From a virus: a stretch of DNA of 42,690 bases. The position numbers were made by a program, and so were the translations under genes. Positions within the stretch are counted from its first letter, which is position 1, and each line of letters begins with the position of its first letter. The stretch is from positions 1 through 42,690 of IMG/VR virus record IMGVR_UViG_3300042470_001401; one strand, written 5' to 3'. A model generated the notes under the pieces. It was not told the origin of the DNA and ran no database searches. It worked only from the letters and a program-made list of their open reading frames with translations. Shown one piece after another: positions 1-42,690 of the stretch.

Positions 1-68
1 TGCGCGGCGACGTGCTCGCCGAGCTGCTGCGCGCCTACGACGAGCGCGAGAAGGCGGGGAAGGCGTGA
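1..68 (+). CDS. 3' end of 56-residue early protein (partial)
   Basis: This is the last 22 codons and stop of the same small protein that is complete at 42098-42268; the DNA is identical. It is cut by the window edge. Its stop overlaps the GTG start of the next gene (GTGA), as in the copy at the other end. No family is recognised; the visible tail is acidic then basic (LLRAYDEREKAGKA) and looks helical. Confidence 0.75.
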   Translation, partial: RGDVLAELLRAYDEREKAGKA

Positions 69-120
69 AGGTGCCGACGATGCGACAGGCGCGACGAATC
101 TGGCGCGACGCGATCGAGGC
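1..120. repeat. Terminal direct repeat, left part (equals 42201-42320)
   Basis: Bases 1-120 match 42201-42320 base for base, then the two sequences diverge at base 121/42321. The block covers the end of the 56-residue gene and the first ~19 codons of the variable gene. It most likely marks a circular molecule whose assembly was opened inside a polymorphic locus; a tandem gene duplication is the alternative. Confidence 0.9.
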
Positions 121-610
121 CGTCGTGCTGCGTCTCGGCGATGCCGCGCCGCCTCGCGTTCTCGCCTGGTACGACGAAGGACCTCGCGTCCTCCCGGCGC
201 CAGCGAGGCCCTTCGCGCCGAAGCCCGCGAGGAGCGGTCACATCTACTCGAGCAGCCCGAACGCGATCTCGAAGAGGAAGTCGCGCTCCAAGCCGGACGT
301 GTGGCAACGGGAGCGCGAGGCCGCGGAGGCTCGTCGTCGCCGCGACGGCATGCTGTCGCGCGAAGAGCGCCTCGCTCTCACGCGCGCACGCTCGGAAGCG
401 ACCCGCGCCGAGCGCAATGAGCGCGAGAGAGCCAAGCGAAAGGCCTACTACGCCGCGCACAAGGAGGAGCTCATGCAGAAGCAGCGTGACCGCCGCGCGG
501 TGATGACGCTCGAGGAGCGCCGCGCGGAGTGGGCGCGCCACCAACGCGCCCGCCGCGCCCGCCTCCGCGCCGCGCAGGAAGCCACCTCTTACGCCGAGGC
601 CGCCGAATGA
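65..610 (+). CDS. Arg-rich hypervariable protein, long allele (181 aa)
   Basis: No known family is recognised. The first ~19 residues (MKVPTMRQARRIWRDAIEA) and the last ~32 (ending EATSYAEAAE) are identical to the 133-residue version at 42265-42666. The middle differs in sequence and in length by 48 codons, in frame. The protein is extremely rich in Arg, Glu and Ala, with heptad-like stretches suggesting a long charged helix or coiled coil that could bind nucleic acid (inference). GTG start overlaps the previous stop; the stop overlaps the next ATG. A GTG three codons in is an alternative start. Confidence 0.7.
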   Translation: MKVPTMRQARRIWRDAIEAVVLRLGDAAPPRVLAWYDEGPRVLPAPARPFAPKPARSGHIYSSSPNAISKRKSRSKPDVWQREREAAEARRRRDGMLSREERLALTRARSEATRAERNERERAKRKAYYAAHKEELMQKQRDRRAVMTLEERRAEWARHQRARRARLRAAQEATSYAEAAE

Positions 611-634
611 GCGCCCCGCCCGCCCACCTCTTCC
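536..634. repeat. Terminal direct repeat, right part (equals 42592-42690)
   Basis: Bases 536-634 equal the last 99 bases of the window. The block holds the conserved 3' end of the variable gene and the start of the following gene. The offset differs from that of the left block (42056 versus 42200) because the variable interior is 144 bp shorter in the right-end copy. Confidence 0.9.
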
Positions 635-873
635 ACGGAGGCGTCCTCAAGGCGGCCGGCGTGGTGCACGTCGGCCGAGCGCCCGCACGGGTGCGCTCGT
701 ACGTGCGCGATGCCCGCGGCTACGCGCGCGGGCTCATAGTCGAACACCACCTCGAGCAAGCGCGCCTCGCTGCGGCGGGCGGCGACGAGTGCCAGCGGCG
801 CAGCTGGGTCGCAGCGGTTGCCGACCTCGTGCGATGGCTGAACGGCGACACGAGCCTCGGCGGTGCCCCGTGA
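607..873 (+). CDS. Small early protein, 88 aa, unknown
   Basis: ATG overlaps the stop of the variable gene (ATGA), and the stop overlaps the next GTG, so it is translated within the operon. The protein has a short N-terminal beta-like stretch (GVLKAAGVVHVGR), then a helix with RSYVRDARGYARG and a C-terminal helix ending VADLVRWLNGD. No catalytic motif is visible. It lies between the two halves of the split RecD2 helicase on the circular map. Confidence 0.7.
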   Translation: MSAPPAHLFHGGVLKAAGVVHVGRAPARVRSYVRDARGYARGLIVEHHLEQARLAAAGGDECQRRSWVAAVADLVRWLNGDTSLGGAP

Positions 874-1172
874 AGCCCACGCTGCCCATGCACCCCGACG
901 ACCGCATCGTTTGCGCGCCGTACCGCGGCCGCTTCTCGGCCCGCGCGTGCGCCGAGCACCACGCCCGCGCTCGCGACGAGGCCGCATCGCTCGCGCCCTC
1001 ACCCGGCTCCGTCTCCGCCGCGCGCCACGTGCACTGCGTCGACTGCCCCGACGGCGCAACGCGGGCCGCCGCGCTCGACGTGCAAGTCGCGCCGCCCAAG
1101 CCGCGGTCGCGCGCCCCGCGCATGACGCCGAGCACCTCGCTCGCCGAGTACGTCCCGAGGAACCGCCGATGA
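870..1172 (+). CDS. Small Cys-containing early protein, 100 aa, possible zinc binder
   Basis: GTG at 870 overlaps the preceding stop; an in-frame ATG at 888 is an alternative. Visible motifs are VCAPYRGRFSARACAEHH near the N-terminus and HVHCVDCPDG in the middle, giving four Cys and several His that could coordinate a metal. The C-terminal third is basic and Pro-rich. The pattern is common among small phage proteins but gives no function. Its stop overlaps the RecD2 ATPase start. Confidence 0.7.
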   Translation: MKPTLPMHPDDRIVCAPYRGRFSARACAEHHARARDEAASLAPSPGSVSAARHVHCVDCPDGATRAAALDVQVAPPKPRSRAPRMTPSTSLAEYVPRNRR

Positions 1173-2632
1173 CCACCACGCCCACCACCATCGAGCTCGA
1201 CCCGTCGCAGGAGCGCGCCGTCGCGCTCGTCTGCACCGCCCGCCTCGGCGTCATCACGGGCGGGCCCGGCACGGGCAAGACCACGTGTCTGCGCACCGCG
1301 CTCGATCGCCTCGACGCCGCGGGCGGCACCACGTGCCCCGCGTGCAAGGGGCGCGGTGTCGTGGATGTGCCCGACGAGTGGGGCGGCGACAGCTACGAGG
1401 ACACGTGCCAGGCGTGCGCCGGCAAGGGGCACGTCGTCAGCTACGCGCTCGCCGCGCCGACGGGCAAGGCTGCGCGCCGCATGTCCGAGGCGACCGGGCG
1501 CGACGCGACGACGGTGCACCGCCTGCTCGCGTACGGGCCCACCGGGGACGGCGGCATGGGCTTCAACCACCACGCCGAGCGGCCGCTCACGCACGAGCTC
1601 GTCGTCGTCGACGAGGCGAGCATGCTCGACGTCGAGCTCGCCGACGCGCTCTTTGCGGCGATCGATCCGGAGCGCACGCGCCTCGTGCTCGTCGGCGACG
1701 TGAACCAACTGCCGAGCGTCGGTCCGGGCCGCGTCTTCGGCGACCTCATCGAGGCCGGCGTGGTGCCCGTCGCGCGCCTCGAGAAGCTGCACCGCGCCGC
1801 GGCCGAGTCGTGGGTGTGCTCGCAGGCGCCGCGCATCCTCGCGGGCGAGCTGCCCGACCTCGCGACACGCAAGGACTTCGTGTGGATGCGCGCCGAGGAG
1901 CGCGACAAGGCCGCCCAGGCGCTCGTCGATGTCGTGACGAAGCATCTGCCGGCGCAGCGCGGCGCGAGCGGCGACGCGGTGCAGGTGCTCATCCCGCAGC
2001 GCGTCGGGCCCGCGGGCGGCGAGGCGCTCAACGTGCGCCTGCAGGCGCTCCTCAACCCCGCGCCCGCGGGCGAGGTGCCCACGTGGAAGGTCGGCCCGTT
2101 CACCCTCCGTGAGGGCGACCGCGTCATCCAGACGAGCAACGACTACCACCTGAGCGTGATGAACGGCGAGTGCGGGCGCGTCGCGTGGGTGCGCGACAAG
2201 CCCGTGACGTGCCCGGTGTGCGAGGGGAAGAAGACCGTCGAGATCGACGACGAGGACGCGCGCCGCACCATCGAGCGCGACTGCGAGCGGTGCGCGGGCA
2301 AGGGGGCGCTGCCGCCCGGCATGGGCGTGCGCTACCCCGAGGGCCGCGGAGAGAGGCTCGTCGAGTACAGCAAGAGCAAGGCCGAGGGGCTCTCGCTCGC
2401 GTACGCGCTGACCATCCACAAGAGCCAGGGGTCGGAGTGGCCGTGGGTCGTGGTGTTCGTGCACTCGACGCACACGATGATGCTCACGCGGCAGCTGCTC
2501 TACACGGCGATCACGCGCGCCCGCGTGGGCGTCGTCATCGTCGGCGACAAGGCGGGGCTCGAACGAGCGGTGAAGGAAACGAAGGATGCGAGCCGCAACA
2601 CGGCGCTCGCGGAAAGGCTGCGTGCAGCGTGA
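1169..2632 (+). CDS. RecD2-type helicase, ATPase half (SF1B) with two zinc knuckles
   Basis: 487 residues carrying the motor of a 5'-3' SF1B helicase. Walker A is GGPGTGKTT (31-39), motif II VVVDEASM (145-152), motif III GDVNQLPSVGPG (176-187), and the UvrD_C_2 region is LAYALTIHKSQG and LLYTAITRAR (410-452). Two DnaJ-like knuckles are inserted: CPACKGRG with CQACAGKG (56-87), and CPVCEGK with CERCAGKG (348-379). The OB/HhH N-terminal part normal for RecD2 is absent here; it is a separate gene at 41175-42101, just upstream on the circle. Role: unwinding in replication or recombination. The ATG overlaps the preceding stop. Confidence 0.93.
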   Translation: MTTTPTTIELDPSQERAVALVCTARLGVITGGPGTGKTTCLRTALDRLDAAGGTTCPACKGRGVVDVPDEWGGDSYEDTCQACAGKGHVVSYALAAPTGKAARRMSEATGRDATTVHRLLAYGPTGDGGMGFNHHAERPLTHELVVVDEASMLDVELADALFAAIDPERTRLVLVGDVNQLPSVGPGRVFGDLIEAGVVPVARLEKLHRAAAESWVCSQAPRILAGELPDLATRKDFVWMRAEERDKAAQALVDVVTKHLPAQRGASGDAVQVLIPQRVGPAGGEALNVRLQALLNPAPAGEVPTWKVGPFTLREGDRVIQTSNDYHLSVMNGECGRVAWVRDKPVTCPVCEGKKTVEIDDEDARRTIERDCERCAGKGALPPGMGVRYPEGRGERLVEYSKSKAEGLSLAYALTIHKSQGSEWPWVVVFVHSTHTMMLTRQLLYTAITRARVGVVIVGDKAGLERAVKETKDASRNTALAERLRAA

Positions 2633-3204
2633 AGATCCTCGGCATCGACATCGGCCTCGCGGCGATGGGCTGGGCGCTCGTCGACGTCGGCCCCGCGGGC
2701 AGCGAGGCGATCAACGTCTTCGGCGTCCGCGCGGGCGTGTGGACGACGAAGAAGGAGACGCGCAAGCGCCAGCTCCACGTCGGCAGCGACGACGCGCGCC
2801 GCCTCGACGATCTGATCGTCATGCTCTGGCACACGGCGCTCGAGTGCGACGTCGCGGCCTACGAGCTGCCCGGCGGGCAGAAGGGCGCCCGCGCAGCCCA
2901 CGCGCTCGGCCTCGCGCACGGCCTGACGCGCGGCGTCCTGCGCACGCGCGCGGGCCTGCCGCTCGTCGAGGTCACGGCGTACGACGCCAAGCGCGCGCTC
3001 GCGGGCGGGCCGAACGCGAGCAAGGACGCGATGATCAAGCGCGCGCGCGGCCTGTGGCCGCAGATCGACGACCTGCCCAAGACCGTGCGCGAGCACGCCG
3101 CGGATGCGATCGGCGTGGTCCTCGCCGCGACGAAGACCGAGGTCGTGCGCGCGGCGATGGTGCAGGCCGAGGCCGGGCGCTCACTCGTGGGGCAGGGGCG
3201 ATGA
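2629..3204 (+). CDS. RuvC-like Holliday junction resolvase
   Basis: 191 residues with the RuvC/RNase H fold signature: an N-terminal strand GIDIGLAAMGWA with catalytic Asp7, a second acidic residue in YELPGGQ (Glu79), and the C-terminal EHAADAIGVVLAA, matching the HxxDA motif of RuvC. It would cut four-way junctions or branched phage DNA before packaging. GTG overlaps the RecD2 ATPase stop, so the helicase and resolvase are co-translated. Confidence 0.88.
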   Translation: MKILGIDIGLAAMGWALVDVGPAGSEAINVFGVRAGVWTTKKETRKRQLHVGSDDARRLDDLIVMLWHTALECDVAAYELPGGQKGARAAHALGLAHGLTRGVLRTRAGLPLVEVTAYDAKRALAGGPNASKDAMIKRARGLWPQIDDLPKTVREHAADAIGVVLAATKTEVVRAAMVQAEAGRSLVGQGR

Positions 3205-3377
3205 CGCGCCGACGAGCACGACGCATCCGGCGCAAGGCGAACGCGTGGGCACGCGGCGCGCGGCGCGTGTACCTACACCACTACCCCGAGTGCACGACCG
3301 CCGCGATGCGAGCGTGGGCGCGCAAGTGGTCGTGGCTGCGTCATCCGCGGTTGCGTTACCCACGAGGGTGGTCATGA
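3201..3377 (+). CDS. Small basic protein, 58 aa
   Basis: ATG overlaps the resolvase stop and its stop overlaps the next ATG. The protein is very basic (MTRRRARRIRRKANAWARG at the start) and rich in Trp, Tyr and His toward the end (RKWSWLRHPRLRYPRGWS). Nothing identifies a family; charge suggests nucleic-acid contact, but that is inference. Confidence 0.6.
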   Translation: MTRRRARRIRRKANAWARGARRVYLHHYPECTTAAMRAWARKWSWLRHPRLRYPRGWS

Positions 3378-3565
3378 CCACCGCACGCACGCTCACCGAT
3401 GCCGACGTCGAGGCCATCGCGCAGCGGCTCGCCGAACTCGTCGATCTCGCGAAGGCGCGCCCCGCGAACGCCTCCGCCAAGCCGCTCACGATCTCGCCCA
3501 CCACCCAGGCCGCCGCGCGCGCCGAGCTCGAGCGGCGCGGGCTGCGCGCGCCCCGCCGCATGTAG
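3374..3565 (+). CDS. Small helical protein, 63 aa, upstream of the integrase
   Basis: Starts with ATGA overlap and ends 9 bp before the integrase ATG. The N-terminal half is a predicted amphipathic helix (TDADVEAIAQRLAELVDLAK), followed by a short linker and a second helix (AAARAELERRGLRAPRRM). Size and place would suit an accessory factor of the integration module, but there is no HTH and no recognised family. Confidence 0.6.
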   Translation: MTTARTLTDADVEAIAQRLAELVDLAKARPANASAKPLTISPTTQAAARAELERRGLRAPRRM

Positions 3566-3574
3566 GATCTCCCG

Positions 3575-5017
3575 ATGCCCCGCCCGATCGGCACCATCGA
3601 CATGCACCGCGGACGCTGGCGCGTGCGCCTCACGCTGCCCGACGGCACGCGACGCCCGTTCCTCGCGCCCGACGGCTACACCCGCGAGCAGGCCGAGGAA
3701 TGGCGCGGCGCTCTGCTCGCCGACATGCGCGGGACCGCGCTCGACCCGAGCATCCGCGCCTCGCGCTCGGTGGGCGCGTGGGCGATGTCGTGGCTCGACG
3801 CGCGCGAGCGCACACATCGGGACGCCGATGGGGATCGCCAGCGCTGGCGCTGCTACTGGGCCGAGGACCCGATCGCGATCGTGTCGCTTCGCGCGCTCAC
3901 CCCGACCGCGCTCCTTGAGGCCGGCGAGCGCCTCGCCGATCGTCGTCTCGCGCGCCAGACGACGCGCAACGCGTGGACGACGCTTCGGGCGTGCCTGCGC
4001 GCTGCGGTGCGAGCGCGCGAGCTCACGGCCGAGCGATGCGCGGAGCTGCTCACCGTGGAGCTGCCGCCGCTCGATCACGACATCGAGACCGAGACCGAGG
4101 AGCGGTGGACGTGGCTGTCGCTCGAGGAGATCGAGCGCGTGCTCGCGCTCGAGATGAGCGACGCTGCGCGCGCGGCGTTCCTCGTCGGGATCTTCACCGG
4201 TCTCCGCGCGGGCGAGCTCCACGCGCTTCGGTGGAGCGACGTGCACGTTGCCGCTCACATCCCGCACGTGTTCGTCGCGAGGTCACGCAAGCGCGCGACG
4301 AAGGCGGGCAGGGTGGGGCGCGTGCGCCTCCTCGAGCCCGCGATCGGCGCGCTGCGCTGGTACGCCGGGCGGTGCGGTGTGCGCATCGAGGATCGCCCTG
4401 ACGCGCTGCTCTGGCCCGGCGCGAAGGGCAGCATGCACGCGCGCGGCTACGACTGGGGCTGGCCCACGCTGCGAGCTCGTGCAGGCGTTCGCGCCGACGT
4501 GACGTGGCACGACGCGACGAGGCACACGTGCGCGTCGCACCTCCTGCAGGGCACGTGGTGCGCGATGGGCTGGACAGATCGGCCGCTGCGCCTCGAGGAG
4601 GTCTCGACGTGGCTACGGCACTCCGACATCGGCGTGACGCAGCGCTACGCGCACCTCTCGCTCGAGTCGCTGCCCGTGACCGCGGGCCTGGGACCAGAGG
4701 CGCTGCGGTCCCAGCGGTCCCACGCTGCCCGGCTGCTTGCTCGTCTCGGCGCACAACTGGCCGAGATCTCTGGCGATTCTGGAAGCCGCCCCCGGGAATT
4801 GAACCCGGGACCTACGGTTTACGAAACCGGGCATGGCGCCCCGAGATTGCTGGCGATTCGCGGCGGCGGGACCGCAGTGGGGCCGCACGATCTGGCCACG
4901 GAGATGCTCGCCGCCCTCGCAGACGGCGACGGCGTGCGCGTCGAGCAGCTCGCGCTGCGGCTCGCGAGCGCCGTCCTCGCGGCGGGCGATGCCGATCGCG
5001 CGCGCAGGGTGGGGTGA
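3575..5017 (+). CDS. int: Tyrosine-family site-specific integrase (attP inside the gene)
   Basis: 480 residues. The N-terminal part resembles the SAM-like/arm-binding half. The catalytic domain shows Arg211 (TGLRAGELHALRW), WHDATRHTCASHLL with His312 and Arg316, His349 (WLRHSD) and the nucleophile Tyr358 (QRYAHLS). The spacing in box II is HxxxR rather than the usual HxxR. Residues ~404-419 (SRPRELNPGPTVYETG) are read from an antisense tRNA 3' half, the likely attP core. The last ~61 residues lie beyond the core, so they would be replaced after integration. It catalyses phage integration and probably excision. It is the last gene of the early rightward operon. Confidence 0.95.
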   Translation: MPRPIGTIDMHRGRWRVRLTLPDGTRRPFLAPDGYTREQAEEWRGALLADMRGTALDPSIRASRSVGAWAMSWLDARERTHRDADGDRQRWRCYWAEDPIAIVSLRALTPTALLEAGERLADRRLARQTTRNAWTTLRACLRAAVRARELTAERCAELLTVELPPLDHDIETETEERWTWLSLEEIERVLALEMSDAARAAFLVGIFTGLRAGELHALRWSDVHVAAHIPHVFVARSRKRATKAGRVGRVRLLEPAIGALRWYAGRCGVRIEDRPDALLWPGAKGSMHARGYDWGWPTLRARAGVRADVTWHDATRHTCASHLLQGTWCAMGWTDRPLRLEEVSTWLRHSDIGVTQRYAHLSLESLPVTAGLGPEALRSQRSHAARLLARLGAQLAEISGDSGSRPRELNPGPTVYETGHGAPRLLAIRGGGTAVGPHDLATEMLAALADGDGVRVEQLALRLASAVLAAGDADRARRVG

Positions 5018-5060
5018 GCGCCCGAGAATCGCCGGCCGTTGCGGCTATTTGTACGATTCT
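4761..5060. repeat. Short repeats around attP, candidate arm-type sites
   Basis: A 20-bp direct repeat flanks the tRNA core: 4761-4780 and 4841-4860 share CCGAGAT, two or three variable bases, then CTGGCGATTC, and lie 80 bp apart. An inverted copy of the core element (AGAATCGCCGG) lies at 5025-5035, and CGATTCT recurs at 5054-5060. Such spaced repeats around an attP resemble integrase arm-type binding sites. The first two copies are within coding sequence, so the function is inferred. Confidence 0.55.
4785..4830 (-). other. attP: attP core: 3' half of a tRNA-Thr(CGT) gene
   Basis: On the minus strand this reads as an anticodon arm with loop TTCGTAA (anticodon CGT, Thr), a five-base variable loop, a perfect T-arm CCGGG-TTCAATT-CCCGG and the 3' acceptor strand GGGCGGC. 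No matching 5' acceptor or D-arm exists, so it is a half-tRNA. This is the typical crossover identity block of phages that insert into tRNA genes. The outermost anticodon-stem pair (4814/4830) is mismatched, suggesting that identity to the host tRNA stops there. It lies within the integrase gene. Confidence 0.88.
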
Positions 5061-5157
5061 CGAAAAATAGTTGTGGTGGGGCCTTGCGTATTTTCGGGAT
5101 GCTCCCATATTATCCCCATGACGACGGGCACGGAGCCCGACGCAAGGAGAGACGACG
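5018..5157 (+). promoter_or_regulatory. AT-richer attP arm and promoter region
   Basis: A 140-bp intergenic region, less GC-rich than its surroundings. It contains an inverted repeat CTATTT/AAATAG (about 5046-5070), a candidate promoter with -35 TTGCGT (5084-5089), 18 bp, and -10 TATTAT (5108-5113), and a strong ribosome site AAGGAGA (5144-5150) seven bases before the ATG at 5158. It probably drives the three small rightward genes and may also hold excisionase or IHF sites for attP. Confidence 0.6.
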
Positions 5158-5535
5158 ATGACGAACTACACGATCAAGGCGAACGGCACGACGATGGGCA
5201 CCTACGAGGGCGCGTCGCGCGACGAGGCGATCCTCGCCTACGTGCGCGATGCCGGGTACGCGAGCGTCGAAGATGCCGCGGAGACGCTCGGGCAGACGGC
5301 CGAGGCGTTCCTCGCGGCGCTCGTCGTCGACGAGGAGCGCGGGCTCGTGGCGGGGTGTCTGGCTGTCGAGGGTGGGCACACTGTAGTGCGCGTCGGCGCT
5401 CCGGCGCGTCGCGACATGGGCCGCCGCCACCGTCACACGTCCACCGGCCAGACCGCGGAGTGTCTTCTCAGCGTCGTGAGCGAGGATGAGGCGGAGAGGG
5501 GCATCGCGTCGGGTCGATACGTCGACGGGCGCTGA
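5158..5535 (+). CDS. Hypothetical protein, 125 aa, after attP
   Basis: Good ribosome site (AAGGAGA) and first gene after the candidate promoter. The first ~45 residues (TIKANGTTMGTYEGASRDEA, then ILAYVRDAGYAS) look like a small alpha/beta module seen in many uncharacterised small proteins; the rest is less structured. It could be an early or lysogenic accessory gene. The position next to attP is where excisionases often lie, but there is no winged-helix motif, so no function is assigned. Confidence 0.7.
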   Translation: MTNYTIKANGTTMGTYEGASRDEAILAYVRDAGYASVEDAAETLGQTAEAFLAALVVDEERGLVAGCLAVEGGHTVVRVGAPARRDMGRRHRHTSTGQTAECLLSVVSEDEAERGIASGRYVDGR

Positions 5536-5643
5536 CCCACCACGATCCTCCGCCCACGCGGAGATGCGCGCCCCGAGAGGATCGCGCCGGCTCGCTACCG
5601 GCAGGGCGCATCGCGGCACAGGGCCGCACGAGGAGAGACGACG

Positions 5644-5841
5644 ATGACCGATCCCACCCCCGCGAAGCGGCCTCGAGGCCGCCCGCCCGTCGCCGCTGCG
5701 GACCGACGCGACGAGCAGCTCGTCGTGCGCGTCTCGCCCGCGGAGCTCGAGGAGCTGCGCGCGTGGGCTGCGCGCGAGGGTGAGCCGCTGCGCGAGATGG
5801 TGCGCGAGGCGTCGCTGCGCGCCGCGAGGTGGCGGCCGTGA
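5644..5841 (+). CDS. Small DNA-binding protein: AT-hook-like N-terminus plus ribbon-helix-helix
   Basis: 65 residues. KRPRGRPP (8-15) matches the AT-hook core GRP. It is followed by QLVVRVSPAELEELRAWAAREG and a second helix REMVREASLRAARW, the strand-helix-helix pattern of Arc/CopG-type repressors. The ribosome site and leader (GAGGAGAGACGACG) nearly duplicate those in front of 5158. Candidate regulator or recombination directionality factor next to attP (inference). Nothing specific is seen in the 108 bp before it. Confidence 0.7.
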   Translation: MTDPTPAKRPRGRPPVAAADRRDEQLVVRVSPAELEELRAWAAREGEPLREMVREASLRAARWRP

Positions 5842-6281
5842 GGCAGTCGCGCCCCGATCGTCGCATCGTCGCAGCTGTCCGCGGAGCTGCGGCCAGGTGG
5901 GAGCGCGATCGTCAGGCGTGGATGCCGGGGCAGCGTCCCGGCGATCACGTCGTCTCGCGCTGCCTCGCGCTCGTCGCGGCCCTCGCGGAGACGGCGGACG
6001 GGATGCGCTCGGTGGAGCTCGCAGAGCAGCTCGGCGTGTCGCGCCCGACCGTGGACCGCGACATCGCCGCGCTCCGTCGCGCGGGCGTGCGCATCGAGAC
6101 GGATGAGACCGCCGAGGACGATGGGCGCGTGTGCCGTCACAGGCTGCCCGGCGCGTGGTCACGCCCGCCCCACGGGCACGCGCCGCACGAGCAGGCCGTG
6201 CTCGTCGAGGAGCATCGCATCGCCGTCGACGACGAGCAGCGCGAGGCCCAGGCGCGGCCAGGCGGCGACGAGGTAGGCTGA
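5829..6281 (+). CDS. Winged-helix transcriptional regulator
   Basis: 150 residues from GTG 5829; GTG 5838, which overlaps the previous stop, is equally possible. A helix-turn-helix is clear in RSVELAEQLGVSRPTVDRDI (about 61-80) followed by AALRRAGVRIETDE, matching the HTH_11/DeoR-like wing. The last ~40 residues are low-complexity. It probably works with the RHH protein it overlaps. It converges on the lysis genes. Confidence 0.75.
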   Translation: MAAVRQSRPDRRIVAAVRGAAARWERDRQAWMPGQRPGDHVVSRCLALVAALAETADGMRSVELAEQLGVSRPTVDRDIAALRRAGVRIETDETAEDDGRVCRHRLPGAWSRPPHGHAPHEQAVLVEEHRIAVDDEQREAQARPGGDEVG

Positions 6282-6308
6282 GGTCGCGGAGAGACGTGGT
6301 GCGGGCAT

Positions 6309-6325
6309 GCGCCGGTTGTCGGCGC
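6309..6325. terminator. Hairpin between convergent operons
   Basis: GCGCCG, a five-base loop (GTTGT), then CGGCGC form a short hairpin in the 62-bp gap between the rightward regulator and the leftward amidase. No T-tract follows on either side. The position suits a weak bidirectional terminator. Confidence 0.35.
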
Positions 6326-6343
6326 GAGGAGCGAGGTGTTGCG

Positions 6344-6985
6344 TCACGTCCCCAGCGGGTCCCAGCTCTTCGGGATCGGCAGCCCCTGGCGCACGGTGCG
6401 CGTGCTCGGCGGCACGGGGTCGATGATGCGGCGCAGGCCGTGGCGCTCTGAGAGCGGGATCACGAGCTCGCGCCAGACGATCGGGCCCGGGTCGTTCGGC
6501 TTGATGCCGTTGCTCGAGCGGTGCGCGCAGCTCGACGAGAGCTCCGCGCCCTCGCGCGCGGCCTCGGCGATGAGCCACGGCACGAGCTCGCCGCACGTCG
6601 CGATCTGCTCGGGCGTGATCGTGCCGTCCGCGCTCTCGATCTCGATGCCGAGCTTGGTCGGGTTCCACCCGTTGCCGTGGTATAGGTGCGCGAGGAGGCC
6701 GAAGGGCACGGCCGCGTCGCCGTCGCGGAAGAGGGTCGCGTGCGCAGGGATGCGGCGCGCACGTTCGTTGCGGGCTCGACGGCGATCGCCGCCGTGGCGC
6801 GCGACCGCGGCGGGCGAGACGCCGAAGATGCACGCGGTGATGTGCCAGCAGATCCCGTCGACGCGCGCCGGCTCCCTCATCACGACGCGCCCCTTCGCAT
6901 CGAAGAGCGCCTTCGCCGTGCCGCTGTTCGCGCGGCGCGTGAGCTGCGAGTAGTCGGCGCTCGAGCGCCAGTCGAGGATCGTCAT
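6344..6985 (-). CDS. Endolysin: amidase_2/PGRP-like N-acetylmuramoyl-L-alanine amidase
   Basis: 213 residues from ATG 6985, which overlaps the stop of the holin-like gene. The zinc-ligand pattern of PGRP/amidase_2 enzymes is present: His48 in CWHITACIFG, a central YHGNGWNPTKLGIEIE region, and His155 with downstream Asp165 (SSCAHRSSN and KPNDPG). It would cleave the amide bond between MurNAc and the stem peptide. No signal peptide, so release would depend on a holin. Last gene of the late leftward operon. Confidence 0.85.
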   Translation of the reverse strand: MTILDWRSSADYSQLTRRANSGTAKALFDAKGRVVMREPARVDGICWHITACIFGVSPAAVARHGGDRRRARNERARRIPAHATLFRDGDAAVPFGLLAHLYHGNGWNPTKLGIEIESADGTITPEQIATCGELVPWLIAEAAREGAELSSSCAHRSSNGIKPNDPGPIVWRELVIPLSERHGLRRIIDPVPPSTRTVRQGLPIPKSWDPLGT

Positions 6986-7095
6986 CGCCTCGGCCCTCCC
7001 GTGAGCGCCATCCACACGAGCGCGAGGCCTAGCGCGAGCACGCATCCGAGCGCGCCGAGCGCGAGGGCCCCGAGCGTGAGGAGTACGCAGGTCAC
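6982..7095 (-). CDS. Holin-like small membrane protein, 37 aa
   Basis: GTG 7095 overlaps the preceding stop and the stop overlaps the amidase ATG. The product is one hydrophobic segment (LLTLGALALGALGC, then VLALGLALVWMALTGG) with a basic end (GPRR), as in small single-span holins or pinholins. Its place directly before the endolysin supports this, but it is too short for a family assignment. Confidence 0.6.
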   Translation of the reverse strand: MTCVLLTLGALALGALGCVLALGLALVWMALTGGPRR

Positions 7096-7283
7096 GGCGT
7101 GCGCCGCTCGAGGCCGACGAAGACGCCGACGAGCGAGATCTCGCCCGTCTCCGGGTCCTCGAACTCGCGTGCCTCGTAGACCGCATCGCGCGCGCCCGAT
7201 GCGATGCGCACGCGGTCGCCTGCCTGGGTAACCTCGGCCGTGGTGCCGCCGTGGTCGCCGCCCGTGAGAGTGATGGTGATCAT
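7092..7283 (-). CDS. Small beta-rich protein, 63 aa, unknown
   Basis: ATG 7283 overlaps the stop of the fibre-like protein and its stop overlaps the holin-like gene. The sequence alternates short strands (MITITLTGGDH, RVRIASGA, SLVGVFVGLE), suggesting a small beta barrel or fibre cap. No family is recognised. Confidence 0.65.
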   Translation of the reverse strand: MITITLTGGDHGGTTAEVTQAGDRVRIASGARDAVYEAREFEDPETGEISLVGVFVGLERRTP

Positions 7284-8722
7284 TCCAGGTAACCCTCGAT
7301 GACCGCGACGCCACGGATGATCTCGGATGCCGTCGCGGTTCCCACCGGCATCTTGAGCGCCAGGTGGAACACCTGACCCGACTCGACCACGAAGGGCGTA
7401 TCCGTCTGCCACTGCACGGGCGCGACGTTCGCGCCGATCGCCGCGCCGACGGGGATCGACTGCGACCCGATCGGCTTGCGGAAGCTGTTCGCGGCGAGCG
7501 TGACGGCCGCGGCGCGACCGAGGAACCACTGCAGCAACGTGGGCGTCGTCGCGCTTGCGGCGCCCATGACCCACGTGTCGATCTTCACGCCCGTCACGCA
7601 CAGGGTCATGCCCGTAGGCACCGTGAAGGCGAAGAGAGCGTAGTCGGTCTCCGCGCCGGCCACGGCAGCGAACTGCCACTGGCCGCCAAGCGTCGTGTAG
7701 CCGGCCGCGGTGTTCGAGAGCGTTGCGCTCGCAGGCGCGGCGCTGTTCGCGTGGTTTGCGAGCTGCGCACCGCTCGTGGGATTGAGCAGCGTCGAGCGCC
7801 CCGCGCGCGCGAGGGCGTGCTGGAAGAGACGGCCCTCGTCGATGTCCTGCTGCATCACCGCCACCTCTGAGTAGAAGAGACGGTTTGCAGTCGCAGGAGC
7901 CGTCACGTTCAAGACGCGCAGCAGCAAGGGAAGTGCGCGCTGCGAGGTGTGCCGGATCTGCGTCTGCGTGTACGAGAGCGTGGCGTCGAGCACGGGCCCG
8001 GTCGCTGTCGACCCGTTGCTGTCCCACATCACGACGCGGAAGGCGTCGTCCTGCCAGTAGAGATCGAGGTCGTACCAGTACGTCGGCTTGACGTTGGCCG
8101 GGCCCGCACCCATCGAGACGCCGGTCGAGAGCGTCGCCGTGTCCGCGCTGCTCGTCACGTAGACGAGCTCGAGCGCGCCCGACGTGGTGACGCGCAGGCA
8201 CACGCCATCGACCAGCTGCTCGGTCGTTCCGCTCGCGGTGGCGAAGCCGACCTGCATCACCGATCCGGCGGCGTTCCAGTCGAATCGCGTCCGAATGCTG
8301 TGCCGCAGCACTCCCTCGCGCGGCTTCACGAACCGCGCGACCGACGTGTGCGCGGCCACCGTGGTTGCCGTGGTCGTGTTGTTCGCGTTCAGCGTGACGA
8401 CGCCAGGCGAGGCCTGCGTGATCGTCATCGTGGTCGTGGTCTGTGTCCACTGCTGGGTATTCACGGCCGCGCCGTCGACCGGATCCCAGAAGAGAAGCCC
8501 GTTGACCCGCGAGAGCGCGAGTCCGCCGAGGCTGCCCACTCGCAGCGGGCGCACGACGTCTTCCTGATAGCCGGCGAGCGGCATGCCGCGCTTGGTTGCG
8601 ACGAGGTCGCCGCTCTCGACGACGCACGGCTCGCCATCGGTGCCGACGATCACTGCGTGCAGGCCACCAGCGGTGCCCTCGAGCGCCGTGCCACCGTTGC
8701 TGAATCCGACCTCAATCGACAT
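7280..8722 (-). CDS. Tail fibre/receptor-binding-like structural protein, 480 aa
   Basis: A Thr/Ala/Val-rich beta-strand protein. The first ~90 residues look like an attachment domain, a jelly-roll-like middle covers about residues 95-260 (with WTQTTTTMTIT and TYWYDLDLYWQDDAFRVVMW), and another beta domain covers about 290-480. No enzyme motif is seen. The position after the collagen-like fibre and before the lysis genes suits a distal fibre or receptor-binding subunit. Confidence 0.65.
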   Translation of the reverse strand: MSIEVGFSNGGTALEGTAGGLHAVIVGTDGEPCVVESGDLVATKRGMPLAGYQEDVVRPLRVGSLGGLALSRVNGLLFWDPVDGAAVNTQQWTQTTTTMTITQASPGVVTLNANNTTTATTVAAHTSVARFVKPREGVLRHSIRTRFDWNAAGSVMQVGFATASGTTEQLVDGVCLRVTTSGALELVYVTSSADTATLSTGVSMGAGPANVKPTYWYDLDLYWQDDAFRVVMWDSNGSTATGPVLDATLSYTQTQIRHTSQRALPLLLRVLNVTAPATANRLFYSEVAVMQQDIDEGRLFQHALARAGRSTLLNPTSGAQLANHANSAAPASATLSNTAAGYTTLGGQWQFAAVAGAETDYALFAFTVPTGMTLCVTGVKIDTWVMGAASATTPTLLQWFLGRAAAVTLAANSFRKPIGSQSIPVGAAIGANVAPVQWQTDTPFVVESGQVFHLALKMPVGTATASEIIRGVAVIEGYLE

Positions 8723-8731
8723 GACGACTCC

Positions 8732-9460
8732 TCAGGTGAGCTGGATCCAATCGACGTAGAAGAAGCCGCTCGCGACTCCACGCCGACACGCGACGCGAAG
8801 ATTGAAGCCAACGCCGGCCGTGACCGGGCCGACGCGCACTTCGAGCTCCTCGACGAAAGCCTCGTCCGCGCTGTGGCTCGCAGTCGCCACGGCAGGCACG
8901 GACGCGATGATGCGCGATGCTGTGGTGACGGTCGGGCTCGAGACGGTCACCGTCGCATCGCGACGACGAGTGCCGAAGTCCACGGTCTCGCGCCCGCGAA
9001 TGGGCGGGTTGGTCCATGCGATGTCGTAGTCAGTGCCACTCGCCTTGACCGGCAGCTGACCAGTAGTACCGCCAGCAGGCACGCCGGGCCCTGCCGGGCC
9101 GGTTGCACCAGTGGGACCTGCCGGTCCCGTTGCACCGGTCGGACCAGCGGGCCCTGTCGCGCCCGCGGGCCCGGTGTCTCCCGTGTCGCCCTTCGGGCCC
9201 GCAGGCCCCGTCGCCCCGGTTGCGCCGGTCGCGCCCGTCGGCCCAGGGTCGCCCTGCGGTCCAGCGGGGCCGGTGGCGCCCGCGGGTCCCTGCGGGCCAG
9301 TCGCGCCCGTGGCTCCGGTCGGCCCGGCCGGCCCCTGCGGACCGGCGCCTCCGAGCGCGAACGCGATCGACGCCGACGCCTGCGTGACGCGCACGGTGCC
9401 GAGCGACCCGCTCGTGAGCGTGACCGTCAGCGGCGAGATCGGCGTGAGCGTGATCCGCAT
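8732..9460 (-). CDS. Collagen-like tail fibre protein
   Basis: 242 residues. The N-terminal ~35 residues ([19 protein letters not shown]) form a short beta attachment segment. An uninterrupted Gly-X-Y region follows from about 36 to 128 ([17 protein letters not shown] and so on), which would form a trimeric collagen-like stalk. The C-terminal ~110 residues form a beta-rich head ([15 protein letters not shown]). Collagen-like stalks are common in phage fibres. The repeat DNA could change length by recombination. Confidence 0.85.
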
Positions 9461-9463
9461 CGC

Positions 9464-9796
9464 TCAGCTCGTCGTCTGGCGCTCGATCACGCGGATCTCT
9501 ACGTTCTCGGTGTAGTCGACGCGCGCCCCGGGGGACACGATGCGCAGGTCGAAGAACACGCTCGTGCCTGGCGCCCATGCGGCCGTCGTCGCCGCAGGGA
9601 TCTCGAGGGTGAACTCTCCCGGATCGGTGCCCTGATCGGCGACAGTGATCGTAGCGGTGCCCACGCTTGTGCCGTAGGTGTCGCGGCACGTCGACGTCAG
9701 CGTGTAGCCGGTGACGTTGACCGGCACGTCGCTGTCGTCGGAGACGAGCCCGGCGTAGACGAACGTCGCGCCCTGCTTGTGGTTGAGCCGGAGCAT
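9464..9796 (-). CDS. Fibre-associated or baseplate accessory protein, 110 aa
   Basis: ATG 9796 overlaps the stop of the 68-residue gene. The protein begins [18 protein letters not shown] and has an Ig-like pattern of strands ([52 protein letters not shown]). Similar BppU-like N-terminal modules occur in fibre or baseplate upper proteins, so a structural connector is plausible, though not shown. Confidence 0.6.
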
Positions 9797-10002
9797 CAGA
9801 CGTCCTCGGTCTCCGTCCACGTGACCGAGACGATCACGTCGGCATCCTCGAGCGACGCCGACACGGAGGTCGGCACGGCGGCCTTGCCGGGGAGCACCTC
9901 GACGAGCACCGACGCGCCCCTCACGTCCTGCCCCGCAGCCTTGAGCATCGCGACGAGGTCGCGCTTCTTCACGTCGGCGGTCTTGCGGATCTTGATGGCC
10001 AT
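9796..10002 (-). CDS. Small protein, 68 aa, unknown
   Basis: Starts MAIKIRKTADVKKRDLVAML with a basic helix, then two strands (GASVLVEVLPG and ADVIVSVTWTETEDV). The ATG lies 3 bases after the preceding stop, and the stop overlaps the next start. It sits within the fibre block; no family is recognised. Confidence 0.6.
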   Translation of the reverse strand: MAIKIRKTADVKKRDLVAMLKAAGQDVRGASVLVEVLPGKAAVPTSVSASLEDADVIVSVTWTETEDV

Positions 10003-10005
10003 CGG

Positions 10006-10452
10006 TCAGTCCTCCTCGTGCGCAGGCTCGCTCCACGCGCCCACCGGAGCGGCGAGCGTCACGGGCTGCGCGATCGCGAGCTCGCCGCGAAGGGCGGCGT
10101 CCACGAGCCGCAGCGCCTGCCGAGCCTCGGCGCGGTCCTCGTGCGAGATGGGGCCGTCGGCGGCGAGCCGGTGCAGCGCGAGGCGCGTCGTGTCCATCAC
10201 GCCGTATCGATCGCGGATGGTGTTTCCTCTCGCCTGCTCGTGCGCCTGGACGCGGGCACGTGCGGCGACGATGGCGGCCTCGACGCGCGCGAGCACGTCC
10301 GGTGCGGCGTCGAGGGCCTCTCGGTCGCGCGCGAGCGCCTCGAGCACGGCCTCGCGGTGGTCCTCCGTGAGCGCTCCGACCACGCGCTCGAGGAGCGGGC
10401 CCGCGGCGCGCGCGGCAGCGGCGAGGATCTCGATGACGGTGGGGTCGATCAC
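10006..10452 (-). CDS. Helical protein, 148 aa, unknown
   Basis: GTG 10452 overlaps the upstream stop. The product is nearly all helix, Ala/Arg/Glu-rich (IEILAAAARAAGPLLERVVG, REAVLEALARDREALD, VEAAIVAARARVQAHEQARG). It follows two membrane-associated genes and could be a lysis accessory or a structural linker; there is no decisive motif. Confidence 0.6.
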   Translation of the reverse strand: MIDPTVIEILAAAARAAGPLLERVVGALTEDHREAVLEALARDREALDAAPDVLARVEAAIVAARARVQAHEQARGNTIRDRYGVMDTTRLALHRLAADGPISHEDRAEARQALRLVDAALRGELAIAQPVTLAAPVGAWSEPAHEED

Positions 10453-11324
10453 GACGCCACCCCGCCCACGAGCGCGCGCACGATCGCGACGGCCACGGGA
10501 GGCAGCGGCGGCAGCGTCACGCCGAGCGAGAGGCTCGCGAGCGTCTCCCGCACCGACTCGTACACGCGCGCCATCGCCTGGAGCGCGAGATCGAGCGCCT
10601 CGCCGATCTGGCCCTCGTCGGCCCGCGCCGCGACCTCGATCACGTCGACGTAGGCGCGCACGCCCGCGATCGCCGCCTCGGCCGCCGTCGCAGCGGTGCG
10701 GCAGTCGCCCCCGGTGCGCTCGACGCACGCGGCGTCCGTGCACCGCGCGAGCGCCGTCTCGCACGTCAGCGCGACCGCGTCGCCCGCGGTCACGACCGAC
10801 ACGCGCGCGATGGTCGCGATCGTCGAGTGCGTGCGGAGCGCGGAGGCGCCGCAGCCGGTGAGAAGCGCGGCGCCGAGAACCAGAGCGATCGAGATCGCGA
10901 GCGAGCAACCGAGTGCGACGTGTCCATCGGTGACCGAACTGCCCACGCGCACGACCGCACCGGGCACTACGAGGAAGCGCGGCGTCTGCGGCGCAGCGGC
11001 GTCGCGGTAGCCTCGCTCGACGCGGGCAGCGGTCGAGGGCATCGTCACGCGGCGCGGGCGCGTCGGCGGGCCGTCGCTCGTCGGCGGCTGCGTGTCGTCG
11101 CTGTCGTCGTCGGGCGCGCTCGGGCCGCCGCTCGGCGGGGCAGCGGGCGGCGGAGGCGGAGGGGGCGCCGCGATGATGCTGCGGAGGACGCCCACGGCGA
11201 GCGTGAGCGCCGCGCCGATCGGCGCGTGGTAGTCCGCGGGGGCGTAGATGAGGGCGAGCACGGCGATCGCGCCGAGGCCCAGCACGAGCGCGGTCTGCGG
11301 CCAGTCCAGTCGGGGGAGCTTCAT
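10449..11324 (-). CDS. Membrane protein: two-span N-terminus, Pro-rich linker, lipobox-like third segment
   Basis: 291 residues. Two hydrophobic segments lie at about 10-28 (TALVLGLGAIAVLALIYA) and 33-53, as in class II holins. A Pro run and acidic linker cover 54-90. A third hydrophobic stretch with an LLTGC lipobox-like motif lies at 136-158, and a helical, Cys-containing C-terminal domain follows. It looks like a holin joined to a lipoprotein or spanin-like part. An in-frame ATG at residue 95 could give a separate shorter product. Possible lysis protein, though it is far from the endolysin. Confidence 0.6.
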   Translation of the reverse strand: MKLPRLDWPQTALVLGLGAIAVLALIYAPADYHAPIGAALTLAVGVLRSIIAAPPPPPPPAAPPSGGPSAPDDDSDDTQPPTSDGPPTRPRRVTMPSTAARVERGYRDAAAPQTPRFLVVPGAVVRVGSSVTDGHVALGCSLAISIALVLGAALLTGCGASALRTHSTIATIARVSVVTAGDAVALTCETALARCTDAACVERTGGDCRTAATAAEAAIAGVRAYVDVIEVAARADEGQIGEALDLALQAMARVYESVRETLASLSLGVTLPPLPPVAVAIVRALVGGVAS

Positions 11325-11623
11325 CGTCGACCCTCCATGTCCTCGAGACGATCGATGCGCTGCGTGAGCGCCTCGATCCGCTCCATGCGCGCGCCGAGTG
11401 ACCACGCGGCACCGGCGACCGTCGCCACGACGCCGAGCGAGCCGACGATCACGGCGACGACGACGCCCCACACGAGCGAGCGCATCGCGCGGAGGGCGCG
11501 ACCGTGGGCGCCCGTGATGCGCACGAGCTCGCGCACGATGGTGGGTACCTCGTGCGGCTCCGGCGTGCGCGGGATCCTCGAGATGTCGTCGTCGAGGTCC
11601 AGGCCTGCGAGATCGGCGCTCAC
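11321..11623 (-). CDS. Membrane-anchored coiled-coil protein, 100 aa
   Basis: GTG 11623 overlaps the preceding stop; the stop overlaps the next ATG. Order: an acidic N-terminus, a transmembrane segment SLVWGVVVAVIVGSLGVVAT (about 49-68), then a heptad stretch ARMERIEALTQRIDRLEDME. The topology (one span plus coiled coil) is like hemolysin XhlA-type holin partners or i-spanins. Likely part of a membrane/lysis group with the gene it overlaps. Confidence 0.6.
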   Translation of the reverse strand: MSADLAGLDLDDDISRIPRTPEPHEVPTIVRELVRITGAHGRALRAMRSLVWGVVVAVIVGSLGVVATVAGAAWSLGARMERIEALTQRIDRLEDMEGRR

Positions 11624-12018
11624 ACGCCGGCCCCTTCTGCGGGCGCGAAGCGGAGGCACCCGGTGGCGGCCGTCCCGCGGTGACTCATGTGCGTCCAGCT
11701 CGGATCGAGCCGGATGCGTCGCGTCGTCCCGGCGACGAGGTACAGGTGCGGGACGTTCACGTCGGCCGTCAGCGTGGCGGTGGCGAGCGCGCTCCGGTCT
11801 CCGAGCACGCATGCTGCGTTGGAGTCGCCGAAGCGGATGCCGATGTCGACCGCCGCGCCGCTGCCCGCGCACGAAGTGAACTCGACGAACCTCCCGATGC
11901 AGTCGGCGGGGATCCCGAGCAGCTCCGCGGACGTGCTGATCGAGTCGCGCGCGTGCGGCGTGCCGAGCGTGTAGTCTGCGCTCGCGCGCTGTGACTTCGT
12001 GGCGGTGGGAGCGCTCAT
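11620..12018 (-). CDS. Small beta-rich virion-associated protein, 132 aa
   Basis: ATG 12018. The sequence is a run of short strands typical of a jelly-roll or decoration-type fold (GRFVEFTSCAGSGAAVDIGIRFG, ATATLTADVNVPHLYLVAG, TRRIRLDPSWTHMSHRG). No family is recognised. The 53 bp between its start and the upstream gene contain no clear signal. Confidence 0.55.
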   Translation of the reverse strand: MSAPTATKSQRASADYTLGTPHARDSISTSAELLGIPADCIGRFVEFTSCAGSGAAVDIGIRFGDSNAACVLGDRSALATATLTADVNVPHLYLVAGTTRRIRLDPSWTHMSHRGTAATGCLRFAPAEGAGV

Positions 12019-12071
12019 GCGCCGATCGTCACGGCGAGGACGATCGGCGGCAATGTGACGCGACCGTCAGG

Positions 12072-13145
12072 TCACTCAAGCACGGCCCAGCCGGACACGT
12101 AGACGGTCGCGAAGCTGTTTGACCGGACCTCGAACCGGAGAGTGTCGTACGACGACGCGACTCCGTAGCTCGTAGTCGGGTCCTCGGCGGTGACGGTGAA
12201 CGTCAGTGGACCGAGCCACGCATAGCTCGTGTTCGTGATCGGCTGCCACGCGCTCGCGCCACCGCTGCCCGTCACTACGCGCCAGTCGCCAGACGGAGTG
12301 CCGGACCCACCGCCGTAGTAGGCGTAGATGTAGGCCGTGAGCGTGGTTGTGGTGTCGCTCGGCCTGTCCTTGCCGCCGAGGATCCGGTAGTCGAACCCGG
12401 ACTCGAGCAGCGAGATCGCGGTCGCGCTCGTGGACTGCATCTCTGGCCCCCATCGGCCGATGTGCCCGCTCTTGGTTCGCGGGCGCGTGCCGCTGAGCTG
12501 CGTGAGCCCAATCGTGAGATCGAAGAGACCCTTGATCGACTGGTAGTCGACGCCGCCCTGAATCGGTCGACGTGGAAAGAACCCGTCGAGACCGATCGCC
12601 AGATCGGTCGAGTCCTGCGTGAGCGCCGCGCGAGGCAGCTCCCACACCGCACACGACACGAGGTCGACGTAGCCCGCCGTGCAGACGACCTCGCACGTGA
12701 TCTCCTGGTCGCTCACTGAGCGAGCGAGCTCAGCCTCGACGCCCGCGCCCTCGACGACGACGATCGGCGCCATGCGCGTGCCGTACGCGGGCGCCTCGAC
12801 GGTGTAGGGCGGAGAGACCGCGCTCGGGATCTCGAGTGGCTGGATCGTGACGGTTCCGGGAAAGCCCGTGTGCCCACGGAACTCGAACACCCACACGCGC
12901 GCGATCGCTCGGCCCTGCGGGCGCGTCATGTACCGGAGCGTGGCACTCGTCACTCCAAAGAACCCTGCCGCGTCGAACCGAATCATGGTCTTGTGCTGCG
13001 GCACGAGCACAGTGCCGCGCCCTGCGACCCAATGCGCGAGGCGCGCCATGTCGCTCCACGTCTGTGCGCGCACGGGCGCGCCTGTTGCGATGTCGGAGAT
13101 CACGACATGCGGTCTGTCGAGGTCGACTCGGCCGTCTTGCGTCAT
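12072..13145 (-). CDS. Tail-tip associated protein, 357 aa
   Basis: ATG 13145 overlaps the upstream stop. Early VVISDIATGAPVRAQTWSDM and a later beta-rich body, with Tyr/Thr-rich strands near the C-terminus (LTAYIYAYYGGGSG, LTFTVTAEDPTTSYG), indicate a structural protein. The gene follows the large tail hub, so it is probably a tail-tip or fibre-base subunit. No enzymatic motif is visible. Confidence 0.6.
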   Translation of the reverse strand: MTQDGRVDLDRPHVVISDIATGAPVRAQTWSDMARLAHWVAGRGTVLVPQHKTMIRFDAAGFFGVTSATLRYMTRPQGRAIARVWVFEFRGHTGFPGTVTIQPLEIPSAVSPPYTVEAPAYGTRMAPIVVVEGAGVEAELARSVSDQEITCEVVCTAGYVDLVSCAVWELPRAALTQDSTDLAIGLDGFFPRRPIQGGVDYQSIKGLFDLTIGLTQLSGTRPRTKSGHIGRWGPEMQSTSATAISLLESGFDYRILGGKDRPSDTTTTLTAYIYAYYGGGSGTPSGDWRVVTGSGGASAWQPITNTSYAWLGPLTFTVTAEDPTTSYGVASSYDTLRFEVRSNSFATVYVSGWAVLE

Positions 13146-13810
13146 GGGAGCACCAGGTATTCGGAGATGTGAGCGCCGTAGAGCGTGTCGGTGCTGGTGC
13201 CTTTGGCCAGGATCTTCACGCACACGGCAGTCGTGTAGACGTAGGCCTCTTCGCCGCCGATTCCGTCGAGCGTGCGGATCGCGAGACGCGCGCGGTCGAT
13301 GAGGCCGCGCGATGGGGTGATGAGTCCGCCTGTGGGAGCCGGCGCAAGCCAGGCCGGGCCGGCCGCGGACACGAACAGCATGGTGTCGTCAGGCGGCATG
13401 TACGCAAACAGGCCAGCATCCGGCGCAGACGTCTCGTCGGGCAGACAGAGCTTGGCCAGCCATGTCCAGTTCACGGCAGTCGCGTTGATGTTCACCCGCA
13501 CCCGATACGGGATCCGCTCACCCTTGTAGGCGATCACCGAGAGATCGAAAGGTCCATATACCTGCACCGTCCACCACTCGCCCGTGCCTGCGCTTGGCAC
13601 GTTGGCGGTGATTCCGGCGTTCGTGCCCAAGATGAGGCCGCTGTTCGACGGCATGTCGTTGACCCACACCTTCGAATGCGCCTGGTCGGCGAGGTGTAGG
13701 AGGTTGTTCGCCAGTCCGTCGCGCGAGACCATCGGCTCGACGGGCTGCGTGTAGTCCAGGCCCGCGGCCGTGAAGAAGCGGCGTCCGCCGCGTGGACTCG
13801 TGTAGCTCAT
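13142..13810 (-). CDS. Tail-tip associated protein, 222 aa
   Basis: ATG 13810 overlaps the stop of the 882-residue hub protein; an in-frame ATG at 13822 is an alternative. Motifs such as GEWWTVQVYGPFDLSVIAYK and IPYRVRVNINATAVNWTWLA show a beta sandwich. The gene pairs with 12072-13145 by stop-start overlap, so the products may form one tip substructure (inference). Confidence 0.6.
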   Translation of the reverse strand: MSYTSPRGGRRFFTAAGLDYTQPVEPMVSRDGLANNLLHLADQAHSKVWVNDMPSNSGLILGTNAGITANVPSAGTGEWWTVQVYGPFDLSVIAYKGERIPYRVRVNINATAVNWTWLAKLCLPDETSAPDAGLFAYMPPDDTMLFVSAAGPAWLAPAPTGGLITPSRGLIDRARLAIRTLDGIGGEEAYVYTTAVCVKILAKGTSTDTLYGAHISEYLVLP

Positions 13811-16455
13811 GCAAACACCCATCCGGGCACGTCGGCCACGTCCGCGAACTCCAAGCGATGCCCCGAGTCGGCCACGTGCGCGTACCTCGCGAAGCTCTGA
13901 CCTCGGTTGTAGCTGAGGGAGTCCCGCGCACGCAGGAACCACTCGTTCGTGCTCGGCGTCCACGTCGTTGCGAAGTTCACTACGACCGTGTCCGCATCCG
14001 TGATCGACGTGACCGTGCCGAGCACCTCGACGGTGCTCGTCGTGTCCGCGCGAGTGACGCGCACGAGGTCGCCGACGCGCAGGTGGGTCGCGATGTTCGC
14101 GCCACCGTCGGGCGCGTAGAGGTAGCCGGCGAGCGTGAGGTTGATCGTCCAAGTGTTGCCGCTGACGTTGGTCTGCGAGGCGATCAGGATGCCCAGGTTG
14201 TAGGCGACGAACGTCTCGGTGTGCATGACCACGCCGAGCGTCACCCGGCCCGACGAGAGCTCGAGCGCGTGCGAGATGATCATCCCGGGCCGGCTCGCGA
14301 TCTGCGAGTAGCCGTCGGCGGGATCGGGGAGCAGCGCCGACGACATCGACACCGAGTCACCGATGCGCGCGTCCATGAAGCGCGCGTCGAGCGTCACGAC
14401 GCACACGACGACGGGCGAGCCGAAGAAGCCGAAGGCGGCCATGGCTGTGCGGCGCAGCGCGTCGCGATCGATCGTGTTCCAGTCGTCGCCCGGAGCGTAG
14501 AAGCCGGTCGACGTAGACCGCTGCGCGATCTCGAGCGTGATCGGCGTGCGCGTCGCGCTCGTCGTCTGCACATCGCGGTACGTGATCGTGCGCTTCTCCC
14601 ATTCGCCCGTGCGCGGGTCGTAGCCCATGAGGTAGCGGACCTGCGCCAGCGTGCCGAACGGCGCGCGCTCGAGGGCCGCGTCCTTCTCGCCCGTGATCGT
14701 CCACGTGACCGGATCGGTGGCGAGCGGCGGGCGCAGACGGTCCCACTCGATCGAGCCGGTGAGCCCGAGTCGCTGGTACGCGCCGATCGCGAGCAGCTCG
14801 GGCACCACGAAGTCGCCGAGCGTGCTCTCGCCGTCGAACGCGAAGAAGCCGCGCCCGTGAGCGAGCGGCTCCGCGATCACGGCGGCGTCGACGTCGGTCG
14901 TCGGGATGATGTCGTTGCCGTCGATCAGCGGCATCGCGCCCGCGTTGCACGTGTCGGGCGAGTCGAGGATGAGCGCGGTGAGCAGATCGACGACGGAGCC
15001 AGTCGCGATGCTGCGGCCGAGCTCGAAGCTCGTCCGGATGTTGTAGGGCCGGATGTTGCGGTCGGAGAGGAGGTAGACGTTCCGGCCGCTCACCGAGTAG
15101 ATGCGGAGGGGCCGCGGGTCCTCTCCCCACTCGTCACCCTGCGGCACGAGCACCGACGACGTCGTCGGTGCGACGAGGCCGCCGAGGGGGAGCAGGTTCT
15201 CAAGGCTCTCGAAGCCGGTATCCGATGGCACGTGGTACGGAATCCACGCCGCGAACTTGCCAATCGTCCCGCGAGGCACGGGCGCGGGGATCGTGAAGAA
15301 GTAGCGCGTGGTGACGGGCGGCGACCACGACCGATCGCCCATCCGCGTCTCGCGCTCGCCGTCGTCTCGGTACCAGTCGAAGGGGCTTGTCTCGCCCGCG
15401 AGCGACGAGCGGCGCTCGAGGACGTTGATGTAGCCGTCTGCGATGAACACGCCGATGTTCACGGGCGAGCTCGTCGCCGTGACGTAGACGATGTCGATGG
15501 AGTCGCGACGTGCGTAGGCCTGGAGGATCGCGCCCGTCCCGAGCGAGATCGACGCGCTCGAGAGCGCCTGCGTGAGCCCCGCGTTCACCGTGGTGACAAA
15601 GTCCTCCTGTGTCTCGTAGAAGCCATCGATCTTGAAGATTCCGCGCTTCTCTTCCGCCCCAGTCGGATACTGGATCACCGTGATCTTGAACGGCGCGCTG
15701 TTCGTGTACTTGATGCCGCGCGGCCCGATGGCACTGCCGAGATCGCCGCCGATCGGCTGCGCGAGCAGGCGCGTCAGCGGGTCGAGCTGGAACGAGACGA
15801 CTCCCGCCGACCACGAGGCCTCCGTGGCCACGATGCCCTTCCATCGGAGCGTTCCATCGCCCTGCGGATCGTCGCCGTCGCCGTAGAGGTAGAGGTACGC
15901 GCGGCGGCCCTCGATGGCGCGCGGTCGGTCGGTGACCTGCGCGTCTCCCAGGCCCTCGCCGTCGCGCGCGAAGTGCGCCTGCGCGAGCGTCTGCCAGTGG
16001 CCGCGCGTGCACCCGGTGAGGTCGCTCCCCGAGATTGCGGTGTACTCGATCGCCTCGGTGCCGATGTGAACGACGCCGCCGCCACTGTCGAGACCGACCG
16101 TCGAGCGGAGCGCGATCGTCGTGTCGCTCGTGTCGATGTCGCTCGCGAGGAACAGCTTGATGGACGGCGTGCGCGTCAAGTACTGCGTCGGCCGGCCGTG
16201 TCGCGAGCCCGCGATGCGGTCCATGTTCGCGACCTTGATCGTGAGGCTCTGCGCCTCGAGCGTCGCGCGCATGAGGTCGGCCGACGCGCCGATGACGACG
16301 TCGTCGAGCTGCAGCCCGCGCACGCGGATGCGCCCGTCGCTCGTGGTCTTCTCCATGCGCCGGCCGCCCGAGACGAACTCGATCTCGAGGCCCTCGATCA
16401 CGAGGCGCGCGGCGATGCGCCCGCGCCCGGTCGCTGAGATGCGGGAGAGGGTCAT
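13807..16455 (-). CDS. Large tail hub/tip protein, 882 aa
   Basis: ATG 16455, one base-pair from the previous stop, and its own stop overlaps the next ATG. The N-terminal ~230 residues contain repeated strands and a GTEAIEYTAISGSDLTGCTRG segment (about 130-150), typical of phage tail-tip hub proteins, followed by a long mixed middle part and a C-terminal segment with VGDLVRVTRADTTSTVEVLG like an OB or SH3-like fold. Size and position after the tape measure suit the central tail fibre/hub of a siphovirus. Confidence 0.7.
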   Translation of the reverse strand: MTLSRISATGRGRIAARLVIEGLEIEFVSGGRRMEKTTSDGRIRVRGLQLDDVVIGASADLMRATLEAQSLTIKVANMDRIAGSRHGRPTQYLTRTPSIKLFLASDIDTSDTTIALRSTVGLDSGGGVVHIGTEAIEYTAISGSDLTGCTRGHWQTLAQAHFARDGEGLGDAQVTDRPRAIEGRRAYLYLYGDGDDPQGDGTLRWKGIVATEASWSAGVVSFQLDPLTRLLAQPIGGDLGSAIGPRGIKYTNSAPFKITVIQYPTGAEEKRGIFKIDGFYETQEDFVTTVNAGLTQALSSASISLGTGAILQAYARRDSIDIVYVTATSSPVNIGVFIADGYINVLERRSSLAGETSPFDWYRDDGERETRMGDRSWSPPVTTRYFFTIPAPVPRGTIGKFAAWIPYHVPSDTGFESLENLLPLGGLVAPTTSSVLVPQGDEWGEDPRPLRIYSVSGRNVYLLSDRNIRPYNIRTSFELGRSIATGSVVDLLTALILDSPDTCNAGAMPLIDGNDIIPTTDVDAAVIAEPLAHGRGFFAFDGESTLGDFVVPELLAIGAYQRLGLTGSIEWDRLRPPLATDPVTWTITGEKDAALERAPFGTLAQVRYLMGYDPRTGEWEKRTITYRDVQTTSATRTPITLEIAQRSTSTGFYAPGDDWNTIDRDALRRTAMAAFGFFGSPVVVCVVTLDARFMDARIGDSVSMSSALLPDPADGYSQIASRPGMIISHALELSSGRVTLGVVMHTETFVAYNLGILIASQTNVSGNTWTINLTLAGYLYAPDGGANIATHLRVGDLVRVTRADTTSTVEVLGTVTSITDADTVVVNFATTWTPSTNEWFLRARDSLSYNRGQSFARYAHVADSGHRLEFADVADVPGWVFA

Positions 16456-16456
16456 G

Positions 16457-17968
16457 TCACATCGCGCTCATGTACGAGGTGATCTCCGCGACCTCGGCGG
16501 CCGTCGCGGCGGATGCCCACTGTCCGATCGCGCGGAAGGCGCCGTTCAGCGGCTGCGTGCCGTTGTTGAACGCTCCGATCGCGAGCGTGTCGGACGTTGC
16601 AACGATGCTCGCGGGGATCGTGCCGAAGAAGTTGAGCGTCTGCTGAGTGCCGTTCACCCACATCTTGAGGCGGTTCGCGTTGCCCGTGAGATCCTTGTCG
16701 TAGACGATGACGATCGCGTGCCACGCGCCCGCGGTGAACGCTGAGGCCGGCGCCGCACCGCCGTTCACGCCGGGGTTTCCGAACCACAAGCGCAGCTCGC
16801 CGCTGTACTGCACTGACCACGAACCGGCCGCGTTGGTGCTCTTCGCGAGGACTCCCATCGACCCCGCGAGCGTGTCCAGGCGCACGCGCAGGGCGATCGT
16901 CATCGACCCGGTGACATCGAGAGACGCCGCGTCCGGAACGAGCATGTAGTGAGACGCGCCATCGAAGTCGATCCCGTCGGCGGTCTGGTCGGGTCGCAGG
17001 CTCGTCGTGCCCTGCGCCGCGTTGTTTCGGTTGCCGCTGAGGTCGCCCCACGTCGCGACCTCGGGTGAGGTGCCGAGCGTCACGCGCGCGTCGTGCTCGA
17101 GCCACAGGATCGGCGAGAGCTTGGCTTCGGTGATGTGCTGCGTGCGGCCGAGTGCCCACGCGCCGATCGGGATGGTCTGGTGTCCGAGGTAGTCCGCCGC
17201 CGCGAGCTGCGGGCGCAGCGTGCACGAGTCGTGACGAAGAACGCCCACGACGACTTTCGGCGCGCTCTGCCTCGGGTCGCGAGACATCCAGAACGGCTCG
17301 ATGGTCCGCGCGCGCGCGAAGGCGCGCTGCCATGTCCAGTTGGGCAGGCCCGTCGTTTCGTTCCAGATCTTTGCCGCCGCTTCCCACGGCACCGTGAAGT
17401 CCAGGCGCCTCGGCGCGCCGAAGGACACGAGTCCGCGCACGTCGCCATCGGCCGCGATGAGGTCCTCGCCGCCGATATCGTCCTCGGCCTCCGTCCACTG
17501 CGATGCGCCGATGTCGATCGCGGACCATCCCCAGATCGGCCGCGTCAGCCCGGGCGCGAAGGACGTATTGAGGTAGCTGAGAGCTCCAGAGAGCGACGCC
17601 ACGCCGAGCCCGAGAGCGCGCTGCATCGACGCCGAGATTGACGTGAGCGCGAACGCGGTCACGCTGCCGCCGCTCGCGCTGATCGTGTAGCTCGGAGTCG
17701 CGGGATTGAAGATGACTCGGTAGTCGGCGTTGCCGACCGCGTTGAGAGCGTCCTCGAGGGCGCGCGCGAAGTTCTCGTAGCCACTGTCGGTGGTCCGGAT
17801 CTCTCCGGTCTGCGGATCGGTGGTCTGGTACGCGCCGTGTGCGACGTGGTGCACGTACTGCCCGGTGAGCGAGATCGCTCCGGTCGCCGCGCCGCCGCCC
17901 GTCTCGGTGAGCGTGCACGTGAGAGCGCCGAGGCGCGCGGCGTCGAAGCCCCACGAGATCCACATCAT
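16457..17968 (-). CDS. Tail protein with LamG/concanavalin-like domain, 503 aa
   Basis: Starts MM at 17968 or 17965, overlapping the tape-measure stop. The N-terminal ~270 residues look like a distal-tail type module (MWISWGFDAARLGALTCTL). From about 285 a LamG-like lectin fold is clear: LSPILWLEHDARVTLGTSPE, WGDLSGNRNNAAQG, GIDFDGASHYMLVP, then a C-terminal ATAAEVAEITSYMSAM helix. The lectin domain suggests carbohydrate binding at the cell surface. It lies directly after the tape measure, the place of the distal tail protein. Confidence 0.72.
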   Translation of the reverse strand: MMWISWGFDAARLGALTCTLTETGGGAATGAISLTGQYVHHVAHGAYQTTDPQTGEIRTTDSGYENFARALEDALNAVGNADYRVIFNPATPSYTISASGGSVTAFALTSISASMQRALGLGVASLSGALSYLNTSFAPGLTRPIWGWSAIDIGASQWTEAEDDIGGEDLIAADGDVRGLVSFGAPRRLDFTVPWEAAAKIWNETTGLPNWTWQRAFARARTIEPFWMSRDPRQSAPKVVVGVLRHDSCTLRPQLAAADYLGHQTIPIGAWALGRTQHITEAKLSPILWLEHDARVTLGTSPEVATWGDLSGNRNNAAQGTTSLRPDQTADGIDFDGASHYMLVPDAASLDVTGSMTIALRVRLDTLAGSMGVLAKSTNAAGSWSVQYSGELRLWFGNPGVNGGAAPASAFTAGAWHAIVIVYDKDLTGNANRLKMWVNGTQQTLNFFGTIPASIVATSDTLAIGAFNNGTQPLNGAFRAIGQWASAATAAEVAEITSYMSAM

Positions 17969-19482
17969 GCGGCCCTCCCGAAGCGCATCGAGCTCTGGCG
18001 GATGGTGCGCGCCATCTCGCGCCCGAGCTCCGCGCGCGTGCCCGTGACGACCGCGGGCGCGTTCAGGTTGTAGACGACGCTCGCGCCGCCGCCCTCGCCG
18101 GACGACGCGGGCCCGAGCCGCGGAGGCTTGGCCTGCGCGCTGCCCGCGGAGGGCACCGGGATCGCCGCGCCGGCCGCGCCGAGGCCGACGCCGAGCGCGA
18201 TCTTGCCCGCGCCCTCGGCTGCCTTCGTCGCTGCGGCGGGCGGGTTCAAGATCGTGTTGCCGATCGCGGTGAAGAGCGCGCCGACGCCCTCCGCGATCAT
18301 CTGGCCGCCGAACTCGACCGCGATGGACTTGAAGCCCTTGATCACCGCGACGCCGAAGTCTTCCTGCCCCTGGATCGCCGTCTTGAACGCGCCCGCGATG
18401 ACGCCTCCGATGCGCTCGCCGGCCGACGTCCACGCGTCGACCTGCTGCTGAATGCGCGCCATCTGCTCCTCGTGCGCCTCCTTCTGCTTGTCGCGGAGCC
18501 GCTCGAGCGCCTGCATCTGCTCGCGCTCCGCAGCTGCCGCGCGGAGACCGCTGCCCGGGCCTCCGGGACGCTGACGGCCGGCGACCTGGACGTCGAAGTC
18601 GCTCGGCCGACCACTCACATCGACCGGGTCGAGGCCAGCGGCGAAGCCGATCGCATCGTTGCCGCCGCCCGCGCGGCCCATGAGCTCCTCGAGCTTGCTC
18701 CACGCGCTCTCGCGTCGCCCGCGACCTCCGCCGCGTCGCCGACCGCCACCGAAGGCGCCCTCGCCCTCGAGCTGCTGTCGCTCGCCCTCCGACTCGGCCA
18801 TCATGCCGGCGAGTCGGTCGCGCAGGCCTGGGAGATCGAGGCGCTCCATCGCAGAGCCGGACCGGCCGATCTGCTCGATGCGGTCGGCGAGCTCGGTGAT
18901 CTGCGCGTTCGTGTCGGCGAGCGCGCGGGCGCGCCCCGCCGTCGAGACGCTGTCGAGGAAGTCGCGCATACGGTCGCCCGCGCCCGCGAAAGCGTCGCCC
19001 ATCTCGATCGCGGCCTGCGCGCTGCGCTGCGACTCGTCGGTGACCTCTCGGATCGCGGGCACCACGGGCGTCAGCGCATCGAAGAGCGCAGAGATCGCCG
19101 GAACCGCCGTCCCGACGATGGTTCCTCCGAGCGCTCCGAGCGTGCCGGCCATCTGGCCAATCGGGCCCGGCAGCGCGCCAAGCGCAGCGCCCAGCTGCCG
19201 ACCGACCTGGCCGCCCTGCGCCATGCGACCGATCACGGATCCGAGCTCGGATTCGCTGCCGAGCATCGAGGCGATCCCGCCCATCGCGCCGGTCAGGTCG
19301 CTCAGCGCTTGCTGCTGCCGCTGGTAGACCTGCTCGGACTCGCGCGCGACGTCGCCCTGCGACGCGAGCTTCCGGCCCGCCTCTTCCGCTGCATCACCGA
19401 AGGCCGCCTGCGCTTCCGCGGCGTCCTCGACGCCCTCGACCTCGTAGACGATGCGGACGCGCCGCTGAATCTCACCGGCCAC
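17965..19482 (-). CDS. Tape measure protein, 505 aa
   Basis: GTG 19482 overlaps the end of the frameshifted chaperone. It has an N-terminal RVRIVYEVEGVEDAAEAQAA helix-forming region, a Gly/Ala-rich hydrophobic segment (about 85-140), long coiled-coil stretches with Gln/Glu/Ala (REQMQALERLRDKQKEAHEE), a second hydrophobic zone (AIKGFKSIAVEFGGQMIAEG-like region) and a C-terminal VVYNLNAPAVVTGTRAELG module common in tape-measure C-termini. Known relation of about 1.5 A per residue predicts a tail of roughly 75 nm. Confidence 0.85.
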   Translation of the reverse strand: MAGEIQRRVRIVYEVEGVEDAAEAQAAFGDAAEEAGRKLASQGDVARESEQVYQRQQQALSDLTGAMGGIASMLGSESELGSVIGRMAQGGQVGRQLGAALGALPGPIGQMAGTLGALGGTIVGTAVPAISALFDALTPVVPAIREVTDESQRSAQAAIEMGDAFAGAGDRMRDFLDSVSTAGRARALADTNAQITELADRIEQIGRSGSAMERLDLPGLRDRLAGMMAESEGERQQLEGEGAFGGGRRRGGGRGRRESAWSKLEELMGRAGGGNDAIGFAAGLDPVDVSGRPSDFDVQVAGRQRPGGPGSGLRAAAAEREQMQALERLRDKQKEAHEEQMARIQQQVDAWTSAGERIGGVIAGAFKTAIQGQEDFGVAVIKGFKSIAVEFGGQMIAEGVGALFTAIGNTILNPPAAATKAAEGAGKIALGVGLGAAGAAIPVPSAGSAQAKPPRLGPASSGEGGGASVVYNLNAPAVVTGTRAELGREMARTIRQSSMRFGRAA

Positions 19483-19858
19483 GGGTCACCTCGCGGGCTC
19501 GTCGCTCCATCTCCGACACGTCGGCGCGCGCCGCGCCGATCGCGCGGTCGAACACGAGCACGGCCTCGACGAGCCAGTGCGGCGGGTCATCGCCGGCCAC
19601 TGCCGCGAGCTGGTGCCTCTCGTATGCGCTCCACGCGTCGATCACCGCAGCTACCTCCGGATCGCTCCACGACCTCCACGGACACTCGGGCGGCTCGCCG
19701 CCGCAGACCTGCCGGACCGCAGCCAGAGCCCCGAGCGCGCTCGCGCCCACCACGGGCCCTTGCGTGCGGCCCTCTGGCCACCGCTCGCCCTCGCATCCGC
19801 AGCGGTAGGCCTGCCGGAGCGTGTGGCGAGCGCGGCGCGCATCCTCGCTCAGCCCTCC
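19472..19858 (-). CDS. Frameshifted C-terminal extension of tail assembly chaperone
   Basis: This reading frame is open upstream of the stop of the 173-residue chaperone but has no ATG, GTG or TTG near its beginning. It is in the -1 frame relative to the upstream gene and sits between chaperone and tape measure, exactly as the T part of lambda G/GT. A candidate slip site is GGAGGGC (rc of 19852-19858), directly before the TGA. The extension (about 125 residues) has Cys, Trp and helices (RQAYRCGCEGERWPEG, EVAAVIDAWSAYERHQ). The exact slip codon is not certain. Confidence 0.65.
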   Translation of the reverse strand, partial: GGLSEDARRARHTLRQAYRCGCEGERWPEGRTQGPVVGASALGALAAVRQVCGGEPPECPWRSWSDPEVAAVIDAWSAYERHQLAAVAGDDPPHWLVEAVLVFDRAIGAARADVSEMERRAREVTRGR

Positions 19859-20370
19859 GAGGGTGCCGCGGGCTCCCTCGGCGTCGGCGCACGCTCGCCC
19901 CGGCTCTGCACCGCAGAGAGGGAGCTGAGCTGCTGGGCGGCCCACACGAGACGCGAGGAAGGCCGCACCGAGTAGCCTCCCCCGCAGTCGGTAGGGAGGA
20001 TCGCGCGCTCGAGCACGAGCCCCCCGATCTCCTGGTGGTCGGCGATCCCGAACGTGTCGGCCTCGGCCTCGGTCATCGCCAAGAAGTCGCGCGTCTCGGT
20101 GCCCGCGGGCGTCCACGGGCCCGAGGCGAGGTCCACGCGTCGCACGCCGGCACGGAAGGCGCGGAAGCACCGCTCGTGCTCGTCGGGCGCCGACATGGCC
20201 CACGCGTAGGCCTTGCGGCTCAAGCGCACCGAGTGGAACACGACCGGCGTGCGGCCGGGGAGCAAGACGAGCTTGCTTTCGTCGCGCGTGATGGGCCACG
20301 TGTCGGCCGGCGTGCCTGTCTCGGACGTCCAGTCGATCGCGGGATCGTAGAGTCGGATGAAGCGGTCCAT
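19849..20370 (-). CDS. Tail assembly chaperone (G-like), 173 aa
   Basis: ATG 20370 preceded by GAGGAG. Located between the tail tube gene and the tape measure, the fixed place of the gpG-type chaperone. The sequence has MDRFIRLYDPAIDWTSETGT, then DESKLVLLPGRTPVVFHSVR and a helical centre. It would coat and help load the tape measure; a fraction of ribosomes probably continues into the overlapping -1 frame. Confidence 0.7.
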   Translation of the reverse strand: MDRFIRLYDPAIDWTSETGTPADTWPITRDESKLVLLPGRTPVVFHSVRLSRKAYAWAMSAPDEHERCFRAFRAGVRRVDLASGPWTPAGTETRDFLAMTEAEADTFGIADHQEIGGLVLERAILPTDCGGGYSVRPSSRLVWAAQQLSSLSAVQSRGERAPTPREPAAPSEG

Positions 20371-20378
20371 GGGGCTCC

Positions 20379-21638
20379 TCAGAAGGCGTGGAGGCGAAGC
20401 GCCGCGTACGAGAGCTCCGTCGTCGAAGCTGCGGCCGACGCGTCGAGGCGGCCCTCGAGCGTCACGATCTGGCCGGAGAGGCCCGACGCGCTCGGCCCGA
20501 GGCGCACGTCGGTGACCTGGCACGTCGGGATCGAGATGAGCCACCCGCCGCCGCCTGCCGAGCCGATCTGCCAGAAGGCCGCAAGGTCGGTGCGGTTGTC
20601 GCGGTGGTCGATCCAGGTCGAGTCCTCGAGCGGCGCCGTGAACGTCAACCGCGCGAGCACGCCGTCGCGCGGGCGCTGTCGGCGCATGCGGATGATCGTC
20701 TCGCCCGTGAGCGAGTAGCCGGTGACGGGCTCGTACGCGAGGCCGAGCGTGAGCGAGATGTCGCTCGCGGCGACCCACGCGCGCGTCGTGCTGCCGACCG
20801 TGGGCACGGTGAGCTCGCTCGCAACGACGGCGACCGGCGACCAGTTGGAGAAGCTCGGGACCGTGATGCCGGAGTGATCCGAGAGCTTCGTCGTCGCGGC
20901 GCCCTTGAGGTCGAAGGTGATCTTCGCGAGCTGGCCGGGCTTGGCTTCGATCTGAAAGCCACCCTGCATCCCGCGCATGAGGAAGTGATCGGCGGTCTCG
21001 CGGCCCTGCGCGATGAACTGGAGCGACGTGTCGGGGTCCTCGGTCGGGTGGAACGTCACGCCGCCGCGCACCTGCGTGCCGGTCACGGGGGTCGCCGAGA
21101 AGGCCTCTTTCACGGTAACCGCGTCGCCCGACACCGAGAGTACCTCGCGCGCCTCGAGCGCGGTCGATCCGCTCACCGTCTGGCACGCGATGACCCTGTT
21201 CCCGATCCACCGATCGCCGTGGCCGGTCGAGACGTTGACGACGCTCGTGCTCGTGCCGGCCTGCACCGTCGTCGCGGCGGCCTCGGTGCCCGTGAGCGAC
21301 ACGCCGCCCATCGTCGCCGTGAGCAGGCGCCGGAGAGCCCACGTGGTCGACGCCGGCTGCGTCTCGTTGCCCACCATGTCGACGCCGTGCGACGCGAGGA
21401 GCATCGCGAGCTGCATCGCGGCGGATCGCTTGCCGATCACGCGCTCAGCGCGTCCGTCGAGGCGCGCCTGAGAGAGCATCGGATCGAGCATGTCGCGCAT
21501 GGGCGCGCTCGACATGAATCCCTCGGTGATCGGGACCGCGAGGAAGTCACCGATCGTGCCGCTGTTGTCGAGCGCGTACGAGCCCGCGGGCTCGACGTAG
21601 GCGAGGAGGGAGCGGAGCGTGTTGATCTCGTAGCTCAT
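20379..21638 (-). CDS. Major tail (tube) protein, 419 aa
   Basis: Begins MSYEINTLRSLLAYVEPAG and ends in LSYAALRLHAF. Long runs of beta strands with Thr/Val/Gly (VSLTGTEAAATTVQAG, REVLSVSGDAVTVKEAF, SGQIVTLEGRLD) suit a tube subunit with an inserted domain in the middle. It is followed by the chaperone and tape-measure genes, which supports the call. It is longer than the minimal tube subunit, so it probably has an added Ig-like or surface domain. Confidence 0.75.
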   Translation of the reverse strand: MSYEINTLRSLLAYVEPAGSYALDNSGTIGDFLAVPITEGFMSSAPMRDMLDPMLSQARLDGRAERVIGKRSAAMQLAMLLASHGVDMVGNETQPASTTWALRRLLTATMGGVSLTGTEAAATTVQAGTSTSVVNVSTGHGDRWIGNRVIACQTVSGSTALEAREVLSVSGDAVTVKEAFSATPVTGTQVRGGVTFHPTEDPDTSLQFIAQGRETADHFLMRGMQGGFQIEAKPGQLAKITFDLKGAATTKLSDHSGITVPSFSNWSPVAVVASELTVPTVGSTTRAWVAASDISLTLGLAYEPVTGYSLTGETIIRMRRQRPRDGVLARLTFTAPLEDSTWIDHRDNRTDLAAFWQIGSAGGGGWLISIPTCQVTDVRLGPSASGLSGQIVTLEGRLDASAAASTTELSYAALRLHAF

Positions 21639-21641
21639 GGG

Positions 21642-22157
21642 TCACCCTGCGGTCTGCGTGGCCTGGTAGACGGTCGTGTAGCGGCTCACGTACGAGAGCC
21701 GACGCCCTCGCCAGTCCGCGCGCTCGAGTCGGTGCTCGAGCAGTCGGTGGAGGCACCCCGAGACGAGCCCGGTCGCCTCGTCGGCGCTCGTCGAGGTGAG
21801 ATTGCCGGCGCGCATGAGCGCGGCGCGGCTCTTCTCGAGGAGGCCGAGCGCCTCGGCGCGCGCTCGGGCGCGCTCGTCGTCGAGGAGCTCGTGCTCCGTG
21901 CCCCACACGGTGCGGACCTGCACCGTGAGATCGAGGAGGACGGCGTTCGAGTGCTCGCCGGGGTGGTCCTTCGCGCGGCTCGCGCTCGTAATCTCGACCT
22001 CGAACGACGGGCCGCGCAGCGCGCGCGCCGCTTCGTGCTCGGGCGTGTGCTCGTAGGCGCCTTCCACGAGGTCGCCTTCGTCCACAGCGCGCACGGCGCC
22101 CACGATGCCGAGCAGCGCCTCGCGGATCGCGGTGATGGCGGGCGCGAAGTCAGCCAC
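21642..22157 (-). CDS. Tail terminator/completion-like protein, 171 aa
   Basis: GTG 22157 overlaps the stop of the gpG-like protein. N-terminal helix FAPAITAIREALLGIVGAVR, then strands (PSFEVEITSASRA, AVLLDLTVQVRTVWG) and a helix of charged residues. This alpha-beta layout and its place just before the tail tube fit a gpU/tail terminator-type protein. No specific motif proves it. Confidence 0.55.
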   Translation of the reverse strand: MADFAPAITAIREALLGIVGAVRAVDEGDLVEGAYEHTPEHEAARALRGPSFEVEITSASRAKDHPGEHSNAVLLDLTVQVRTVWGTEHELLDDERARARAEALGLLEKSRAALMRAGNLTSTSADEATGLVSGCLHRLLEHRLERADWRGRRLSYVSRYTTVYQATQTAG

Positions 22158-22617
22158 GGAGCGCCTCCGTGGCGTAGTCGGCCAGCGTCTCGGCGAGATC
22201 GTCGAGCGCCGACGCGCTCGCGCCCTCGTCGGCCGTCGGAACGAACGGTCGGGCGGGCTGGTAGCGCGTGCCGCGCGTGAAGAACGACGCGTGCTGGGCG
22301 CCCACGTCAAGCACGACCGCGCGCGGCGCGACCTGAACGTCGATCGACGCTCGCATTGCGCCCGAGTCGACGCCGAGAGGTCGTCCGGGCACACGTCGAC
22401 GCGGATGCTCGGGTCCGCCGACGCGAGAGCGCGTCGTCATGCGCCTCGGCGCCCACGGACGACCCTCGGGTGTGGTCTGCGACGCGAAGGCGCGGTCGAC
22501 CAGCGCCTCAAGGTCCGCGGCCCACTCCTCGAGCGCCGGACGCGGGTCGGCCGCCATCGCCGCGGCCTCCGCGATGTCCGCTCGGAGCTCCTCGAGGCCC
22601 TCCACAACGACGCCCAT
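22150..22617 (-). CDS. Mu gpG-like virion morphogenesis / HK97 gp10-like protein, 155 aa
   Basis: ATG 22617 overlaps the previous stop. ALEEWAADLEALVDRAFASQ followed by TTPEGRPWAPRRMTT (about 30-60) is the signature of Mu gpG-type virion morphogenesis proteins (PF05069). A later FFTRGTRYQPARPFVPT matches the conserved R-P-F end of these families. Role: head-tail joining or tail completion. Confidence 0.78.
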   Translation of the reverse strand: MGVVVEGLEELRADIAEAAAMAADPRPALEEWAADLEALVDRAFASQTTPEGRPWAPRRMTTRSRVGGPEHPRRRVPGRPLGVDSGAMRASIDVQVAPRAVVLDVGAQHASFFTRGTRYQPARPFVPTADEGASASALDDLAETLADYATEALRG

Positions 22618-23087
22618 CAGAACCCCGTCATGCGCGAGCGCGCGAAGACCTGCGGGCGCCACCGCGGGTCACTCGTCGAGGCGCTCGCGGGGTCGCCGTC
22701 GGTCGCCGTGATGCCGCCCGGCGCGCGGCTCACCGAGCGCGCGAGGCCCTTGATCTCGGTGCGTCCGTCGCGCAGCTCGGCGAGCTCTTCGTCGAGCGCC
22801 TTGATCTGGTCTTCGGGGATGGAGAGGTCGGCGCCGCGCTCGTACGCGATGCGCTTGAAGACGCGACACGCGAGCTCGGTGATCTCCGAGGGGCAGTCGC
22901 TCGCGTTCGACGCGTAGACGGTCGACGGCACCGCGGCCGTGTAGCCGCCGATCTGCAGCGCCGACGCGACGCGCGCCTCGGCCGCGGCGATGAACCGCGC
23001 GAGCTTCGCGCTCGAGCCGCGCGTGAGCCTTGCGATCACGTCCGCGCCGAGGTCGGCCTCGACGATCGTCTGAGTGATGTACGCCAC
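22617..23087 (-). CDS. Mu gp36-like (DUF1320) head-tail adaptor, 156 aa
   Basis: Starts GTG 23087: VAYITQTIVEADLGADVIAR, the usual AYIT start of DUF1320 proteins, then AKLARFIAAAEARVASALQI like their helical bundle, with conserved VFKRIAYERGA near residue 90. It lies between the capsid genes and the gpG-like gene, as in Mu-like heads. The start is only two bases from the 3' end of a tRNA gene and has no ribosome site in front. Confidence 0.78.
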   Translation of the reverse strand: MAYITQTIVEADLGADVIARLTRGSSAKLARFIAAAEARVASALQIGGYTAAVPSTVYASNASDCPSEITELACRVFKRIAYERGADLSIPEDQIKALDEELAELRDGRTEIKGLARSVSRAPGGITATDGDPASASTSDPRWRPQVFARSRMTGF

Positions 23088-23088
23088 A

Positions 23089-23161
23089 TCGCGACGGCAG
23101 GACTCGCACCTGCGATCTCCGCGGCATGAGCGCGGCGAGGACGCTGCTCCTCTACGTCGCA
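23089..23161 (-). tRNA. tRNA with CAU anticodon (Met or Ile2), degenerate loops
   Basis: A full cloverleaf can be drawn. Acceptor TGCGACG/CGTCGCG (six pairs plus one T-G), U8 A9, D-stem GAGG/CCTC, a perfect five-pair anticodon stem CCGCG/CGCGG with loop CTCATGC, variable loop AGATC, T-stem GCAGG/CCTGC, and discriminator A. The D-loop AGCAGCGT lacks the GG pair and the T-loop TGCGAGT lacks the normal T55, so the D-T contact is weakened. CCA is not encoded. It may be a decaying tRNA, or serve RNA processing. Confidence 0.75.
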
Positions 23162-23164
23162 ACA

Positions 23165-23185
23165 GCGGGGCCCCGAAGGGCCCGC
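23165..23185 (-). terminator. UUCG-tetraloop hairpin between capsid-side gene and tRNA
   Basis: On the minus strand GGGCCC-UUCG-GGGCCC forms a six-pair stem with the exceptionally stable UUCG loop, extended by two outer pairs past a bulge. It begins just after the stop of the 134-residue gene and ends just before the tRNA. There is no U tract, so it may be an attenuator or an RNA stability element rather than a strong terminator. Confidence 0.5.
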
Positions 23186-23189
23186 CGTG

Positions 23190-23594
23190 TCAGCCCTTGC
23201 CGGGCTTGCTGGTCTGCGTGTCGACGCGCGACGCCGACACGAACGGCCGCATGCCGCGGCTGTGCAGCTCGGTGAACACCGCCGAGAGCGAGAGCGGGTA
23301 GCGCGGTAGCGCCGTGTCCGAGACGGCCTCTCCACGCTCCTTGCGGGCGAGTGCCTGCTCGAAGCGGGCGAGCCGCTTCTTGGCCTCGGCCACGAGCGCC
23401 GCGTCCTCGACGAGCTCGTCGATGCTCGCCGCCTCGGACGCGGGCACGTCGTACTCCCCGACGCCGAAGAGCACGACGACACCGCCGAGGTTGTAGTTGT
23501 GCGTTGTGCTCTCGATCCGCATGCGGATCTTGGGCTCCGACGCCTGCGGGCTCTGCCGAAGCGCGCGCGCGATGGTCTCGAGGGGCCCCTGCAT
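23190..23594 (-). CDS. Head-associated protein, 134 aa, unknown
   Basis: ATG 23594 overlaps the capsid stop. It contains NYNLGGVVVLFGVGEYDVPA (about 38-57), a helical stretch EDAALVAEAKKRLARFEQAL, and a C-terminal tail rich in charged residues ending TQTSKPGKG. Position directly after the major capsid gene suggests a head-completion or capsid accessory role. No family is recognised. Confidence 0.6.
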   Translation of the reverse strand: MQGPLETIARALRQSPQASEPKIRMRIESTTHNYNLGGVVVLFGVGEYDVPASEAASIDELVEDAALVAEAKKRLARFEQALARKERGEAVSDTALPRYPLSLSAVFTELHSRGMRPFVSASRVDTQTSKPGKG

Positions 23595-24559
23595 CACAGA
23601 ATCCCCGCGTAGGCGACCTGCCACACACCGGCGCCGAAGACGATGTCGAACTCGATCGAGTAGCGGAACTCGTCGTTCTCGAAGCGTCCCTCGCTGGTCA
23701 TCTGGTCGGCCGTGATCGCCTCGGGCGAACGGAACTCGTAGCCGGCGATCGGCTTCGGACCGCGCGTCGTGTCGAGGAGGTACCAGTAGTCGTCGTACGT
23801 GCCGCCGAGCGGCATGCGCGGGTCGACGATGACGTCCACGGAGCCTCCCGAGAAGACCTGACGGCCTCGAGCGTTGGGGCCCGTCGCCGCCGCCACGCGC
23901 GTGCCGGCCTCGAGGCCGTCGTTCGCGACCGCGATCACGCGCTCGTTGGAACCGGTGATCTCGCGCGCGAGCGCGGCGAGCTTCGGGCCGACGATCAGCG
24001 TGTCGTAAGAGATCATGAGGGGGCGCCCCTCCTCGTCGCGCAGCGACGCGCCCGTCTGCATCGCGGTCTCGAACGTGGTGTGCGAGAGCGCGCTTGTCGT
24101 GGTGTTCGACTGCGTGCCGCCTGCGGGGCCACGCGGGTGCGACGCGTTGAAGAGCGCCACGCCGTCGTAGCCGGTCGGGTTCGCGAAGAGCACCTGGTGG
24201 CACTGGTCGTCGTAGAGGTACGCCGTGTCCGAGAGCCACTCGCGCATACGTCGGCCGGTGATGCCGGTGCGGTCCGCGAGGAGGTCGAGGCGCTTGATCT
24301 TGAAGCTCGCCTCGTACGGCGCGATCGTGAGCGTGGTGCTCGCGGCGCGGACGTCCTTGTACTGCTTCGCGCCGACCCACTTGCGTGCGACGGGCATCGC
24401 CTCGAGCACGTCGTGTTCGACGACCTTGGAGTCCGTCGGGAGCATGGTTGCGAACGCCTGCCACGCGCCCGGCGGGGTGTTTCCTCCGAAGATCTCTACC
24501 GCGATCTCGCGGAAGGTCGTCGAAGCGTTGTCGATGATGCTGCGATCCGTGACTGACAT
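23594..24559 (-). CDS. Major capsid protein, Mu gpT-like
   Basis: 321 residues. Hallmarks of Mu-like major head subunits (PF10124): N-terminal YKDVRAASTTLTIAPYEAS (near 68-86), the region LFANPTGYDGVALFNASHPR (about 125-144), GPKLAALAREITGSNERVI and the conserved DDYWYLLDTTRGPKPIAGYE toward the C-terminus. It forms the HK97-fold shell. Upstream order protease-decoration-capsid agrees. Confidence 0.9.
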   Translation of the reverse strand: MSVTDRSIIDNASTTFREIAVEIFGGNTPPGAWQAFATMLPTDSKVVEHDVLEAMPVARKWVGAKQYKDVRAASTTLTIAPYEASFKIKRLDLLADRTGITGRRMREWLSDTAYLYDDQCHQVLFANPTGYDGVALFNASHPRGPAGGTQSNTTTSALSHTTFETAMQTGASLRDEEGRPLMISYDTLIVGPKLAALAREITGSNERVIAVANDGLEAGTRVAAATGPNARGRQVFSGGSVDVIVDPRMPLGGTYDDYWYLLDTTRGPKPIAGYEFRSPEAITADQMTSEGRFENDEFRYSIEFDIVFGAGVWQVAYAGIL

Positions 24560-24589
24560 GGTCAGGTCCTTTCAGGCGCGATCAGACGA

Positions 24590-25021
24590 TCACGCGAACT
24601 CGGCGACGCGGATCCACGCGCCAGGGGTGCCGTTGATGGTCTCGAGCTGCACGAGCATCCCGAAGAGAACGTCGTTGGTCGTCGTCGCGGCGAGCGCGAC
24701 GGTCTGATCGTCCGAGATCGTGACGTTCGCGCCGATCGAGGCCTTCGTGAACGTTCCCGCCGTTGCGAACCACTCCTCGTGCCCGTACTGGAGCTTGACG
24801 AACCTCGTCGTGTTCGAGCTGCCGCTCGTGACCGCTTCGCTCGCGACGCCCATCCCGACGCACGACGCTGTGTCCGCGCCGACGACGGGATCGCCCGACG
24901 AGTTGCGCATGATGATCGCGCCCTCGTAGACGGTCTGGGAGTCGGCGAGGAGGACCTCCGCCTCCTTCATGCCGTTGATGTTGCGGACGATCCGCTTCTT
25001 GTCTGCTGCCAGGGCCGCCAT
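24590..25021 (-). CDS. Capsid decoration-like protein, 143 aa
   Basis: Lies between the protease/scaffold and capsid genes, the usual place of a head decoration protein. The sequence is beta-rich (AEVLLADSQTVYEGAIIMRN, SIGANVTISDDQTVALAAT, VLFGMLVQLETINGTPGAWI), similar in style to DUF2190-type capsid stabilisers. No membrane segment or enzyme motif. Confidence 0.7.
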   Translation of the reverse strand: MAALAADKKRIVRNINGMKEAEVLLADSQTVYEGAIIMRNSSGDPVVGADTASCVGMGVASEAVTSGSSNTTRFVKLQYGHEEWFATAGTFTKASIGANVTISDDQTVALAATTTNDVLFGMLVQLETINGTPGAWIRVAEFA

Positions 25022-25025
25022 GTCT

Positions 25026-25562
25026 TCACCGCTCCCCGCGCTTGCGCGCGATCGCTGCCTCGATGCTCTTCTCGCTCAGGCCACCGGCGCGGAGGCTTGC
25101 CGCGAGGTGCTGCTCGGACTCCGACCAGTCGGAGGCCTTCTTCGTGCTCGTCTCCGAGCGGCTCGCCTCGGCCGCGGTCGTGATCGGGCGCGCGCGCTTC
25201 GGGATCTGCTCGATGCTCGCGCGCGTCGTCTCGATGTCGCGGCGCGCCAGCGCGAGGAACTTCTCGCGCGACGCGGGCGCGACCTGGCCGCAGCGGATCG
25301 CCTCGTCGACGAGCGCGACGCATGCGCTCTCCTTGCGCTCGGCCTGCGCCTTGACCTGCTCGGCCTCGCTCTTCTCGACGGTCGCCGAGAGCTGCGCGGC
25401 CATCTCCGCCGAGGTGGCCTCCATCGCCGCGAGCTTGCTCTCGAGCTCGGCGATCTTGGCCATCGCCTCCTCGAGCGTCATCGCGGGCGCGTCGGCGGCC
25501 TGCGTCTTGGTCTCCTCGGCCTGCGCGCTGGCCTCGGCCTTCGTCTCGCTCTTCTTGCTCAT
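25026..25562 (-). CDS. Nested scaffold protein from internal start (178 aa)
   Basis: An in-frame ATG at 25562 (MSKKSETKAEASAQAEETKT) is preceded at normal spacing by AGGAG. This marks the exact border between protease and the coiled-coil part (AMAKIAELESKLAAMEATSA). Expression of the scaffold domain alone from an internal start is the known arrangement in lambda C/Nu3 and Mu I/Z. Shares the stop of the full-length gene. Confidence 0.7.
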   Translation of the reverse strand: MSKKSETKAEASAQAEETKTQAADAPAMTLEEAMAKIAELESKLAAMEATSAEMAAQLSATVEKSEAEQVKAQAERKESACVALVDEAIRCGQVAPASREKFLALARRDIETTRASIEQIPKRARPITTAAEASRSETSTKKASDWSESEQHLAASLRAGGLSEKSIEAAIARKRGER

Positions 25563-26105
25563 GTCGTTCTCCTGCGCGAGACGTGCTCGCGTCGTGAAGC
25601 GGACGCGCGCGCCCTTGTGCGCGGCGTGGATCGCCTGCATCGGCTCCTGCTTGCGGTCGCGCGGCGTGTTCGTGAGCGCGTGCGTCACGAGGAGCGCCGA
25701 ACCGGGCACGTACGCGCCGGACTCGTCGGTCTTGAAGTCGGCGTCGATCGACGAGAACGCGACGCGGCCGGCCTCGATCGCGTCGTTGACCATCGGGAGC
25801 ACCTCGGCCTCGAGGTAGAGCTTCTCCTCGAAGACCGCGGCGCGATGCGCCCAGCCGATCGCATCGAACGGCGCCGTTTCGTGGGCGACGCTGAAGAACG
25901 AGCCGCCGTCGATGGGGATCGACACGGTGTCGGTGTTCAGCCGGAGGGCGGCGTCCGCGAGGAACTGCGCGTCGACCTGCTCGACGCCCGCGCCATGCGG
26001 CACCGCGGCCGGGATCCAGCGCCTCACGCCGTCGGGCATGATCTTGGTCTTCGGCGGCACGTCCGCGACCAGCGCGTCGAGCTCCGCGATCGTCGGCGTC
26101 GTCAT
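25026..26105 (-). CDS. Mu gpI-like prohead protease with C-terminal scaffold
   Basis: 359 residues. The N-terminal ~180 resemble Mu-like protease I: IPIDGGSFFSVAHETAP, GWAHRAAVFEEKLYLEAEVL, and AGRVAFSSIDADFKTDESGA. Candidate His and Ser nucleophile residues are present, but the catalytic set cannot be proven by eye. The C-terminal half is Ala/Glu/Lys-rich coiled coil, a scaffold. The ATG overlaps the portal start region. It would cleave scaffold and capsid during head maturation. Confidence 0.8.
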   Translation of the reverse strand: MTTPTIAELDALVADVPPKTKIMPDGVRRWIPAAVPHGAGVEQVDAQFLADAALRLNTDTVSIPIDGGSFFSVAHETAPFDAIGWAHRAAVFEEKLYLEAEVLPMVNDAIEAGRVAFSSIDADFKTDESGAYVPGSALLVTHALTNTPRDRKQEPMQAIHAAHKGARVRFTTRARLAQENDMSKKSETKAEASAQAEETKTQAADAPAMTLEEAMAKIAELESKLAAMEATSAEMAAQLSATVEKSEAEQVKAQAERKESACVALVDEAIRCGQVAPASREKFLALARRDIETTRASIEQIPKRARPITTAAEASRSETSTKKASDWSESEQHLAASLRAGGLSEKSIEAAIARKRGER

Positions 26106-27370
26106 CGCGCACCGCCGATCTTGAAGTCGCGCATCAGCATCGCGCCCTCGACGCCACCGCGCGGGGCAAGCCCCTGGCGCGCGCGCACCTCGTCGACCGT
26201 CATCGCGTCCACCGCGAGCGCGTCGAGCGCGGAACGCGAAGCGGCGATCGACCATCGCAGGCGCGGAGTCGGCGGCACGATGCCGCCCCACAGGTCGGCG
26301 TTCAGCCGGAGCGCGGGCTCGACGAGGTCGCGCTCCCACGTCATCGCGAGCGCACGCTCGTCTTTCAGCACGCGTGCGTCGACCGTCGCGCCCTTGCGCG
26401 TCTCGACCGCTGCGTACGCGCCCACGCGCGTGGGCTCGGCGAGGTCGGTCATGCCGAGGAGCGCCTTCGCGATCCCGCGGTTGCACTCCGCGACGAGGTT
26501 CGCCCAAACGTTGCCATCCTTGACGGTGGTTTCCTTGAGCTCGAACACGGTGCCCTCATCGAGCACCGCGGCGTGGTCGGCCGAGAGGTCTTCGAGGAAC
26601 TGCTTCGCGCGGGCGCGCGCAGCGTCGTCTCCGCCGCGACGAACGGTCGCGATGCGAAGCGGCCACGCGAACGACTCCGCGCCCGAGATCCAGAACTGGA
26701 GCGCCCAGCTCTTGATCAAGAAGAGCCACATCACGGCGCGCAGGACGCCGCCCGCGGGGTAGCCGGGGAGCGCGCGCGGTTCGTGGACCACGAAGCGATC
26801 GGGCTCGAGTTCAAAGCCTCGCGTGTCGTAGGCCGAGCCCATGTCGACGATGCGCGGGCGCCAGTCGGGCCCGTAGCAGAAGCGCCGGAGGTGCAGCCAC
26901 TCGAGCCCGACGGGGACCAGTCCGATCGAGGTCGGCGACCAGATGACCTCGTGCACGCCGAGCCCCTTGCCGATGCCGTCGAGGCTCTCGTGCGCGTAGC
27001 GCGAGACGGGGAGCGAGCGGAGCCATGCGTCGGTGAAGGCCGCGCCGACGCCGAGGAGCGCGTCGCGCTGCGGGTCGCCCGTGGGCACGCCCTCTTCGAC
27101 GATCAGTTCCGCGCCGGAGATGACCGAGAGTCGACTCTCGTACGTCGCGAGGATGTCCGGATCGCGGCGCAGCATCCGATCGCAGAGGTCGGCCCAGTCG
27201 CGGAGCTCGCCGCGCTCGAGGCCCAGCTGGATCTGCGCGAGCTGCTCGGGCTGCACCGCCGCGTAGCGCGTCTCCATCGGGCCGCGGTCGCGCGTCGTGG
27301 GCGTGACGCTGCGTCCGCGCGTCGACTCTGCGCGTCCACCCGGAAGAGCTCTGAGCGAGGCCGAGGCCAC
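26102..27370 (-). CDS. Portal protein, DUF935 (Mu gp29-like)
   Basis: 422 residues from GTG 27370; later starts are possible and no clear ribosome site is seen. Recognisable DUF935 elements: DWADLCDRMLRRDPDILATY, KGLGVHEVIWSPTSIGLVPV, WLHLRRFCYGPD and GIAKALLGMTDLAEPTRVGA. Portals form the dodecameric DNA channel. Its stop overlaps the protease start. No separate MuF-type gene is seen after it. Confidence 0.85.
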   Translation of the reverse strand: MASASLRALPGGRAESTRGRSVTPTTRDRGPMETRYAAVQPEQLAQIQLGLERGELRDWADLCDRMLRRDPDILATYESRLSVISGAELIVEEGVPTGDPQRDALLGVGAAFTDAWLRSLPVSRYAHESLDGIGKGLGVHEVIWSPTSIGLVPVGLEWLHLRRFCYGPDWRPRIVDMGSAYDTRGFELEPDRFVVHEPRALPGYPAGGVLRAVMWLFLIKSWALQFWISGAESFAWPLRIATVRRGGDDAARARAKQFLEDLSADHAAVLDEGTVFELKETTVKDGNVWANLVAECNRGIAKALLGMTDLAEPTRVGAYAAVETRKGATVDARVLKDERALAMTWERDLVEPALRLNADLWGGIVPPTPRLRWSIAASRSALDALAVDAMTVDEVRARQGLAPRGGVEGAMLMRDFKIGGAR

Positions 27371-27396
27371 GCGCCGAAGCTAGGTTGTGTACGCGT

Positions 27397-27419
27397 GCGC
27401 GCGCCATGTGACGCGCGCG
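27397..27419 (-). terminator. GC hairpin between terminase and portal genes
   Basis: The 49-bp gap between terminase and portal holds alternating GCGCGC arms around CATGTGA, able to form a six-pair or longer hairpin. It has no T tract; it may lower expression of the downstream genes relative to terminase, or serve in mRNA stability. Confidence 0.3.
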
Positions 27420-28922
27420 TCAGGTCCACCGCTTGCGCATGCTCGAGGCAACCGGCCTCGTCTGCGCCCTCACCGCGGGCGGCGTGATCGCCTCCGCGTG
27501 CGTCTCGGCCACCGCGACCTCGTCGACGGCTGCGACGAGCGCGTCGATCAGGTCGTCCTCGCCGCCATCGAGGCCTGTGAACGCGCGCGCCTGTCGCTCG
27601 AGCGCCTCGGCGTGACGACACGATCGGAGCACGCGGATCCGGCCCGTGTTCCACAGCGCCGCCGTGGGCTGCGCGCGCTCCCACTTCTCGTCGCGCGCGA
27701 CGATGGCGTCCACGATCACCGGGTAGTCACGGTGCATCGCGAAGAGGTCGAGGATGGAGCTCTCGTCGCGGCCCGTGTACATGCGGAAGCGCGCGCCGCG
27801 GTAGGCGCGCTGCTGACGGTGGATGCGCCGGATGAACCCCGGCTCGATCTCGCCGTCGACCTCGCGGTCGGTGAGGAGCTCGCGCTCGTGCTCGATGTCG
27901 ACCACGTAGATGATGCCCGTGTCCGCGTCGCGCGAGACGATGATCGACGCCTGCGGGTCGCTGCGTCGCTTCGCTGTACGCGCGAGGTCGACGCCTCCCG
28001 CGTGCGTCGCCTCGATCGGCTCGTCGTCGGCCCACGTCGCGGGGCCGAAGAGGTTGCCGCCGCGCGGCATCGGTGAGCCCTGGTAGAGCGACGCCCAGCC
28101 GTACGGACCGAGGCGCGCTCGGATGCGCCGGAGTCGCTCCGCGGACCACAGCCACGGCGCGAGCGCGCGATCCTCGGCGTCGAGCGCGGGGAGGTTGATC
28201 TTCGCGAACGGCTGCGGGCCGTCGTCCTCGTCGCCACGCGGGCGCGTCATCACGCCGATCAGGTCGGCCTCGTGCCATCGCGTGTGCACGATGACGTGCG
28301 AGGTGCCTCGAGGGAGCTGGCGCGTGTAGATGTCGTCGCGGTACGCGGTGACCACGCCCTCGCGCGTCGTCGCGCTCTCCGCGTCCTTACGCGAGCGGTG
28401 CGGGTCGTCGACGACGATTACGTGGTAGCCGTCGCCGACAGGCGGGCCCGTGATGCCGCACGCGCGCACGCGCCCACCGCTCGCCGTGGTCCACTCGCTC
28501 GCCGTTTGCACCTCGCCGAGTGGAAGGCCGATACGGCGCGCGAGGGCGCGCATGGCTCGCGTCTGCTTCACCGCGAGCTTGGCGCCGGCCGAGCAGTAGA
28601 GCACCTGCAGGTCCGGAAGCTGCGCCAGCAGCCACACGATCCAGTGCACGATCGTGGTCGTCTTGCCGTGGCGCGGAGGGACCGAGACGGTGATCTCGAT
28701 CGTCTCGCCGCGGAGCACGCGCTCGAGCTCGCGCACGAGCGGCTCAAGGTGCACGGGCGCGGCGAGGTGTGGGCTAGCCTTCGGAATCCACCGCATCAGC
28801 GGCGGGAGCCGCCGCGCGACGGCCTCGGGCCGCGCTGCGCGCGCTCTTCGGTCGCGAGCTCTTCGCGCGGCGTTTTGCTGGCGCGCGATCTCCTCGATCT
28901 CCCGTAGGCCCGTCAGGCTCAC
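27420..28922 (-). CDS. terL: Terminase large subunit
   Basis: 500 residues. Walker A PPRHGKTT (82-89), Walker B VIVVDDPH (168-175), then HVIVHTRWHEADLIGVM (motif III zone), and in the C-terminal nuclease half GGVDLARTAKRRSDPQ with later GGEDDLIDALVAAVDE, the acidic residues of the RNase H-like nuclease. The family is Mu-like/P2-type TerL. The first ~42 residues overlap the preceding gene by 149 bp; an ATG at residue 43 (MRWIPKASPHLAAPVHLE) would reduce the overlap to 23 bp. Confidence 0.9.
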   Translation of the reverse strand: MSLTGLREIEEIARQQNAARRARDRRARAARPEAVARRLPPLMRWIPKASPHLAAPVHLEPLVRELERVLRGETIEITVSVPPRHGKTTTIVHWIVWLLAQLPDLQVLYCSAGAKLAVKQTRAMRALARRIGLPLGEVQTASEWTTASGGRVRACGITGPPVGDGYHVIVVDDPHRSRKDAESATTREGVVTAYRDDIYTRQLPRGTSHVIVHTRWHEADLIGVMTRPRGDEDDGPQPFAKINLPALDAEDRALAPWLWSAERLRRIRARLGPYGWASLYQGSPMPRGGNLFGPATWADDEPIEATHAGGVDLARTAKRRSDPQASIIVSRDADTGIIYVVDIEHERELLTDREVDGEIEPGFIRRIHRQQRAYRGARFRMYTGRDESSILDLFAMHRDYPVIVDAIVARDEKWERAQPTAALWNTGRIRVLRSCRHAEALERQARAFTGLDGGEDDLIDALVAAVDEVAVAETHAEAITPPAVRAQTRPVASSMRKRWT

Positions 28923-29100
28923 CGTCAGGCTCCGCGACGACCGCCCGGTGCGTCGTCACGCGCTGGCCCACCGCGGAGATGACCGCGACGAGCTGCTCCG
29001 GCGTCATCTCGGCCATCTTGCGCGTGAGCTCCTCCGCCGCTGCATCGAGCAGCGCCTCGGCTCGCTCGAGCCACAGCCGACTCATCTTCCGACCTGACAC
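28774..29100 (-). CDS. Possible small terminase or gp27-like protein, 108 aa
   Basis: GTG 29100 or ATG 29085. The N-terminal half is helical (LWLERAEALLDAAAEELTRK and MTPEQLVAVISAVGQRVT), the C-terminal half is a basic Lys/Arg/Ala tail. Place just before terL suggests a small terminase or DUF3486-like helper, but no HTH is visible. It overlaps terL by up to 149 bp and the previous regulator by up to 176 bp, all in different frames. Confidence 0.5.
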   Translation of the reverse strand: MSGRKMSRLWLERAEALLDAAAEELTRKMAEMTPEQLVAVISAVGQRVTTHRAVVAEPDGEPDGPTGDRGDRAPAKRRAKSSRPKSARSAARGRRAAAPAADAVDSEG

Positions 29101-29386
29101 GCTGCACCTCCTCCACCTGGCCCAGCACGAGCACCTCGAGCGAGATGCCTGTGATGCGAGACACGCGCACGGCCGGCCCGCCCGTCAGCGCGTGGCCTTG
29201 CGTCGCGCGGAGGATCGTCCTCCACGAGCACCCGACCTGCCGCGCGAGGTCGGCCTGCGTGACCCCGTGCGCCTTCAGCCACGTCATGAGCTCGGTGGGC
29301 CTGCGGCGCACGCTGCACCCGCGGCAGACCGCGAGGCGCCCAGGACGGCCGCAGTACACGCACCGGATGCCGCTCAGCGACGGCAC
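28925..29386 (-). CDS. Zinc-ribbon plus helix-turn-helix regulator
   Basis: 153 residues from GTG 29386 with AGGAG at good spacing. Residues 9-24 (CVYCGRPGRLAVCRGC) make a CxxC...CxxC zinc site. VTQADLARQVGCSWRTILRA (about 42-61) is a helix-turn-helix of XRE type, followed by ALTGGPAVRVSRITGISLEV. The final ~50 residues are low-complexity and overlap the next gene in another frame, so the true end may be questioned. Candidate late-gene or packaging regulator; a perfect short palindrome lies just upstream. Confidence 0.65.
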   Translation of the reverse strand: MPSLSGIRCVYCGRPGRLAVCRGCSVRRRPTELMTWLKAHGVTQADLARQVGCSWRTILRATQGHALTGGPAVRVSRITGISLEVLVLGQVEEVQRVRSEDESAVARASRGAARCSGGGAHAQDGRDDAGAARRGHLRGGPARDDAPGGRRGA

Positions 29387-29396
29387 GGGACGCTCC

Positions 29397-29410
29397 TGAC
29401 ATCGGTGTCA
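29397..29410. promoter_or_regulatory. Palindrome TGACA-N4-TGTCA before the zinc-HTH gene
   Basis: TGACATCGGTGTCA is an inverted repeat with a four-base spacer located within the leader of the zinc-HTH gene, partly overlapping its ribosome site. Its location suggests autoregulation by the encoded protein. The other ~60 bp of this gap (29411-29474) are G/C runs with no clear promoter. Confidence 0.4.
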
Positions 29411-29474
29411 TGGTGCAACGGATTGGGTGGCGAGGGGGTTGCCGCACCCAGGTACCCCCCCTCTGCATGAATCT

Positions 29475-29768
29475 CTACTCGAAGGGCACGAGACAGGCCT
29501 CGACGTCGCCCATCCGCTGACACAGCGCCTGCGGGCCGCCTGGGCCGTCGTAGCAGCGCACACGGTCGCTCGTCGTGCCGTCGGGGCGCATGCACCCTGG
29601 CCGGCCCCTCTCGCACGTCGGCGTCGCTCCGCATCGAGGTCGTTCGCCCGTCGCGACCCACCACCCCGGCGCATCGCTGCCCCAGCCAGCCACGTCTGCG
29701 GGCGCGCTTGTCTGCCCGCATCCCGCGAGCACGAGACACGCCAACACCGCCCATCGCGTCGTCTGCAT
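29475..29768 (-). CDS. Lipoprotein, 97 aa
   Basis: Classic lipoprotein signal: MQTTRWAVLACLVLAGC with lipobox LAGC (Cys17). The mature part is Cys-rich (C46, C52, C59 and others) and Trp/Gly-rich, with PTCERGRPGCMRPDGTTSD. It may be an outer-membrane superinfection-exclusion or spanin-like protein; it lies away from the lysis genes, so exclusion is somewhat more likely (inference). Confidence 0.7.
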   Translation of the reverse strand: MQTTRWAVLACLVLAGCGQTSAPADVAGWGSDAPGWWVATGERPRCGATPTCERGRPGCMRPDGTTSDRVRCYDGPGGPQALCQRMGDVEACLVPFE

Positions 29769-29789
29769 GCGCGAGGTGTAGCATCGCCA

Positions 29790-30590
29790 TCACCACGCCA
29801 CCTCCGCGCTCTCCTGGGCGCTCGGTGCGCCCTCGACCTCGCAGGACACCAGGCGCCCCCCCACGAGGCGCAGGAGGCGCCCCAGCGCGATGCGTGGCTC
29901 CTGGGGCGCGCCCGTGCGCCGGGCGGCCCTCCACGCGTCCTCCACGCCCGCCGCCCCACCGAACGCCTCCCGCTCGTCGAGACGCCACCCACGCGCCCGC
30001 AGGCGCGCGCACCAGCCTCGCCAGTCCTCGGGTCGTGCTCGGTCCTCCTGCACGGCATAGGCGGCCAACTCGAAGCCCAGGGGCGCCCACACGGGGCGCC
30101 CAGCCCTGCGCTCGAGCTCGACGCGCGTGCGCGACGTCGAGACCAGCACCTCGCCCACGCCGCGCACGTCGAGCGTGAGCGTGCACGGGACGGGCAGGTC
30201 GGCGAGGTAGCGCACCTCGAGCGAGAGAATCTCGCTGTTTTCCTCGGTGGAACGGGGTGGAACGGGTTCCGTCGCTTCCACCCGTTCCACCTCATTCCCT
30301 TGTCCCACAAGGGTTTTCGCATCGGTGGAACAGGTGGAACAGCTGGAACGGGTATCCACTGCATCACTAATGCGCGCGGGCGCGCACACGACCCCATCAC
30401 CCTCGCTCACGCGCGCGTGTAGGAATGTCTCCGCTGGCCGTTCCACCTGTTCCATCGACGGAACGACGGTGGTTTTCGTCAGTCTCTTCGGACGCTTAGA
30501 GGTGGAACGGGTAGACGCGGGCGCACCCGTTCCAGCCCGTTCCACCTGTTCCACCTCGAAGCCGAAGATCGACTGCTGCGCGCTACCCAT
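29790..30590 (-). CDS. Protein of 266 aa with repeat-derived N-terminal half
   Basis: ATG 30590 or GTG 30596, overlapping the primase-helicase stop. The first ~125 residues are unstructured and carry VEQVER-like repeats produced by the 9-bp DNA repeats (EVEQVERAGTGAP, MEQVERPAE, NEVERVEATEPVPPRST). The C-terminal ~140 residues look folded: SLEVRYLADLPVPCTLTLDV, then RVELERRAGRPVWAPLGFEL and a helical end. It could be a replication initiator-associated protein. The coding part may simply tolerate the iteron-like DNA. Confidence 0.6.
   Translation of the reverse strand: MGSAQQSIFGFEVEQVERAGTGAPASTRSTSKRPKRLTKTTVVPSMEQVERPAETFLHARVSEGDGVVCAPARISDAVDTRSSCSTCSTDAKTLVGQGNEVERVEATEPVPPRSTEENSEILSLEVRYLADLPVPCTLTLDVRGVGEVLVSTSRTRVELERRAGRPVWAPLGFELAAYAVQEDRARPEDWRGWCARLRARGWRLDEREAFGGAAGVEDAWRAARRTGAPQEPRIALGRLLRLVGGRLVSCEVEGAPSAQESAEVAW
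30248..30553. repeat. Iteron-like cluster of TGGAAC/GTTCCA, candidate origin
   Basis: Twelve copies of TGGAAC or its complement occur in 306 bp: forward at 30248, 30258, 30326, 30335, 30344, 30503; reverse at 30284, 30440, 30449, 30529, 30539, 30548. Neighbouring copies are 9-10 bp apart, mostly as GGTGGAACRGG. Two units have the same design, TGGAACGGG, 14 bp, CCCGTTCCA (30258-30289 and 30503-30534). The stretch is less GC-rich than its surroundings and adjoins the primase-helicase gene. This is the layout of an iteron origin or of a multi-site operator. Confidence 0.6.
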
Positions 30591-33258
30591 CGCCACCCCA
30601 GTCGGTGTTGGGTTCCTCGAGGCCGGCGTGCTCGCCGCCGAGCGCCATCACGCGGACCTTCTTGCCGTCGATGCGCGCGGTCGTGGTGCACAGGCCCTCG
30701 TCGCACCGCAAGAGGCCCGCTGCCCGCCATTCGCGCGTGACGATGTTCGCGTCCATCCCTCGCTCACCGAGGTAGCCCCGCAGCGCGCCGGGCACGAGCA
30801 AGACCTCGTTGTCGTGATCGTCGACGTATCCGCAGACATCGCTCTGCGGCCCGTCGCGCTTGGGCACGCGCTGCCCCGACGAGCTCGTCACGAGGCGCGG
30901 GAAGCTGCGCGGGGAGCGCGCGAGCCACTCGCGCACCGTGTCGAGCGCACGCGCGGCCGCCGTCTGCACGACGACACCCGCGTCGCCAGGCGTCTCGAAG
31001 AGGGCCCTCATCGTGGCCCCGTTCTCTCGACCGATGCCGAGCACCGAGTGAGCGATGGCCTCCACGTGCTCGAGCAACGCGAAGAAGCCCGCCTGTCGAG
31101 CCCGCAGCGGCTCGCGCGCTCGTTCCTGTAGCGCCTTGGTGCGTGCCCTGAGCGCCGCCCGGTGTGCGACCCACTCCTCGTCGGTGGTCTCGAGCAGCGC
31201 GCCGAGCCACTCGATGCCCACCTGTCCGTGGTGCTCCTCGCACGCGCGCCGCAGCCCGTCGACACCCGGCGCATCGAGCCTGCCGAACCCGCTCACGAGG
31301 AATTGCAGGACGCGCACCTGCGCGCCTGTTGCTGCCTCCTGCTCGGCCAGCATGCGCTCGCCCGTCGAGAGCACGACGGTGCGCCACGAGTGCCCCTCGC
31401 GAAGCCCGCCCTCCTTCGCGCCGCGGACACGCCCCACGCCGTTGATGAGCATGTAGACCGCGCGCTCCCGTTCCTTCGGCTCCACGACGCCCGCTTCGTC
31501 GATGCAGAGCGGGAGGTCGCAGAGCAGCGACGCGCGCACCTCGTGGCCCACTGAGGTCGCGTTCCACGAGGTGACCCACTCCTCATCCTGCGGAGCTCCG
31601 TAGACGCTCGCGGCGACCTTGAGCATCGAGGACTTGCCCCTCGAGCTGTCGCCCGCGAGGTGCACTGCGAAGAGCGGGGCCGCGAGCGGACGCAGGAGAG
31701 GCGCAGCGAGGGCAGCGCAGATGGCGGCCGCGCAGATGGGCGAGGCATCCCACGCTCGCCGCAGCGCCTCGAGGTGCCCCTCGTAGCTCCCCGCGACATG
31801 GAGCCCTCGCCACAGGCGCGCGCGGTCAGCTCCCCGCTCGACGACGACCCTCGGGTCCGCGCCTTCGCGTGCAAGCACCTCGCCGCCGAGCGCGAACACC
31901 ACGTGCTCGTCGACACGGTGCCACCCACATCGCCCGAGCGATGTGGCGCGTGGCATGCGGCGCTCGTTCACCGCCTCGAAGTCACGCAGCCACCGCACGA
32001 CGTCGCTGGCCGTGTTGCTGTCGACGGGGCCGCCCACGGGCGCGAGCTCGGCGACGAGCATGCGTGAGTCGGCGATGGCCCGCCTCTCGACCTGCACCGT
32101 GCGCCACCCGCCCGCGCGGCGGAACACGAGCTCGGCCTTCTCGTGGCCGGTGTAGAGGTCGGTCACGAAGCGCGCGATGAAGATGGGCGCGCGCTCGACG
32201 ACCTCGGCCTTACCCTCGTCGGTCCACCTCGTGAGCTCGCCTGCGCGACCGAGGTCGTAGCCCGAGGGCATGCGGAGCGCTTCGTCGACGGGCAGGCCGG
32301 CGAGCGCGCGGAAGCTCGTGAGCAGCGTGAAGCGGTCCCCGCCCAGCTGGCCGGTCACCGAGGCCGCAGTCTCGAAGAGCGCGCGCGTGGGCGCCTCGCC
32401 GGCGCGCACAAAGTAGTCGTCGATGCCCAACTTCGCCCCGCCATCGCCTTCGGGAATCTCGACGAAGCGAACGTCGGATGCGCCTTCGGACCGGAGCATC
32501 GCCGCGAGCACGTCCGCCGACCGCATCACCTGGTCGTTGCTCTTGGCGTCCGAGTCGAACGCGATGAAGCACGTGCGCCCGTTCACGACGACGTGCTTGC
32601 GGATGAGCTCGTGCAGGCGGTAGCTGCCCTCGTCGTGGCGGTGCTGCGCGTCGTGGAAACACGAGACGCCGGTGCCACCCACGGCGGCGAAGCCCAGCTG
32701 ATCGAGCAGCGCCGCCTTCTTCTCGCCCTCGGTGAACACCAGCGGGCGCGCGACGTCGGCGAGCCACCCGCCAGCGATTGCCCGCGCCGGGAAGTAGGGA
32801 GCGATCGGCGTGTCCTTGGGCTGCTCGTACTTGACGACCTTGCCTGTCTTCTCGTTCGCGCGCGGCTGGTCGGGGCGCACGCGCGCGAAGAAGGGCTCGC
32901 TCTGGCCCGGTAGCGAAAAGGGGATGACGAGAACATCGCCGCGCCCGCGCGGCCAGCTGCGCCAATGCAGGATGCCGGCGATCGAACCAGGATCGCGCTC
33001 CGTGTAGAAGCCGCCGATGGCGATGCTCTCGTCCGTGAGCCCCGACGCGGCAAGGTGGAGGCGATGCGCCTCGCTCAGCGAGCGCTTGCGCGCCGGCAGC
33101 GCGATGAGCTGCCCTTGCCGCGATGTCGTCGAGCTCGTGGTGTCGTTCATCGCCATCGGCGCCGAGAGGTGCCCGCCGCCCGAGGTTTGCGTGCGGCGAG
33201 CTGGGTTGTTTTGGGGGTTGTCGTCTTGCGGGACATCACTCCCACTCGAGCGCACCAT
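30583..33258 (-). CDS. Primase-helicase: DUF3854 TOPRIM-like plus DUF927 ATPase, 891 aa
   Basis: The N-terminal part has TOPRIM-type motifs: VFTEGEKKAALL (Glu177), CFIAFDSDAKSN (Asp235, Asp237) and LGIDDYF (278-283), as in DUF3854 primase-associated domains. The C-terminal part is a DUF927-like ATPase: Walker A GDSSRGKSS (536-544), Walker B LPLCIDEAG (582-590). It would load and drive the phage fork. The start is unclear: ATG 33258 adds ~34 residues of no visible fold; ATGs at 33156 and 33150 are alternatives; no strong ribosome site. No phage DNA polymerase is seen, so host polymerase is probably used. Confidence 0.82.
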   Translation of the reverse strand: MVRSSGSDVPQDDNPQNNPARRTQTSGGGHLSAPMAMNDTTSSTTSRQGQLIALPARKRSLSEAHRLHLAASGLTDESIAIGGFYTERDPGSIAGILHWRSWPRGRGDVLVIPFSLPGQSEPFFARVRPDQPRANEKTGKVVKYEQPKDTPIAPYFPARAIAGGWLADVARPLVFTEGEKKAALLDQLGFAAVGGTGVSCFHDAQHRHDEGSYRLHELIRKHVVVNGRTCFIAFDSDAKSNDQVMRSADVLAAMLRSEGASDVRFVEIPEGDGGAKLGIDDYFVRAGEAPTRALFETAASVTGQLGGDRFTLLTSFRALAGLPVDEALRMPSGYDLGRAGELTRWTDEGKAEVVERAPIFIARFVTDLYTGHEKAELVFRRAGGWRTVQVERRAIADSRMLVAELAPVGGPVDSNTASDVVRWLRDFEAVNERRMPRATSLGRCGWHRVDEHVVFALGGEVLAREGADPRVVVERGADRARLWRGLHVAGSYEGHLEALRRAWDASPICAAAICAALAAPLLRPLAAPLFAVHLAGDSSRGKSSMLKVAASVYGAPQDEEWVTSWNATSVGHEVRASLLCDLPLCIDEAGVVEPKERERAVYMLINGVGRVRGAKEGGLREGHSWRTVVLSTGERMLAEQEAATGAQVRVLQFLVSGFGRLDAPGVDGLRRACEEHHGQVGIEWLGALLETTDEEWVAHRAALRARTKALQERAREPLRARQAGFFALLEHVEAIAHSVLGIGRENGATMRALFETPGDAGVVVQTAAARALDTVREWLARSPRSFPRLVTSSSGQRVPKRDGPQSDVCGYVDDHDNEVLLVPGALRGYLGERGMDANIVTREWRAAGLLRCDEGLCTTTARIDGKKVRVMALGGEHAGLEEPNTDWGGDG

Positions 33259-33306
33259 CGCGATCGAGTGGGCAGAACAGCCGGGCGCACGTGTCGCCCG
33301 GTACGC

Positions 33307-34239
33307 TCAGCGCTCGCGCTCGGGCGTGCCGTAGAAGAGCGGGACGCCGGTCTGCTCGCGCACCTGGCCGCAGGCCTCCTCGAAGGCGGCGCGGAAGACC
33401 GCGTCGAGCCGATGGGGTGTGAAGCTCCACACGATCGCTCCGCCCGCCAGGCGGTAGCGGATGCGCACGAAGACCTGAAAGAGCGGGCCGCCGCGCACGA
33501 CGGGGATGCCGACGACGAAGCCGCCCGGCACCTTCACCGCGCCGCCACCTTCGTCGCCGTGCTTCTCCTCGAAGAGGATCTTGCCCTCGCCGGTCGACAG
33601 GTTCGTGATGCTGTTCACGCGCGTCTCGGCCTTGATCGAGATGCCGCGTGAGAGCGTCAGCACGCTCGCGCTGCCCGCGAGCGAGAGGCCCAGGCTCTCG
33701 GCCATCTTCTGCCCGCGCTCGCCGACGGCGCCGACTTCGATCACGTCCGTGATGCGGTCCTCGAGCAGCGCCGCGAACTCGGCCTGCGACATACCCTTGC
33801 TGGCGAACGCCGCCTGCCACGCGCGCCACTCGTCGCTCAGCGGGAACGCGTACTCGATGCAGTGCTCGCCGAAGCGCGGGTCGCCGTGCCCGTGGTAGTC
33901 GACCACGCAGAGCAGCTTCGGCGCGCTCATGTCGTCGACAGCGAAGACCGCGGTGCCGAGGCGCGCCTCGCCGCCGTCGCACACCTTGAAGCGGTTCACC
34001 GCGTCGATGAACGACACGTACGTCGTGTGGCGCGCGGTGCCCTTCGTGCGCCTGGGCGCCTCGAGGCGCGCGTCGACGAGCGGGCGCAGGTCCTGGACCG
34101 TCATGCCCTTCGGCAGGACGACAACCTCACCCGCGAGGCACGCGTCCACCTGGTCGTCGAGAACCTCGGCGCCATGGAGCTCCCGCACCGCCTCGATGAT
34201 CGCCTGTGCGTCCGTTCGCATCTCGGTCATGGCGATCAC
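33307..34239 (-). CDS. DUF2303 family phage protein
   Basis: 310 residues, GTG 34239 overlapping the previous stop (ATG 34230 possible). It shows the DUF2303 style: an N-terminal helix, the middle RHTTYVSFIDAVNRFK, AVFAVDDMSAPKLLCVVDYH, DEWRAWQAAFASKGMSQAEF and a C-terminal GPLFQVFVRIRYRLAGGAIV. The function of the family is not known; it commonly sits in replication or recombination operons of phages, as here upstream of the primase-helicase. Confidence 0.75.
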   Translation of the reverse strand: MIAMTEMRTDAQAIIEAVRELHGAEVLDDQVDACLAGEVVVLPKGMTVQDLRPLVDARLEAPRRTKGTARHTTYVSFIDAVNRFKVCDGGEARLGTAVFAVDDMSAPKLLCVVDYHGHGDPRFGEHCIEYAFPLSDEWRAWQAAFASKGMSQAEFAALLEDRITDVIEVGAVGERGQKMAESLGLSLAGSASVLTLSRGISIKAETRVNSITNLSTGEGKILFEEKHGDEGGGAVKVPGGFVVGIPVVRGGPLFQVFVRIRYRLAGGAIVWSFTPHRLDAVFRAAFEEACGQVREQTGVPLFYGTPERER

Positions 34240-34637
34240 GCTTCCTTCGCGGGTGCGCGGTCCTCGTCGAGCTCACGCGCGGGGCCCACCGCGCGGATGC
34301 CCGGGAGCACCGGCTGGCGCTCGTTCTCGACGGAGAGGTTGCCCGCCTTCGTCATGTACATGATGCCGCGCGAGGTCTTGCGCGGCGGTGCCGTGCTCTT
34401 GACCTCGTAGGTCGTCTCGACGCGCCCGTGCGGGCCCGCCTTGAACACGAGCTTGAGGCTCAGCTCGCCCTTCACCTCGGAGTCGCGCGCGAGCGCTTCG
34501 TCCTGGAGCTTGCCCACGAGCTCGAATAGCTCGGCCGAGAGGTCGCGGTGCGCCTCCCCGTCGTTGAGTTGCTCGAGCACACGCGCGAACGCGCGCGGGC
34601 CCTCTTCCCTGTCTTCGGTCTTCTTCGTCGGCGGCAT
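34236..34637 (-). CDS. Conserved phage protein paired with DUF2303, 133 aa
   Basis: ATG 34637; stop overlaps the DUF2303 start. After a charged start comes FARVLEQLNDGEAHRDLSAE and a strand pair VKGELSLKLVFKAGPHGRVE, then KTSRGIMYMTKAGNLSVENE. Proteins with this helix-strand-strand layout frequently precede DUF2303 genes. Role unknown; it may act with the DUF2303 product. Confidence 0.65.
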   Translation of the reverse strand: MPPTKKTEDREEGPRAFARVLEQLNDGEAHRDLSAELFELVGKLQDEALARDSEVKGELSLKLVFKAGPHGRVETTYEVKSTAPPRKTSRGIMYMTKAGNLSVENERQPVLPGIRAVGPARELDEDRAPAKEA

Positions 34638-34652
34638 GGGTCTCCTCGGTGG

Positions 34653-34814
34653 TCAGTCGGCGAACGCGCGCTCGAGCGATCGGTCGATCGACGCGATGCT
34701 GAGCGCGAGGTTGATGAGAGCTGCGAGCAGCTCGAACAGCGCGCCGACGAGCTCGGCGAGCGCGGCCAGCGCATCGGCGAAGACATCGACGCAGGTCTTG
34801 GCGGGCGGGGTCAT
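34653..34814 (-). CDS. Small hydrophobic/amphipathic protein, 53 aa
   Basis: ATG 34814 overlaps the stop of the CII-like gene (ATGA), like its operon neighbours, and it ends 15 bp before the next ATG. The product begins MTPPAKTCVDVFADALAALA and continues with an almost purely hydrophobic-acidic helix (ELVGALFELLAALINLALSI) and ends with RSLERAFAD. Possibly a membrane peptide or a helix that binds a partner; family unknown. Its short size makes it easy to miss. Confidence 0.55.
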   Translation of the reverse strand: MTPPAKTCVDVFADALAALAELVGALFELLAALINLALSIASIDRSLERAFAD

Positions 34815-35326
34815 CGCCCACCCACCGCGCGCAGCCGCCGCCGGCCACGCTCCTTCACCGTCTCGACGAGATCGTGCTCGAGCGTCGCGAGCGAGCGCGC
34901 GAGCTCGCGCACCACGGGCAGCATCTGCCCCGCCTCTTCGGGCGAGATGTCGTCGTCAGCGAGCGCGGCGGCATAGCGCGCCACGACCTCGCCCCCCTGC
35001 TGAGCGATGCGCGCCATGGCGCGCAGGTCGTCGCCGACGCTCGCCTCGGCCTCGACGCGCGCGACGCGGTAGCCGGGCCCGAGGATGCGCTCGACGACGG
35101 CGATGCGCGCCGCCTCCGGCAGCGCCTCGACGTCGCTCACGGGCATCTGCGACGCGTGCTCGGGCGAGCACCACTGCGCGATCTTGGTGAGCCCCGCGCC
35201 CGTGAGGCGCGCGGCCTCGGCCTGCGACACCGCGCCCGCGGGCGCGAGCAGCGAGTGCAGGAAGACGGCCCAGGTGGACCTTCGCGCCTCACGACGCGCC
35301 TGCGCAGTGGTGGGCGCGCTGCTCAC
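34811..35326 (-). CDS. CII/CP76-like regulatory protein, 171 aa
   Basis: GTG 35326 overlaps the stop of the Cro-like gene. A helix-turn-helix-like region covers AVSQAEAARLTGAGLTKIAQ followed by WCSPEHASQMPVSDVEALPE (about 30-70), and the long C-terminal helix bundle (DDISPEEAGQMLPVVRELAR) agrees with Phage_CP76-type regulators, which set the early decision for lysogeny or control copy number. Second gene of the leftward early operon. Confidence 0.7.
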   Translation of the reverse strand: MSSAPTTAQARREARRSTWAVFLHSLLAPAGAVSQAEAARLTGAGLTKIAQWCSPEHASQMPVSDVEALPEAARIAVVERILGPGYRVARVEAEASVGDDLRAMARIAQQGGEVVARYAAALADDDISPEEAGQMLPVVRELARSLATLEHDLVETVKERGRRRLRAVGGR

Positions 35327-35610
35327 GCGCACTCCGGCAGGTCGGCGGGCGTGGCGATGGTGGTGGGGTGCTCGTCGGCAGCCACCCACTCAGCGACGCG
35401 GATCGGCCCCTCGGGCCAGTCCTTCGAGGCGTGCTCGATGCGGACGGCGAGCGCGAGCTTGGAGACGACAGCGTCGCCCCGCTCGATCTGACTCACGAGC
35501 GCCTGCGAGCACCCCAGCGCGGCGGCCGCCTCGGACTGGCTCCATCCGCGCCACGCGCGCCATGCCTTGAACCGCTCGACAGCGGGCAACCGTTCGACAT
35601 CGTCGGGCAT
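35323..35610 (-). CDS. Cro-like XRE regulator, 95 aa
   Basis: ATG 35610. The helix-turn-helix is plain: GWSQSEAAAALGCSQALVSQ (about 22-41) with flanking FKAWRAW and IERGDAVVSKLALAVRI. First gene of the left operon, divergent from the repressor gene. A candidate promoter ends only nine bases before the ATG, so its mRNA may have no leader. Probably a Cro-type lytic regulator acting on the same operators. Confidence 0.82.
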   Translation of the reverse strand: MPDDVERLPAVERFKAWRAWRGWSQSEAAAALGCSQALVSQIERGDAVVSKLALAVRIEHASKDWPEGPIRVAEWVAADEHPTTIATPADLPECA

Positions 35611-35613
35611 ACC

Positions 35614-35697
35614 AGCAGCTTTCTACTGGACGCGCGCGGCGAGTGCAACAGAAAACTAGTTGGACGTGCTCCGTGCACCACCGCTAGTAAGTTTCTG
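35614..35697. promoter_or_regulatory. Left control region: divergent promoters and operators
   Basis: Site 1, AGCAGCTTTCTACTGGAC (35614-35631), is the inverse of a sequence at 37126-37143 with one mismatch. Site 2, AACAGAAAACTAGTTG (35647-35662), shares its first 11 bases with 37097-37107. A weaker third copy, GCTAGTAAGTTTCTG, lies at 35683-35697. A leftward promoter can be drawn with -35 TTGCAC, 17 bp, -10 TAGAAA, inside these sites. A rightward one for the repressor would use TAGTAA at 35685-35690. Operators would be occupied by the repressor. Confidence 0.65.
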
Positions 35698-36243
35698 ATG
35701 ACGGCGACCCATTGGCCCCTTGGCGGACGGCGAATGCGTGCCGCCCTCGTCCAGATGAATGGCCGGGATGGGCAGGCGCAAGACGCGATCGCGAAGCGCC
35801 TCGGCTACAGCCAGTCCGCCGTCACACAGTGGATCAACGGCGTCACGTGTCCGAAGGAGGACAAGATCGCGCGGATGATCGAAGCGTTCGACATCCGACC
35901 TCGGTTCTTCACCGACGAGTCGCTCGGCGACGCGCCCGATTACCGCGACTTCGTCGGGCGCACAGTGGACCGCGACGACGCTCGCGGGACCCCGAACGCC
36001 GAGGCCTACATCGCCGGGCAGGCGGCCATCGGGCGGCCCGTGAGCGACGAGCACGCGAAGCGTCTTCGCTCGATCCGTCTCAGCAGTGGCGACATGGCGA
36101 TCGGGGCGTTCGAGATAGCTCACCGCGGGTGGCTCGCCGAGGACGCTGGCAAGGTCGTCGAGCGACGGGGCGAGCCGCTCCCGACCAAGATCGACGAGGC
36201 GCGCGGGCAACGTCGCCTCCCACCCGCGAAGCCTCGCCGCTGA
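35698..36243 (+). CDS. CI/ImmR-like phage repressor, 181 aa
   Basis: ATG 35698. The HTH is AQDAIAKRLGYSQSAVTQWI followed by NGVTCPKEDKIARMIEAFDI (about 26-65). The C-terminal part is short and no LexA-type Ser-Lys peptidase motif (Ala-Gly cleavage pair with catalytic Ser/Lys) is visible. Thus self-cleavage is unlikely and inactivation by the neighbouring ImmA-type peptidase is attractive. It faces the Cro-like gene and converges on the peptidase gene with a 5-bp gap. Confidence 0.78.
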   Translation: MTATHWPLGGRRMRAALVQMNGRDGQAQDAIAKRLGYSQSAVTQWINGVTCPKEDKIARMIEAFDIRPRFFTDESLGDAPDYRDFVGRTVDRDDARGTPNAEAYIAGQAAIGRPVSDEHAKRLRSIRLSSGDMAIGAFEIAHRGWLAEDAGKVVERRGEPLPTKIDEARGQRRLPPAKPRR

Positions 36244-36248
36244 GCCGC

Positions 36249-36908
36249 TCACGCGGCCGCCCTGAGCTCGGCCGCGTGCCCGACGACGAGCACACGGTGC
36301 TCGCCGGGCGCGTAGTCTCGCAGCGGCGTGGCCACGACGAGCTCGCCGCGGCGCACCTCGCGCCCTTCCTGCCACGCTTCGAGCGCGAGCTCGTGCTCGA
36401 GCGCGGTTGGACGCGCGGCGAGGTCGCGCCCGATGCTCTCGCCGGCGACGCGCCATGGACGCACGCGCCCCGCGACGTCGAAGAGTGCCATCGCGGCCGT
36501 GCGCAGCTGCGTGATGCGCACGGCGATCGCCGTTGCGCTCGCGTGCGGATGGCGCTCACGGAGCGCCGCGATCGACCACGCGGTCTCGCGAAGGTCGCGC
36601 AGCATCTCGCGCCGAGGCAGGCGCAGCGCGCCGCCCACATACGTCGCCCCACGTTCGCTCTGCGGCAGGCGCGAGCGGTCGAGCGCCACGTGGCCGAGCT
36701 CGTGCGCGATGAGCCCCTGGAAGCGCTCAGGGCGCGCGCGCTCTTCGACCCAGAGCAGCGATCCGTCGAGCATGGCGCCGGCGCGCGGGCGAGTGCGCAC
36801 CTCGAGGCCGCACGCCGCGGCGAGCTCCAGCGCGTCAACTGGCGCGGTCGTGCACGTCGCATCGAGCAGCTCAGCGGCTGCGCCCTCCCACTCCTCCGGT
36901 CCTGCCAT
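36249..36908 (-). CDS. ImmA/IrrE-type metallopeptidase
   Basis: 219 residues from ATG 36908; GTG 36947 would add 13 residues. HELGH (69-73) in GLIAHELGHVALDRS is the zinc motif of ImmA/IrrE (M78) peptidases. In known systems (ICEBs1, phi105-type) such enzymes cleave the repressor upon DNA damage and trigger induction. Here it sits tail-to-tail with the repressor on the opposite strand rather than in the same operon. The ~160 bp above it contain no clear gene. Confidence 0.85.
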   Translation of the reverse strand: MAGPEEWEGAAAELLDATCTTAPVDALELAAACGLEVRTRPRAGAMLDGSLLWVEERARPERFQGLIAHELGHVALDRSRLPQSERGATYVGGALRLPRREMLRDLRETAWSIAALRERHPHASATAIAVRITQLRTAAMALFDVAGRVRPWRVAGESIGRDLAARPTALEHELALEAWQEGREVRRGELVVATPLRDYAPGEHRVLVVGHAAELRAAA

Positions 36909-37096
36909 ACGGATCGATCGTCGATCCGCGCGGGCTCGGACTGACACGCTCTACGAGGCGTCCCTCGGCCCCGCATCCGGCTCGATCACGGACGCCCAGA
37001 TCAACAGCTTCACGGTGACCTCCCCGTCCCACGTCGACGGCACACCGAGCATCCACGACCCGAGCAGGGCCTACCGTGAGCCATCTCACACGGCCA

Positions 37097-37143
37097 AACA
37101 GAAAACTGTTGCAGGTCCGGCCGAGGTCCAGTAGAAACCTGCT
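37097..37143 (+). promoter_or_regulatory. Right control region: early rightward promoter and operators
   Basis: The inverted repeat AACAG-AAAA-CTGTT (37097-37110) is followed by -35 TTGCAG (37109-37114), exactly 17 bp, and -10 TAGAAA (37132-37137), inside a copy of GTCCAGTAGAAACCTGCT (37126-37143). This is the same order and spacing as in the left control region on the other strand. It should drive the early operon beginning at 37192. The stretch 36909-37096 upstream shows no gene or clear signal. Confidence 0.68.
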
Positions 37144-37191
37144 ATCGCCACGACGCACCGCACGACGCGATGCGCGGCGATGGAGGCCCGG

Positions 37192-37692
37192 ATGAGCACG
37201 ACGACGCAGGCGGCCCGCTACTCGGCGGACCACATCGACACGGGGAACGACGACGAGGCGTGCGCGCGCTGCGAGGGCGACGGCTGCACCCACTGCCACG
37301 GTCGCGGGCTCGTGCCCGCGTCGAGCGCGCCCACCGACGAGCAACTGTGCGCGATGACGCCGGCCGAGCTCGCGGTCGAGATCGAGCACGCGCGCAACCT
37401 CAAGGACGTCGAGTACTGGCGCTTCTCGCGCAGTTCCTCGCCGCGCGTCGCTCCCGGTGGCCCCGGCACCGTGCGCTACGGCCGCGCGACGCGTGAGCGA
37501 TCGCGCCGCATCGCCGCGCGCGTCGCTGCCGCGACCGCGCCTTGCTACGACTGCGCCGGGCGCGGCTACGACTGCGAGCGTTGGCCCGACGGCACCGAGC
37601 GCGCCGACGCACGCCACGTGGCGTGCACGACGTGCGATGGCGCGGGCACGCTGCCGCTGAGCACCGTGCTGCTCTTCGGGAGGGCGGCGTGA
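37192..37692 (+). CDS. Early protein with four DnaJ-like zinc knuckles, 166 aa
   Basis: ATG 37192 is chosen because GGAGG precedes it at five bases; ATG 37180 is in frame upstream. Knuckle motifs: CARCEGDG and CTHCHGRG at about 17-31, CYDCAGRG near 119, and CTTCDGAG near 148. Between them is a helical stretch (TPAELAVEIEHARNLKDVEY). First gene of the right operon, so it is an immediate early product. The knuckles are like those inserted in the phage helicase. Role unknown: chaperone-like or nucleic-acid-binding. Confidence 0.72.
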   Translation: MSTTTQAARYSADHIDTGNDDEACARCEGDGCTHCHGRGLVPASSAPTDEQLCAMTPAELAVEIEHARNLKDVEYWRFSRSSSPRVAPGGPGTVRYGRATRERSRRIAARVAAATAPCYDCAGRGYDCERWPDGTERADARHVACTTCDGAGTLPLSTVLLFGRAA

Positions 37693-38033
37693 GCGGCCCG
37701 GTCGTTCCGTTCGTGCGGCGCCCCAGCGCGCGCGCACCGCACCGGCCGATCCTCGCGCTGGCGGACATGCCGCGCGCGGGCGGGGCCATGACGCCGCGCG
37801 AGCCGATGCCGGCCGAGCTGCTCGAGCGCGCGGTTGCCGCGTCGCTCTTGGCCACCGAGCGGCGCATCCGTGCCGCTGGCATCACGCGCATGCACGCGTC
37901 GTTCGTGCCCGCCGATGGGCACGCGGTGCGGATCGCTGGCGAGCGGCGCGGCGCGCCGATCCTCTACGGCTCGGGCGCCGACCTCGCCGAGGCGCTGGCC
38001 GACCTGTTCCGCAACGCGGAGCACGCGCGATGA
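37689..38033 (+). CDS. Early protein, 114 aa, unknown
   Basis: GTG 37689 overlaps the preceding stop and the stop overlaps the next ATG. An Arg/Pro-rich start is followed by a helix (ELLERAVAASLLATERRIRA), two strands (MHASFVPADGHAVRIAGERR) and a terminal helix. The C-terminal half looks like a small alpha-beta domain. No family is recognised. Confidence 0.6.
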   Translation: MSGPVVPFVRRPSARAPHRPILALADMPRAGGAMTPREPMPAELLERAVAASLLATERRIRAAGITRMHASFVPADGHAVRIAGERRGAPILYGSGADLAEALADLFRNAEHAR

Positions 38034-38251
38034 GCCGCGGCTCCGTGACGTGGTGCGCGCTCTGCCTCGAGCCGTGCACCGAGACGGGCGCGCGCACCTG
38101 CGAGTGCGCGGGCGGTGGGCGCGTGCGCGCTGCGCTGCCTACCGCGAGCAACCTCGGCATGGTCGCGGCGATCGCCGCGCTGTCCGCCGACCCCGTGTTT
38201 CGCAGCGCGGTGCGCCGCGCTGCCTTCGTGGTGCGTGGAGGTGATGCGTGA
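38030..38251 (+). CDS. Small Cys-containing early protein, 73 aa
   Basis: ATGA overlap at the start. CALCLEPC and CEC near residues 9-26 (four to five Cys) may bind zinc, followed by an alanine-rich helix (LGMVAAIAALSADPVFRSAV). Its stop overlaps the HD-domain gene. No family is recognised. Confidence 0.58.
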   Translation: MSRGSVTWCALCLEPCTETGARTCECAGGGRVRAALPTASNLGMVAAIAALSADPVFRSAVRRAAFVVRGGDA

Positions 38252-38913
38252 CGTGGGTGCAGACGGTGAGCGGGATTCCCTTCGACCTTCTCGATCCGAA
38301 GCCGGACATGGTCCGAGTCGACGACATCGCACACGCGCTCTCGCGCATCGTGCGGTTCAACGGCCACACCTCGGGCGAACCCTACTCGGTCGCGCACCAC
38401 TCGATGCTCGTGGCTGACCTTCTCGCCTCGTGGGGCGCGCCGCCCGCGATCGTGCGTGAGGGCCTGCTCCACGACGCAGCCGAGGCGTACTACGGCGACA
38501 TCGTGTCCCCGCTCAAGCGGGCGATGGTTGCGGGCATCTCGCGCGACGTCTCCGACTTCGAGACGGTGGCGGCTCGCATCGACGAGGTCGTGCGCAAGAC
38601 GCTCGGTCTCCCGCCCATACAATCGCAGCTCGTCACGCGCGCCGATCTCGTCGCGCTCGCGATCGAGCGACGCGACTTGTTCGGCTCATGCGAACGCGAC
38701 TGGCACCTCGGCGAGTTCGCGCCGACGAGCGCTCCGTGCGCGAAGTGCCACGACCACGGACAGGGCCGTTCCTTCGGCATGGCGTTCTCGGACGCGGTTC
38801 TGAGGCCGCCGTACCTGTGCTCGTGGAACACGGCTCGCGATCGGTTCTCCGGGTTCCTGCGTGAGCTCGATGTCGCGGCCGGATTCGAGCCAGCCACTGC
38901 GGAAGCCGCATGA
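38248..38913 (+). CDS. HD-domain phosphohydrolase (YfbR-like nucleotidase)
   Basis: 221 residues. HD-domain ligands are visible: SVAHHS (His50/51), GLLHDAAEAYYGDI (His75, Asp76, Asp84), matching phage HD hydrolases related to 5'-deoxynucleotidase YfbR. Likely trims dNMP or helps rebuild the nucleotide pool. A CAKCHDHG segment lies near 152, unusual for the family. The last residues AAGFEPATAEAA resemble translated antisense tRNA, but no cloverleaf is supported. Confidence 0.8.
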   Translation: MTWVQTVSGIPFDLLDPKPDMVRVDDIAHALSRIVRFNGHTSGEPYSVAHHSMLVADLLASWGAPPAIVREGLLHDAAEAYYGDIVSPLKRAMVAGISRDVSDFETVAARIDEVVRKTLGLPPIQSQLVTRADLVALAIERRDLFGSCERDWHLGEFAPTSAPCAKCHDHGQGRSFGMAFSDAVLRPPYLCSWNTARDRFSGFLRELDVAAGFEPATAEAA

Positions 38914-40079
38914 CCGCCTGGGACTACCGGCGCTTCGGCACCGCTGCCGACCCGATCCGCCAATCCGCCCTCGGCGCCTTCGCCTCGCAGGACGGCTGCG
39001 GCCGCCGCTACCGCTACGAGCGCGACGCCGAGGCCGCGGGCATCGAGCGCGAGCGCGCGACGGCCCACTGGCGCCCGACCATCGGCACGGCCGTGCACGC
39101 CGTGATCGAGCGCGCCCTCGGGCGCGAGCCCATGGCCAGCGCCGTCCTCGAGGGCCGCCTGCCCTCGCCGCAGCGCGTCGACGCCGTGCTCGACGAGGAG
39201 CTCGTGCGCGCCGCCGAGGGCCGCCCCATCGACTGGGGCGATGCGTCGCCCCAGCACGAGCGCATCGTCGCGCGCTGGATGGTGCTCGGCGCGCTTCGCA
39301 CCGTCAGCGAGCGCGCGCAGCGCATCATCGCCATCGAGGCGCCCTTCGTCGTCGAACTCGACGGCTACACGCTCGGCGGCACCATCGACCTCGTCTACGA
39401 GCCGCGCGGCGCCGAGCCCGGCCGCGCCGTGGCGCTGGCCGACTGGAAGACGGGCGAGCGGCGGCCGCACCAGGTCGTGCTCGACCACGGCTACCAGACG
39501 GGCATCTACAGCCACGCCCTCGCGCAGGGCGTGCTCTGGCCGGGCACCGAGCGCGAGACGCGCCTCGGCCTGCATCCCGAGAGCATCCACATCGTGCACC
39601 TGCGCTCGTACGCATCCCACGAGCGCCTGCGTGCGGTGCTCGCCGCGGTCCGCGAGTCGAGCGACACGAGCAAGGAGTTGCTCGTGCGCGTGGCGCGCCG
39701 CGGCTGGCCGGTCTCGACGCACTCGATCGGCGGCGCCCTGCGCGCGCTCGCCGAGGACGGGCTCGTCACGAAGAAGCGCGCGGGCAAGGACACGATCTGG
39801 TCGGCCACGCCGACCGACCGCGAGCCCGCGGCCGAGGCCATCTGGCTCGAATCGCGGCGCAGCCCCGACGACGTCGCGCGCCTGCGCGTGTCGCTGCGCA
39901 CCATCGTCGGCACCGTGCGCATGGGGCGCTTCGTGGAGCAGCTCGGCGAGCAGTGCGGCCGCTGCCCCTTCCGCGCGCAGTGCCTGGGCGATGGGCACGT
40001 GAGCGAGACGACCGCCGCGCAGATCGACCGCGCCCTCCGCGGCATCGACCTCTCCGACCTCCTACCCGAGGTCGCCTGA
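38910..40079 (+). CDS. Cas4/RecB-like PD-(D/E)XK nuclease with Fe-S cysteines and winged-helix insert
   Basis: 389 residues. Nuclease motifs: GTAVHAVIERAL (His63), GGTIDLVYE (Asp160), ALADWKTGE (Asp178, Lys180) and QTGIY (196-200). Four Cys (30, 349, 352, 358 in CGRCPFRAQC) match the 4Fe-4S cluster of AddB/Cas4-type nucleases. Between core and cluster, residues ~253-300 (SKELLVRVARRGWPVSTHSI, GGALRALAEDGLVTKKR) look like a winged helix, not usual for Cas4. Probable end-processing nuclease of phage recombination; overlaps the HD gene. Confidence 0.85.
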   Translation: MTAWDYRRFGTAADPIRQSALGAFASQDGCGRRYRYERDAEAAGIERERATAHWRPTIGTAVHAVIERALGREPMASAVLEGRLPSPQRVDAVLDEELVRAAEGRPIDWGDASPQHERIVARWMVLGALRTVSERAQRIIAIEAPFVVELDGYTLGGTIDLVYEPRGAEPGRAVALADWKTGERRPHQVVLDHGYQTGIYSHALAQGVLWPGTERETRLGLHPESIHIVHLRSYASHERLRAVLAAVRESSDTSKELLVRVARRGWPVSTHSIGGALRALAEDGLVTKKRAGKDTIWSATPTDREPAAEAIWLESRRSPDDVARLRVSLRTIVGTVRMGRFVEQLGEQCGRCPFRAQCLGDGHVSETTAAQIDRALRGIDLSDLLPEVA

Positions 40080-40125
40080 ACCACCTGCACCACCGAACGA
40101 ACCAGCGAACGAAGGACCGAACGAC

Positions 40126-41043
40126 ATGGCCAGCAAGAAGAGCAACGACACCACCACCACGAGCGAGAGCACCGCGCTCGCCGCGAGCACGCCGAGCAGC
40201 ATGGCGCGCGCAGACATCCTCGGCGGCCTCGACGTCGGCGTGACCGGCCTCGAGGAGGCCGACGCGACTGACTTCCGGCTCGCGAGCATCACGCTGAATT
40301 TCAACGGGATGATCGACGGCGAGGTGCCGCCGAAGAGCGTGTGGGTGAACACCGTCACCGAGAAGACGGAGAAGACGAAGCGCCTCGTGCTGCTCGTGTT
40401 GCACAAGTCGCGCGCGTGGACGGAGTTCGTGCAGGGCGAGGGGACGAAGCGCCGGTGCTCGAGCTGGGACAACGTCACCGGCACGATGGAGGACGGCACG
40501 ACGCGCGCGTGCGCCGGGTGCCCCGACGCGCAGTGGCGCATGGAGAACGGCAAGCGCACGCGCCGGTGCGGCGATGTGCACAACGTGGTGGCGATGGAGC
40601 GCGACACGCAGGAGCTCGTGATGCTCCGCGCGAAGAAGACCGCGATGGACCCCTGGAAGGCCTTCCTCAACAAGTACTTCCTCGGCAAGCGCGTCGTGAA
40701 CGGCGCGCGCTCCAATATCCCGCTCTTCGCCTTCGAGACGCAGTTGTCGGCCGAGATGATCGCCAACAAGAGCGGCAACTACGCGGTGCCGGTCTTCGAT
40801 GTCGTGCGCGACGAGAAGGGCGAGCCGCGGGTGCTGCCGGTGGAGGAGATCCAGTTCCTCGCCGAGACCGCGCGCGGCGTGCGCGAGCTCTACCTCGACC
40901 GCGTGCGCGAGGTCGCCGACGCCTCCGATGGCCACGACAGCGCCACCGAAGACACGTCCTTCGAGTTCGGCGCGAACGGCGGCGACCGCTTCGCCGACGC
41001 GAGCAAGGGCGCGCCCGCCGAGACCGAGACGCGGTTCGGGTGA
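40126..41043 (+). CDS. Possible ssDNA-binding protein, 305 aa
   Basis: Separated from the nuclease gene by 46 bp; the leader CACCTGCACCACCGAACGAA has no strong ribosome site. The N-terminus is Ser/Thr-rich and flexible, the middle has RLVLLVLHKSRAWTEFVQGE and Cys residues (CSSW, CAGC, CGD) that may hold zinc, and the C-terminal tail is acidic (DSATEDTSFEFG). Acidic tails and zinc sites are typical of phage SSBs such as T4 gp32. Position next to the nuclease and helicase supports this; no family signature is certain. Confidence 0.5.
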   Translation: MASKKSNDTTTTSESTALAASTPSSMARADILGGLDVGVTGLEEADATDFRLASITLNFNGMIDGEVPPKSVWVNTVTEKTEKTKRLVLLVLHKSRAWTEFVQGEGTKRRCSSWDNVTGTMEDGTTRACAGCPDAQWRMENGKRTRRCGDVHNVVAMERDTQELVMLRAKKTAMDPWKAFLNKYFLGKRVVNGARSNIPLFAFETQLSAEMIANKSGNYAVPVFDVVRDEKGEPRVLPVEEIQFLAETARGVRELYLDRVREVADASDGHDSATEDTSFEFGANGGDRFADASKGAPAETETRFG

Positions 41044-41049
41044 TCCACC

Positions 41050-41073
41050 GCGGGGCTCCTCGAGGAGCCCCGC
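41050..41073 (+). terminator. Perfect 24-bp palindrome after the SSB-like gene
   Basis: GCGGGGCTCCTC followed directly by GAGGAGCCCCGC, starting seven bases after the upstream stop. It would form a very stable hairpin in RNA, or be a symmetrical protein site. There is no T run, so it may act as a partial terminator or block RNA decay. Confidence 0.5.
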
Positions 41074-41078
41074 CACAT

Positions 41079-41162
41079 GAGCGCGATCGGCAGCGCGTCA
41101 CCGCCCGGCCTCATCCGCCACGGGTGGTGACCCGCTCCGCGGTTCGATTCCGCGGGCGCTCT
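41079..41162 (+). ncRNA. tRNA-like structure in the RecD2-N leader
   Basis: A perfect T-arm CGCGG-TTCGATT-CCGCG (41138-41154) is followed by GGCGCTC, which pairs in six of seven positions with GAGCGCG at 41079-41085, as an acceptor stem. Between them is one long hairpin GTCACCGCCCG (41097-41107) / CGGGTGGTGAC (41121-41131), 11 pairs with one G-U and a 13-base loop containing CTCATC. A normal D-arm or anticodon arm does not fit. It ends 12 bp before the helicase-half ATG. Probably a tRNA-derived or tRNA-mimicking leader; not a functional tRNA. Confidence 0.45.
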
Positions 41163-41174
41163 TCGAGGAAGACC

Positions 41175-42101
41175 ATGCGACAGGGACAGCAAGAGCTCGA
41201 CGTGCTCCGCGGCCAGGTGGCCTCGGTGAAGCTGCTCAAGGACGGCTGGGGCCGCGCGATGGTGCGCGCGGGCTCGGGCGACGCCGCCGTGGCCGTGATG
41301 GGCACGGTGCTCGGCATCGACGAGGGCACGACCGTGGAGTGCCGCGGACGCTGGGACGTGCACCCGCAGTACGGGCGGCAGTTCAAGGCCTCGACGATCT
41401 CGACGATCGTGCCGTCGAGCGCGGAGGGGGCGATCGCGTGGATCGCCAGCAAGCTCCCCGCCGTCGGGCGCAAGCGCGCGACCGAGCTCGTCGAGCGGTA
41501 CGGCATCCCGGCGCTGTGGGACGTGCTCGAGCGCACGCCCGAGCAGCTCGTCGAGGTGCGCGGCATCACCGCGGAGGCGGCCGAGAAGATCGGCGCCGAG
41601 TACGCACGCGTGAAGGGCGAGCGCGACGAGATGGTCACGCTGCGCGGCTGGGGCCTGAGCGAGTATCAGATCAGCCGCTGCCGCGAGGCATGGAAGGGCA
41701 ACGTGGTCGCCGAGCTGCGCGCCGACCCGTTCCGGCTCGCCGAGGTCGTCGATGGCTTCGGCTTCCGGCGCGCCGACGAGGTCGCGCGCCGCATGGGCAC
41801 GCCGAGCGACCACCCGAGCCGCATCCGCGCGTGCCTCATGCACACGCTCAGCGAGGCCGAGGGCGCGGGGCACTGCTACGTCGTCTCGGGGGCGCTCGTG
41901 GCCATCGCGAGCGACACGCTCGGCCTGGCGCGCGACATCGTCGCCCGCGAGCTCGGGCGCGCCGTGGGCCTCGGCGTGGTCATTCAGGAGGGCAGCCGCG
42001 TCTACCTGGCGACGACGCACCGCGCCGAGCAGGGCGTGGCGCGGCGCGCGCTGGCGATGCTGGGCGCGCGAGGCGGCGCAGAGCAGCGGAGGGCGGCGTG
42101 A
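41175..42101 (+). CDS. RecD2 N-terminal part (OB/HhH) as a separate protein, 308 aa
   Basis: ATG 41175 with GAGGAA five bases upstream. GQVASVKLLKDGWGRAMVRA and strands to about 75 form the OB-like N-terminus of RecD2. AWIASKLPAVGRKRATELVE and LVEVRGITAEAAEKIGAEYA are the tandem helix-hairpin-helix motifs. FRLAEVVDGFGFRRADEVAR and a winged part follow. The ATPase motifs are missing: no Walker A. They are in the gene at 1169-2632, about 1.2-1.3 kb further on the circle. It probably forms a complex with that motor (inference). Confidence 0.88.
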   Translation: MRQGQQELDVLRGQVASVKLLKDGWGRAMVRAGSGDAAVAVMGTVLGIDEGTTVECRGRWDVHPQYGRQFKASTISTIVPSSAEGAIAWIASKLPAVGRKRATELVERYGIPALWDVLERTPEQLVEVRGITAEAAEKIGAEYARVKGERDEMVTLRGWGLSEYQISRCREAWKGNVVAELRADPFRLAEVVDGFGFRRADEVARRMGTPSDHPSRIRACLMHTLSEAEGAGHCYVVSGALVAIASDTLGLARDIVARELGRAVGLGVVIQEGSRVYLATTHRAEQGVARRALAMLGARGGAEQRRAA

Positions 42102-42268
42102 CGAACCGCAAGCCCACCTGGGCCGAGGGCGAAGGCTCCATCGAGTGGTGGCGCGCTGAGGCGAAGCGCGCGCCGCTCGACGAGTCGGACCGCTGCGACG
42201 TGCGCGGCGACGTGCTCGCCGAGCTGCTGCGCGCCTACGACGAGCGCGAGAAGGCGGGGAAGGCGTGA
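42098..42268 (+). CDS. Small early protein, 56 aa (complete copy)
   Basis: GTG 42098 overlaps the stop of the RecD2-N gene; its stop overlaps the variable gene start. It reads MTNRKPTWAEGEGSIEWWRA with an acidic helix, then DVRGDVLAELLRAYDERE. The last part is repeated at 1-68. No family is recognised. Not a complete ORF in longer form: other frames here have no support. Confidence 0.6.
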   Translation: MTNRKPTWAEGEGSIEWWRAEAKRAPLDESDRCDVRGDVLAELLRAYDEREKAGKA

Positions 42269-42320
42269 AGGTGCCGACGATGCGACAGGCGCGACGAATC
42301 TGGCGCGACGCGATCGAGGC
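42201..42320. repeat. Terminal direct repeat, copy of 1-120
   Basis: Identical to bases 1-120; it contains the 3' end of the 56-residue gene and the fixed start of the variable gene. See the entry for 1-120 for interpretation. Confidence 0.9.
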
Positions 42321-42666
42321 TGTCGTCGCGCGCGTGGGCGAGGCCGCGCCGCCGCGCGTGCTCGCCTGGTACGAGGAGGAGTCGCTTGCGCGCCGTCGCC
42401 GCGCACAATCCGAGGCGCGACGCAGGCGCGGCGGGGCCCGCACACGCGAGCAGTACCTCGCCGAGATCCGCGCCGAGGCCGCCGCGCGGAAGGCTGCGGT
42501 GCCGCTCGAAGAGCGCCGCGCAGCTGACAGAGACCGGACGCGAGAGCGTCGCGCCGCCATGCCGCTCGAAGAGCGCCGAGCCGAATGGGCTCGCCACCAA
42601 CGCGCCCGCCGCGCCCGCCTCCGCGCCGCGCAGGAAGCCACCTCTTACGCCGAGGCCGCCGAATGA
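42265..42666 (+). CDS. Arg-rich hypervariable protein, short allele (133 aa)
   Basis: Same GTG start overlap and same ends as the 181-residue allele at 65-610. The interior has two copies of PLEERRA in a long charged helix (RRRGGARTREQYLAEIRAEA, then AVPLEERRAADRDRTRERRA, then AMPLEERRAEWARHQRA). This suggests that internal duplication and exchange create the length differences. No function is known. Confidence 0.7.
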   Translation: MKVPTMRQARRIWRDAIEAVVARVGEAAPPRVLAWYEEESLARRRRAQSEARRRRGGARTREQYLAEIRAEAAARKAAVPLEERRAADRDRTRERRAAMPLEERRAEWARHQRARRARLRAAQEATSYAEAAE

Positions 42667-42690
42667 GCGCCCCGCCCGCCCACCTCTTCC
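42592..42690. repeat. Terminal direct repeat, copy of 536-634
   Basis: Identical to 536-634; contains the fixed end of the variable gene and the first bases of the 88-residue gene. It ends at the window edge. Confidence 0.9.
42663..42690 (+). CDS. 5' end of the 88-residue early gene (partial)
   Basis: ATG at 42663 overlaps the stop of the short allele; the nine codons visible are identical to those at 607-633, so this is the same gene met again on the circle. Confidence 0.7.

Follow-up and report, generated by a model that had tools for sequence, protein, structure and literature searches.

The ends of a viral contig labelled linear probably carry two alleles of one Arg-rich gene, between the halves of a split RecD2 helicase

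The window analysed here is the entire IMG/VR record IMGVR_UViG_3300042470_001401 (42,690 bases). Its two ends carry closely matching stretches around differing interiors, which raises the question of whether the record is a linear molecule with a duplicated gene or a circular map that was opened within one gene. In IMG/VR the topology of the record is labelled linear because end repeats were not detected. A first-pass annotation had reported that the ends are identical over outer segments and differ in between; base-by-base comparison confirmed that the left segments match exactly over 120 bases and the right segments over 99, with interiors of 415 versus 271 bases (Table 1). Beyond the exact arms a looser identity was seen, 94% out to base 177 and 92% back to base 484, and a repeat search across the window found no direct repeats of 30 nt or longer other than these two, one of 177 nt (94% identity) and one of 151 nt (92%). 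Chance identity of the record ends was rejected, because the exact matches are too long and are present at both ends. The record is not a circular contig with a direct terminal repeat either, since the identity covers only the 120 and 99 bases and the interiors differ. The exact arm lengths say little on the biology, because a branch in an assembler graph also leaves identical arms.

Table 1. Features at the ends of the window and across the split RecD2 locus.
Feature	Position	Strand	Basis or remark
Left shared arm	1..120	+	exact match to 42201-42320
Allele 1 interior, 415 bp	121..535	+	base-by-base comparison of copies
Right shared arm	536..634	+	exact match to 42592-42690
Left shared arm, other record end	42201..42320	+	exact match to 1-120
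Allele 2 interior, 271 bp	42321..42591	+	holds repeated unit, ~20 codons
Right shared arm, other record end	42592..42690	+	exact match to 536-634
RecD2 N-terminal gene (OB + HHH domains)	41175..42101	+	Pfam; TIGR01448 positions 27-291
Small upstream gene, 56 residues	42101..42268	+	translation
Arg-rich gene, allele 2, 133 aa, GTG start	42265..42666	+	ORF list, translation
Arg-rich gene, allele 1, 181 aa, GTG start	65..610	+	ORF list, translation; intact in the relative L004
88-residue downstream gene, ATG overlaps Arg-rich gene stop	607..873	+	translation
100-residue downstream gene	870..1172	+	translation
RecD2 C-terminal gene (SF1 helicase, DnaJ-type CXXCXGXG inserts)	1169..2632	+	Pfam; TIGR01448 from position 313

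Each end holds a copy of an Arg-rich gene. The interiors had been said to stay in frame, and each copy is indeed a single open frame. Inspected by eye, the GTG start overlaps the preceding stop and the TGA overlaps the following start in both copies. The interiors had also been described as differing greatly; they are diverged but not unrelated, because they align as proteins with a score of 76, against 48.8 ± 6.7 for shuffled protein, and 0.15% of the shuffles scored as high. Judged from this alignment, the interiors of the two alleles are distant homologues. What mainly sets them apart is a segment of ~38 residues that the short allele lacks, accompanied by smaller gaps, so that the alleles differ by indels as well as by many kinds of substitution. 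In the near-identical arms, 13 changed codons were synonymous versus 7 others. The dN/dS between the alleles was ~0.37 over the part where they align, and strong diversifying selection was thus unsupported. The earlier word "hypervariable" overstated the case: two alleles and one near-copy of allele 1 are known, and no further homologue was found. Third-position GC was 0.85 and 0.81 in the Arg-rich gene and 0.96 in the RecD2 genes; the lower value would fit a later arrival of the Arg-rich gene, but it would also fit weaker codon selection in it.

The locus was compared with that of a relative, IMGVR_UViG_3300044729_004440 (L004), whose nucleotide identity to the window is ~95-96% around the locus. 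In L004 the RecD2 N-terminal gene, one copy of the Arg-rich gene and the RecD2 C-terminal gene follow each other unbroken, with the same neighbour genes on both sides, and both ends of the window map onto this one single-copy locus. The version present in L004 is that of allele 1 (97% of residues). The dS between the two alleles was 0.59, versus 0.05-0.11 between the window and L004 in four neighbouring genes, indicating that the alleles split before the window and L004 did. At nine arm positions, which flank the gene on both sides, the two window copies agree and L004 differs. The alleles are therefore far more diverged than the backbones, yet both lie in matching flanks of the window population, which favours allele replacement through the shared gene ends. 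Allele 1 is identical in L004 over bases 64-415, the longest identical run in the 10.1 kb alignment; its first 117 codons are the same in both backbones, none of 92 synonymous sites having changed, and this also favours allele replacement by homologous recombination. The run would fit a recent exchange but is not decisive, since other identical runs of 270 and 260 bp show that it is not unique in kind and the 88-aa gene likewise has no synonymous change between the window and L004.

The window is most likely the genome of a phage whose map is circular, opened at a gene with two population alleles that would have been exchanged via homologous recombination. The first-pass annotation had likewise proposed a circle entered and left by different alleles of a single gene, and the one unbroken copy in L004 supports that proposal well, apart from the hypervariability. 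The assembler would have opened the circle at the polymorphic Arg-rich gene, with one end exiting via allele 1 and the other via allele 2, just as a path traced round a circle that contains one bubble is expected to come out by different alleles at its two ends. The alleles would be traded among related phages by homologous recombination within the shared gene ends; such a swap would change the linker and the middle helices of the protein, while the helix at each end and the two gene overlaps would be preserved. We infer that both alleles coexisted in one sample and that recombination was the route of exchange. Against this explanation, besides the limits of the identical run, the arms are unequal, 120 versus 99 bases, whereas a simple graph bubble is expected to give equal overlaps, and the Arg-rich gene is carried by one relative only. 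The length of the right arm, 99, is common for k-mers, and that of the left arm, 120, is not.

Other explanations were weighed against the same observations. In a chimeric join, the backbone and one allele would belong to this phage, and a second phage in the sample, with the same arms, would have supplied the other allele. Such a join would agree with the single backbone in the record and with the behaviour of short-read de Bruijn graph assemblers, which do not phase strain variants past the k-mer length (PMC11443906). However, all arms of both copies show the states of the window population and not those of L004, and a join of this kind would still require two sampled alleles and would differ from the opened circle only in the nearness of the second phage; we regard it as unlikely. 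A true tandem duplication would place allele 2 and then allele 1 on one molecule, each accompanied by incomplete copies of the genes beside it, the interiors having diverged and the ends having been kept alike. Both copies do lie within one record, and direct repeats alone fit either case. On the other hand, L004 holds one copy between the same flanking genes at the same place, which a circular map explains most simply; moreover, the record ends would have to match the repeat ends by chance, and exact ends around a diverged inside would require additional gene conversion. Tandem duplication is quite unlikely on these grounds.

A dedicated diversification device, either a diversity-generating retroelement or an invertible cassette, would also leave the ends of a single gene fixed and its middle variable, but the separation of the alleles by indels and many substitution kinds argues against it. 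No match to a reverse transcriptase (RVT_1) was found anywhere in the record, nor was a further copy of the Arg-rich gene as a possible template, and the retroelement was rejected for these two reasons. Inverted repeats of at least 30 nt were not found in the window, and the invertible cassette was rejected on that account. A device of either kind is highly improbable.

Most likely this is phage recombination of an ordinary kind, made visible by the way the record was assembled; what is unusual is its place, between the halves of a split helicase. The opened circle with its two exchanged alleles resembles the phage mosaicism that arises via homologous recombination at conserved boundaries, where related phages likewise show a diverged interior between near-identical flanks (PMC3029335); here, in contrast, the junctions fall inside one gene, with the protein ends kept and the middle changed. 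Strain bubbles in viral metagenome assembly, where co-existing variants longer than the k-mer split the graph (PMC11443906), offer another likeness, whereas in this case the branch would have set the opening point of the circle and both variants were retained in one record. A viral contig labelled linear can be a circle opened at a polymorphic gene, so that tests for end repeats overlook it. Viral collections could be screened directly for contigs whose ends are near-identical around diverged interiors.

The protein itself was examined by structure prediction and homology searches. Because the pTM was 0.36 for both alleles and the alignments consisted of three sequences, only the secondary structure was used. 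In the prediction for allele 1, a pair of short helices precedes a low-confidence stretch (~residues 42-77), and long helices follow it; allele 2 is predicted to be nearly all helix and lacks this stretch, in agreement with the alignment gap. Searches of viral contigs, genome contigs, phage records, Pfam, PHROGs, NCBIfam, PADLOC and viral folds gave the L004 copy as the only relative. NCBIfam matches to TolA and adenylate kinase were rejected, as they lie far under the cut-off and resemble helical low-complexity matches. The protein is basic and predicted to be helical, and our guess is that it serves the early DNA-metabolism operon in an accessory role; DNA binding or contact with RecD2 would be candidate activities.

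The RecD2 neighbourhood is more interesting than the allele swap. Placement of the Arg-rich gene between the RecD2 halves, as first annotated, was correct by the Pfam and TIGR01448 matches of the flanking genes, and the gene shares this interval with the 56-residue gene upstream and the 88- and 100-residue genes downstream. Both the N-terminal OB/HHH part and the SF1 helicase part of RecD2 (TIGR01448) were found; one window gene matches the N-terminal part of this one model and the other its C-terminal part, but they are separate genes with others in between. They score 172 and 419 bits, and neither reaches the 500-bit TIGR01448 cut-off as a single polypeptide. In virus Rctr197k such a pair is annotated recD2_1 and recD2_2, so the split as such is not new. 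Among 80 related helicases RecD2 was split in 15, and 14 of these (the window, L004, L005 and L010-L020) cluster in a tree, the remaining one being L038. The SH-aLRT support of this cluster is 86, which is moderate and comes from a quick tree search.

The content of the junction varies within this set. The window and L004 hold the Arg-rich gene and small genes; L005 has an MT-A70 methylase, L018 a PRA-PH domain protein and L020 a DUF7768 protein. Open frames that carry no assignment occupy it in L012 and L019, and L010, L011 and L013 have little or nothing there. The Arg-rich gene was not detected in the 11 further records of the split-RecD2 group that were searched, some of which are fragments. 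It is conceivable, as a long shot, that the two-gene RecD2 is a lasting split whose junction gathers cargo tuning the helicase or its targets, and that the Arg-rich protein serves the split enzyme as a variable adaptor, swapped under pressure from host nucleases or other defence systems. The locus draws attention to a phage group with a two-gene RecD2 and a site for accessory genes between the halves. Within the helicase gene at 1169-2632, two DnaJ-type CXXCXGXG cysteine clusters (PF00684) were seen, as in L005. When this gene was used as the query in a genome scan, no host or prophage was found.

Several features were observed in the rest of the genome. The first 3 kb of the window had no nucleotide match in phage records. 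L004 has an insert of ~1.3 kb (6490-7825) just before its RecD2 N-terminal gene that is absent from the window and contains two open frames and a low-complexity stretch. L004 and the window share the early region at ~95-97% nucleotide identity; window positions 11166-29785 were further compared with the L004 record (L088, L089). Homologues of the terminase, portal, major head protein and integrase of the window were not detected in the L004 record, which encodes a tail sheath and baseplate parts; a tail sheath was looked for in the window and not found. Judged from gene content, it looks like near-identical replication genes are paired with a contractile virion in L004 and with a probably non-contractile one in the window. 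A tRNA-Met (cat) gene lies on the minus strand at 23088-23162, within the structural region of the window. An integrase gene is present at 3575-5017, indicating that the phage is probably temperate.
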